From positions 56,000,333-56,064,332 of the forward strand of contig OX419756.1 of assembly GCA_948567375.1 (NCBI GenBank): DNA of 64,000 nt. Reading direction: 5' to 3'. This DNA is from Lunularia cruciata. Lineage: Eukaryota > Streptophyta > Marchantiopsida > Lunulariales > Lunulariaceae. Within the stretch, counting starts at the first letter, position 1. The number at the start of each line of letters is the position of its first letter. The translations under genes were made by a program, and so were the position numbers. Below the pieces are notes generated by a model that was given only the letters and a program-made list of their open reading frames with translations, did no database searches and was not told the origin of the DNA. Below are positions 1-64,000 of the stretch, piece by piece.

Positions 1-1620
1 ATGGAGAACCTTCAGCAAAAGAAGGACAAACAAAAGAAAGATAAAGTAGCCATTCAAGAGGAAATCATGGTTGAGTTGGAGGAAAGTCAAATCCAGTTTA
101 ATTTGGAGAAGATTACCATTTTGGTATGCATGGAGATGGTATAAGACCATGTAGAGGAGATCATGAAGGAGATAGTGGGTGCCTCCTTGAAGAAGGCTCA
201 TGATTCTAGATCCCAAGCACATACCTTGATAGCAAAGAGCTACTCAGATGAGCACTTGTAGTAGTAGATAAGTTAATTGAACACACTTCAAAGAAAATTT
301 GAAGATGCCATGAAAGCACTACTTGTTGTTTTTATTAATGTTAGTTTACTAAAATGGAGATGGAAATCATAGGGTACCACAATCGGGTAGAGTTATTGAT
401 CAAGATTTGTAAAGGCAAAGGTAGTTCCTCATAGTAGATTTTAGTAAAAAGATAATTACTAGCCCAAGGGAATTAGGCAAAAATTCATTAAGTATAGAAC
501 ATGTCCTTGGGCTAAAATTCTCTTTGGCCTTGAACTCTACCTTCATCTTGATATGTATCTTTGCACAAAAATGATTTTTGACTTAGGCCTATTTTTGTAG
601 TTGATTATTGCAAGAGTGTAATTACTTGTAAAGTAAACAACAAGAAATAGTTGTGATTGGTGATGGTTGCAGTCACTTCTTAATTGCACTTAGGATAAGA
701 TTAATAGGTAGGATAAGTGACCAATGGAGTAGGTGTAATTAGAACATTTCCAACATTGTTAGCCATGCATCATCTTACTCAAAGAGTTAGAAAATTGTAT
801 ATATGGGTTATGATCCAAGGGTGAATAGTCCACTTCTTTAATAATCAAAATATTCAACTTGAGGATTATTTTTGAGTCTTTAAGTTGGATTGCTTACATC
901 TTTGATTTTGTACTTGGTTGAGTAGAGGTGAGGAATCTTGCAATAGGATTGTGTGTTTGAGTGCTTGCTTAGGAAATTTGCATTGAATCAAGGAAGTTAT
1001 CCTTGATATTGTGTTGGAATGAGTGCTTGAGTATCTATATAGGAAATTAACACAATATCAAGGAAGTTATAGTCTGAATGAGCAAGTCAATGTGAGGAAG
1101 GGTTCTAGGAACAATGGATCAGTAAGAGTACCACAAAATAGAAAAGCCAAGTAGCTTTTGGATTTTGAATTTTGTTAGGATTGTGTTTTCTAGGAAGAGA
1201 TGTGCTTGGTTGGCAACGGTGTCAAGGTAAAAGAGCCTTTGGCATGAAACCGACCTTTGGCTTGAAAACTGACATTTGGGGTCAAATATACATGTGAGAA
1301 GGGACTAGCTTCCAGGGTAAAAGAGGTTCTTCAAGAGGAAGAGGCCTTTGAGTGAAGTGTACCACCTCTACCAAGGGCTTGTTAGATTAGATCTTTCATT
1401 TGAGTAGCTATTGATTTCTCTTTTCTATAGGATGCCACAATGGGCATCTCTACCCTCTTTTGGGAGTGGTTTTTGCCCAAGAGGTTAAACAAACAAGAAA
1501 AGACAATTGGTGACATTGTGACATTTATTCTCATCTTTAGTCATTTCTAACATGTATCCTCATGGTAACAACTTGTTCTTAACATTTATACTATTAGTAT
1601 TTTGATAGTGGGTTGTCACA
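1..1620 (+). repeat. LTR-A family, 3' part, cut by window edge
   Basis: This is the 3' part of a giant LTR, truncated by the left window edge. Positions 1-290 encode a decayed coiled-coil segment rich in Glu, Lys and Gln that matches, with many substitutions, 18,900-19,200 and the reverse complement of 52,280-52,560. Positions 840-1,620 match 19,730-20,463, 36,470-37,246 and the reverse complement of 50,955-51,760. The copy ends in GGTTGTCACA, the same terminal sequence as the 5' LTR at 26,287. No primer-binding site follows, so it is either a solo LTR or the 3' LTR of an element lying to the left. The family assignment rests on sequence repeated within this window. Confidence 0.75.
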
Positions 1621-2370
1621 TATGCTTGATCTAAGAAGTTTATGCCCATCAAGAAATCATCTAACACCATTGTGATCAGCAAAAAGGTACCCATGACAAA
1701 GGGCAAAACCTTGGTCTCCAAGAAACAAAAGAGAAACCAAGTCATTGAAAGTATCTTTAGAATAAAGTAGAAGTGATAAAACTAGGAGACATGGTAGAAA
1801 TGAGGCCTCTACAACCATTGAAAGTCAATCTAGCTCCAAGAAAGGGATCTCCCAAAATGAGAACAAGCCAAGCAACAACAACTTGTTTACATGCATCTTG
1901 TTGTTGGATGTCAACAATAAAGTACCAAAGGAGGCAACAAACAACAATGCACAATCATCACAAAACATATGAGGAAATTGTGAAGGCAAGGAGGAGGTAC
2001 CAATAGAAGATGATTGTGGTTCTAAAGAAGGTATATGCACAAGTATCTATCTTTTTCTCCAAACCTTGCAAACCAAAGAATATCCTATGGTAATCAATGT
2101 AATTTTGGTATCACAACCCAAATAAGATTCCAAAAGGGCTAACAAAGTGAAAAGACAAAAGATAGAAGCATGAAACTAAAAGAAGAAGATTCTACCATGG
2201 CTTGTCTACAAGAAGGTGGCAACTACACCAGCATAGCCAATGAGACAATGTTAGAATCTGTTGATATGGTCCTTAGAAAGCACCACTAGCTCAATCTCCA
2301 ACACAAGAGGACAATCCCCAAAATGACAAATGATGTTCACCATCATCTCCAATATGACAATAATTTGATG
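1621..2370. other. Unassigned sequence between two LTR remnants
   Basis: No gene is visible. Short frames on both strands (about 60-77 codons) overlap one another and show no domain. It may be diverged retroelement sequence flanking the LTR-A end at 1,620. Confidence 0.4.
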
Positions 2371-4235
2371 GTGTGGTTAATGTAAATTTACTTTGTATAC
2401 ATAGTAATGCCAATGATGGAACTATTGGAGGAGATTATGCCCTTCTCAAACAAGCTCGACTCTGCCATCAATAGGCCAATTAACTTTGTGTGGTACCTTC
2501 ATCTGCCCTAATCAAGGTGAGGTTTAGAGGAGTCATAATAGCTTTGGAATTTTGCAATTTGGCCTGACAATTAATGAGCCTAGCTCTCACTCATACTATT
2601 CTGTCTTGGAGGTCTTGGACAATGAAATATCATCTTGTTCCAATGGCCCCACCTGCTCAACCCCATGACAATATGAGTACAACTACAAAAGAAGAGGCCG
2701 TGCTTTGTATTGACCTGAGCAATCCCAACAAATGGCTCACCAAGGAGAATGCATAGTCAAATGAGAAAGACCAATTGCTTGAGAAGTTTCAGTAGCAAGA
2801 ACTAACATGGCCAACACAACGTCATCTTGTGATGCCAACTACTCCAATAGTAGGCATCAATGTGATGCCTACAATTGGAGTAGTGAACATCAAACACACC
2901 ACAAAGAGAAGATGAAGATATAAGACAAAGAATCAATGACTATCTAAACCAAATTTGATGCTATCATGGCAAAGACAACTGCAATGGAAGGAAAATATAA
3001 GAATTTGAAGGAACTCCTATATCTTTGTATCTAAGAACTCTTTATGAGCCTAAAACAAGTATAGGAGAAGGAGGAAGAGATTACAAAAAAGGTAAGAGAG
3101 GACTTGAAGTCCAAACTTCAACGAGACCAAGAAAACTTGGCAAACAAACATACATGTCTTCTCACAACCATAGAACACATGGCAACTTTACTCTTGAACT
3201 AGATGGAATAGATGGCCAATAATATGAAAAATTGGACAAAGATGAAGGACTTCAAAACTAAAATCAAGGCTCTCAAGAAATAATTCTAAATGAGTGATCA
3301 GCTTATAGCCCTATCACTCCAATTGCAGAGCCATATGATCTCCAAGTTCAAAGAAGCCCAAACAAGCATCACAAACAAGATCACCTAGTATAGAAGGGAA
3401 TTTGTTGAGCTCATTCAAATCTGCAAGAGGTGGGTGGTTTGTCACAACTGCCACCATATTGCTTTATAGACAAATGATGACCCCAATGACAACATACAAC
3501 CAAACCTTGGCAAACTTTGTAACAAGCAATACATCTCATGTCATTTTTGTCTTGTAGTCATTCATCTTGTTGTTCATTTATATCTCATAATCATAGTAAA
3601 GACACTTTATACTTGTAAACAGTTCATAGATCTTAGGGTAAATATAAAATCCAAGTGGACCACTATATGACACAAGATGATACAACAAATATGTTGAGTT
3701 GGAAATGCTATGTCAAATGTGCCTACTTGGATATTAGATTAAGATAAGATTAGTGAGGACTAGATTAATTAGAATATTTCTAGTTATTTGTAGCCATTGG
3801 TTCTCTTTGGCAGCCAAGTAGGAAATGTATATAGGGCTTAGGCCAGTTTTTACTATGATAATTTTGTGCATTCTTTTTATGCAATAAATTGGTCATTACT
3901 ATCAAGAATATCAAGTAGATGTATCAAGGTTATCAAGTAGATATATGTATATGTGGCTGCTCTTTGTATGAATGTCTACCTACTTAGTCATTTAGTTATG
4001 AGGAATTTTGACATAGAGGCATAAGCACTGGAGTGAAGGAATTATTTTTGTGGGACTAGAAGAAGGACCTCTAGGTGCTTTACATAGGCCAATAAAAATT
4101 ATCATATTGGACTTTTATGGGCTTGAATATTGTTAAGTACCATGAATTGGGAGACTAAGTAATAGGAATCATTATATTATCCTATAAAGTAGTGCCCCCT
4201 AAGAAGGGTAGTACATTAGGTTATAGTTGTAGATG
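2371..4235 (+). repeat. LTR-B-like fragment with decayed coiled-coil coding sequence
   Basis: The order of similar blocks matches 60,580-62,030 on the same strand: a short conserved patch near 2,380-2,450, a Lys/Glu-rich coiled-coil stretch around 2,940-3,430, an AT-rich spacer, then the block at 3,860-4,235 that matches about 61,830-62,030. Stops interrupt every frame; the longest open stretch is about 65 codons (3,025-3,222). The copy has no clear terminal TG or CA and no target-site duplication, so its ends are approximate. Confidence 0.55.
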
Positions 4236-5817
4236 ACAAAGAAATAGGACCCTTGAAAGATCCAACTCCAATTTAGTTTGTATGTTTTGGTTTACTATTC
4301 ATGATATCCTTTGAAGTCTGATTATCTTGTAAAATCTGATGTTCATAACGGTGATTTTGACTGTAGATCATAGAAGGGTTAGTACAGTAGTGAAGAAGAA
4401 TTTTTTTGGGCTAATTGGAGGGTAAAGAAATTCTAAGGCAAAGTGACCTTTGTGGTATGAGGATACAAGTTACAGACTTTGACTGGTTCTTACAACAATA
4501 TTATGATATCGTGTCATTACATGGATCCATCCCACTCCATGAGGAAATCCATTTCCCCCATGAGCAAAGCCAATTTTTTTCAAGTTTAGCCACTCCTTGC
4601 AAGCAGCCCTATCCACCTACAAGCAACCCAAAGCCATTTTAGAGTGGAGTCAATCCATTGGGAGCAAACCCATCCACTTATGAGTAGACCCAAAGCCATT
4701 TTCAAGCAGATCAAACCTATTTTTGAGCAGAGCCATCTGCTTATGAGCAGATCCAATCCCTTTGCATGAGCAAACCTAAATGATTCATTCCACTTTTGGG
4801 CACTTGTGGTATTTGTTAATTTTCTATTTCCTTCTCTTTGCACTTTTCTATGTACTTTGCATTTCAATTCCATCATCAATGACTTATCTTCACTCATCAT
4901 CACTCATTTGTCATTGGTCATCCATCCATGACTAGAATTATGTTAGCTCATTTGCATACTTGAATGATGTTTTCTTGTTTGCATTCAAGTTTACTTGTGT
5001 AAGAGTATGCAAGGAGTTGGGACAAGGCCACATACACTAGGATGGTGCATGGGAGACCGTTCACCAAGACCCTTGGAGGCATTAAGTATGCATTTGCATT
5101 GGTGAAGTTTTTCTGGAAGAGGGAGATATGTACCTCATGTGCTCATAGAAGAGTGGTTCCCTATACACGACTTCACTACCAAGAGGTATCTTGCTAGGCA
5201 GTGTGTATTTCTAGCATGGTGTCCATTTTTCTAGATGTTGGGTTTGGTTATAATTCCCTTGAGGTAGTCCAAGGTGGTACATGGGCATGTTATACCCATG
5301 TGACTACCAAGGTACCATGGTATAACAAAAGCAATTGAGGCATCTTGATAGTGGATGTTACAACTTGACCTCTATGGGTCCATTCCTTACTCATTTGTTT
5401 TTGGAGAGTGGATTAATGGTGAGGAAAAGGCCACCTATAACAACAGCTTAGTAGAGGATGACTATTTCCTTGCATCACATGATGTCTTGGATGATGATGC
5501 CCATGAGGAGGACCACCAAGAGGGTGAATGAGAGTGTTTGGGAGGAAGCTTGAGTAGAAACATTATGTTTTGAGTTGTAATACATTTCACCTTTCACCAT
5601 ATTTAATAAATATGCTTCTTTCAAAGTAATTCTTAATTTAGTCCTTGTATTATTAAATTGATTTTTATGAGCCACCTTAAATATAAATTCCTTACTCAAA
5701 TGGATTTGTGCTGAAGTAGCTCTCTTGGTATCCATCCCCATGTAGTTCCTTTAAACTACTTCCCTATGTTTCAACTTTGGAGAATCCTTTTCTCCATGTT
5801 TATCCTTCAATGAGTGG
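4236..5817. other. No gene; degenerate sequence with short phrase repeats
   Basis: No reading frame has a recognisable domain. Positions 4,590-4,770 contain several imperfect copies of a short phrase built on AGCAAACCCATCCACTTA and AGCAGATCCAATCC, similar to a cluster at 9,110-9,340. A minus-strand open stretch at 4,586-4,903 (105 codons) covers this phrase cluster and is probably a by-product of it. Confidence 0.4.
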
Positions 5818-6220
5818 ATGTTTAGATGGTGGAGCCATAAAGACAGAGATGGAGAGCTAGGAGAGAGCAAGGTTCAAGCAAGGGAAAGTGATTTAGTGCA
5901 GCATGAACTTGTTGAGAGAGAGCATAGTATAGTAGAGCATGAAGATCACTTTGTGGGTACAGAGAGGAGTAGGGTAGAGAGATTAGCTGAGTTAGATAGG
6001 CTTGTGTTTGAGATAGCGGCTCAAGGAGAAGAGTAGGTTGGAGAGTTTAGCCAAGTTAGACAGGCTTGTATATAAGAGAGAAATAGCTCAACCAAAGGAG
6101 GAAAGGATTACGTTGGAGAGATTAGTTGAGTTAGATAGGCTTGTGTTTGAGAGAGAGAGGCTCTTGACATGGAGAGAGTGGCTCAAGAAAAAGAGTATCA
6201 AGGGATGGAAGAATTTATGA
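5818..6220 (+). pseudogene. Repeat-rich charged coding remnant
   Basis: An open frame at 5,818-6,036 (72 codons) and a second at 6,038-6,220 encode a very charged sequence. Three imperfect units of about 70-80 bp lie at about 5,965-6,170, each encoding a version of VERLAELDRLVFERE. The sequence predicts a coiled coil and nothing catalytic. It resembles the coiled-coil segments of the giant-LTR coding regions elsewhere in the window but does not align well enough to assign. No start, stop or splice context for a host gene is evident, so a retroelement remnant is the likelier explanation. Confidence 0.4.
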
Positions 6221-7110
6221 GAGAGAGAATTAAGTATTACCATTTGGTTGTTAGAGGAGGCACAAAGGAGATATGAGCAATGTGAAGAGTTGTAGATAGT
6301 AATATCTATACAACTTAGACCAAGCTTCTACATACCATCATACATGAGACTCAGACTATGACTAGTGGGGTAGAGATCCACTCATCTCAACCTCAACCTA
6401 TTTGGTTGGAGATGCATAATGTAATGACCCAAATTGAGCCTCATCTCCATGGAGAGCCTACTAGAGAACTTAGTCCGATAGAGCATGATATGGATATTAT
6501 AGCTTGAAGACCATGCTTATCTCATGCTCTTGGACCCTCACACCCTTTTAGACCTCCAAAGAAGCAAATTGACTAGCTTGATGAACTGAGAATAACACTC
6601 AAGTGTGCTCTTGCACCCTCACATCCTTTTAGACATCCAAACAAGCAGATTGATTGGGTTTACGAGCTGAAGATGTCAAACAAGTGTGAGATTTCACTAC
6701 TTACAAGGTTGTTATAGACCATGACCTCATCCGATTAGTTCATTCCTTCCAAATTTATGCTTATTAGAGTCAAAGGAAGATTTTAGTTTTGCATGTCAGT
6801 TGTCATGTAGATATTATGTGGTCTACAAGTCCTCTATTTCCCAATGGAGATGCTTGACCAAGTGGTTAGGGTGGTCAAATTATAGAGGTAAGAGTACATT
6901 TAATTATATACCCTAGCTTGGAGTGAGAGAGTTTCTTGAGTATTGTTATGTTGAGTTTGTGGTTATTATTTGGACCTATAGTATGAGAGTCCAGGTAGAG
7001 CGCCTCCTCCATACCATGTGAGATAAGACTATGTGATAGAGGGTTTAGTACTAGGGAGAGTGCATACAAGGGTCCACCTCATGGCCTTGCTTGATGGAGA
7101 GGACAAGTTC
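6221..7110. other. No recognisable gene
   Basis: Frames on both strands are short. Two similar phrases near 6,515-6,560 and 6,605-6,650 (both around CACCCT, CTTTTAGAC and CAAAGAAGCA or CAAACAAGCA) indicate a local imperfect duplication of roughly 90 bp. No domain is recognised. Confidence 0.4.
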
Positions 7111-7794
7111 TCTGAGCCGGTCTGTCTCTCCCTCAAGATGAACCTCCAATGACTATTATGGTAGTGCACCATGGACTAAGAAGGCAAGGAATACCAACTC
7201 CATCATACTCCTCCAAGGCTAACACTCCAAGACTCAAACCATTGCTCATTAGAGAACTCAATGAGAGAGAGAGATAGTTGCAAATGAAAGGATGATGACT
7301 ACCTCCTCACTCTTACTTTATATACTTGTGAAATAGTTACGCCCTAAAGTTACTAATTACTAGAGTAACTCAAGTTACTAGGCTAAAAGTCAGATAAAGT
7401 CTAAAAATCTAAAAGAATATCCATACTCATGGGAATATTTTCCTAAGCATGTGGTCTTATCTTGACCCAACCACTAAGTCAAGGTTTCTTTCACGTGGTT
7501 CATCCTTAGGCTATTGAAGAATCCAAAGCAAAAAGACTTGTGGGTCCAAGAGCTCTCAACTCTTTCCTCAAAGCCAAAAACCTAAGAATAATACCAAGTC
7601 AAAACATTAGAATCCAAATAGTGGTGCTCATCTTTTCCACTTCCTCTAAAGAATGTCTTTTCTATCTTAGCTAGGACTAACTTTAACTAATCATGATTAA
7701 TGTAGAACCATCTTTTATCTCTATATAAATAATATCTTTCAATTACTTATAATACCAAACTAAATATCACATACGTGCACAAATAGGTATTACA
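7111..7794 (-). mobile_element. LTR-C copy (probable solo LTR), minus orientation
   Basis: This 684-bp block aligns end to end with the LTR at 44,739-45,426 and with the reverse complement of 46,029-46,717. Its right end, GGTATTACA, matches the GGGTGTTACA end of the other copies; the left end is eroded to TCTGAGCC where the intact copy has TGTAAGCC. No element interior adjoins either side and I see no matching 5-bp flanks, so it is best described as an old solo LTR. Confidence 0.75.
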
Positions 7795-9655
7795 ATTTAG
7801 AGATACGAGGAGAGATTTCACACATAGAGCATATAGTCCATTTACTACCTTGCGTCTTTCACTTTGAGATATTCTAAAAGTTGATAGTGCATCACTTCCA
7901 TATTGTAGGAACCCTTTTGATGGTGTTATTCATCCTCCTCTAGTTACTTCACTTTTGATGAGTGTAGTCCATTCAAAACTTTCAATAAGAGCCCTATTTA
8001 GAGCTCCCTTTGATAGATTTACAATAGGCAAAAGATCAACTATTGAATTCATGATAGAGGAGTGGACTTTTTTAGGTTGTCTTAGAGAGTATAGTGAAGA
8101 TTCATATGATAATCTAGCAGCATCTGTTCAAGATACCCATATGAGCCATAGGAGTAGGTGAGGATGTGGACATATAGTCTGGTGTTTTGCCATGCATATC
8201 TTTATAGGCACCTTGAAGTCGCAATAGTGCATAGTGGTGTATATAGATGCATTCATGGCGGCCATGTGGAGTAGAGCTCATTCAAGAGGATACCCCTTAC
8301 AAATCTTATGATCATATGGTGTTATGATCACTTGTCATCACGTGGTTTGTCTTTTGATTTATATATATCCATGCATTTTTATACCCATATGGCACATTTG
8401 TTAGGATATAGCTCATTTTTGTGAGCACCTGTGGGCAGGCATGTATTTATGTCATTTACAATAAAATATGCATATAAAACACTAATTAGTACCCAAGAAT
8501 ATACCAAGTGTAAACCAAATTACATTATTCTTGATAAAAGCTTCTTTTTCAACAAATGGCTAAATCTATAAAATAATTATAATGAGTGTACAACAAATGC
8601 CTACCTCTAATAATATAATTATAACAAGTCTAAAACACTCCATACATATTAACACCTATATAAACCAAATGATTATACAAGAGAACTTCTTCTAACACAA
8701 GTGCTTAAGCCATTTAACAGAAGCGCTTGTAGATAGTTAAAGCACATCTTATAGATAGCTAGATACTACATCTTATAGTTAGACTACATCTTAACAAGCC
8801 ATGAGGAGGTGCCTTGGCTCCTTCATGATGAAGTACATTGATAAGGGTCTGACTTCATATAATTAGGTAGAAACAATGGACCTTGTTAATGTTTATTACA
8901 TTACCATTACAAGACCTCTATTAGTGAAACAAGGGGTTGCTTGCAAAAGTCTTGACCTTAATAAGAATTACATTAATAAACCAAGGGGTGCACAAGTAAT
9001 GAACCAATTTGTAGTACAATAGAAAGGTGCAAACTTGCTGCCAACAATAAGGTCATTTAGGGAACAGATGAGTAGAAAGGTGAAATTGAAATCTCCAAGT
9101 AAGTGAGTACAGTGGTGGCCAAGCAAACCCACTTAGGAAGTGATTAATCCCATGTCATGTAAAGGCTTCAACCAAAGTCATCTGCAGCCAAGTGATCTCA
9201 TCTAGAGGTGAGCAAAGCCACACAAGAAGCGGGCTACTCCAATTCAAACGCAAGCAAACCCAATTGATTGGAAGCAGACCCCACAATTTTGTGTGAGTGG
9301 ATCCATTGGATCTGGAGCAAACCCATCCATTTACTGACTGATTTGATTATATTTCAATCATTCTGATTATCTTTTGGGCCTTTGCGTCTGTTCTTTAAAT
9401 AGATTCAAACCCATCTATTAAAAAAAACAATAATGCACATGCCATTCAATGGAATCAAAACCATACATTCAAAAATACTAAAAAGGATACATTCTGCAAA
9501 AAATACATTGTACACAACTTGATGTTTTAAAATGAGTTATGCAAATTTTCAAGTGAACTCTTGAAATTTCAAACATTCATTTCAAACATTACTATCACAA
9601 ATCAATATTGTCTACACTTGAATCTAAATGTGTGCATTTAAGGATTGGATTGTTA
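7795..9655. other. No recognisable gene; AT-rich with a phrase-repeat cluster
   Basis: The longest frame is 68 codons (7,955-8,161) with no recognised domain. Positions 9,110-9,340 contain scattered copies of a phrase like AGCAAACCCA, related to the cluster at 4,590-4,770. Confidence 0.4.
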
Positions 9656-11331
9656 CTACCATATCTTAAGGAGGAGCATCTCCTTCATCTAGTAGCAAAA
9701 GTATGCTCTTAATTTCATGTATGGTTTTCCTTGCCTTTGCTAATTCCAAGGTCATCTCGTATTGTTGCTTGGGTTTTGCTATCCTTTCCTTATATCTCAA
9801 TTTTTGGGATCTCTCCTAAGCTTCTTCTACCTTCACGTTGAGTTTTTCTATTTTTACAAATTTCTCTACATTGATCTATGCCAATCTGCACCTCTCCCTA
9901 GTTTCCAAAGAATCAATCTTGAATTTTTTATGGTTGACCATGTCCTCTACAAAAGCTATAAGCATAGGGGAAATCCTCGGATTTTCCCTTTGACAACTTT
10001 GTTCCCTTTTGGGGTTCATTGTCCCAATCAAAGGTCTCCTTCTCAATCTCCTTTTGTTCTCCTTTGTCTTGTGCTTGTGAGGGCATCTCATCTTCTACTC
10101 CTCCTACTCATATCTCAACTTGATTATTTTCCTCCTCAAGAGATTCACTTCTTGCATACTCGCTTGGACTAGACCTGTCCTCTTGCTCTTGTGTACATGG
10201 AATTGTATTTGGTATTGATCCTTAAAATGTTTGTGAAGTTCTCCACATAAGAGTGTATGCTACTCCAAAAAATTATCCTCTTCTTGTGGTGTCACTCTGT
10301 GATTTTCATAGTCCTTGCCTGACCATTCACAAAGGTTCACCTCACTCTCCGTCCCCAAATTCACAAGCATTGGTGGAGATATATTAGTTGTACCTCCAAA
10401 CAAAGCATCCATTCTTAAGAAATGAAGACATAGATGGTTCAATTTTTCCTCTGTTCTAGTCAGTCCATGTTTTATCTCCTTGTCCTCTAGACCTTCACCC
10501 ATGCACTATCTTTCCAATTCCTCATTGTTTTATATGATTTCAAGAAATGAGCACATTTCTTCTCCAATCTCTCTCCGTTCATGGATCCAAGGAACACTTT
10601 ACCAAATCTCATGAGGAAAGTTGCCATGTAAATGAATGCTGTATTTTTTTAACATGAATCTATTTAAAATGTTTAGATCCTCTGAATAATCCATGATTGG
10701 ACCATTGTGATGCAAAACCATCCTAAACCTATCTTCCTCCCCTTTTGGTTTGTTCATGGATCCAAGGAACCGTTTACCAAATCTCATGAGGAAAGTTGCC
10801 ATGTAGATGAATGCTGTATTTTTTTATATGAATCTATTTAAAATGTTTAGAATCCTCTGAATAATCCATGATTGGACCGTAGTGATGTGAAACCATCCTA
10901 AAGCTATCTTCCTCCCCTTTTGGTTTGCTCAGTGAGGTGTTCCCCATCTATGTAGAAGGTGCATTGCTAACAAATATATTGCATTTTACTTTACTCACTA
11001 GGGTGGTAAAAAACACTAGTACAACAGCTACCAATTTTTCCAACAGGTTTTGGAATCTCCTCTGCTTAGGTATGGAATAAAATTCACCTATATGTGTAAG
11101 AATGGAACTCGAATTCTGCTCAATGACAAATTGAGGGAGAATGAGAAGAGAAGTTGCATTCCCAAGGCGGTGCACTCCATGATCACTAAACTCGCAATTA
11201 AAATTTCCCCATCTGCCTTCAAAGTAGGCACATGGACTTTGCACTTCAACTTTTTCAAGTTTGCCTTGAAATTCAATGCAGGAATTTCCCAATGTCTTGT
11301 AGTTTGGCACCCGCTCCAAATTTGCAATCAC
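9656..11331 (-). pseudogene. Decayed minus-strand coding remnant, coiled-coil type, function unknown
   Basis: On the minus strand, open stretches at 10,948-11,331 (127 codons), 10,599-10,802, 10,260-10,502 and 9,876-10,091 follow one another in different frames. The last part, continuing to about 9,660, is rich in Lys, Glu and Arg with heptad-like spacing, resembling the coiled-coil tail of the retroelement frames. The N-terminal 127-codon stretch is not recognised. A 175-bp tandem duplication interrupts the middle. On the plus strand, 11,050-11,430 is also open for 126 codons, so which strand codes, if either, is uncertain. I cannot name a function. Confidence 0.3.
10577..10927. repeat. Tandem duplication, two copies of about 175 bp
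   Basis: The copies start at 10,577 and 10,752, each with GTTCATGGATCCAAGGAAC, and run to about 10,927. They differ at roughly a dozen positions, including a 1-2 nt difference in the T run, so the duplication is not recent. Confidence 0.85.
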
Positions 11332-11790
11332 CTATTTTACATTGTCACCACAAATTTTGCATTCACATATTATATTGCATTTACATTGGCACCACAAAAC
11401 TGTCTAAACGGTCTTTGGAATCCTCTTTGAATGTTACCAGCCGACTAGATTGCTTCTGTTGGATTGAATTGGGATCCTTAAGAGACCCACGCAAGCGTTT
11501 ACATCCTCACTTCGGACCCTCTTGCCTTCTTGTGACAAAGGGTGCATTCGGATGGGTTTACATCATTCCTCTTAATGGAAATTACTTTAAATTCTTGATT
11601 TAAACAACACGAACATCTTGCAACCCGAACTTCCAAAATTGACGCAAGTAAAAACCTTTATTAGCAAGTAAAGCTTGTCTGCAAAGCGTGCATTTCTCGA
11701 GTACTTTTTCTTTACGGGTCCCGCAGGACATTTGACGCACATGTAACATAAAGTTCAGGTTGCCCCTACTCTGAGAGAGTATACAGCGTA
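11332..11790. promoter_or_regulatory. Probable P450 upstream region
   Basis: This is the region upstream of the P450 gene. No retroelement match is seen here. It is less AT-rich than the flanks, especially after 11,430. I cannot place a TATA box or transcription start with confidence; the promoter role is inferred only from position. Confidence 0.35.
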
Positions 11791-11820
11791 AAGACGAGCT
11801 GCGTCTCCTCAGCTCGTCTT
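11791..11820. promoter_or_regulatory. Perfect 11-bp inverted repeat, 8-nt loop
   Basis: The left arm AAGACGAGCTG (11,791-11,801) is exactly complementary to the right arm CAGCTCGTCTT (11,810-11,820), separated by CGTCTCCT. The structure ends 127 bp before the chosen P450 start codon and would fall in the promoter or 5' leader. It could form a stable hairpin in a leader RNA or act as a site for a dimeric factor; neither is shown by the sequence alone. Confidence 0.7.
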
Positions 11821-11947
11821 CCACTATTTGTGCATGATCGAGGCCTGGTCGATACTTACAAGTGAGGGGCCTGTTCAGTTCAAGAAGAGAAGGAGCCTGG
11901 GCAAAGACCAAGCAACTGCAACGTCAGGCAGAAGATTCATACAGGAA

Positions 11948-14031
11948 ATGAAGCTTGATTCGCTGGTGGGCAAGAGTGCTTGGATGTCGAATCCGTTGCT
12001 ATCAATTACGACAACATGGTTGTTCCTTATCATTGGGACAATAGTGCTCTTGTCTCTTCGAAACTGGGCAAAAGATAAGAAACTGAAACTGCCACCAGGG
12101 CCCCGAAACTTCCCGGTGGTTGGAGCAATTTTCTCCTTAGAATTTAAATTTCACAATTGCTTTTCGAAATTCGCGAGAAAATATGGTCCAATAGTTCACT
12201 TTCGTATTGGGTCTTATGACGTTGTGGTAGTCTCGTCTGCGAGGGCCGCCGAAGAGGTTATGAAGTATCAAGATACGGTGTTCTCGGGACGTCCGACGAC
12301 CATCCAGCGGTCTGCTGCCAAGTATCTCGGATTCAATTCCTCGGACATAGGATTTCAGGGTAACACCCCAAATATGAGATATTTGAAGAAAATTTGCAGC
12401 ACGGAGTTGTTCACCGGGGCCCAACTCGCGAAATCTGAGCCAGTAAGGGGTTCAGCTTGATTGATCAAAGTCTGAACTTTAAAACCATTTGATCTACAGT
12501 ACGAGCTTAATTCTTTTACGGGGATTCTTAGCGTCTGATTTCACTCGTTTTCTTTTGATTCATTTGCATCGATACCATATCTGCAATATTTGGTGCTAGC
12601 AGAAAAATCTATTCAGAATCTGATTTGCGGTATCATGCTCTGATGCAGATACGGAAGAGCGTGATTACAAGGACCTTACAGAAACTAAGAACAAGAGCAG
12701 CAGCTGGAGAAGTAGTGGACGTGAGACAGGTGACATTGAGCACGACTACTATGTTCCTAAGCTCTCTACTATTCGGGAAGAGGTTCCGTGACGGGACTTT
12801 ATCGGTTACAGCTGAATTGACCGACTTCCGCCATATTACTGATGACTTCGTCGCCCTGGTTCTTAGCTTCAACCTCGTCGATCTATTCCCAAGACTGGAG
12901 CCTCTTGATCCTCAAGGTATTATCAAAAGGTTCAAAGAGCTTGCCTTGCGCATGAAGGTGGTCTTCCAGCAAGTGATTAAGGAGCATAGAGAAGTACGGT
13001 CAAGCACTGAGAACTATGAAGATGAAGATTTTGTCGACGTTCTCCTTACTCATTACGAGCAGAATAATCTCACGGAAGAGAATGTAATGGGCACTCTGAT
13101 GGTACGTGTTGCTCATCAGATTTTGTAGAGGTCATTCCAGGAAAAATCATATTAATTGCCCAGTAACCGCTAATAAGTCATAGCTCGATCTCAGGGATTT
13201 CTTGTAGGAGAAAGAAAGGTTGTTCTAAAAACTTAGTGGGTCATAGAATGTTGTGCAGAAGGATAGTTTCAGTATTACATGCGCTGGCGGGTGCCGTGTG
13301 GCATTACGTACTGTAATCGCTCTCTCGCTGGTATATTTCTACAACTGTTTTTACTTTGAGTTACTTCCACGCTCTAACGTAATCTTGTCGTGCAGGATAT
13401 GATGGTGGCAGGGATAGAAACGAGTGCAGCTAGCACAGAGTGGGCACTCATTGAGCTCAGTCGACGGCCGCACTTGATGAAAAAATTCCAACTCGAAATC
13501 GATTCTATCGTCGGTACAAACCGCCCAGTTGCAGAGTCCGACTTTCCAAACCTGCCGTACCTTCAAGCTATCGTAAGCGAAACGTATCGCTTGCATCCTC
13601 CGCTACCATGCTTAACCCCACGTTTTAATTTGGTTCCTGCAACTCTCGGCGATTACGACATTCCTGCTAATACCGCTGTATTCGTCAATGTCCATTACAT
13701 TGGGCGTGATCCAAAAGAATGGCAAGATCCTCTAGTCTTCCGACCCGAGCGATTTTTGGAGAAGCCTGTGAGCGTTCACGGTGGCGATTACAGGCTTACA
13801 CCATTTGGCAGTGGCAGAAGGCAGTGCGCTGGTAAGAATTTGGGTCTTCTAATGTTTCAACGGATGACAACTTCGCTCGTTCACGCTTACGATTGGAGCC
13901 CTGCTCCTGGCAAGTCTCCTCAAGACATTAGTGACGAAGAGGGAGTTACAATTGTTGTTAGGCCTAGTAAACATTTGCATTTGGTCCCTACACCAAGGTT
14001 GGCTGACCATATATATTCAGCATCATTGTAA
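11948..14031 (+). CDS. Cytochrome P450, CYP71 clan, CYP98-like
   Basis: Three exons, 11,948-12,442, 12,649-13,101 and 13,396-14,031, join in phase 0 at GT-AG introns to give about 527 residues, near the family's usual 500-520. In order: a hydrophobic anchor (about residues 17-37) for the ER membrane, proline hinge PPGP (49-52), helix-I oxygen-activation motif AGIET (321-325), ETYR (378-381), PERF (433-436) and heme loop FGSGRRQCAG with Cys460. The C-helix reads NMRYLKK rather than the usual WR-based motif, as in CYP98 proteins, which also lack the Trp. The C-terminus (TPRLADHIY) and the region before Cys460 also recall CYP98, the phenolic-ester 3'-hydroxylase family, but divergence makes substrate and subfamily uncertain. 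The ATG at 11,948 gives a normal anchor; the ATG at 11,984 is an alternative, giving 515 residues. All motifs are intact, so it is probably functional, using NADPH-P450 reductase. Confidence 0.93.
12443..12648 (+). other. P450 intron 1 (206 bp, phase 0)
   Basis: It starts GTAAGG after codon 165 and ends TGATGCAG. Removing it joins the C-helix/D-helix region in frame; unspliced reading hits a stop within a few codons (12,458-12,460). Confidence 0.88.
13102..13395 (+). other. P450 intron 2 (294 bp, phase 0)
   Basis: It starts GTACGT and ends GTGCAG immediately before the codons for the helix-I motif. The position just upstream of helix I is a common intron site in CYP71-clan genes. Unspliced reading terminates at 13,126-13,128. 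Confidence 0.9.
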
Positions 14032-16161
14032 ATGCATATCTACAAAATATATGGATCGGTTGGTTCGTTGTACCCTACAATCATCAGTACGTTGTGATCA
14101 GTAGCTTAAGGGAGGTTCTTTGCTGCTCTAGTTGAGTTGACCTCATTGACTTCGAGAGTCTGTTTGTTCTGAAGAAAACTTTCTTCCAGTGATTCCAAAG
14201 GAAGAGATCTTTTCCGATTTCTTCTTTTGAAGTCACTTTGTAGCTGTATATATATGCAGATTAATGAGCAATACTCGAATCATACCTGATTTCAAAATTC
14301 GTGGCTTACTTTTGAGTATCAAAATTGTCTTGTTTCGTAATTTATTCATGAGTGGTGAAATTTAGGAAAAATCATTATTAGTTGTGGATTGATTGCAAAA
14401 TCCATCATCTCGTTTGTGCTTCGAATAATTTATGAATTGAAAAATAGTTACAGGAATTTATGTCTATTTAAATTTAGGTTCCTTTTTGGGTTATAGTAAT
14501 ATGACAGTCACACTGAACACGTCCTTGGAAGATGCAATATTTTAAGATACAAGGGTTTTTAACATATACCTCTTCATTGAAAGGACATGCATTCAGATGT
14601 GATCAAGATATAAACGACTTATTCTAAAAAATTGGATACGGAGGATACTTGCAGTAGAAGTAGATTAGCTCGTCCAAGAAAATTACTTATAATAGCCCAA
14701 GCTTCTAGATCTTTCTCCATAATTATATTGTAATGACATAACTATCAAGGTAGATATATGGTGATCACCTAGTTACTAAAGAAGAGTATTTTAAAATTTA
14801 TAGATTTTTTGCTTTCTTTTTTGCATTGTGCTTTTCAAAATTGGACTATTCTGCAATGGAAAATTGGTCATTTGCTTGGAGAAACATTGACATCTAGAAG
14901 AGATTCATAGATACTTTGAATTATAATATATTTTTCTCAATGGAAGTGGATCTATAAAAATTAAATTTTTGTCAAAAAATTATATATAAAGTAAGAATGA
15001 TCCAAAAAGCCTACAAAATTGGTAATAAATTTTCATGTTAAATATAAAAAGTTACTAAAAAATATTTTATTTTTTCAACTTTTATATCATTAAATGCTGT
15101 TTAAGTGAACTTAATCTATTCTATGATAGTGAACTTAAACTTCAAGACTAAGAAAACTAAACAAGAGAAAATTTCCATTATTAAGATAAACATTTCAAAA
15201 CAACTATGATATGTACTTTTCTATTTTAAATAAATCAAATTTGGATTACCAATACTAAGAACTATGGTAATTTAATTAAAAATTAGTCTACTACAAGTAC
15301 ATATTCATGACTAAGCCATGGATGTAATTACTACATTTGGTCAAAATTCTAAATGAGCTAATTTTGCAACTAAACAAGTTTTGAGAATCTCTAGCTTATT
15401 CTCTCTCTACATTTCGATCCAAATGTAATAGATGCACTGCCATTGCACTTCCAATCAAGCAACACTCAATGTATCTCTCATGTTTCTATAGATCTCCACA
15501 AATTTCCTATGTGTTATTGACATAATTATTGTATCTTTTAACCTCATAAGCAATTGGTCTTTTATTCTATGGACTACATCATTCATAACTAAAGTTATTC
15601 TAGTTCTTGATATCAATCACATTTTTTCCTTTATCAACAGCTCCTACAAGCAACACATTTATAATCATTCATAACCTTCATAATTCATGTTCATTCATTG
15701 GTTCAAAAAACCCCAAAACTTTCTTTCAAGTTTCTCAGCAAGCTCTTAAACTAATGCATATTATAAATCAGGTATTGGCATGCAAGATGTATCTCCACCA
15801 AGATTATCATTGGCTAAATCCAATCTTCTATCTTATGGGTTGCTCTGACATCTCCATTAGTAGTTCTCAATTTTTGTGCAACACTAAAGATATTTTATCC
15901 TAGTATCTAATAATTTGATATAGATCTAAATGATGTCTTTCATCTTTTAGGTGTTTTTTATTACTAGGAATCACTCTTATGAATAAGCAATGAATAAATT
16001 AAATAAACAATTTAAGAGAGAAAATGCACTAAAAACCTTTATTACTACCCAAGAAAACAAGGGAGAGCTAAGCAATCTTATATAGGAAAAAAAAGAAGTG
16101 ATGCAACCATAAGTACTTTAAATCAACCAAGGCAAGAAAACCCGATAGAGCCTCCTTTGTG
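14032..16161. other. P450 3' flank and AT-rich intergenic DNA
   Basis: No gene is recognised. The first 250 bp must hold the P450 3' UTR; AT-rich stretches near 14,250-14,290 could include the polyadenylation signal but no single site stands out. A 98-codon open stretch at 15,607-15,903 has no recognised domain. Confidence 0.5.
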
Positions 16162-16741
16162 TATATTGTGATGCCTTACTTCTTTCCAAAGTGCACCTTT
16201 TTCTTTCAACTTACTTATTTTAACCAAGAAGAAGGTACAAATAGTTGGCCAACAAGGAAGAGGGGAGGTTTATGATTGATTGCCTTCCACCCCAAGGAGA
16301 ATTACACCTTCAAGGGAAAAGGTGAATGTGTCGTGGGATCTAGCAATAGTAAATCAAGATAAAGATCATGGAGCATGGCTCTTTAGTAAAGAAAGTTGTT
16401 AGACAAGCAAAACTATAGTACAAAAATCCTTCATCTTGGGAGATCTTTGTCTGAAGAAGAGACCTTAGTTCTAGGATGATCTTTGGCCAGAAAATCCATT
16501 TGGCCTGAAATTTAGAGAGTAAATATGGCACCAATAGATAAAGAACTACTATTGATGACCGTTTGATTGGATTGACCACTCACATGTGTGAGCAATGAAC
16601 TCTCATCAAAGGGTACACTTACCAAGCATTCATAGCTATTGAGCTGTCACCTTAAATATCCACATTGGGCTTACATCCTTTTCAATTTTTTTAAAGTTAA
16701 CCAATGCAAGAATTATTAGGCTTTCCTCACCCTTGACAAGA

Positions 16742-16917
16742 AGATCCAACAAATTGAGAAAGTTTCAAACAAAGGACATTTGAATTGAGAAAGTGTATGA
16801 CTGTGCAAGGAGGATTGGGAAGTGTGAGAAGATCCAACAAATTGAGAAAGTTTTAGACAAAGGACATTTGAATTGAGAAAGTATATGACTATGCAAAGAG
16901 GATTGGGACAATGACAA
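16742..16917. repeat. Tandem duplication inside LTR-A, 88-bp period
   Basis: Two copies starting at 16,742 and 16,830 each begin AGATCCAACAAATTGAGAAAG and differ at a handful of positions, mostly transitions. Confidence 0.85.
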
Positions 16918-16919
16918 TG

Positions 16920-19250
16920 TGAGAATGATGATAGGACCAAAGAGAAAGGAAGTAGCCACCTCTAAAAATCCAAGGAAGATGAGGAGAGCATTTGAGTTTA
17001 TCATCAAAGCCCCAAGACTGAATAAGTATGCATTGTACTATAGATAAGACTTAGTTTACAATAAGAAATAAGAGTACTTGTTGTGGAATTGGGAATTGAG
17101 TGATCATGCAATGATGCATGGAATTAGAGACAATTGTTATTCAAGGATGGAGAACCTAAGAGGGAATCTCTTGCCTACACCAAAGATCATTGGTGTACAA
17201 TGTTGGGGCCAAGGAATTCTACCCCATATGGCATTACTCTATATAGTACTTGAACTCACACTGACTTGACTCTCAAAGCAAAGATCAAGGCAACATTCAA
17301 AGATAGCAAGACCAATAATGGTTGGTCTATTCTTGGAATTAAAGATCATGCAAGGCAGATTTTAGTTGAATTAGTGATAAAGTTATTCAAGTTTAAACAA
17401 ACAACTTACTTTAACAATAGTCATGAAATCTTCTTTGAGTATTTTGTACCAAGGAAGACCTATCAATTGGGCAACAATGTTCTAGGCAAGGGAAAGAGAG
17501 ATTGAGAGAAATACAAACAAGGAAGGAAAAGTGACTTTGGTATCTCTTTTTCTTGTCCATTTCTACTTGGGGATGGATTTACTGACCCAAGAGGAGAAGA
17601 AGAAGAAGTATCCAAACTACTTTTTCCCTACAGGACATTTCAAGGAGTTTTGAGAAAGAGCACAAATGGTAAGAAAAATATGTTGAAATAGATGCAGAAT
17701 TTTCCATCATAAGGAAGTGTATAGAGGTGCAAGAAGCCTACAATACTTTGGGCTTTGAGAGGCAAAGATAGCATGAGATTATTGTAGAGAAAATAGTCAA
17801 GAAAAGACATGCAACCTATTCTAGGCCAAAGGCAAAGGCCACCAAGAGCACAAGGAGGATCCTCATGGATGAAGAAGTTGAGGGCAAAGGTGGCATTAGC
17901 CCAACCAGATCCTACACCCACCGCCTACAAGCAATTATTCACAAGGAGCATTATTCTTCAAACAAGGAGGTAGCTAAGGACTAGGATGGAGAAGTATAAT
18001 TGACCCTTCCCCAAACTCCTTCAAGGGCAAAGAGCAATATTGAAGCAAAGGAAAGAATGCATGGGAGATTTGATGGGGAAGTTGGGCCTTCCCCATCCCA
18101 CCCCGCTAAGACTATAGTTGAGAGCTTGGGGATAGCTAGTTCTCCTTTGTTCCCATCTTTGGGAGATGTAGGATTATAGGAAGGAAGAGTACTTAAGGGA
18201 GAAGAAGTACTCAACATGGAAGAAGTTGTAGAGGATGTAGGTTCTTGCTAGGTGGAGGGAGGAGTTTGGGCCAAAGATGAACTTTAGGATAAAGAAGGAC
18301 TTCAATCAAAAGGTGAACTTATAGACAAATGATCATCCAAGACCAACATCCCTGTTGTGATGCAAGAGGAACATGAACAAGATGAGTCCACATTGTTTGT
18401 TAAGATTGAGATGAAAAAACTAGACATTTGGCTTTGTTCAAAAGTGTGAAGTGGGAGAGATGTTTCTCCAATATTTGTTGTACCAATTTCTATATTTTTT
18501 GTTCACACAATAGGCCAGGTGCTAGAATAGATGGAGTATCTTCTTTCCATGTACTGAGAATATCATGGGAGAGTTATGGATTATGTTACCCTTCTTAATC
18601 ATCTTCACCAAGTAGCATAATGAGTGGTGCAAGAATGAGTGCAAGCATGGGAAGAGTTGAAATGATGATTGTGTGCAATGCCTAGAGATGTGGAAGAGGA
18701 GTAACGACTTGGCACAGGAGATAGCCAAGGCTTCTCCTTGAACAAGAAGGTGCAAGAGGAAAAGGATCTTAAAGAAGAAAAAGTGTGCCTCAAAGCCCAA
18801 CTTGAGTAGAAGAAATTGATGCACTGACAAGAGAAGTAGAGAAGGTAAAGGTGGCATTCATTGCAATTGAAGTTTAACATCAAGGGGAGTTACAAGTGTA
18901 GGTGAAGAAGCTGATGGAAAATATCAAGAAGTAGGAGGGAAAATGCAATAAGGATTGAGCAGCCATTTAGGAGGAGATCTTGGTTGAGATGGAGGAAAGT
19001 TGTACTTAGTTCAATTTGGAGAAGACAATGATCTTGGCCAAGATGGAGATAGCATGGGACCAACTTGAAGAAATTGCAAAGGAGGTAATGGATTCCTCCT
19101 TGGAGAAATTAAAGGTTTAAGGTTCAAGATCCAAAGTACACACTCTCATTGTGAAAATATATATAGATGAGTGCATGTACCAACTTGCAAAACTACTTAA
19201 GCACACATGAAAGAAATTCAAGGAATCCATGAAGGTGCTATTGGGAGAGA
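16920..19250 (+). pseudogene. LTR-A-encoded protein remnant (FYLG motif, coiled coil)
   Basis: Decayed coding sequence runs through most of the LTR. A basic N-terminal stretch (about 16,925-17,000) is followed by a region at 17,080-17,505 that aligns with the minus strand at about 54,250-54,480, then a segment with HFYLGMDLL near 17,560, shared with HFYLGLNLL at 23,650 and HFYLGMGLL on the minus strand near 53,930. A Lys/Glu-rich linker and a coiled-coil tail (18,780-19,200) follow. Many stops and frameshifts are present, so no protein can be made. The function is unknown and it is not a canonical gag or pol domain. Homology to other giant LTRs here shows it was once a real coding region. Confidence 0.6.
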
Positions 19251-20468
19251 TCATGGGATACCAAGGCCGCATAGACTTGTTGGTTAAAGTTTTTAAGGGT
19301 GAAGGTAGTTCCTCTCAATAGATTCTAGGATGAAGATGTTCTAGCTAGAAGGGAAAAGGTAGAAATCTGCTAAGTATAGAATGCACCTTTGGCCCATAAA
19401 TCATTTTTGGCCTTAGAAGGTCTTTGTCCTAAAAGACCTTTGGCCTGACATTCTGTACGGACTATTGAAAATCTTGTTGCTGAAGATTTTGGAACTACAA
19501 TTATACATAGAGAAAATGACAAGTAATAGTTTGTTATTGGCAGCAGATGCACAATCATCTCTTAATTGCACTTTGGATAAGGTAAAATTAGTGGTAAGTG
19601 GAGTAGGTGTAATTAGAAGATTTCTAATACTCTTAGCCACTGATCATTCTTCATCAAGAGTAGGAAATGTTTTATATATGGGTTGCAACCCAAGGAAGCT
19701 ATGTCCACTTCTTTCATAATCTAAGTATTCAACTTGAGGATTTCTCTAAGTCTTTGTGTTGAATTGCTTCCACTTACATCTTTAATTGTATGCTTGGTCA
19801 TGTAGAGGTGAGGAGTCTTGTAGTAGGAGTGTGTGTTTGATTACTTGCTTAGGAAAATTGCCTTGTCTCAAGGAAGTTACCCTTGACATTCAGCGAGAAT
19901 GAGTGTTTGAGTACCTACTCAAGAAATTTGCACAAATCAAGGAAGTTACCCTTGACATTTTGAATGAGCAAGTCAATATGAGGAAGCATTGAAAGTACTA
20001 TAGAATAAAAAGCAAGTAGACAATCAATTTGAGATTTTGTTGGGATTATGTCTTTTGGGGGAAGGGATGCACATGGTCAGCAATAACGTCATGATGAAAG
20101 AACCTTTGGCTTGAAAACTGATCTTTGGGTTGAAATAAACCTAGGGAGATACTAGCCACTAGGGTAAAAGAGGCTCTTTAGCAAGAAGAGGACTTCAATG
20201 TGAAGTGAAACACCACTATCAAGGCTTTATTAGTTTAGATCTTTGGTGAGTAGTTCTCAATTTGTCTTTTTGTAGGGCACATAATAAGCGTATCTACCGT
20301 CCCTTAGAAGTGGTTTCTGCCCAAGAGGTTAAACATGCAAGGATTGACCACATGTGACATTGTGACACTTAATTCTCATTTCTAGTCACTTTCAACCTAT
20401 CCTTGAGGGAAAGTCATATTCTTACCATTTATTTGATAAGTACATCAACATTGGATTATCATATATAT

Positions 20469-22504
20469 ATAATTGTCAAAATCATACACTATAGAAGCAT
20501 AAATTACATAGGAAATCATACAAAAACTCTAAATTTCCACAATAATCACAAATCAGAAATTAATATAATATACCAAAAAAGTAACTACAATTAAGCCAAT
20601 CTCACTCTAGCACCAAAGAGTTACACTTTCCAACTCTCCCTACCATAGCCAAGAGCCAAGTAGGCTCAACATTAAAAAAGTGAGTTCCAAGAAGCTACAT
20701 TTTGAGGTATACTCCTTGGGAGATCAAGAAGCCTAGCCCTAATGACGTACATAACTATCTTGATTGTGCAAAATCATCTTTAAGTAAATCTTGATGGTGT
20801 GGACAATCATCACTAATTATCCTAGTTGTGGTTGCTAACATAATTACAACCGCTGAGATAATAACACAAGCATCCTAGAAACTAGCTAAGGTGTTAGGAA
20901 AACTTAATAGGTCCAAGAGGCATAAGCTAGAAAAAACAAACAATAAAGCAAAGAGAGATAAGACTAAGGTAAATGCAAGCACCAATAATGAGGATGCAAG
21001 TCACCCACACAAGAAACTTCTCAACCAAGGAAAATTTAAGAACGCAATCTTGGAAGAGTCAAGCACACATAACTACCAAAGTAGTATTTAAGAGGTATAA
21101 TTGCACATTATTAACCAAGCACTGAGAGTTGAACTCAAAATTATATATACAATTCTAGAAATAGATTGCTGATTTATTATAAGATAATACTTGGTGTGCA
21201 CTCCTATGTTGTAAATAGTTTACTTAGTCTACAAAATTTATTTCTTAGCTTGGTTATTTTGAATATCATATACATCTACTCTATTTAAATACTTGCATAG
21301 ATCTAATTCTAATATTTTATCCCCTCATATGTACTTAAGAAAAAATTCATCCAAGGACCTCTTGCATGCATGGTGCATTTATACCTTAAGCATCCTTTAT
21401 ATAGCTCCACAATGTAAAGTGCTTGAATGCGTAAAATAGGCCATCCAATATTTACCACAGCTTTTGAGTGCTTTTATAAGCTCTCATTTTCTTTGAACAT
21501 TTTCAAAATGAATCTATCAGTAGTTGGTAAGATTGTAAAATCCTTAAGAAAAATACTCATGAAGACGTGTAATCTCCAGATAACTTATATGTTAAATGCT
21601 GAAATGCTTACCATGAAGTTGTTAGATTTTTCCCCAATACTACTATTCTTCAATCAATGTGGAGATTTCTATTGGTTAGGGTATATAATTTTCCTTTTTT
21701 CTTGATGGATTGATTCTATAATGAAGGCATAAAATAGTTCTACATATATTAGATACTATTTCTTCCAATTTGATAAGTTTTTCTCTATGTATTGACCTCA
21801 CTTTTGAAGTACTAGAATAGAAAATTGGGAGTAGATCCAAAAATAAATAAAATTGACCATTTTTGCTTCCTTGTGCAATCTACTCATAAGTTGTGATCAA
21901 GGGCATTCTAAATTTTATGATAAATTTCCTTTGATGTTAAATCCATCCAATCATGTTCTTATATAGTATGCTTACACCTATCACTATATATCTGCACTTT
22001 GGCTCATTTGAGATTGGTCTACAAATAGTAATAGTACTAAGCCTATCTCTCATCCAAAAACCAACTCTAGTGATAACTTTTATGTGCATCATATACTAAA
22101 AGGAAGAAAATTTTGAGCAATCTTGAGCAATATCAAGGAGACCAACTCAAGAAGAAGTCTATCATTAAATTATTTAATCACTCATTGAGTTGTTATAATC
22201 TCTTATGCCAAATCTCCCCCAAATTTCTCATAAGGGAATGCTTCACCAATGTTAAAACAAAGGATTCTTACAACCACTCACATATAAGTCTTAGAGGTTA
22301 CTCAAATTAAAAAAATAATTCAATAATGGATCTCAAGTAGAAAACTTCACTCTTTACTTAGACAATATAATTAGTACTCACAAGCCTCATTCTCCTCACC
22401 AAATTTATATACAAAGCTCTCCAAGAAGTGGATCCTTCATACCCCTAAATTTCTCCTTATCTACTTAGCAAAAATGTTGCTTTAAAAATCATGATAACTT
22501 GGTG
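20469..22504. other. No recognisable gene; AT-rich
   Basis: Open stretches are at most about 92 codons (21,427-21,705) and have no recognised domain. I see no match to the repeat families in this window. Confidence 0.5.
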
Positions 22505-23058
22505 GAATCTGTGGTACCCACATTTGTTGTTTTTTTGAAATAGAGAAGAAGAAATGTATAGAGAAGTTGGATTGCGCCTATATGGCTGAAGAAGGCAGAG
22601 AAAAGAGTCTTCAAGATGAAACCCGAGGTAATGTGGCTTTGGGTCATAAGGTGAAGTACTTGGAATTGCCTTGTCAGCATACAACCCAAAGTAAGAAGTC
22701 TTCGTATCGGGGGTGCTCAACCCGAGGCGAGGACAGTGTAACAACTTTCCTTTGGGGCGACAAATTCAAGAAGGGACCGTTCAAAAACCAGCGGTCATAC
22801 GCGTGAAGGACACTTGACAATGACATGAGCATGCAAGAGGTGTGATTTCTTGGTAGAAACTCAAATTGAAGAGAGACGAAGAAGGCGCAACTCTATAAAA
22901 ATTGGGCTAAAGACAAAGCAATGACAAGCAATTTTTCTTCGCCATTGAGAAGTCGTCCTGCAGGAGATTGTGGAAAGGGAAGTAGAGTCAAAGATGCGTT
23001 GGTGTGTAGAGGAGAATTTGAGAGAGCTAATCCGAGAGACAATGAGGAAGAAAGAAAG

Positions 23059-23822
23059 ATGTGAGGAGGGAAGAAGAACTCCAAATTTGCAGTGAGAAAT
23101 CATGCAATTGGAGGTTAGACGTGATTGTAAGAATTGAAGTCTTGAGCCAACTTCAGATCACATTCTTGGCATGGAACTGGAATGTGAGCTTTCCAGGATT
23201 CATGACTGAGATAATCAAGAGTAGATGTCTTGATGGCCCCGAGGAAGAGGGGAAAAGAGATAATCCGGCTTGCTGGATGGAGTCGGATTGGAGATTAGTC
23301 CTCGGAAGAGAAGCAGGCACGGAGCAGGGTGCCACGTTCTTGGGAAAGAGAGTGGTAGCAGAAGAAACCCAAGAAGTGAGAGATGCATTTTCTTTGAAGC
23401 GTACGAAGAATGGATACAAAGTAGAGAGTTACAAGGATCCTGTCAAGCAAGGGATCATGAGTGCTCTCATGGCAATCTTGAAGTTGGAGAGAATGACTTA
23501 TGTGATGAAGCACCAAGTGGTGTTCTCGCGTAAGATGTTTGCAGGAGAGCCGATTAACTGGGCAAAGTGCTTCCATGGGCGAACACAACAGATGGTGTGG
23601 AATTTGCGAGATAAATTGCCTCCGGATTACATTGTGCCATTTGCAGCACATTTCTATCTGGGGCTGAACTTGCTCAATGTGGCAGAGCGCAATAGAATGG
23701 TGTCACATTTCCATCCCAACTTAAGAAAGGAGGTCGATATGGAGGAACAACAATACATCTTCAAATTAGGAGCAGCGATGAGTACTATGCGCAGACGGGG
23801 AAGAGTATGCAAGAAGATGTGA
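23059..23822 (+). pseudogene. LTR-encoded frame A (FYLG-motif protein)
   Basis: An open frame runs to TGA at 23,820-23,822, about 250 codons. Residues in the second half include DPVKQGIMSALM, EPINWAKC and HFYLGLNLL; PINW and HFYLG recur in the minus-strand solo LTR at 53,723-54,250. The start is disturbed: the ATG at 23,059 is followed at once by TGA, where the 3' LTR reads ATGGGAGG (32,995), and one T is missing near 23,109 relative to the 3' copy, so the first 15-20 residues of the open frame are probably out of frame. No known enzymatic motif is seen. It may be an accessory element protein; it is not a typical gag, and the function is unknown. Confidence 0.55.
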
Positions 23823-25330
23823 GTACTCCGAAGTCAAAGAAGAGGAGTCGACAAGGAGAAGAAGAAGACGTCAAGAAAACAAGACCTCGGAAGACCAAAA
23901 GTGTAAACCCAAGGAAAGGTATGGTAGTAATCGCATCGTTGGAGGAAGAGTCGGAGGATGAAGCCAAGTGCAAGTCCGAAGACTTGGAAAGAGAAGAAGA
24001 ACCCAAGCTCACAGTGTGGAGTGGAGACACAAGTAGTGACAACAACAATGGAGGAGAGATGACGTCGGTACCCACAGAAGTAGAAGAAGCCATGATGAAG
24101 ATAGAGGAGGAAGGTAATGTGAAGTTAGAAGATGAAGTGCCAAAGCAGGAAGAGAGAAAAGTTACCATTCAAAGAGGAGTTTGTTCCAAAAGAAAGGTGA
24201 AGTGTGAAGCGGGTCCAAGCAAGGTAAGAGAAGAGGAGAATGCAAGTTCGGGAAGTGAAGCATCTATTTTGATACAACGGCTGCAGCAAAGAAGGCAAGT
24301 ATCAAGAGAAGAAGAGGTGAAGAAGGAGATCACTCCGCAAGTTGAAGTAGCAACAAGTGAAGGAGTGGAGTACCTACGGGAGGTTATGTGCCCTTTATTG
24401 GTGAAGTTGGAACACCGGAAGATGGAAATGCAGTCAAAGTGTATGGAGGTGAAGACTGTGTTGCAAGTGTTAGCCCGATTAGAAGAAGAGAACTTGGAAT
24501 TGAAGAAGAGTATAATCGGAGGTGAGGAGGAAAGGGAAGTACTATGAGTAGAGGCAATAGTACAGAATCAAGTGATTGAGAACTTGAGGAGAGAAGCAAG
24601 GAATCAAGAGGAACTCATAAAGCAGAGTGACAGAGCAAGGAAAAGACAAGTAGTTGAGAATGAGATCTTGAAGCAGTAGTTTGTTGACTCGAGATTAGAG
24701 ATTACCCATGCTATGGCAAGAGTAGCTGAGAAGGAACAAGAGCTCGATAGGGTGATGGAGAGTGTAGAAGAGAAGAAACAATTGTGGCAACAAGAGTTGA
24801 CAGTGCGATATAAAGAAGAAGAGAAGTTGAGAGAGTTACTTCGTAATCAAGAGGAGAAGATTGTACAGAAGGAGAAGGAGAAGGAGGTTGTGAAAGCCAA
24901 GTTTGAAGCAGAATTGGCAATGTACTGAGAAGATTGGCTTGCAGATCAAGAACGGGAGAGGAAAATGAGATTGGAGCCATTGAAGGAGATTGTAATTAGG
25001 ATGAATGCAATGTTGAGTATAGAGGTCAATGTGCGTATTGAAGAGACGAGGCTGCACGAGTTGAAGTTGTTGGTGTAGGAGACGAGGCAGAGACATGCAA
25101 AGGACACAGACTTGAATGCTTTGTTGATCAGTCTCAGAACTCGTGTGGATAGGAAGATATTGGAAGTAGAAGACAATATCATGATTAGATTAGACTTAGT
25201 GAAACTAGAGATAGATAAACTTTGGAAAGATGTTAGAGAAAAACCCGAAGTAGATGAAGTAGGAGTGCACATGTCTTTGGAGTTACTATTGGAGACATTA
25301 GAGAAGAGTCGGTCAGGAGATAAGGAGTAA
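23807..25330 (+). pseudogene. LTR-encoded frame B (acidic/basic linker and coiled coil)
   Basis: One frame is readable from 23,807 to about 25,330 (some 508 codons) with only four internal stops, at about 24,545, 24,677, 24,926 and 25,076. Three of these are sense codons in the 3' LTR copy, and the one at 25,076 is shared. The N-terminal 100 residues are rich in Lys/Arg runs (KSKKRS, KKTRPRKTK) that look like nuclear-localisation signals, followed by acidic stretches and then long Glu/Lys/Gln coiled-coil sequence. It overlaps frame A by 16 nt in a different frame. It is probably part of the same ancestral protein or a second protein; function unknown. Confidence 0.55.
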
Positions 25331-26294
25331 GAACAATTACCCACTAGTGAAATTTCAGATCAGGAAAGAGAACTGTTAGATTTAGTAAAGGATTTGTAGT
25401 TATGAAACCCGAGAACAGAGTAGTAGGAAGTAAAGTTACTTTGGGTTTGGGTTTGAAAGCCGAGGAAGAAGTAGACATCGGATTGGATTAGTTACAGATT
25501 TAAGATTTGAAGAAGCAGATATGAAGAGGTGCATTGTCATTTTGGATTTGGAAGTTTGTAGAGTTGTTAGGAAGAGGTACATTAGGAAGATAACTGTCAT
25601 TTGCTTCACTATTTAAGAGTGGCATTTTCAGTCTTATGTTGTTCAATCCTCATAATTCTGAGAATAGATAATGCAAAGTGCTGTGAAGCAATGCTCGTCG
25701 CTTGAGCTTGATTCCGAGTATCAACTTTGTGTTTGTGTTTGTGAGTGTTGGGAGAATTTTGAAGTGCAAGTCAGTGTGCGTGTTGGATGTTGGATTCCGC
25801 AGCCTTGATCTTCATTCTATGTGTTTGATCTTTAGTGAAGTGCAATCAAAGCAATGCCTTGACAAATCTTAGAGGAATTGTAGTGTTGGTAGTATTTTGC
25901 ATTTGTGAATGCAGTGCAAAGTTGATGTGAAGCAATTTTGATCTCGGAAGTTGTGCCTTCAGTGGAGAGATGGAACACAATTCTGAGGCAAAGTCATTTT
26001 ACTGTGAAGTGCCATTTTTGGGAGAGCTTGAATCATCACAATCAAGATTGTTTGGAAAGAATTGAAGGTGTTGTGATTAAGGAGTGTGAATTTGTGACAA
26101 GATTGCAAAACAATGCTTGTTACTCTCTTCTGGGTGTGGTTTCTACTTGAGAGATTAAAGACTCAACCAAGAAGAACTACATTGTTACTGTTTGACTTTG
26201 TATTTGACCAATTCTGAATCTTATCTCTATGGGAACAAACTTTACTTACCCAATTACCGCAAAAGTGATATTTGTTGGGTTGTCACATGATTTT

Positions 26295-26315
26295 TGGCAC
26301 CATTGCCGGGGATAC
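26295..26315 (+). other. Primer-binding site, tRNA-Asp type
   Basis: TGGCACCATTGCCGGGGA lies 7 nt after the 5' LTR and differs at two positions from the plant tRNA-Asp primer site TGGCGCCGTTGCCGGGGA. Both changes are G to A. Confidence 0.85.
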
Positions 26316-26389
26316 AAATCTCGGAAGTGGAAGAATATGAAGCCAAATTTGAAATTGGGTATCAAAGCAATATGAATGTCTACATAGAG

Positions 26390-28250
26390 AGAACAACAAG
26401 AAGAGAGAGTTTGAAGATGAGCATTGCATCATGAAGAAGACAAACGTCTAAAGATCCAAGCCACTTTTGACAAAACCAAATGAGAGGCGTTGGACTTACA
26501 ACTCCTTCACAAAGTGCAAGAAGCCCTGTGAGAACTTGACCAAAAGAAATGCAAAGGTGGTTGGCAAGGCTACTTTGCATCCCCCTCTTCCAAGAAGAAG
26601 AAAGACTCAAGCGGCCAAACATATGCATTATGGCCTAGTACACTGACTTCCCCTAGAGCTGTAAAGGAAGTTGCATCTTTAAAGAACTTTGTTCGAGAAA
26701 AGAGAGCACGGACATTGATAGAAGAAGAGTGTCAACATCTTCTACAAACGATTCCTTGGTTGTCCTAAAGGAATTTTGAAGAACACATTGAAGATGTTGA
26801 GCCTGATTCTTCCAAACGGGTTGAAGTCTACATCCTTAAAGAAGAACTTGTCGAAGAAGACCCTACCTTGAATTTGACAAATTGGAACCCTTGGGCTGTC
26901 AACACGGCGTCAATTCCAGCCAGTTCCTTGGTTTTGTCAAGTTCAAATTTACCCCAGCCGATCCCATCAAATCAAATGATGACTTCGTTGCCTGTCACTC
27001 GACACGCCTATCAAAAGTATAAGGGGACAAAACAAGATGAAGACCCCGATGAATTCATCAAAGAATTTGAAGTCATCTCCTTTGCTAACAAGGAGCATGA
27101 CTTGGCGGATCAACTGCAAATTTTCCCAAGTCTGCTCTGAAAGAAAGCTCGGAGCTGGTACACCCACGTAACCTAGAAGAGGTCTGTACCGGCGGATTGG
27201 GCGGACTTGCAAAACAATTTCCTGGAATGATTCTAGGAAGTTGATTATGATACGAGTGTCTTTGCAACACTCAACGATTTAGATTGAGGTAAGAAGGAGA
27301 AGTTGAGAGACTACTCTGAGTGGTTCATGGCACTTTTGAACCGAGTCTCAAAGCAATCGGGTGTGGTGGGTTACTCCAATGCCCAAGCCATTACTTGGTT
27401 CTTGGGAGGACTTTCACCAGAGATTTGGATCTTTGCAAGGGAAAGGAACATAACTTCCCTTGACAAGGTACTCAAACATGTCGCCCGCTATGAGGCGGCT
27501 CATTCTCACTTTGCCGGCAATCAAAGAAACTAGGAGAAGAAAGGCAAGAAGCCTAGAAGGAGAACTTCTTGCAGTACATCCCCTTCTTTGGAGGAATCCT
27601 CCACGTCTTCAAGCTCTTCTTCGGAATCTGAAGAAGAATCAAAGCCAAGACAAGTACAAAGACGTGGGGGTAAGAAACCAGTGACTCCCCCAGCAAAGAG
27701 TGTACATAAGACAAATACTAAGCTGGATTCCCTCATCAAGGAGTTTTTGGATTTCAAGATCCAGATGATTGGGGCTAAGGACAAAAGGAGGCCCCAGCAT
27801 TCGGCAGGTCCAACGTATGGTGCACCGCATATGGCAAGTCAGGCCATGCAAACACGGAATGCAATACTCGTAATGCATTCCTGGTATAGTAGATTGATTG
27901 GGTTCCGGGATGGAACCAAGAAGAGGAAGAAGAGGCTGTGTACCAAACCCAAGAGGTATAGCCTCAGGCGAGCACATTGTATCAAGGAATGAGGTATGGA
28001 CCAAGGGAGTATAACACCAATGCTCCTCCACGAAGACCACCGATGAGCAACCAAAATTGACCTCAGAATGTTGCACCCGGGGCCTATTACAATTGTGGCT
28101 CAATGGGACATTGGTCTCCAAACTGTCCTGAGCCAAGAAGGCAAATTAGGTACGTTCTCCTATGCGGAAATTGTAAAGGATTGGGCCATACGGGCAACCA
28201 ATGCCCTCACCCACTAAACCCAAAGCCACTTGTAAAATATGTATAGACCC
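26390..28250 (+). pseudogene. gag: gag of giant-LTR gypsy
   Basis: The capsid-like region is best read at 26,868-27,533: a stretch with DEDPDEFIKEFE, then KARSWYTHV and DYSEWFMALLNRV, the usual plant gypsy gag layout, broken by stops at about 27,138, 27,175, 27,230 and 27,283. A Ser/Glu-rich linker (27,590-27,680) leads to two zinc knuckles at about 28,085-28,200. The second is a perfect C-X2-C-X4-H-X4-C (CGNCKGLGHTGNQC); the first reads YYNCGSMGHWSPNC, with its first Cys changed to Tyr. The product would package element RNA in cytoplasmic particles; this copy cannot make it. Confidence 0.82.
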
Positions 28251-28768
28251 CCATTGAGCGTGCAATGCTTCAAGCGAAGGGTGATATGAATGTAAATTGT
28301 ATAACACTTGAGGAGGAGAGACCTTAGGAAGGGAGTCCGGCCTTGGAAGGAGAATGGCCGGACCTTGAAATTCTGAAGGTTGAGACACGCGCAAGTAAGA
28401 AGAAGCGTGACCCCAAAGAGCTGAGTACGACCTCATTGTCTTCCAAAAAGGCAAAGAGACTCTGCCCAAAGGCAATTCTTTTGCCAAGGAGGAAAAGATC
28501 CTTGCTAAAGCCAAAGCTAAAGCCTTGCAGAAAGAACTTAAGGAAGCAATACTCACAACTCAAGAAATGAGTTTGGAGGAGGAGACAAAGACAAAGCTTC
28601 TAGTTTTTCTGGCGGACATCCGATCCAAAGTAAAGGGTCTGATCCAAGCCAAGGTGGGCCAACCCAAGGAACTCGGGTCAAGACCACTAGCAATCTCATC
28701 ACCATTCTGAAACGTCTTGAAGTCAAAATCAAACATGGAGAGACTTCAAACCCAAAGCCAAAGGCAAA

Positions 28769-29255
28769 GACGGTCAAATTGGGAAGGGTACCCCAATACG
28801 ATATCATAGCGGATTTGGCAGCCACAAATGCCAATGTCACATTTAAGCAATTGTGGGATCACAACAAGCTGTACAAGAAGTAGCTGAATTTGGCCCTTCA
28901 GAAAGTAAGGTCGATGTCAAAGAAGGACCTGCCTGCTATCTATCATATTGAGCAAGAAGATCTAGGATCTCCCGAGGTCAACGTGGAGATTGCAAGGTGC
29001 ATGATCACATTGATACCCATTGATTTGGGTTTCGGTGTGAATGTCATGACCAGAGATACTACAAATTGACTGGGGTATCATACGTTTGAGCCAACACCCC
29101 GAGTCTTGAAATTTGCAGACCAAACCAGGAGACGGCCCTTGGGCATGCTGTCAAACATTACCATGATCATTGGAGGGATGCCCTTCAAGTTGAATTACAT
29201 TGTGTTGTGACCAGTGACTAAGACTGGTTACCTTCTCTTGATTGGAAGACCCTAG
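28769..29255 (+). pseudogene. Retroviral-type aspartic protease region
   Basis: The region around 29,005-29,045 reads IDLGFGVNVM, matching the active-site loop of plant gypsy proteases with the catalytic Asp kept but the following Ser/Thr-Gly disturbed. Near 29,235 the sequence LLLIGRP then L-Y-N-A-Q fits the C-terminal flap and core. In-frame stops at about 28,880, 29,068, 29,208 and 29,253 break it. Its normal role is to cleave the gag-pol polyprotein. Confidence 0.7.
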
Positions 29256-31016
29256 TTGTACAATGCCCAAGTTGTGGTGGATTTGCACCAGCAAAAGTTA
29301 CGGTTTAAGGACATTTTGTCCAAAGACCAGAAGCTGGTGACTGTGAGTTGGACAAAGGTCCCTCGTCTTGGGGAAACTTGTTTGTCAGAAGATGAGGATG
29401 AATCCAAAGACTCATTGTCTTTTTCCTCAAACAAATCTGAAGACAAAGTCCAAGTCAATTACTTGGAATGCTATGAGGTGGATGTCAAAGACAAAGATCC
29501 ATATGACCTCGCCTTGGGTGAACCTGACTTGGAGGAAGGGGGTTTGATGGCAGCTCACCTCAGGTTAAGCCGAGTAAGCCACGTTGAAGGAGTCATCAAC
29601 CCCAATGATTGTCAAGATGTTGTTTTGACAGAAGGAAAAATTTTAAAATTTTTGAAGACAATCACTTTGGAGGAGTTGGCAGGATACACTGCCATGTTTA
29701 TAGAATTCCAGGATGTATTTGCCTGGTCTATTGATCAAATGCCGGGTATTCCATGAGAATTTGGAGAACATTGGATTGATCTGGTTGAAGGTGCAGTTCC
29801 GGTTTGGCAGAGACAATATTGTCTGAACCCAAAGTACTCCCTTTTGGTGAAAGATGAAATCGACAAGTACTTAGGAGCCAGAATCATCTTCCCTGTCTTA
29901 AGCAATGAATGGGTCTCCCCCATTGTCATTGTCCCAAAGAGGAAAACAGGGAAGATCCGAGTGTGCCAAGACTTCTGTAAGTTGCATGCAGTCACAAGGA
30001 AGGATCATCATCCCTTGCCTTTTACCGATACAATTCTAGACCAAGTAGCTGGTCACCCTTGTTATAGTTTTCTTGATGGATTCTTAGGGTACAATCAAGT
30101 ATCCATCCAAGAAGAGGACAAGGATAAAACTACATTCACGACCAATTGGGGCACTTTTGCTAACAATCAAATGCCCTTTGGGTTGTGTAATGCTCCAGCT
30201 ACTTTCCAGCGGATGATGAATTCAATCTTCAAGGATTTCCTATGCAAATTTGTTGAAGTATTCATTGATGATTTTTGTGTGTTTGGGCGAAGAGATGTAC
30301 ATTTGGATTACCTTTGCCAAACTTTTGAAAGGTGTCATTTTGCTGGATTGTCATTACACCCAGAGAAATGCTTCTTTGCAATGAAGGAGGGAATTCTTCT
30401 GGGGCATTGGGTGTCAAGCCAAGGTATTGAAGTAGATGTCGAGAAGGTTAAAGTAATCATAGCTTTGGAATCCCCAAAGAACATCCGAGAGCTGAGAGCC
30501 TTCTTGGGACATGTCAGATACTATAGACGCTTTGTGTCAAACTATGCGGTGCTTGCTGCACCCCTTACAAAGCTGCTGAAGAAGTCCGAAGACTATCTGT
30601 GGAAAGCAAATCAAGAAGAAGCTTTCCAGGTGTTGAAGAAGAAACTGGTTGAAGCACCAATTATGAGGCCCCCAAATTGGGACGTCCCTTTTCATGTATA
30701 TGTGGACACTTTGTCCATGGCCATCGGCGTCATCTTAAGTCAGAAGGATGAGAAGAAGAAGGACTACTCGGTGTATTATGCCAGTCAACAACTTTCAGTT
30801 TTTGAAAAGAACTATTTGACGACTGAAAGAGAAGCACTCAGAATGGTGTATGCCTGCAAGAAATTTTGCCACTACCTATTGGGATACGAGTTTGTCTTCT
30901 ATGTGGACCATTACGCATTGCAACATTTGGTCAAGAAGGCAAATTTTTCCGGGCAATTTGCAAGATGGATTTTGTTGTTACAAGAACTCACATATACTGT
31001 ACAAGTAAGGAAGTGA
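29256..31016 (+). pseudogene. pol: Reverse transcriptase and RNase H
   Basis: One frame covers the connection to protease, RT and RNase H, interrupted by a TGA at 29,754 (probably a CGA change); the main open part is 29,844-31,016 (390 codons). RT fingers and palm include VSPIVIVPKRKTGKIRVCQDF, MPFGLCNAPATFQRMM and catalytic FIDDF; LGHVRYYRRFVSNYA marks the thumb. RNase H follows with YVDTLSMAIGVIL, an ERE glutamate and YVDHYALQHL. The catalytic residues of both enzymes look intact, unlike integrase. It would copy element RNA to DNA in the particle. Confidence 0.93.
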
Positions 31017-31059
31017 GCTTTGCATTTGAATGTGGACTTCCTGTCCTAGTTAGAAACTC

Positions 31060-32395
31060 AAGACCAAAGTGGAAAATTGACAATTGGTTCCCTAATGAAG
31101 AGTTATACCAATTAACAACAATGCAAAGTACAAGGTATGCAGCACAATATCATTATCTCCATACTCTCTATTGTCCTGAAGGGCTGGACCCAGAGCAGAG
31201 GGCAGTCTTTCTCAGGAAAATGGGGCCGTATCAGCTCAAACAAATCATTCTATTCAAGATGGGCAAAGACAAAGTACTTTGGCGATGCTTGGAGTCATAT
31301 GAAGTCGGAGGCATAATTGAGTCTTTACACTCCAAAGCATCGGGAGGACACTATGCTTTGAAAAATACTATAAAGAAGATTCTTTCCACAGGGTATTGGT
31401 GGCCTACAATGTACAAAGACAAGCATGCTCATATCCAAAGCTATGATGCTTGTCAGAGAATGGGGAAGCCGACGGCTACTTCTCAATGGCCTTTGAGACC
31501 AATTTTTCCATTGGCCCCATTTGAGAAATGGGGAATTGATTTTGTGAGTCCCATTCAACCAGTGACCCGAGTCACAAGGAAGCGATACATTTTGGTTTGC
31601 ACTAACTATGCTACCAAGATGGTCAAAGATGAAGCAACTTGCAGAGATGATGCCGAAACTATGGCGGAGTTTTTCTTTCAAAAAATCATCTCCTGATATG
31701 GGTGTCCTTTGGAATTGGTCAGTAACAGAGGGACACATTTTTTGAACTTTGTGATGGAGGCATTAACCAAGTACTTCCAGATTAAACATTGGAAGACGAC
31801 TCCTTATAACCCAAAAGCAAATGGCTTAACAGAAAAGGCGAATGGGTTACTTTGCAAAATTTTGAATAAGATGATTATCAATTATGACTATGACTGAGAT
31901 ACAAAATTACCAGCCGCGTTGTGTGCCTATAGAACGACAAAAAAATTACAACCAAACAAACATTATACTTCTTGACATATGGCTTGCATCCCATACTACC
32001 AGTTGAATTTGAAGTACTAACATATCATATTCTTTGTGAAGAACGATTCTTGGAGGAAGAAAGCCAAGATCTTCGGATCCATCAACTAATATGATTAGAA
32101 GAGAAAAGAGACGATGCAATGCAAACCACAAAGGACGTACAAGAGCAGAGGAAAGTCAAGCACGATAAGCATATCAAGCCTGTGGCTGTGCGCAAAGGAG
32201 ATTTGGTTTTGTTATACAACAATCACCAAATATTTTTCCCAGGCAAGTTGCATTTGAGATGAATGGGGTCTTATCAAGTTCTTCATCTTTATGAAAATGG
32301 GTCCATTCAACTTGCAGACCTGGAAGGAAATCCTTTTGCCACTTGAGTAAACGGGTGGAGAGTTTGGAGATATTGGACCAGAGACTCAAAAGTCT
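31060..32395 (+). pseudogene. int: Integrase with C-terminal domain
   Basis: The frame shifts between RT/RNase H and integrase at about 31,016-31,060. The zinc domain has HSKASGGHY followed by SYDACQRMGK, in which the first Cys of the usual CDAC has become Tyr. The core has EKWGIDFVSP (first Asp present), VSNRGTHF (second catalytic Asp changed to Asn) and LTEKANG (Glu present). Stops fall at about 31,696, 31,895 and 31,975. The C-terminal domain near 32,195-32,370 reads KGDLVLLYN, GKLHL, NGSIQLADLEGNPFA. No chromodomain is visible. With the second Asp lost this copy could not integrate DNA. Confidence 0.88.
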
Positions 32396-32437
32396 CTAAG
32401 ACACCTGAAGTCTATGTTCACGGAGATGCTCACATTT

Positions 32438-32446
32438 GAGGGAGAA
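32438..32446 (+). other. Polypurine tract
   Basis: GAGGGAGAA directly abuts the 3' LTR. The related junction at 47,520-47,530 has AGGGAGAAC before GTGGTAC, suggesting that three bases (TGT) at the LTR start were lost here. Confidence 0.75.
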
Positions 32447-35400
32447 GGTACCCACATTTTTTGTTTTTTTTGAAATAGAGAAGAAGAAGTGTATAGAGAA
32501 GTTGGATTGTGCCTGTATGGCCAAAGAAGGCAAAGAAAAGAGTCTTCAAGACGAAACCCGAGGTAACATGGCTTCGGGTCATAAGGCAAAGTACTCGGAA
32601 TTGCCCTGTCAGTATACAACCCGAAGTAAGAAGTCTTTGTATCGGGGGTGCTCAACCCGAGGCAAGGACAGTGTAACAACTTTCCTTTGGGGCAAGAAAT
32701 TCAAGAAGGGACCGTTCAAAAACCGGTGGTCATACACGTGAAGGACACTTGACAATGACAAGAGCATGCAAGTAGTGTGATTTCTCGGTAGAAACTCAAA
32801 TTGAAGAGAGACAAAGAAGGCGCGACTCTATAAAAATTGGGCTAAAGACAAAGCAATGACAAGCAATTTTCCTTCACCATTGAGAAGTTGTCCTGCAGGA
32901 GATCATGGAAAGGGAAGTAGAGTCAAAGATGCTTTGGTGTGTAGAGAAAAATTTGAGAGAGCTAATCCGAGAGACAGTGAGGAAGAAAGAAAGATGGGAG
33001 GAGGGAAGAAGAACTCCAAATTTGCAGTGAGAAATCATGCAATTTGGAGGTTAGATGTGATCACAAGAATTGAAGTCTTGAGCCTACTTTGGATCACATT
33101 CTTGGTGTGGAACTAGAATGTGAGCTTTCCAGGATTCGTGATTGAGATAATCAAGAGTAGATGAAGTGCTTCTATGGGCAAACACAACAAATGGTGTGGA
33201 ATTTGTGGGATAAATTGCCTCCGCATTACATTGTGCCATTTGCAGCACATTTCTATCTGGGGCTGAACTTGCTCAATGCGTGTTTGGTGAACCAAAGATG
33301 CTTTTGCCAAAACCATGGCAGAGTGCAACAGAATGGTGTCCCATTTCCATCCCAACTTAAGAAAGGAGGTCAATGTAGAGGAACAACAGTAAATTCTTCA
33401 AATCAAGAGCAACAATGAGTACTACACGCAAATGGGGAAGAGTGTGCAGGTGGACATGAGTACTCCAAAGTCGAAGAAGAGGAGTCAACAAGGAGAAGAA
33501 GAAGACGTCAAGAAAACAAGACCTTGGAAGACTAGAAAGGTAAACCCAAGGAAAGGTATGGTAGTAATTGCATTGTCGGAGGAAGAGTTGGAGGACAAAG
33601 CTGAGTGCAAGTCCAAAGACTCAAAACGAGAAGAACCCAAGCTTACATTGTAGAGTGGAGACACAAGTAGTGACAGCAAAAATGGAGGAGAGATGACGTC
33701 AATACCCACAGAAGAAGAAGAAGCCATGATGAAGATAGAGGAGGAAGGTAACGTGAAGTTAGAAGATGAAATGCCGGAGCAAGAAGAGAGAAAAGTAACC
33801 ATTCAAAGAGGAGTTTGTTCTAGGAGAAAGGCAAAGTGTGAAGCGGGTCTGAGCAAGGTAAGAGAAGAGGGGAATGCAAATTCAAGAAGTGAAGCATTTA
33901 TTTTGATACGACGGCTGCAGCAAAAAAGGTGAGTATCGAGAGAAGAAGATCACTCAGCAAGTTGAAGTAGCAACAAGTGAAGGAGTGGAGTACCTACGGG
34001 AGGTTGTGTGCACTTTATTGGTGAAGTTGGAACACCGGAAGAAGGAAATGCAATTGAAGTGTCCGGAGGTGAAGATTGTGTTGCAGATGTTAGCCCAATT
34101 GGAAGAAGAGAACTCGGAATTGAAGAAGAGTATAATCCGAGGTGAGGAGGAAAGGGAAGTACTACTAGTAGAGGTAGTAGTACAAAATCAAGTGATTGAG
34201 AACTTGAGGAGAGAACCAAGGAATCAAGAGGAACTCATAAAGCAAAGTGACATAGCAAGGGAAAGACAAGTAGCTGAGAATGAGATCTTGAAGCAGCAGT
34301 TTGTTGACTAGAGATTAGAGATTACTCATGCTATGGCAAGAGTAGCCAAGAAGGAACAAGAGCTCAATAGAGTGATGGAGAGTGTAGAAGAGAAGAAGAA
34401 GTTGTGGCAACAAGAGTTGACAATGCAATATAGAGAAGACGAGAGGTTGAGAAAGTTACTTCGTAATCAAGAGGAGAAGATTGTACAGAAGGAGAAGGAG
34501 AAGGAGGTTGTGAAAGCCGAGTTTGAAGCAGAATTTACAATGTATCAAGAAGATTGGCTTGCAGATTAGGAACAGGAGAGGAAAATGATATTGGAGCCAT
34601 TGAAAGAGATCATAATTAGGATGAATGCGATGCTGAGTACAGAGGTTAGTGTGCGTATTGAAGAGACGAGGCTGCACAAGTTGAAGTTGTTGGTGTAGGA
34701 GACGAGGAGGAGACATGCAAAGGATACAGACTTGAATGCTTTGTTGATTAGTCTCAAAACTTGTGTCGATAGGAAGATATTGGAAGTAGAAGACAATATC
34801 ATGATTAGATTAGACTTTGTGAAACTAGAGATAGATTAACTTCGGAAAGATGTTAGAGCAAAACCCAAAGTAGATGAAGTAGAAGTGCAGATGTCTTCGG
34901 AGTTACCATTGGAGACATTAGAGAAGAGTGGGTCGGGAGATAAGGAGTTAGAACAATTACCCACTAGTGAAATTTCAGATCAGGAAAGAGAACTGTTAGA
35001 TTTCGTAGAGGACTTAGTAGTTATGAAACCCGAGAACAGAGTAGTAGGAAGTAAAGTTACTTTGGGTTTGGGTTTGAAAGCCGAGGAAGAAGTAGACATC
35101 AGATTGGATTAGTAACAGATTTAAGATTTGAAGAGGTAGATATGAAGAGGTGCATTGTCATTTTGGATTTGGAAGTTTGTAGAGTTGTTAGGAAGAGGTA
35201 CATTAGGAAGAGACTTGTTGTTGCTTTACTATTTAAGAGTGGCATTTGCAGTCTTATGTTGTTCAATCCTCATAATTCTGAGAATAGATGAAGCAAAGTG
35301 CTATGAAGTAGTGCTTGTCGCTTGAGCTTGATTCTGAGTATCAACTTTGTGTTTGTGTTTGTGAGTGTTGGGAGAATTTTGAAGTGCAAGTCAGTGTGCT

Positions 35401-35907
35401 TGTTGGATGTTGGATTCCACAGCCTTGATCTTCATTCTATGTGTTTGATCCAGAGTGAAGTGCGATCAAAGCAATGCCTTGATAGATCTGAGACGAATTG
35501 TAGTGTTGGTAGTATTCTGCATTTGTGAGTGCAGTGTGAAGTTGATGTGAAGCAATTTTGATCGAGGAAGTTGTGCCTTCAGTGGAGGGGTGGAACAAAA
35601 TTCTGAGGCAAAGTCATTTTACTGTGAAGTGCCATTTTTGGGAGAGCTTGAATCATCTCAATCAAGATTGTTTGGAAAGAATTGAAGGTGTTGTGATTAA
35701 GGAGAGTGAATTTGTAACAAGATTGCAAAACAATGCTTGTTACTCTCTTCTGGGTGTGGTTTCTACTTGAGAGATTAAAGATGCAACCAAGAAGAACTAC
35801 ATTGTTATTTTTTGACTTTGTATTTGACCAATTCTGAATTGTATCTCTACGGGAACAAACTTTACTTACCCAATTACCGCAAAAGTGATACTTGCCGAGT
35901 TGTCATT
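32447..35907 (+). repeat. 3' LTR of giant-LTR gypsy, 3,461 bp
   Basis: It begins GGTACCCACA and ends TTGTCATT where the 5' copy has TTGTCACA. It lacks the 337 bp at 23,228-23,564 (junction at 33,163/33,164), has about 37 extra bases near 33,280-33,315, and has a 14-nt deletion near 33,940. The rest aligns closely with the 5' LTR. Confidence 0.9.
32995..35112 (+). pseudogene. LTR-encoded frames A and B, 3' LTR copy
   Basis: Frame A starts with a plausible ATG at 32,995 but meets TAG at about 33,115 (TGG in the other LTR) and has lost the PINW region in the 337-bp deletion; HFYLGLNLL survives near 33,250. Frame B is open at 33,432-33,653, 33,693-33,932 and, after a 14-nt deletion shifts the frame, 33,985-34,311, 34,333-34,569 and 34,885-35,112. 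Most of its stops are at different places from those in the 5' LTR copy, so most arose after insertion. Confidence 0.55.
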
Positions 35908-35912
35908 GAATC

Positions 35913-37246
35913 ATGAATGTAATTAGATTACCTTAGGTAAAGGTGTACATGCATGAGTAATTGTAGTAGTTAGTTTATCAATCACGTGAACACACCTCAG
36001 AGAAGTTTGAGGAATCTATAAAGTCACTACTAAAGGATATACTAGAATCTTGGGACATTGTAGAGTTGTTAGTTAAGGTTTGTAAGGGCAAAGTTAGTTC
36101 CTCACAATAGACTTTAGGACAAAGTAATTCTAGACATAAGGAAATAGGTAGAAATGTTTTAAGTATAGAACACTCCTTTGGCCTGATATTATTTATTATC
36201 TACATGACAATTTTCTAGCCAAAGATTTTGGAACTATAATTATACATGGAGTAAACTACATGTAGTAGTTTGTGATTGGTGGTACTTATCCAATCACTTC
36301 TTAATTGTACATAGAATAAGATCAGTAGGTAGGATTAGTCATAAATGGAGTAGGCATAATCAGAAGATTTCCAGCACTCTTAGCCATTTGATCATCTTCA
36401 TCATCAAGAGTAGGAAATTTTATATGTGGATTGTGGATCAAAGCTATGTCTATTTTGTTCAGAATCAAATTATTCAGCTTAAGGATTTTTCTAAGTCTTT
36501 GTGTTGGATTGCTTTCACTTACATCTTTGGTTATACATTTGGTCATGTAGAGGTGAAGAATCTTGCATTAAGAGTTTTTTTTGAGTAATCTTTTAGGAAA
36601 TTTGCACTAAATCAAGGAAGTTATCCTTGACAATGAGAGTGGGTGCGTGAGTACCTATGCAAGGAATTTGCACATTTGCAAGGAAGTTAACCTTGACATT
36701 ATGAACAAGCAAGTCAATGTGAGGAAAGGTTTTGGGAACAATGGAGCATTGATAATATCACAACATAGAAAAGCCAAGTAGAAAATCAATTTAAGATTTT
36801 ATTGGGATTGCATTTTTAGGAAGAGATGTGCACAATCAACATTGGCATCAAGGTAAAAGAACATTCTTTAAAACTGACCTTCAGCCTGAAAACTAACCTT
36901 TGGGGTGAAATGTACCTACAAGAAGGGCCTAGTAGATGAGATAAAAGAGGCTCTTTAGGAAGAAGAGACCTTTGGAATGAAGTGAACCACCACTATCAAG
37001 GGATTTTTAGATATGATCTTTGTGTGAGTAGTTGTTAATTTCTCTTTTTTGTAGGATGCCATAGGAGGTATTACTACCTTCTTTTAGGAGTGATTTTTTG
37101 CCCAATAGGTTAAATAGACAAGAATAGATAACTAGTGATGTTGTGACATTTTATCTTAATTTTTAGTCATTTCCAAATTGTATCCTTGTGGGAACGACTT
37201 GTTCTTACCAATTGTACTATTAATAAATCAATAAAAGGTTGTCATA
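35913..37246 (+). repeat. LTR-A family, 3' fragment
   Basis: From about 35,930 this matches 240-1,620 and 19,150-20,463, ending GGTTGTCATA at 37,246. The giant-LTR element lies immediately left of it, but no matching 5' LTR-A part is seen left of 22,505, so the older copy was truncated before or during that insertion. Confidence 0.7.
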
Positions 37247-37254
37247 CCAAGTTA

Positions 37255-38529
37255 GAGGTATCTACAAAAAAATGAAAAACCAACTCCTACTTTGGTGCTG
37301 CCAAAATTGGAGCAATGGCCAAATTTTGCTCTAAAGTTTTGAATACTTTGGTGCATTTTTTGGTCTACACAAAGTAGACTATGGCATGTAAGAGGCCCAT
37401 CTATGTAGAGGTGATCTCAACATACATATAAACATATCACTTGTAATATCCCTAACAACCTAAGAACCTTCTTTGCTCATTCACAATCTCTAGTATGAGC
37501 CACCCTTGAATAACTTGGGTCTTCTTGAGATCCACCATTATGTCATTTTTGTAGACCATGTAACCAAGGAGAGGTCCACAAGAGATGGTGAATGAACACT
37601 TGTGTGGATTGAGAGAAATCCTCACTTGCTTGCAAATGCATAGAACAACCTTAGCAAGCTGATATTGTTATTATGGGAGCTTTACATGCACATATTGTCA
37701 AGTTATAGTTCCATGTCCTTCCTTATTGCACCAAAGGAGTTCATCATATAGCATTATAATGTTGTGGGAGCATTTTGCAATCCAAAGTGCATTACTTGGT
37801 AAGTGTAGGTGCCCCACTCTATGACAAAGGTAGTCTTGTATTGATCTTTTGGAGCAATGGTGATCTAGTTGTAGCCAGGATACCCATCCATGAATGAGAA
37901 AAATTGGCTATGGGCCACTTTGTCCAATAGTGTGTTTATGAACAAGATCAGAAAGGGTTGTTTGAGATGGTCTAGGCATTCACTTTCTGAAAGTCCACAT
38001 AGATGTGGACCTTTCTTGCATCCCTTTTAGGGACCACCAAGATTAGGGAGGCCAATTCTATTCTTCCTACAAGATAGATAAACTTGTTGTCCAATAGCTT
38101 GTCTAATTTTTCCTGCACTTTCTAATAGTAAGTGGAGTTCAATCTATATGGTTTGGATCTGACTCCAATAGCATCTTGATAGAGTAAGATTTGATGTTGG
38201 CACATTTGGGGATCAACACCCATGAGTTTTGTGTAGTCATAGGGAACACATCTCAAAACTCTCAAAAGAGGTCTTGATAGGTAGATTGACCTTCAATTAA
38301 CACATTGGTGTTGATCTTAACATATTTAGGTGTTTCATTTATTTGCAAGATATTGAGATCATGAAACTCACCTACAATCTACAAGTGGAGGGGGATGGTT
38401 TTAGATGACAACTTTGGAGGTTTCTCCAAAAAGTATCATGCAATCTAAACTCATGTACTATATGATGGACTTCTTTTTCCTTTTCAACCCATTTTGTAGG
38501 CTTCTCCAAATGATCATCAAGCTCTTTTA
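37255..38529 (-). pseudogene. Gypsy RT remnant, separate minus-strand element
   Basis: Reading the minus strand leftwards from about 38,290 gives a pre-RT segment (MGVDPQMCQHQI, SKPYRLNSTYY), RT fingers (ILVVPKRDARKVHIYVDF), a palm segment (YKTTFVIEWGTY, then FGLQNAPTT), a damaged active site where the second Asp reads Asn (LDN), then CSFTISCGPLLGY, and near 37,260-37,330 the start of the thumb/RNase H join (APILAAPKWV). Frameshifts and stops are dense. It is distinct in sequence from the element at 38,530-45,426, whose RT lies at 40,600-41,430. Confidence 0.75.
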
Positions 38530-38822
38530 GGAATCAATGCCCAAACTAAAAAAGCTTACATGCCCAAGAGTTCTCAACTCTTTCCTCAAAGCCAAACACC
38601 TAGAAATAATACCAAGTCAACACACTAGAATCCAAAATAGTAGTGCTTATCTTTTCCACTTCCTCTAAAGAAAGGTCCTCTTTATCTTAGCTATGAGTAA
38701 TGTTAGCTAATCATGACTAATATAGAACCATCCTTTATCTCTATATAAATAATATCTCTTAAATAATTGTAATACCAAGCTAAATATCACAATACCACAC
38801 ACATGCACAAATGGGTGTTACA
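38530..38822 (-). repeat. Truncated 3' LTR of element C
   Basis: It matches the right-hand 290 bp of 44,739-45,426, ending GGGTGTTACA at 38,822. It is followed on the plus strand by TTAACCCCCGGAC, which is a polypurine tract (GTCCGGGGGTTAA) on the element strand. Confidence 0.85.
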
Positions 38823-38869
38823 TTAACCCCCGGACTAAGTTTCACTTTGTCTTCAAATTGAAGGTCTCT

Positions 38870-39980
38870 CTATACCTTCTATGATACATCTTTAACTTAT
38901 CACGGTTAAACCTATCAAAGTGTCTTCTTTCCAACTCCTTGAGATCATAGGTGTAATTACCCCACACCTCTCTACTATGAAAGGTCCAAAGTACTTAGGC
39001 AAAACTTCTTTTGCACTCTCTTGAATTGGATGGTATCAAACAACATTACCCAATCACCTTCTTTGAAAAGCTCCATCTTCTTCTTGCCTTGCTTCTTGTT
39101 ATAGTTCTCCTTTTGTTTCCTTTGAGCTTGCTCTACTCAAACCATAGCAGTTTCTCTTGCATCCTCCAATTCCATGAGTTGATCCTTCCTTGACTTCTTT
39201 GCATCACCTCCTTGTGCTTTCTTCAATCTCCTATGAATGCTTTGGAAGGTAGGAAGATCAAAGTGAATAGGTAAGGTAGACTTAATACCATATACCAATC
39301 AAAATGGAAAATATCTAGTGGAAGTCTTCATGGTTGTCCTATACTCCCACAAAACTACATGAATCCTCTTATCTCAATGATGTTCAGCCCCTTCCATTTT
39401 TGCATCTTTGGCCAATATCATACAGAAGGTCTGATTGGTTCTCTCTGCCAAGCTATTGGAATTTGGCTTATAGGATGCAATTATTCTATGTGTGATAGAG
39501 AAATTTTGTAGCATGGCTGTAGTGATGCTTCATGTAAACTCTCCTCCTCTATTAGAAACCAACTCCAAAGGGCATTCAAACCTAGTGATAATGCATTCAT
39601 AAAGAAATCTACCCACTTCATCTTCATTCTTGTCCCTCAATGGTCTAGCATCAACCCACTTGGTAAGGTAATCAATAACTACCACAATGTACCAATTGTT
39701 GCTTGGGGTTCTATTGAGAGGACCTATTAAATAGATTTCCCGCTTCTCAAAAGGTCCTAGCAATAGAATTGATCTAAGTGGTGGAGTGGAAGTAGACTTT
39801 CTAGCAAAAGCTTGACAAACATGACAAGTTTTGCAAGAATCCAAACAATCCTTGAAAATCCCTCTCCATGATAACTTGCATCTAGAATCTTGAAAGCAAT
39901 CACCTTTCTTGCAAAGTGTCCTCCATACACTAAACCTTCATGAAACTCCTTTATGAGTAGGATAGACTCTTCCTTACCCA
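38870..39980 (-). pseudogene. int: Integrase of element C
   Basis: The zinc domain ends in CKTCHVCQAF (about 39,820). The core reads EKREIYLIGPL where the usual motif has an Asp (here Tyr), then SNRGGEF where the second Asp reads Asn, then SLAERTNQT with the Glu kept (about 39,440). A C-terminal region with KMELFKEGDWVML follows to about 39,020. Stops and a frameshift near 39,530 break it. Two of three catalytic acids are lost, so it is inactive. Confidence 0.85.
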
Positions 39981-41431
39981 CTGCTCTTTGAATAGACCAT
40001 CTGTTCCTTGGTGAAAAAGAATATCCCCCACCATTGTGTAAGGTCTAGATCTTGCTACAAGGGCCTTCCTCTCCCTAACATGCATCCCTTTTGGATAGTT
40101 ACCGCTTCTCACAAAATCCACAATCTCCTTGTACTCCATTGGAACCTCTTGAGTGATTGAGATTGTCATGAGCTCCTCATCTGGGAAAGAATCATCCACT
40201 AGGTCATCTCCATCATGATCATAGGCTCTAGATAAAAAATCTTCATTTTCATGTTTCCTCCCTAGTCTATCTTCAATGGTGTAGTCATACTCTAACAAGA
40301 GTATCATCCACCTTGCTATTATCCCTTCCACATTAGGCTTGTTGAAGATGTACTTCAAAGCCTTGTGATCTATGACAATGGTGGCTTTCCCTCCAATCAA
40401 GTAGTGTCTAAACTTTTTGAGACCAAAGATCACTACCAACCCTTCTCTCGCCGTGATAGAGTAGTTCTTTTCTATTGAAACCATCTGCCTACTAGCATAA
40501 GCTATTGGATGATCATGCCCATCTTGGTCTAATTGACTAAGCGTGCATCCTATAGGTACATTAGAAGCATCAGCTTACTCCAATCAAGTTTAGCAAGAAT
40601 TGGAGCTACTACAAGGATTGCTTGAGTTCCTCAAAAGTTTTGAGAGCTTCCTTGTTCTCTTAAATCACCATGTATCTACACCTTTCTTCATGTAGATGGT
40701 CAATGCATAAGACTTTTTGGAAAATGAGAAGATGAACGTCCTATAGTACCCAACCATCCCCAAGAATTGACATAACTTTGTCAAGCTTGAAAGGAATGGA
40801 AGGTCTGAGATTTTCCTCACCTTCAACTGCTATTCCATCCTTGGAGATGATGTGCCCCAAAAATAGACCTTCTTCACAGCCAAAAATGCCCTTCTCTTGA
40901 TTGAGTGATGCATTTGCTTCATCTAGATGTTGCACAACCTTGATCAGGTGCTCAAAGTGCTTCTCCTTGCTCCCATAGACAGAAAGTCATCAATGATGTT
41001 CCTCACAAATTTCCCAATGAAAGGTTCAAATACCTTGTTCATGAACCACTGGAATATGGCTAGAGCATTGCAAAGCCCAAAAGGCATGACCTTGAAAGCA
41101 TAAGTACTCCAAGGTGTGGTGAATGTGGTGAGTTTTTGATGCTTTGGTGCAATCTTTATTTGGTTATACCCAACATAAACATCTCCAAAGTTGTATCTCT
41201 CTTGACATGCAACCTCCTCAAATCCATAGCACAAAAGTGATACACATCTGAATCAGATTCAGATTCATCCTCCTCCATGGGAGTCTCCTTCTTCATGCTT
41301 TTGTCCGCACCTAACGCTCCTTCTTCCAAATCTGATTCCCAATAATAAAAAGATGGTGTATCTGAATGTGAAGTGTTTGTGGTGCTAGTGACTAAAATTG
41401 TGACTCTATGGTTTGATGGCCCAATCCTCAA
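39951..41431 (-). pseudogene. pol: Reverse transcriptase and RNase H of element C
   Basis: The RT palm at 40,944-41,234 includes VGYNQIKIAPKHQKLTTF, MPFGLCNALAIFQ and active site NIIDDF; 40,741-40,935 holds the following EEGLFLGHIISKDGI. RNase H at 39,951-40,484 includes YSITAREGLVVIF and VIDHKALKYIF and runs on to an acidic tail before integrase. The fingers before 41,234 are poorly preserved. Frameshifts separate the blocks. Confidence 0.88.
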
Positions 41432-41446
41432 GTACCTTTTGTGCCA

Positions 41447-41775
41447 TCAATTAGTTGTATGTGTTGCTCTCAACCATGGCCTGCAAAGAAGCAAATCATA
41501 GCTTAAATCCTTCAAGGCTTGGAAGGTCATGAGATTTTGAACTCCCATAACTGAAACTACCACTTTATCCATCACCCCTATTGGTCGTACTTGTTGCTTG
41601 TTTGCCATGCTCACCACAAATGTTGAAGGACTGAAGGGTATTATACCCAACTTCTTCATCAACTTTTTGACATAACATTCATTGTTGATCCTCCATCAAC
41701 CAATGCATCCTTGATGTTGTGACCATTCACTCTCACATCAATCTTGGAAGCATGTTCACAAGCCTCTCATGGTGT
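41447..41775 (-). pseudogene. Aspartic protease of element C
   Basis: Near 41,690-41,720 the minus strand reads ALVDGGSTMNVMS, the active-site loop of plant gypsy proteases with Asp intact. After a stop or shift, 41,447-41,662 continues with KLGIIPFSPSTF and ends DLLLCRPWLRATHT, matching the flap and C-terminal core (Cys replaces the usual Gly). Confidence 0.85.
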
Positions 41776-41779
41776 TGGT

Positions 41780-43195
41780 TTGGCATCTACCACCCCCATT
41801 GATACTGGAGCTTTTGCTTTCTTCTTCCTCTTGCTCCTTGTAGAACTAAACCACCTCTAAGCTCCTTTCTCAAGGTATGGTTCAAAGCAATCAATTGACC
41901 CACTATGATGTTAGCTTTGTGACTACCAACATCCTCCAACACATTGTTGTTCTATTGTTGCTTTGAAATCAAGAAATCCTCCATCCCCAACTTCTTCCTT
42001 GGAGTCTTTATTGTTGATGGTGTTGAGGTGCAAGTGCTCCTAGTAGACAAAGGAGTATCCTTGCTAGGAGTAAATCCTTGAGAAGAGTGCACATCCTCTA
42101 CAATACAAGTTCTCTTCTTCTCTTGTGCCAAAAGCTCCAAATTAAGAACCTTGGAGTTTGAGCACTCTCCTTTCTCATATTTGCTCTCAACCACATCTAT
42201 GGGTACTATCTCCTTACCTTTGTTTGGATTAGGAGCCACTTGGGTTTCACTACCTCCTTCTTTCCCTCTATTGGTTCCCTCATAACCCTTCCTCCATGGT
42301 AAGTGGAATTTGGGCAATTCCACTTACTTATTCTTCCTCCACAACCAAAAAAAATTCTATCATTTAAATTTTTGGTTGGTTCACCTCCTTTATATGGATA
42401 GTTTCCATAACTCCTAGGCCTTCTCCCTACATTTTGATCCACCTCTCTCTTCTCCCATAGTTACATCACATTGATCTTGAGATCTGCAAGTTGTTTTGTG
42501 ATGGTTTGAAGTGGATCTTTTGGTGGAAGTGCAAGAACTAGAGCAACTACTACTTATGGTGCAATCCTTGCCACCAAAGTATCAGAAGTTCCACCATACT
42601 TGTAGCCTTGATGATGATGCACAACCTCCTTCACAACCAAATCACACTCATCTCCTTCCAAACTCTCCTCCATATAAATTACAATCTTGATAGCTTCAAC
42701 CTTGGAAGAAGGTTTCTCATATCTCACCTTACTTCTAATCTGTGGTCTTAACCCTCCAACAAAATTCTTGGTGACCATGGCCCCTATGCAAATCATAGTA
42801 GTCTCCACATGATTCCCACCCTTCCTCAACACTATGCAAAATCTGGACTCTAAATTTTCCACTCTTTCCACATAGACTCTCACTTTCTCTCCTTCTCCTT
42901 GCTTGAGAAAAGTTGCCTCACTCATCAATCTCTCATAACTCTCATTTGGAAGAAAGTTATCAATGAGTGCTAAAGTAAAACTCTCCCAAGACTCTTTATG
43001 CCCATCTCTCCTCTCTCTATTTTGGTATTCTGACTCATACTATGTGAGTATTGCATCCTCAAAGAAATTTGGTAATAATGAGGCCCACTCATTCTTCCTC
43101 CTCTCATTGTTTCATATGCAGGCTCTCTTGAAGTATCTCACAAAGGCCTCCATATCTTCTCCATCCTTGCCAAAGAAAACTAGAAGTTTCCCCAT
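41780..43195 (-). pseudogene. gag: gag of element C
   Basis: A start codon at 43,195 opens MGKLLVFFGKDGEDMEAFVRYF, typical of the capsid N-terminus; the capsid continues through 42,928-42,554 (GEGEKVRVYVERVENLESRF). A zinc-knuckle-like segment at about 42,330 reads FFGCGGRISKWNCPN, lacking the first Cys and the His. A Ser/Thr-rich linker (42,323-41,952) leads to protease. Stops interrupt it at several points. Confidence 0.8.
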
Positions 43196-44738
43196 CTTAA
43201 CCCCTCATTATCTGTCTTTTCTCTCAATTTTTTTTTCTTTTCTCTCACTTTATAACTAATAGAGTACGTACATGACTAACACCATTTGAGAGTAATCCAC
43301 TAGGGAAAAGAAAGGTTTTGGTTGCTCCAAGATTTCTATAGCAACAACAAATCCTAGAGTGCATATTAATTGAACCCTCATGGATAGTTTATCCATAAGT
43401 TGAAAGATTATCTCCATCACTAATCTTGAGACCTAGCTAGTGAAGGTGAAAGTATTTCTATAGCTATACTAAGACTCTCTCCAAGATCCTTCACCTAAGT
43501 CTCCAAATTTATTTTTACTCCACTACACTCATGTTGTTTTGGAAGTCCTTCCACTCCACAAACCTCACACAACTCCTTGGTCTTAGATCTTCTCCGTCCC
43601 AATCTTGGTGAAGAAGGTCCAATATGGTAACCCAAGTCAAGTAAGTCTTTCCTTCCCCTCAATCTCTTGATCTCAAAGTTCAATGGACATGAACTTGCCT
43701 TATGTCCCTTCTCTCCATATAAAAGTCACTTAGACTCACTCTTTCCTCCAAGTGATATAGGTTTTTGGATCCTCTCAACACTCTCTTCAAATTCTATTTT
43801 AAACTCTCTTTTCTTCAGATCCACCCCAACAATCAACTCAAACCCTTGGGGAACTGTGTATGGCCTCAATCTCCACTCTTAGTGACTCTCCATGTTCCCA
43901 AAATTAGTCTAAACACTCAAACATGCTTTTATTGCTCTCATACTCCTCATGCATGAGATCTCAACTTTGTAGAATTGACCACTCCTCACAATGTCACTCA
44001 AATATTTCAAATGGTATGTCATAGTCCTCTGAAATTTCTCACAATTAATAAAAACTCCTTTCTTGCAAAATTTCAGATTTTTTTCATTGAGCCATTTGGC
44101 CTACGCAACTTTCTATTCAACACATATATTTCAGATTTGGTCTACAAACCACTCCCTCGCATTAAAAACTCATAACTCTTTGCACAAGAACTATCTCTCT
44201 CTAACTTTTGTGCCAAAAAGTTTGATACACTGCATGAAATTTTCTTGTAAAATTTTGGAACAATCCACTAAAATTTAAAGAAATGGCAGATTATGTACAA
44301 TTTTTCAAAGAGCATGCAATTGCGGGAGAAATTTACCTTATCAACTTTCAAAATTCTAGCTCATTGCGATAGTAGCTCTCACAATAATTTCAAGTGTTAT
44401 AACTGAAGGATAATTTAAGCTATCATATGTAAAAATTTCAAGTCCAGATCTCAAACTTGAGATTTTGTCCAAAATCACCCTAATCCCCAAAATCTACAAT
44501 CTACCTCACACAATCTCTCAAAATCCTCCCATGTGTAAAAGATGTATAAAATCACCTCAAACACATCATAATGAACTACATAGTATAAAAATGGGTCTTG
44601 GTTCTCTAACATAAGTTTAGCTCTCTCCTCCTCTAATGTTCTCTCCAAGTGAGCTCTCATTGTCTCCTTTTGTCTAATATAGAATTGTACGCAGAACATT
44701 ATCTTGCCTTCTAGAGGTCCCAGAAATAGAACCAAAAA
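43196..44738 (-). other. Leader of element C with primer site and small charged frame
   Basis: Just inside the 5' LTR (44,716-44,734) the minus strand reads TGGTTCTATTTCTGGGACC, a primer-site candidate starting TGG four bases from the LTR; I cannot assign the tRNA. A frame at 44,475-44,735 has a charged helix (RAHLERTLEEERAKLM). The remaining 1.2 kb to gag has no recognised domain. Confidence 0.6.
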
Positions 44739-45426
44739 TGTAAGCCAGCCTATCTCTCACGCAGGATGAACCTATGATGGCTATTATGGTAATGCACCAT
44801 GGACTAACAAGGCAAAGAACACCAACTCCACCATACTCCTCCAAGGCTAACACTCCAAGACTCAAGACATTGCTCACTAGAGAACTCAATGAGAGAGATG
44901 GTTGCAAATGAAAGGATGATGAGTACCTCCTCACCCCTTGTTTATATATTTGTGAAATATTTATGCACCAAAGTTACTAATTATTGGAGTAACTCAAGTT
45001 ACTAAGCTAAAAGTCATATAAAGTCAAAAGCTAAAGGAATATCCATACTCATGGGAATATTTCTCCTAAGCATGTGGTCTTATCTTGACCTGACCACTAA
45101 GTCAAGGACTCCTTCACATGGGCTATCCTTGGACTATAAAAGAGTCCAGACCAAAAGGGCTTGCGGCCCAAGAGTTCTTAACTCTTTCCTCAAAGCCAAA
45201 CACCTAAGAATAATACCAAGTCAACACGCTAGAATCCAAAATAGTGATGCTCATCTTTTCCACTTCCTCTAAAGTAAGGTCCTCTTTATCTTAGCTATGA
45301 CTAACTTTAGCTAATCATGACTAATATAGAACCATCATTTATCTCTATATAAATAATATCTCTTAAGTACTTGTAATACCAAGCTAAATATCATAATACC
45401 ACACACATGCACAAATGGGTGTTACA
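44739..45426 (-). repeat. 5' LTR of element C (LTR-C), 688 bp
   Basis: On the plus strand it begins TGTAAGCCAGCC and ends GGGTGTTACA, so it is TGTAACACCC...GGCTGGCTTACA on the element strand. It matches 7,111-7,794 and the reverse complement of 46,029-46,717 over its full length. Confidence 0.9.
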
Positions 45427-46028
45427 ATACTTGCCATCTGCATGTGGAATATCTCATACATTGGAAAAGGTACCTATTCCATAAGGCCACTTGGGAGCTT
45501 GTAGCTAACTTGACCAATGCATTGGCGTTAGTGTAATCTTTTGAGCAACAACTTTGCAACAAGGAAGTCACATCTTAAAGAGAGGAAGTTTATAATACCA
45601 TTAGCTAGATATATTATCTAAAGGTGGAAATTGGTTTGGTTCTATCTTGAGGGATATTATATATGATTTTCAAAGAAGATTAGATAGAGGTGTCACCAAA
45701 ATAGTACTTCTACTAATAAGGCAGAGATAAAAAAACACCTTGAAAACTTCAGAATCAATTTTGGATGCCTAAACGGATGAAATAGGCCTCAAAAATGAAA
45801 GATCACACACTCCAAGAGAAGATTAAAACCTTTTCTTCCCTTGTTTGTCTCATTGAGAGCTTTCCAATAGTACCTCATTCATGCTTCCTATAAGAATATT
45901 TCCCAAAGATTTCATATAGTAAAATTTATTTGCAACCAAATAGGACAAGGATTTCCATGTCACCAATCTATGCAACTAATCTAAGGGTGGAGCTCACTGA
46001 CATGTTACCAATTCATGTATCTGTTCTG
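45427..46028. other. Spacer between two opposed LTR-C copies; no gene seen
   Basis: These 602 bp hold no recognisable frame or repeat match. They form the potential loop between two LTR-C copies in inverted orientation. Confidence 0.55.
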
Positions 46029-46717
46029 TGTAACACCAATTTTTGCATGTGTGTGATATTGTGATATTTAGCTTGGTGTTATAAGTACTTGAGAGATATT
46101 ATTTATATAGAGATATAGGATGGTTCTACATTAGTCATGATTAATAGAGTTATTCATAGCTAAGATAGAGGGGACCTTACTTTAGAGAAAGTGGAAAAGA
46201 TGAGCACCATTATTTTGGATTCTAGTGTGTTGACTTGGTATTAGTCCTTGGTGTTTGGCCTTGAGGAAAGAGTTGAAAACTCTTGGGCCCGCAAGCCTTT
46301 TTGTTTTGGATTCTTCTATAGTCCAAGGATAACCCATGTGAAGGAATCCTTGACTTAGTGGTTTGGTCAAGATAAGATCACATGCTAGTGGAATATGCCC
46401 ATGTGAACAAATATTACTTTCTACTTTTTGACTTTACTTGACTTTTAGTCTAGTAATATGAGTTACTACGGTAATTAGTAACTTTAGTGCGTAACTATTT
46501 CACAAGTATATAAACAAGGGGTGAGGAGGTACTGATAATCCTCTCATTTGCAAATATCTCTCTCATTTGAGTTCTTTAGTGAACAATGTCTTGAGTCTTG
46601 GAGTGTTAGCCTTGGAGGAGTATGATGAAGTTGGAGTTCCTTGCCTTCTTAGTTCATGGTGTGCTACCATAATAGCCATCAGAGGTTCATCCTGAGTGAG
46701 AGATAGGCCGGCTCATA
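46029..46717 (+). mobile_element. LTR-C copy, plus orientation, 689 bp
   Basis: It begins TGTAACACC at 46,029 and ends GGCCGGCTCATA at 46,717, full length relative to 44,739-45,426 but inverted. The sequence to the right is integrase of a different element after about 150 bp, and flanking 5-mers do not match, so it is a solo LTR or a remnant whose interior was deleted. Confidence 0.8.
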
Positions 46718-47529
46718 GTTCCAAAGGTACAACTCTTTTGAGTGGATTTTCTTTGCTATATAATAAAGACAAGGTGCTCCTTTGGTAGATTAGAGTATTG
46801 AAGGATGAAACCTTTTTTTTATTCTCTTGGGTTTCTTTTATGGTTTCTCTTGTCCTTGGAACATTATAGAGTCTGACCAAATACATTTAGATCAAACATC
46901 ACAAGATGACCTCTTATAACTCAAAGGCAAATGGGTTATTACGGAAGTCTAATGATATCTTTTATATGATAATTAACCAAGAGACAATCAACTATGCATA
47001 CGACTAGGACACTATGTTACCTACCACACTCTTGGGCTTACAAAATGGTAGAGAAAATTACCATCAAGCAAACTATACACTCTCTCACTTATGAGTTACA
47101 TCCCATATTTCTAATTAAATTTGATGTGGCATTGTATAGGATTCTTTCAAAAAGATAGTTTATCATAATAAGAGAGTTAGGACCTACAAATTCATCAGTT
47201 CATGTTTAAAGTAGGAATAATTCATATGAAAATACCAAGAAAATCCAAATTAAGCAAAAGGAACATCATGAGAGGGATTAAAAAAGTAATAGTTAAAGAT
47301 AGAGATCTAGTAATATTGTACAATAATCATCATATAAACTTTCCAAGTAAGTTGTATTTGTAGTGGATGAATCCATATAAAGTCATAGAGGTGTTTGCTA
47401 ATGGGTCATTGACTGATCTTGAGAGACATCCATTTGCCACCAAGGTAAATGAATGGCAAGTTTGCAGATATTTTGATTAACCTCTTGAAACAATGTGTTT
47501 GCATGGACACACATTTGAGATAGGGAGAA
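46718..47529 (+). pseudogene. Integrase C-terminal remnant and polypurine tract of LTR-B element
   Basis: From about 46,860 the plus strand matches the integrase at 31,760-32,430: SLTKY, KHHKMTSYNSKANGLL, INYAYD, then near 47,310-47,480 a C-terminal domain with NNHHINFPSKLYL and VNEWQVCRYFD. The third catalytic Glu region is lost. TAGGGAGAAC at 47,521-47,530 is the polypurine tract, and the next bases GTGGTAC mark the LTR start. It is the 3' end of an element whose 5' part is missing, the same lineage as 22,510-35,907. Confidence 0.75.
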
Positions 47530-49708
47530 CGTGGTACTAAGTTTTGTGGAATATTCTTTTGTTCAATTTTACTCTATTCTTATACCATTAAAAGCTATAA
47601 CTATAAATGAAAATTTTCAAACCCAAATTCCATTCAGGTTGACAATGGTAGGGTGTGCATTAGGAGAAATTAGAGAAAGAATGGTCAGTCCAAATACAAA
47701 GTGTACAACCATGAATTTGAAAGGAGTGCTCTACCAAAACACAAAATAATGTGTTTACTAGGTGCACTAAATAATGTGTTTACAAGGTATACAAACCATA
47801 AAAATTTCATGGCAAGTGACTCATGTTAGCTCAAAGTTCATTCATTGGATTCCCCAAAGAATTGCTTCAATTGGCTCTCACATGACAAAGAGAAGAAGTA
47901 TAGCTATTGGAATGCAAAGAAATCATTGTGGAAGTGTATTAAGTGCACAAGCCATGAGGGTTGGAGAATACCTTCTATTCTATTCTGTCCTTTTTCCAAG
48001 TTTGCAGAACTATGAACTTAAATTGAAGTTAGTTGATAAAAACTTGTTCAACTTGGTGATGTGAATACTCATTGATAAAGATTTTCTGGAGGTATAAAAT
48101 TTGAGGATAAAGTCTTCAATTTTTTAGTAAGGTTTGGAGCCTTCACTAGTTTGTTACTAGTGTTTTTCTTATATGTCAACTCATTAATCTGTGTGAGAAA
48201 TGATGATTGGCCTTTAAGAAGAAGGGAGAGTGAGTTTTAGGAGCACCTTATCTTATATTTTATTTGGAATTTATTGCCAAGAAATTTTTTGAATAAAGTC
48301 TCCTTATTTAATGATATTATAGTAAAAAAGAATTTCTGTAAGAGTAGCTCATCTCTCTTAAAAGAGTAAAGAAGTGATAAAACTTGAGTACTTAAATAAT
48401 TTAGAGAGTTTTTAAATAGATTGCTAATTGTCATATTAGATTCTAAGTTGAGAAGACAAGAAGATGTGATAGTATGAGAATTTACTATGATAAGAAGAAT
48501 TTTGCATATAAATTATCATAAAAGAGACTCCAAAAAGTACATAAGAATCTTACATGGGATTGAGTATGCTAGTAGAGGTTTTGGAGCCTCCTTGAATTGA
48601 GAGGTTTCCAAGAACCTTCTTAAGAATGTAGTAACTTAGCTGAGACATTAACTTGGTTGAGAAGTTAAACTGGTTGGGAAGTTAAATACTAGCTTGGCTA
48701 GGGAAAATGGCAATACTATAATTGATCCACCTTGACTTCCATGGAGCAACATTTTGGTTTCTTTATTAATTTATTAATTCTAGTACATAGCATGGGACAA
48801 GGTGGTAACAAAGATAAACAAATGGATTTAGTTTTTAGACTAAATTTTTCACTCATAAAGTGAACAATTTCTTCATACAACAACTACAATCAAGTTCCAT
48901 GAGTTGGTGGCCCAATTTTTGTTTTGCCCAATAGGATTTAATGACGACTTATTATTCTACAAAGATCAACACTACAACCAACCCTAAGAACACAAAAAAG
49001 CATTGACTATGAAGATATTTCATAACAAATTGTATCTCTACAAAGTTATGCTGGCATGTGGTTGCTTTGTTACAAAGATTAGAGAAAACAAAGTCTTGTT
49101 AATATGAACTTCCAAGGTCAGTTAACGTGACATTAAATTTTATGCCAACAAAAAATTTATGCCTCCCACATGAATGCACTATCAAAGAAGTACTTCCAAT
49201 TGTTCAATACCAAGCAATATGCATTTGTGGCTTGACCTTGATTGCTCATTAACCGCTATGATGGATGAAGGATAGACTAGTTTTGACAAGGAGTATAAAC
49301 TCAAGGTCTTGCACCATGAGAAAACTTTCTACTTTTAATCTTTTTGTGATCAAAGTTTTGTTGCACTATAAGAAATCATTGCCACTACCAACAAGACTCA
49401 CCTTTTCACCACCAAAAATAAAACTTAAGAGAATTTTGATGATAAAGTAGTTTTGTGAATCAAAATAATTCAGCAATGGTGAGACAAATTGCTAAGGATG
49501 GAAACTAGAAGCTATTGGTAGTTCTAGTAAGCAAACCTTATAGATTTTCAAACAAGGTTTGTACTACAAGTTGGATGATCCAAGAGTCAAATGTTAAAAT
49601 TCTTGCTTTGGGAATGGAGTCTATCGGACATCTCCTTGCTAGAGAGATTTTTTATAACCTTGATATGAGTCGTAAGAGGCTGAGTGCAAGTCCGACAATG
49701 TGGACAAA
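47530..49708 (+). repeat. LTR-B, left part
   Basis: Mostly decayed sequence; short frames at 47,774-48,064 (96 codons), 49,265-49,450 and 49,515-49,733 have no recognised domain. The last would read into the sequence at 59,284 without the intervening element. Confidence 0.55.
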
Positions 49709-50115
49709 TGTAAAAGACCAAGGAGAGCAATAGGAGGATGGAAAACTAGAGTGTAAATATCACATTGAGACTCTCAAGTGAAGGAAATTCCTAATTCTTG
49801 GCTTGGATGTTTATATATTGTGGATACAAGATTCCCAAGGAGCTTCCAAGGAAGGTTCCAAGAGAGCAATCACCTTACTTGGAGTGCAAGCTAAGCTAGC
49901 AATTAGCTTGGTTTACAAGTTACTCTATCCTTAGAAAGTTCCTAGAAGCTTCTCACCAAGAAGCTTCATGTGTGCTTCAAGAATATTCTACCCACAAGCT
50001 TTTCTTGGTGCTTCTAGCACATTTTTAGGCTAGTTCTACTTTGTTTTTCTATATTTAGCTTAGACTACTAACTCATTAGCTTTTACTAATTTTTTGTTAA
50101 CTCCATATTATTATA
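49709..50115 (-). repeat. 3' LTR of chromovirus, 407 bp
   Basis: It aligns with 59,008-59,283 at both ends; the right-hand copy lacks an internal segment of about 130 bp containing repeated GCTAGC/AAGCTT-like phrases (49,855-49,960). Confidence 0.8.
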
Positions 50116-50144
50116 TGTTTCCTTGCTGCTAATTGGTGATGTCC

Positions 50145-50441
50145 TTATTTCCATGGAATCTTCAAACTCCTATAGGGTTGTCTATGCATTGTGGATATGA
50201 GAAAGAGACTCCCATGTGGCATCATGAAGGGGATACCTTTTCCAAAGGATCTTATATCAATGTATTGTTGGCAGGCATGTTGGATGTCACGACGTGCAAG
50301 TATACAATCAACTTCATATTTCTCATGATTGTTGACATGGATGGGGAAGGAGGAGGGAGTTGGACACAAGTGCAAGAGGCAGATGGGTTCAAAACAAGAT
50401 GGGCTTATCTTTGAAACATGAAAGATAGGATGGATCTTCAT
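50145..50441 (-). pseudogene. Chromodomain at the integrase C-terminus
   Basis: A 98-codon stretch on the minus strand opens with KIHPIFHVSKI, the usual lead-in, and continues with YEVDCILARRDI; the following part of the chromodomain is out of frame but recognisable as a run ending in GKG and P-rich sequence where the fold has W-K-G-Y/W-E-P residues. In this lineage the domain steers integration towards particular chromatin marks. Its presence fixes the element as a chromovirus. Confidence 0.8.
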
Positions 50442-50954
50442 ATGACCAAGGAGAGCAAGTTAGTAGGCAATGAGAAATGATTTGAGTAATCTCAAATGTA
50501 CCTATCCAATTGGGAGCAAGTTTATAGACTTAGCTATGAGTGGAAGGTTACTGAAAAAAAGCATGAACTTATCACCTAGTCAAAAGGTGAGATCATGACA
50601 ATGTTTATCAACATATTGCTTTTGTTGGTTTTGAGCAACAAGAAGATTATACTTGGCTTGGTATAGTAATTTTGATAATATGGACAAGAAGGTGGATGTA
50701 CACAGAACCTGAGATGGAAGAGGAGCAAGAAGAGAATCTGGAACAAGTAGATCTTATCTATAATTAAGGAAAAAGGGAGAAAAGCAAGTTCTTGCCTACT
50801 TAAAATATTATAGGCAAACTTGGCATTTGCAAATCAATGTATCCCAATCAATTGTGTTGATCACTGCCAAAGGCACATAACATCTCCTCCATAGTATGGT
50901 TTGCTTGTCTCTTTGTCCATCAATTTGAGGATGATGATTTGTAGATAAAGCAAG
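50442..50954 (-). pseudogene. int: Chromovirus integrase, C-terminal half
   Basis: Just left of the inserted LTR the minus strand reads STNHHPQIDGQ, the conserved core motif preceding the third catalytic residue; the usual TE after DGQ reads RD here, so the Glu is lost. The rest to the chromodomain is decayed. The reading resumes correctly from 55,233 once the insertion and one target-site copy are ignored. Confidence 0.82.
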
Positions 50955-53900
50955 TGTGACAAACCAATGTCAACATAGTAATAATATAATTGGTAAGAAT
51001 AGGTTGTTCTCCCAAGGATATGGGTTAGAAATGACTAAAAATGAAAATAAAGTGTCACAATATCACACATGGTCTATTCTTCCATGTTTAAGCTCTTGGC
51101 TAGAAACCATCCCTAGAAGAGGGTAGAGATATCCACTATGGTGCCCTACAAGAAGAGAAATTAACAACCACTCACAAAAGATCTAATCTAATAAGCTTTT
51201 GATATTGTTGGTTCCTCTCCCACCAAAGGCTTCTTCCTCTTGAAGAGAATCTCCCTCCTTGATGGCTCGTTCCTCTTCATAAGTTCATTTCATCCTGAAG
51301 GTCAATTTTCAAGGAAAAGGTTGGTTTTAAGGCCAAAGGTTCTCTCACCTCCATGCCGTCATTGACTACATGTATCTATTCCCAGAAAATGTAATCCCAA
51401 CAAAATTCAAAGTTGATAGTCTACTTGGATTTTCTTTTCCATCATACTCTCAATGCTCCATTGTTCCCAAAAACCTTCCTTGCATTAACTCACTCATTCC
51501 AAATATCAAGGATAACTTCCTTGATCTGTAAGAATTTCCTAAGTGGGTACTTAAGCACTCTTTCCCATTCAATGTCAAGAGTAACTTCCTTGATTCAGAG
51601 TGAATTTCCTTAGCAAGTAATTAAATACACACTCCTATTACAAAATTCCTCATCTCTACTCAACCAAGTGTACAACCAAACATGTAAGCAAAGCAATTCA
51701 ATACAAAGACTTTGAGAAATATTTAGGCTGAATAGTTTGGTTACAAAAGAAGAGTGACAATAGCTCTCTTGGATTGCAACTAGTATATACAATTTCCTAA
51801 CTCTTTGATGAAGATGATTAGCATCTAAGAGTTTTCTAACTCTTCTAATTACACCTACTTTGCTTATCATTGATACTACCTACTAATCTTATCTTAATTA
51901 AGAAGTGATTGCACAATTGCCACCAATCACAACTACTAGTTGTTGTTTACTCTATGTATAATTACATTCCTCAAATGTATGGCTAAAAAATTCATGTTGT
52001 CATAAATTATGTCAGGCCAAAGCCCTTCCAAGTCAAAGACCTTCCCAGGCTAAAGATGATTACTAGGTTGAAAGTGCATTCTATATTTAACAGATTTCTA
52101 CCTATTTCCTTTTGGCTAGGATCTCCTTGTCCTAAAATCTACTACAAGGAACTACTTTTGCCCTTATGAACCTTAATTAGAAAATCTACATAATCCCATT
52201 ACTTTGCAATCTCCTTCAGCAATGCCTTTATGGATTCCTTGAACTTCTTCAAGATGTGTTCAAGTAGCTTATTGGCTAGTTGCTATAGGCACTTGTTAGT
52301 GTATACCTTCACTATGAGAGCATGCATTTGGGATCTAGAATCATAAGCCTTCAATTTATCCAAGGAAGCATCCATTACCTCTGCAATTTCTTCAAGATCA
52401 TCATGTGTTGTCTTCATCCTTGCTAAAATCACAATCTTTTGCAGGTTGAATTGGGTCTGACTCTCTTTCATCTCAACCAAGATCCTTCCTTGAATAGCTG
52501 CTTGATCTTTCTCATATTCCTCCTCGTTCTCCTTGATGTTCTCTATGAGCTTCTTCACCTGCACATTGGCAACCCATAACTCCTTTGAATGAAAACTTAT
52601 GCTACATTGAGGGCTAATTTCAGCTTCTCTACTTCTTCCTTCAATGCATCAACTTCTTTTGCTATAACTTTCATTGTTTCCTCAAGCTGGGTTTGTTGAT
52701 ATGCTTCTTTGTCCTTAGAATTGACTGATTCTTGCCTCATCATCCTCTCTTCTTGGATCTTTTCTCTAGAACACCTCCTCCTTCATGAAGTTTGGTCACC
52801 TCTTACACCAAATCATTCCTTTGTTTACTCATGTTTAAATGTTGTGTACAAGCCACTACATCTTGAACAAATTCATCTTCTCTTGCATTACTTCTTATAC
52901 GACTTGATGAAGATGGTTGATGAGCAAGATATAATCCATAATAGCTTCATAGGATTCTGCATATGTAGGGAGGAGCTACTCCATCAACTCTAGAGCCAAA
53001 CAAACCTTGTACACTACTAATTGGGAGGGAGCACTACCACGACTAGCCTAGTGTCCCTTTTGCTTGAGCATGCACTCCTTACCATTTTGAATGAAGCTAA
53101 AGGTCCTCCTTTTTTTATGTCAACAAAGGTAATGTGTTCCTTCTGCTCAAAAACCTTTTCTATTATTGTTGGTTCCTCCATCTTGGGCAAACCTTTATTT
53201 TGATTTTTGTTTTTAGCCTGAAGTCCACCTTTGGCTTATGTCCTTCCTTGTCTTGGTAGGAGCTTGCATCTTACACCTTGAGTATTTCTTCTACACAAAG
53301 GACTCCTTTTTCTCTTAGTTCTACTCCTCCTACGAGTGGGAATAGAAGAGATCTCATTATCCCAAACCCTTTGCCACATTCTTCTTGGGACTAGAAGGCC
53401 TAGCTTCTCCATCATACCTTCATGGAGTGGGATTCTTTTCTTCCTCCTAAAATTTCTCCTTCATTTTTGGAGGTTGGGCCAAGGTTGATTGTAATTCTCT
53501 ACCCCACTTTTGTCGGAAGAACTCACAATCTTGGTGAACTATTGTTTGCTAGCCAACGGGCAAGATTTAGTTGAGCTCTAGTGTTGCCTTTGTCTTGAAC
53601 TTCTTCATCTTCTTCTTCCTCTACAAGGATCCTCCTTGTCTTCTTACTAGCTTTACCTTTGGCTTGGAAGGAATCATCGGTCATTTTCTAATTATTGGCT
53701 CTATGGTCATCTTATGTTGCCTCTACTTCTTGAAGAACAAAGTATTGTAGTCTTCTTTCACCTCCACATATTTCTCTATACGGGAAACTTTTGCATCCAC
53801 TTCAACATAATTCCACACCATTAGTGCTCTTCCTTTGGGCCCATCAAAATGTCCTACAGGGATACATGGATACTTCTTGTGGTCAAGATACTTCTTCTTC

Positions 53901-55232
53901 TCCTCTAGGGTTAGTAAACCCATCCCTAAGTAGAAATGGACAACAAAAAGAGACACCAAAGTCACTCCTCCTTTCTTTTTCATAGTTCACACAAGATCTC
54001 TTGCTCTCACCCAAAACATTGGTACCCAATTGATAGGTCGTCCTTGGTACAAATACTCAAAGAAGATTTCCTAACTATAATTCAAGTAAGTTGCTTGTTT
54101 GGACCTGAACAATTTCATGACTAAATCTACCAATATCCTCTTCACAAGATCTTTGATACCCAGAATAGACAAACCATTCTTGGTCTTACTATCTCTAAAT
54201 GTGACCTTGAACTTGGCTTTGATAGTCAAGTTATGGTGAGTCCAAGTGCTATCTAGAGTAATGATGTTTGGGGTTGATAGGTCACAACACTCTCTACCAA
54301 TGCTCTTTGGTTAAGGCAAAGAGAAAACTTCTCAAGTTCCCCATCCTTGGATCACAATTATCTCTAATTTCATGCAGCATTGCATGATCACTGAATCCCA
54401 AACTTCACAACAAGAACTCTAACTTCTTGTTGTGGACTAATTCCTGCATATAGTACAATCTCCACTAAACCAATCATGGGGCCTTGATTATAAATTCAGG
54501 CATCCTTCTCATCCTCCTTGGCTCTTTAGGGATAGCTACTTCTTTTCTCTTTAACGCTCTCATCATTCTCACTTTATCTCTTGCTTCCCAATCTTCATTG
54601 CATAGGTACACTCTCTCACAATTTGAATGTCTAAGTGATGAAATTTTTTGTTGGGGGTGAAGAAAGTCTTAATAGGTCTTGGTCTGGTTAACTTTGAAAA
54701 AAGTAAAAGGGATCTAAGTCCCAAATGGATATTTAAGGCAATAGCCAAACTGTTATAAGGTTCTAGTAAGCATGCCCTTTGGTGAGCAATCATTGCTTGC
54801 ACATGTGAGTGGTAGGTACAATCAAACAGTCATCAATTGTAGTTCTTGGTTTGTTGGTGCTATATTTACTCATGAAATCTTAGGCCAAAGGACTTCTAGG
54901 AAGAATGGATTTCTAGCTGAAGGTCATCCCAAGGCAAAGGTCTCTTTTGAGGAGAAAGATCTCTCAAGACAAAGGGTTTCCTTGTTAGGTTTTCTTGTTT
55001 GATAGTCTTCTTTATCATGCTCTTTATCTATATCTATTGTTGTTGGTTCTAATGAAGCACATTCCTTCTACATCATCTTTCCTCTTGAAGGTGCAGTTCT
55101 CCTTGAAGTGGAAGGTAATCAATTGTAAGCCTCTCATCTTCCCTACTAATTGGCTATTTCTACAATCTTCATGGTTGAGATTCACAAGTTGAAAGAAAAA
55201 AGTGCACTTTAGAAAGAGGTGAGGCATCACTA
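50955..55232 (-). mobile_element. Giant solo LTR (LTR-A) inside chromovirus integrase, 4,278 bp
   Basis: The plus-strand left end is TGTGACAAACC at 50,955; the right end is near 55,232. CAAG lies directly outside both ends (50,951-50,954 and 55,233-55,236), extended to 5 bp as GCAAG and ACAAG with one mismatch. In minus orientation the start (TAGTGATGCCTCAC) matches the start at 16,167 and the rest follows 16,167-20,463 in order. No gag or pol is inside, so it is a solo LTR; its length is within 20 bp of the copy at 16,167-20,463. Confidence 0.88.
52283..54480 (-). pseudogene. LTR-A-encoded protein remnant, minus-strand copy
   Basis: From the right: 54,480-54,200 aligns with 17,080-17,350; then a segment with RPINW (about 54,030); the open stretch 53,723-53,983 contains VVHFYLGMGLLTLEEKKKY; a Lys/Arg-rich linker (53,720-53,200) follows; and 52,283-52,564 is an open coiled-coil stretch (EEYEKDQAAIQGRILVEMKE). 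The order is the same as in the plus-strand copy and in frames A and B of 22,510-26,287. Stops break it at several points. Function unknown. Confidence 0.6.
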
Positions 55233-55720
55233 CAAGCTTGGTACCAAGGAGTTTAAAAAGTACTTACTAAAATTAACAAGTAAAGTGAGGATCTCAATCA
55301 GAGACAAGAAGCATTAGCATCCCATGGTGCTCAAAGATGATGTCAAAGTAGATATAAGCCAATGCTGGAGCATCAATTTTATCCATGGTAGGTGCCAAAT
55401 GAATCTGCTTGCTAAGCTTATCAAAAAACACTATGGTGAGGTCTAAGCTTACATGTTCTCAATTGGTAGTGGTTGAAGGAGTCCTCTTGGCTTTTGGTTA
55501 TTGGCTTTATTGCATTCACATCTCTTATAATACCAAACAAACTCTTGAACCTCTTTTGCCATGTTGGACCACCTCCACTGATTTTGTAGGGTAAACCAAG
55601 TCTCGTCTACACCCATGTGACCAATGATTGGTAGTAAGTCATGGGCTTCTTGAAGCTACATAAGTTGTAGATCTCCCTTGGCTAGAACATAAATCTGGTT
55701 CTCACAAAATAGAAGGCCTT
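55233..55720 (-). pseudogene. int: Chromovirus integrase, N-terminal half
   Basis: The minus strand shows the zinc-domain end (GHMGVDETW, then WYYKRCECNKA) and core start (FFDKLSKQIHLAP, with Asp), then VSDXDPHFTC, where the second Asp is kept, and LFKLLGTKL directly at the insertion point. It is broken by stops at about 55,330 and 55,448. Confidence 0.82.
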
Positions 55721-55859
55721 TCTTAAAGGAAAAATAGTTGTATTCTTTGTCATGTGTTGCAAGAATCTTGTACCAATTGAAATAAACTGAAAGAAACGGT
55801 CTTGTTATAAAGTGGTCCTAAACTTGATTTGGACTTTGGAGTCAACTTACACTATCATA

Positions 55860-57000
55860 ATTAATAATATTATGAGAGATTCATGAAGAGTCTTCAAATG
55901 AGGTCATTGTGATAGGGCATTGAGGATGACATGGAACTTGCTAAGTTGTACTCAAGCTTGATATAAAAAACTATAGTTATTCCTCTCATCATTGGTGTTG
56001 AGTCTTCATGTGTTTGGAATGCAAGGACTATAATAAAGGTTTGTGATCGGTTTGCATGATCATTTATTTCCCAAGAGATAATATCTCCATACCTTTGTGG
56101 CATATACTATCTTTAGTTGTTCTTGATCTTGAGTAGAATAGTTTCATTTTGTGGTGTTTAGTTGGCAAGACACAATGGCAATGAGATGTGATCTATTTGG
56201 AAATTTCTATTGCAACATAGCTCCAATGGCAAAGTTAGAAGCATCAAAATCAATCACACAAAGTAGTGGAGTATCATATGGTTGGAAGCTAGATCTTGAA
56301 GACACCATATGCTTCAGTTTCTTGAATGCTTCTTTGTGCTTGGTGGCTCACTGAAAGCTTGATATCTTCTTTAAGAGATTGGTCAAGGTGTGGCTACATG
56401 AGCATAGTAGTGGATAACCATCAATAAAAGCTTGCAAATCTATTAAATGATTTTCATGGTATCCATAGGAATAGGCAAATTGGTGATGGCCTTGATTTTC
56501 TCCTCTTCCATCCTCTCCTTTGATGAGACCTTATGACCCAGGAAGTTAACTCCTTTCTGCCAAAAAGTACACTTTAACTTCTTGCAATAAAACTTCCATT
56601 AGCATAATCATCTTAGGACTTCTCGTATGTGATTCTTGTGTTCTACCTTTGGCTTACTAGGGAATAAAATATCATCCAAGAACATCATCACATATTGATC
56701 TTATAGCCCATCCAACACCCAATGCATTTAATCCATGAAAACCATCAAAGCATTAGTGAGCCCAAAAGGAAAAATTCTCCACTAAAAATGCCCATACTTT
56801 GTGCAAAAGGTATTCTTTTGAACATTCTCCCTATCAATGAGAATCTACCAATAGTAGATCCAACTATTGTGCTCTACTCAATTGATCCAACAAGTTATCA
56901 ATTTGAGGCAAGGCATATGCATTATTAATGTTTTTTAATTAAGCTATGATAGTCAATACAAAATCAAAGTCCTCCACCTTTCTTTCATGCAAAGAGTATA
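55860..57000 (-). pseudogene. pol: Chromovirus reverse transcriptase and RNase H
   Basis: Near 56,950 the minus strand reads GGGL then CIDYHSLIKK (RT fingers) and ALPQIDNLLDQLSRAQ; FGLTNALMVFMD precedes active site MMFLDDILFPS (about 56,670), then KLKCTFWQKGVNFLGHKVSS. RNase H includes FDASNFAIGAMLQ (about 56,240) and YSTQDQEQLKIVYATKVWRYYLLG. Deletions and frameshifts separate these blocks, and the region between fingers and palm is short. Confidence 0.85.
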
Positions 57001-57369
57001 GATGCTCCTTAAGAAAATGTACTATGTTATTTGAAATCCTTCTCCAACAACCCAATCAATGTTATTCAAAACTCTTTTAACTCAATCAATGAGAGCCTAC
57101 AGATTGCTCTACTCACAAGAGTACTATTTGGCAATAACTCAATCTTGAAGGGCATACCTTGATTAGAAGGTAATCCTTTTGGAAGATCATTTAGAAACAC
57201 ATTTGAAAACTCTTGCACTATCTGATCAACCATTGGTTGTCAAAAAAATTACAGTCATCAGATTCTCCTTGTGCACTTGGCCTAACCTACACAATAAAAG
57301 TAGGAATACTTTTTCCAAAGCTTACTTTATAGTTGCTATATTGACAAACTTCCAAACTTGGGACTAACT

Positions 57370-57780
57370 AGTCTTAAATGTCTTACTCAAAGGTGCTAGA
57401 CAATCTAATTGGTAATTCATACCATGGTGTTGTAATTGAATTTTTCATTGAGTCCAATCAAATTGAACCTTACAATGTTCAAGAAAATGTAGACCTAGAA
57501 TGACATCATAGTGCGGAGCTACCACAAACCTCATACACTATAAATACTCCTTCATAATCTAAATGTAACAAGATGTGAGGTACAATGTGCAGAACGCTTT
57601 ACACCAGCGGTCATCATCAATCTTCTACCATATATTGGCTTGATAGGAACATATATTTCTTTTGCTAATTGCATCAACATGAAATTCTCAAAACTCTCAC
57701 AAAAAAACAAATCCTATAGCAATGATCATATATCATACCTTGTAAGTGTATCAAACTTGCATAAGTTGAGCTTTAAATCC
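57370..57780 (-). pseudogene. Chromovirus protease remnant
   Basis: The minus strand near 57,690-57,620 reads SFENFMLMQLAKEIYVP, and near 57,520-57,470 YDVILGLHFLEHCKVQFDW, the conserved C-terminal part of chromoviral proteases. The active-site Asp loop is poorly preserved. Confidence 0.7.
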
Positions 57781-57949
57781 CGTTCAAACAATCAAGTTCC
57801 CAATAAGTGGGCTTGATATCTTCTATTGAGATTATTTTTTTCCTTTATCCTCATGTTCCATCACCTCCATTTGGGTAATGGGTCAAGGTCGTTCATTCCT
57901 AGTTGGACATTTGGTAATGCAATGCAATGCACTATTTGGCAATAATATA

Positions 57950-58420
57950 AGAAACCATCATTTTAATGTAATCTTTTTGTATTTATAATGCCAATTGGTC
58001 TTTGCTAGATGGCATCAATCTCCATTGATACCAACTACTCTAGCCATATGTGGTGTATTTGTAGGTTTTGTGGAGTTCTAGATTGAGATCAAGTTATGGC
58101 AACCAAGGAATCAAAATGCTTAGCCAACTACATGGCTTCTTCCAAGTGTTTGGGCTCTTGCATTGTCACTTCCAATTTGGTGTGCAATTTCAAGCCCCTA
58201 ACTAATTGATCCAAAGCTTCACCTTCTAGTGTCTCAAGAATATGCATTATGGTGTTTTGGAACTAAGTGATATAGTTTCACAAAGAATCAATCTGCTTCA
58301 ACCATGCTAAGCTATCTTGTGCGGCTTGTGTAGTATTTATTGCTTGGGATCTCCCAACTATTGCACTTGAATTCTTTCCATGTCAAGATTAGTGCAACAA
58401 ACTACCATTGAGCTTGCTCC
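57950..58420 (-). pseudogene. gag: Chromovirus gag remnant
   Basis: On the minus strand about 58,350-58,080 reads SQAINTTQAAQDSLAWLKQ, LEGEALDQLVRGLKLHTKLEV and PKHLEEAM, the capsid layout of plant chromoviruses. The stretch from 58,420 to the primer site at 58,990 carries more decayed gag sequence. Confidence 0.7.
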
Positions 58421-58990
58421 ACCCAAAATCACCACCATAGTTTTGCCACTCTATCTAATTGGCTTGAGGCCAAGAAAATCCATCTCCATTCATCTTCAAG
58501 ATTTGTAGCTTCAAAATAACATTTACAATCAAACAAAAAATTTTCTATTTCACTTGGGAAATTCTTGTCTTCAAATATCTATGGCTTTGGAAATTGAATT
58601 CATTCTTCTTCTCAAAATTTTACTCTCTCTACATGCTCTTGTCATTGATTATCTCTCTCTCTTTTGACAATCAAGTAAGGTGCTCAATTTGGTACTAAAT
58701 AACAATGATAACTTTATACGTTGCCACCATGACTACTACTCTATCAAACTACCACTTGCAATTATCTATGTTAATATCTAGGTGCAACATGTTCATTACT
58801 CCCCATAAGTTACAATCAAATGTATCAATGGTTCATTGGACAAGGTGATGATATTCATAAGATTATGCGCAATGCCTTAAATGATGAATTGTATGAAATT
58901 ATACTTTGGTAGTACATAGATAAATAATTAATGGTTTTGGGAAATGGATTTGGTTGTCTATGGGAATGGGATGGATTCCATCCATCATAT

Positions 58991-59006
58991 TCTTGCTCTA
59001 ATACAA
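58991..59006 (-). other. Primer-binding site, initiator-Met type
   Basis: The minus strand just inside the LTR reads TTGTATTAGAGCAAGA, matching the plant tRNA-iMet primer site TGGTATCAGAGC except for two changes. Confidence 0.8.
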
Positions 59007-59007
59007 A

Positions 59008-59283
59008 TGTAAAAGACCAAGGAGAGAAGTAAGAGAATGGACCAGAGTGGTATATCACATTGGGATTCTCAAGTGAGGGAAACTCCAAATGCCTAGCTTG
59101 AGCTTGGCTTGGGTATTTTTAGGTAACATGGGTATAAGACTCCCAAGGAGCTTCCAAAATATTCTACCCACAAGCTTTCTTGATGCTTCTAGCACATTTT
59201 TAGGCTAGTTCTACTTCTTTTTGCTATATTTAGCTTAGACTCCTAGCTTCCAATAACTCATCTACTAACTCTATAGTATTGCA
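59008..59283 (-). repeat. 5' LTR of chromovirus, 276 bp (internally deleted)
   Basis: Plus-strand ends are TGTAAAAGACC (59,008) and TATTGCA (59,283). It is shorter than the 407-bp partner because an internal segment is missing. Confidence 0.78.
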
Positions 59284-62200
59284 ATAGAGGACAACTGGCA
59301 ACAAGTTATACAAGAAGAGTGCTCTCTATTTGGCCAGATCCACATGGAAACTCCCCATGGTTATCTGAGCAAAGACTTGATGGATAAGATTGACAACTCA
59401 TTTGTGGGTCAACAATTAGTCACAAAAATAGAGGATCTTTAGAGCTCTATTCAATGAGTCATCATCAAAAACATCACAAAGTTTTTCAGATTGACGGGAA
59501 CAGCCTATATGAACATGAATCAAGCAATCTTCTTCCAGCTCTTGCACACAAATAACAATATGTGAGTTGGGCAAGGATGTTCCAAGAATGGGTCATTGAG
59601 CTGCTAGAAAACATGGTTGAAGGCACCCCCATAACTGTAGCTCCCCTCATCCTACATCTCTCTATGAGGAAGAGAAGAATAAATACCTAGTCACTTCTAC
59701 CATATAATGTATTTCAATGTGCACCTTGACTTGCCCAAAGAAATTACAAAGTAACATGAAGTAGACAAGGAGTTTGGTCACACAAAGAGGTTTATACTTG
59801 TCATTGAAACCTACAATATGATAATCCTATGCAAGAAGGCAATTTGGGCTACACCTAAGATTCAAGCTTCCAAGAAGCACAAATGAGCGATTCAGATGAT
59901 AGACAAATTGTCCAAAAATAATGGAAGCAAAGATGCCTCAAGAAAAAAAGTGGAACAAGAAGAAAGGAGAGAGGTTAGACAACCCACCACCCCACAAATG
60001 AGTAGGAGTTCAATCTTGTTAGAAAATGTAGAAGTTGGAAATGATAACTCTTTCATCCATATCTCATCACCTAAAAATGATGAGGTGAATATGGGAAACA
60101 TTAACAACAAAGTACAATTGTTACTCTCTACAATTGATATGGCCATGTAAATGTTATTGTTTAAAGGGAAAGAGAAAGAGGAGGAAGACAAGGAGACACC
60201 TATAGCCAAGTTGAGGCAAACTCTGGTAGAAACTTTAGCCTTCATCAATTTTGTTTTTGGGATGTAGAATGAGGAAGCATGATAGTCTAGCATGGAAAAC
60301 AACAATGAGATAAGGAAAACATAGCATGAAGTGATGAACCTCAAATGTTGCCCAAGTACAAATTTGCTTCTAACAGATAAATCGGTCACCATAAGGTGGA
60401 AGGGTCTCCAAGTGGACAAAAATTAGGTGGATCAAATTGTAGAAGAGGCTAATAATAAGGTTCCGGCTCACATAGAGAATAAACCAAATCAACCAATACT
60501 AACTTGGAAAAAAACTATGAACAACCTACAAATATGAGCATGATTGAGGCCTTCCTAAATTGCTTGAAATACAAAGGTAAATTTCTATTGTGGATGATGG
60601 TGGTTTACGCACTGAACATTGTTACACTTGCAATGGGAGCCTTCGAGGAGTTCTTGCCATTCTATAAAAAAAATTGAAGCCATGATCAACAATCTAGTGA
60701 CATTTATTTAACATAATCAATGGCCAAACAAAAAGCCGTCCTCTATAACAAAGTGTATGAAGCCAAGGCATAGAGTGAAGAAAAAGATAAAGAGTTAGAG
60801 GAGTTCTAAGAAGACAAGATCCAAAGACAAGAGCAATACAAGGCACTAATTTTACAACTAAAGTCTGAAGTTGACAACCACAGTCTCAAGGTCTTCAACC
60901 ATTTAGAAAAACAAAAAGATGAGCTATGTATACAATAAATCTATTTTTTAAACCTACAAATTAAACTTGAGGAGGCCCAGACCAAAATGACAACAACATA
61001 AACAAGACATGAGAACTTGAAGACATTAACCAACCTCAGTATCATGGAGATAACTACAGGTCTGAAACCGCAACAAGAGAATGATGAAGAGAACAGAGCT
61101 CCTTGGTGAGAAAATGAGCTTGGAGAACAACAAATAGGATTGCTTGCAATGATTGGGCATATGATGACCCAATTAATAAACCAACTAGACCATATTGCTA
61201 ATGAGAAGCCCTAGAATATGAAGATGAAGGATCCTTGGACTCAAATTGATGTACTAGAGAAGATAGTATATAAGAATGACCAACTCAAGGTGATTTTCAT
61301 CAAACTACAAGGGCACACCAACTCCAAGTTTGTAGAGACCCAAACTAGCTTTGTATGAGTAGTTGAAGTGGAAAAGAAGGAGCTTGCAAAGCTAATCTAG
61401 ATATGTAAAGGGGCAAGCAGTTCATCACAAGTGCTACCAATTTATCAATGATGAGTAACACCATTGATGACTCCATACAAGATGAGCGGCAACAAACTTT
61501 GTAAAAAACAATTAAGTGTCATCTTGTAAGTAGAATAGCATTGATTTTGTAGTTGTAGACCAAGATCCTTTGTTTCTATACACACTTTGTACATAGTAGT
61601 TAGAACATGATACAAAGGTCTTTTGTTAGTCCAGTAATCAACAAGCAAAAGGTAGATGATAACAAGATAAGGGGGCTATAGCTATACTTAAGGATTAGGT
61701 TTAGGTTTAGTGGATAAGATTTAATTTTTACTGAGTGCCTTAGATAAAATTAAGAGATTGCAAATTCATTGTAATTGTTAGATTTCTTTGCGGTTGAGTA
61801 GGAAGTGTATATATGGCTTAAGCCTAATGATCACCGTGTCTATTTGGTGCATCCTTTTATTTCAATAAAAAAATTTATACCATCAAGATTCTTGGGTTGG
61901 TATTTTTGTAGTAGCCTAAATTTTTTGATTGTATGCTTAGTTGAACAGATCAAGGAATCTTGACGTATGAGTAGAACCACTTGGGTGAAATGAATCATGC
62001 ATGTGGAACTAGAGTGTGCACCTCTATGGGCTCTTAGAAGTCAAGAATGATTTAAATATAGGCTACCAAACTCTAGAGTATTGTAAAGTAACATTGCCAT
62101 GTGTAATTTAGCATTGTAATCATTCCAAACTCCTATGATGTTGTACCTTCTCGGAAGGTGAAACACTATCTCACAATCATAGTCATCAGGTTGATTGGAC

Positions 62201-62642
62201 TATGGAGAGATCTTACTCCCTCTGAGTTTGCACATTCTAGGACATTCTTTGTAAGACACCTTAGTATTATTGATCTCATATGACATGAGTGAGTGCAGAT
62301 TGTAATACTTATGACTGCTTTGACAATAGTTGTTGGGAATTTGTTGGGCCATAGAGAAGGTACAAAAATTCCAAGTTGAAGTGAAAAATCAACCAATTAC
62401 TTTCAAGAGTCTTTTGGTTAAGTCTCTAGTGAGCACAATCTTTGGGTAGTCATCTTTTTTTAGTGTCCCAAGAGAGGCAATATTACACCCTTCTAGGAAA
62501 TGACATTGCCCAAGAGGTTAATCAAAAAACAATAGATTGTCATCATAGTGACATTTTTATCTCATTTTTTATCCTACATCCTTGAAGGAACAACTTGTTC
62601 ATACCATATATACTATTAGTACATTGACACTAGCTTGTCACA
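59284..62642 (+). repeat. LTR-B, right part, with decayed coding sequence
   Basis: Coding-type remnants run from 59,284 (EDNWQQVIQEECSLFGQ) through 59,500-59,560 (YMNMNQAIFFQLLHTNNN) to an open stretch at 59,896-60,150, then a coiled-coil tail to about 61,400, matching 2,940-3,430. The LTR's non-coding end at 61,830-62,642 resembles 3,860-4,235 and finishes CTTGTCACA. The minus strand at 59,892-60,419 is open for 175 codons but lies opposite the coiled-coil region and is taken as chance. Confidence 0.62.
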
Positions 62643-64000
62643 AACACTTCTTTCAAGAATAACAAATAATTCCTTGGATCATCTTTGGCATTATGTTCAA
62701 GTATTGATTAACCTTTCTTTTTATCATCCCTACTTGTTTGATGATATCCCAATATTCCACAAAAGGGTATTTAGTAGAGTATATAAGTATTAATGAGGTG
62801 AAATTTTAACTTTGTGCATTTGGGAAGAAATTTCTCTATGAATAGATGATAATGTAATAAAATGGATGATTAATTATATCTTATTCTTAATACTTATCTC
62901 TTCTTAAGCACTTATATTATAACATTTATGTACAAGTATGTTTAAGATAAATTTGGTGCATTTATTTGTTATGATATTATGATTTGATGATGATATCTCC
63001 CACGTAGGTGATACTCTTGTGGTTATTTATATAAATCAATGAATTTATATAATTTATAATTTACTATGAAAATAAATAAAATAAATATCTAATTAAGAAT
63101 CTAATTATCTAATAAATTTCAACACTCAAGTTAATATCTATTATTTTTAAACAAGTATATATAACTTACATCCTATTATGGATGTTGAATCTAACGAAAG
63201 ATCATAAATTTCAAAACCAAGTTAATATATAATATTTGTATTACCAAAAGTAAGTAAGAAGGATTCTAAATATGGAGCACCATAAGATTTGCAATGGCTA
63301 TTGAGTGACATAGTACAAAAAAGTGAGGAGAAGAGATAGATGAATGTTTGAAGTTATGTTTCAACTTTTTCTACTTGAAGCAAAACATCTATAAGGAAAA
63401 ACGTAAGCAGGAATAAAACTGATGATCAAATAATACACTTTATCTCCTACTTTCCACTCTGAATTGTGTTTTCATAGAAAACACTTGAATTTTGTGTAAT
63501 ATTTCTAGCATTAGTTTGACGACTCTACTCATAACTCAATAGTGCTTTCAAGAGTCAATTTTTTGTAAATCACTAGGATTGTATCATTCATATTCTTTTA
63601 TGAAATATAAATCAAATGAAAGATTTAAATCTATATAATTATTTTTTTGTAGGTTGACATTTACTATCATTGAATGTCAAAAATAGCATAGAAGAATCGA
63701 AATATTTCGAATGCTTATGAAGAGAAGTATTTGTATACTTATGATTTACGTTAACTTTTGATAGTGATCATGAGTCTATGTGTTAAAATTAAAATTAAAA
63801 TTAAAATTAAAATATGTGTATGGAAATAGTTAAAATTGCCGCATACAAATTCTTGGTACTTGATTTACAAAAGTTAGGTTTTTCGAGTATCTTGATAAAG
63901 GGTTTCCCCTCGAGAAATAAGTTTTTGAAACTAGGATGCAATGCCCAATAGCTTCAATAGTCCACCGAATTGATAATGGCAGAAAGGCCTTCTAGATCAG
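62643..64000. other. AT-rich sequence, no recognisable gene
   Basis: This is very AT-rich DNA with no long frame and no match to the repeat families above. It may be older non-coding sequence outside the nested block. Confidence 0.55.
63783..63813. repeat. Hexanucleotide microsatellite (TTAAAA)5
   Basis: Five consecutive TTAAAA units with no interruption. Confidence 0.9.

Follow-up and report, generated by a model that had tools for sequence, protein, structure and literature searches.

A large accessory reading frame inside the giant LTRs of a Ty3/gypsy lineage in Lunularia cruciata

Long terminal repeats (LTRs) of a Ty3/gypsy lineage in Lunularia cruciata house a large open reading frame (ORF). 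It is a single ORF, it is intact in some copies, it evolves under purifying selection and it recurs in several LTR families. The focal case is the 5′ LTR of a 13.4-kb element in the window, the 64,000-nucleotide stretch of DNA analysed here. Within one genome, this amounts to an LTR that is about two thirds coding, with one strongly constrained domain and relatives in several LTR families. The best overall explanation, and in our judgement a probable one, is that the LTR of this lineage is a gene-bearing repeat with an accessory gene in U3. The features of the focal element are as follows.

22505-22509, partner 35908-35912, no strand: candidate target site duplication (TSD) GAATC, read from the sequence
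22510-26287, + strand: 5′ LTR, 3778 bp, starting TGTGGTACCC and ending TTGTCACA, delimited by blastn against the 3′ LTR and by ends repeated in independent copies
22894-22899, + strand: putative TATA box 1 (TATAAA), with the conserved start Met 165 nt downstream
23059-25491, + strand: LTR-borne accessory ORF, with stops and frame changes here and 811 codons in intact copies
23217-23790 (approximate), + strand: PINW...HFYLG domain, under the strongest constraint; about residues 100-290 in the 857-aa reading
23791-24361, + strand: charged linker, about residues 290-480, 44% D/E/K/R, net -19
24362-25320, + strand: charged region, probably helical and possibly a coiled coil, about residues 480-800
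25610-25616, + strand: putative TATA box 2 (TATTTAA), about 120 nt past the ORF
26288-26312, + strand: spacer and primer binding site (PBS), TGGCACCATTGCCGGGG; a young copy has TGGCGCCGCTGCCGGGG
26313-32443, + strand: interior with gag, CCHC, protease region, RT, RNase H and integrase, from Pfam
32444-35907, + strand: 3′ LTR, with the ORF as in the 5′ LTR minus an internal 337 bp

A single reading frame in a giant LTR

The original prediction of a giant LTR with a long coding region of its own was borne out, and its borders at 22510-26287 held: blastn pairs this segment with 32444-35907, at 92.5% identity over 717 bp and 90.2% over 2760 bp. Across the pair, 3155 of 3437 ungapped aligned positions are identical (91.8%), so the focal copy is old. 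The ends of the 5′ LTR recur in independent copies, most of them with 5-bp TSDs. The first three bases of the focal 3′ LTR deviate, and from 35937 the element's 3′ neighbour is another repeat family that is not seen upstream of 22505; for these two reasons the insertion history of this copy is not fully settled. Pfam matches in the interior (PF03732, gag; PF00098, zinc knuckles; PF00078; PF17917/PF17919; PF17921; and PF00665, the rve match, which falls below its cut-off) follow the Ty3/gypsy order of RVT_1, RT_RNaseH, then Integrase_H2C2 and rve. Other hallmarks of the group are the focal LTR pair itself and two young elements with perfect TSDs, a PBS and a purine tract. The PBS of the focal element is probably tRNA-Asp-like. 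Pfam gave no match where protease is expected, downstream of the zinc knuckles and ahead of RT, and none for a chromodomain in 32002-32402 (one decayed copy, single frame); an additional RNase H was not found in the pieces scanned, again of one decayed copy. Since gag sits separately in the interior, the frame in the LTR is an extra gene.

That frame had been described as two overlapping frames totalling about 750 codons. The two focal frames, of 253 aa and 246 aa, are instead pieces of one broken ORF of about 811 codons, which is read in a single frame in five copies elsewhere in the genome. Over three stretches, stops common to both focal LTRs number 0 in 253, 0 in 274 and 1 in 281 codons of the ORF frame, against 9 and 5, 18 and 10, and 33 and 18 in the two other frames; the 337 bp that the 3′ LTR lacks fall in the first stretch and cannot contribute shared stops, whichever frame is read. 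Each focal LTR was broken separately, and the frame of the family was open. The five copies (L029-L033), fetched because their frames were long, are all intact: counted from the first Met, each reads through 811-857 codons without a change of frame and ends at the same C-terminus. L029 has a first-Met length of 857 aa and L031 one of 856 aa, and the ORF would extend to 857 codons with an N-terminal extension from 22921. The true start is more likely residue 47 of the 857-aa reading, which gives 811 codons: a Met stands there in subfamilies of the L018, L020, L019 and L016 types, with in-frame stops upstream of it. Not one of the 19 tabulated old copies matches the ORF from end to end in one stretch without a stop. 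The cohort of the focal copy therefore looks dead, but there are younger copies that are intact.

The location of the ORF was followed through the 566 Mb and 74 contigs of this one genome, with every copy count being a minimum. Of 9153 first-look candidates in a DNA search, 41 were scored as matches, and 20 loci fetched from that list held 12 complete focal-type LTRs. Four of the 12 continue directly into a PBS and interior, seven are single LTRs with 5-bp TSDs (five perfect, two at 4/5), and one shows neither PBS and interior nor TSD. The junction of LTR end and PBS has 432 exact occurrences genome-wide, compared with 0 for a reversed-pattern control. For both young elements the reading was confined to the ends. 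They have perfect TSDs (CTGCA/CTGCA and AGCAT/AGCAT), their 5′ LTR is followed by a PBS, and each of their LTRs holds the domain, in agreement with the claim that the frame is present twice per element; in one of them 255 of 261 LTR-end positions are identical. A protein search with the PINW domain scored the best 150 of 20648 candidates. The domain is free of stops in 99 of these, and nine same-strand pairs are separated by 9.89-10.15 kb, as LTR pairs should be. The ORF thus lies inside the LTR, in both LTRs of an element and in solo LTRs, and falls outside the printed definition of an aORF/eORF as an extra ORF in the internal region. A short LTR with this frame in the interior, named beforehand as an outcome that would speak against the prediction, was not seen in the 12 complete focal-type LTRs or the 20 loci examined.

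Homologues of the ORF also occur in other LTR families, with about 30-69% amino acid identity in the PINW domain. Two tblastn matches of the domain lie within the window, at 54202-53879 (29.6% over 108 aa, E 6e-15) and 17411-17632 (31% over 77, E 9e-8). Further domain pieces, at about 43-69% identity, were found in eight fetched loci (L012, L015, L016, L019, L020, L023, L025 and L027). The LTRs of the other families are listed here.

50955-55231, - strand: family-2 solo LTR, 4277 bp, decayed, TSD CTTGT/CTTGC
54202-53879 and 52639-52010, - strand: PINW ORF homologue and helical tail of this solo LTR, decayed
16167-20463, + strand: second family-2 LTR copy, 4297 bp, homologous ORF decayed
L018:5246-8980: solo LTR of a third family, 3735 bp, inside a focal-type interior, TSD CAAGG/CAAGG

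The first of these appears to be inserted in the integrase region of another gypsy element, and its joined flanks read as an integrase core; this assignment relies partly on a motif of such cores, the tblastn matches of the flanks to other elements in the window being weak (left E 0.07 and 0.21, right nothing useful). The second copy is flanked on both sides by a TSD-like TATAT, which is of low complexity and weak. In the third-family LTR, 199 aa of the domain are free of stops and show 58.8% identity, and the tail has 6 stops. Two diverged LTR families, one in the window and one in a fetched locus, carry homologues of the ORF in solo LTRs. As to the expectation that the frame persists in every solo LTR, five solo LTRs of the focal type have perfect TSDs, and the homologues in the family-2 LTRs are decayed.

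Selection on the ORF and the encoded protein

Comparisons between intact subfamilies (L029 or L031 against the others) gave dN/dS of 0.147-0.210 in all seven pairs, drawn from five intact copies that had been chosen for open frames, and none of 300 permutations was as low in any pair. The permutation null keeps base composition and substitution types and lies at about 0.6 (0.62-0.65), not 1. The most constrained region is the PINW domain at 0.04, followed by the helical tail at 0.13, the linker at 0.26-0.32 and the N-terminus at 0.28-0.40; residues 1-47 are little constrained (0.38-0.46) and residues 801-857 unconstrained (0.85-0.89 in this comparison, 0.71-0.99 in a second one). A ratio near 1 had been named in advance as the result that would tell against the prediction, and the rounded range of 0.15-0.21 in 7/7 intact-subfamily pairs, like the value in PINW, is a different result. 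The close copies L030, L032 and L033 gave 0.345 (1 of 300 permutations as low), 0.369 (10 of 300) and 0.463 (63 of 300, not below the null).

A decayed pair from family 2, not chosen for openness, gave 0.379 against a null of 0.62 (0.48-0.79; 0 of 1000 permutations), and its shared stops number 1 in 503 codons, compared with 26 in 496 and 19 in 498 in the other frames. Constraint is not clear in two of the five segments of this pair, the second half of PINW (0.74) and the linker (0.66), and the family-2 LTR tail gave 1.07, 0.67 and 0.57 in three frames, none below the null range. The focal LTR pair is uninformative, at 0.38, 0.96 and 0.44 in three frames. Because dN/dS lies below the null in both focal-type and family-2 pairs, selection has maintained the ORF in at least two families.

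The PINW and HFYLG motifs of the original prediction are indeed present in the ORF. Its basic/acidic linker was also recovered, at the charge density listed above, but the coiled coil that had been placed behind it is weakly supported: a global heptad test was negative, with 490 of 1000 shuffles reaching the observed value, and in a windowed test the mean was reached by 24 of 2000 shuffles and the maximum by 157 of 2000. The N-terminal domain is probably helical in a low-confidence AlphaFold model built from a nine-row alignment (mean pLDDT 51); a prediction from a single sequence reached a pLDDT of 40. A PDB fold search gave a best match of E 3, and the structures were discarded as evidence.

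Profile and sequence searches were largely blank. Pfam gave no match to the ORF in the focal pieces and one weak match (E 0.34) with two intact proteins, and NCBIfam gave one match at E 0.066, far below its cut-off. Transposase_32 (PF20167), a plant transposon ORF, was absent from the matches of the two full proteins and nine domain sequences; a genome scan for PF20167 found none, but the controls of that scan were equally silent. The nine domain sequences drew three Pfam families, one member each, with a best E of 0.022, and PDB sequences yielded one chain at E 0.042; both were taken as chance. Plasmid records held no homologue. In a set of 5.8 billion proteins, which may hold few plant retroelements and was searched without a positive control, the best E was 1.2, and viral contigs, queried with two LTR pieces and two pol pieces, gave no confirmed match. 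As the RT and integrase pieces were blank there as well, these last two results say little about plants. No fold or homologue supports any particular biochemical role.

Putative promoter motifs and the proposed working of the LTR

Two putative TATA boxes frame the ORF. All 12 complete old copies and four of five intact copies have TATA 1 at the corresponding position. Its distance to the start Met is 165 nt in the focal copy and in those four; the box is altered in the fifth intact copy, L031. TATA 2 is identical in all seven focal-type tails that reach its position, five of them from other subfamilies with roughly 72-77% DNA identity, a count given without a significance test. TATAAA was not found in the two family-2 LTRs, and TATTTAA is not at the aligned place in four family-2 rows. 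With TATA 1 altered in L031 and both boxes missing at the matching places of family 2, a two-promoter layout is not general. Folding of the leader RNA gave a z of -2.4.

These motifs suggest how an accessory gene in U3 might work. U3 would hold the TATA 1 promoter, a leader of roughly 135 nt and the single ORF of about 811 codons, whose product would be an element-specific accessory protein composed of the PINW...HFYLG domain, the charged linker and a helical, possibly coiled-coil tail. TATA 2, just past the ORF, would start the genomic RNA and thereby place the ORF in U3. At the 3′ end of the genomic RNA, the ORF would be copied by reverse transcription into both LTRs, and each LTR, including solo LTRs, would act as a compact transcription unit encoding the protein. 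The division of labour itself, with TATA 1 serving the accessory mRNA and TATA 2 the genomic RNA, is a tentative proposal read from motif positions, to which we give slightly less than an even chance. That the protein acts in trans as an RNP- or chromatin-associated factor for the element is a guess from its composition, and a somewhat unlikely one. The broadest version holds that all LTRs of the lineage, even solo ones, are complete gene units (promoter, ORF and terminator) for a new, strongly conserved family of proteins that act in trans for the element, for instance as an anti-silencing or RNP factor; it is possible, if doubtful.

Three other accounts of the frame fare poorly. In 200-bp windows, purines make up 54-73% of the ORF region, a bias that makes stops rarer in one frame and might yield an open frame by chance. 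However, its longest stop-free run of 283 codons exceeds the largest in 2000 simulations under both Markov orders (169 for order 1, 209 for order 2), and with the excess at third positions and dN/dS below the permuted null this refutes a chance origin. Equally refuted is the idea that the coding region is truly interior and resembles an LTR only by rearrangement of the focal copy; the region upstream of the element does lack a match to the repeat at its 3′ end, so that the locus may be rearranged, but independent copies show the exact ends, TSDs and LTR-PBS junctions. That the LTR picked up a host gene which merely rides along and does nothing for the element is disfavoured as very improbable. 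Capture of host genes by LTR elements does occur, according to the accessible portion of PMC7264820, and the protein has no known transposon relative in the searches above. Against it, the ORF recurs in a large family with many copies and in several LTR families that have diverged from one another, and it is under purifying selection between element subfamilies; passengers, by contrast, decay.

A more serious alternative, which we nonetheless consider rather unlikely, places the ORF in R or a long 5′ leader. TATA 1 would then start the genomic RNA and the ORF would be the first cistron ahead of gag, in the manner of an ORF0; its 3′ copy would come only from a giant R, and gag-pol would be reached via splicing or re-initiation. 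A first cistron of 811 codons would be expected to block scanning to the downstream gag, and a single-promoter model has no need of TATA 2 with its identity across the seven focal-type tails. On the other side, TATA 1 lies about 380 bp into the LTR, is kept in all complete old copies and holds its spacing to the start in four of the five intact ones. A precedent is Retrosat2, which in the available text of PMC3485330 combines an early TATA box in a 3.2-kb LTR with an ORF0 ahead of gag-pol.

A gene inside the LTR has several consequences. It offers a reason for giant LTRs. Solo LTRs gain a coding potential that annotation would miss, and lone LTRs left after loss of the element can still carry the ORF. 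Were the LTR a complete gene unit, the formation of a solo LTR, which ordinarily finishes an element off, would instead preserve a functional helper gene. Whether a protein encoded in an LTR influences silencing or mobilisation also becomes open to direct test.

Comparison with known accessory genes

The original statement that accessory frames of plant gypsy elements usually lie in the interior agrees with the literature, in which the available passages of PMC7264820, PMC6317226 and PMC11963269 place the aORF/eORF of plant elements in the internal region. LTRs are treated there as regulatory, and those of PMC3485330 are said, in the part of the text available, not to code for replication enzymes. 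The Lunularia ORF shares with the aORF/eORF class its status as an extra ORF, its unassigned function and a high divergence between families, but it lies in the LTR rather than the interior. The phrases 'in the LTR' and 'within the LTR' are absent from the text of PMC7264820. Literature searches, mostly without reach into subscription papers, found no plant LTR-borne ORF.

By features rather than by tree, the focal element resembles the non-chromoviral OTA (Athila/Tat) clade in its probably tRNA-Asp-like PBS; no chromodomain, the mark of chromoviruses at the integrase C-terminus, was found in the one frame of the decayed copy that was scanned. Extra ORFs are common in that clade, according to the accessible part of PMC6317226. 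The additional RNase H of the Tat lineage was not seen in the scanned pieces of the focal element. The nearest plant case is the ORF0 of the rice elements Retrosat2, RIRE3, RIRE8 and FRetro3, which are also plant gypsy elements with a long LTR and an extra ORF. These are chromovirus-type elements, and their ORF0 is interior. Compared by description, ORF0 differs in lying upstream of gag-pol and outside the LTR. Available passages of PMC3485330 give the four elements LTRs of about 3 kb or more, an ORF0 upstream of gag-pol and an early TATA box.

The nearest way of working is offered by mouse mammary tumour virus (MMTV), a vertebrate betaretrovirus with another protein, likened here by layout. 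Its superantigen gene, sag, sits in the LTR, an accessory ORF found twice per provirus. The accessible text of PMC11998498 terms sag an accessory gene, cites work on 'MMTV LTR ORF sequences', and describes positive selection and recombination in sag and, at another point of the text, purifying selection. In contrast to sag, the Lunularia ORF is far longer, at about 811 codons in a 3.8-kb LTR, and belongs to a gypsy retrotransposon.

Synonymous divergence at the ends of the LTR-borne frame

In L029-L031, loci from elsewhere in the genome in which the accessory ORF is intact, synonymous divergence (dS) is low at both ends of the frame, at 0.10-0.38 (residues 1-94 and 801-857) versus 0.23-1.41 inside. 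Such a pattern would fit DNA-level signals that overlap with both ends of the coding region.

Family-2 copies and other repeats in the window

Copies of the second giant-LTR family (family 2), remains of other gypsy elements and a separate repeat family also occupy the window:

1-1633, partial family-2 copy carrying part of the ORF's helical tail
35937-37244, partial family-2 copy, likewise with part of the helical tail
37245-41222, minus strand, decayed RT, RNase H and integrase pieces from at least one other gypsy element
50955-55231, minus strand, family-2 solo LTR
7110-7796, 38541-38825, 44743-45428 and 46029-46718, separate repeat family, direct and inverted copies

Members of the separate repeat family share 82-92% identity, and blastn matched none of them to the focal LTR. 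Although the second partial family-2 copy starts 30 bp past the focal 3′ LTR, nothing belonging to family 2 was seen directly upstream of the focal 5′ LTR.

Nested insertions

The family-2 solo LTR interrupts what is probably the integrase region of another gypsy element, itself decayed, whose RT lies at 56868-56069; the empty site of this insertion is readable. Elsewhere in the genome, a related-family solo LTR with a 5-bp TSD sits within a focal-type interior (L018:4964-9901), and other fetched loci also contain related LTRs inserted into or beside one another.
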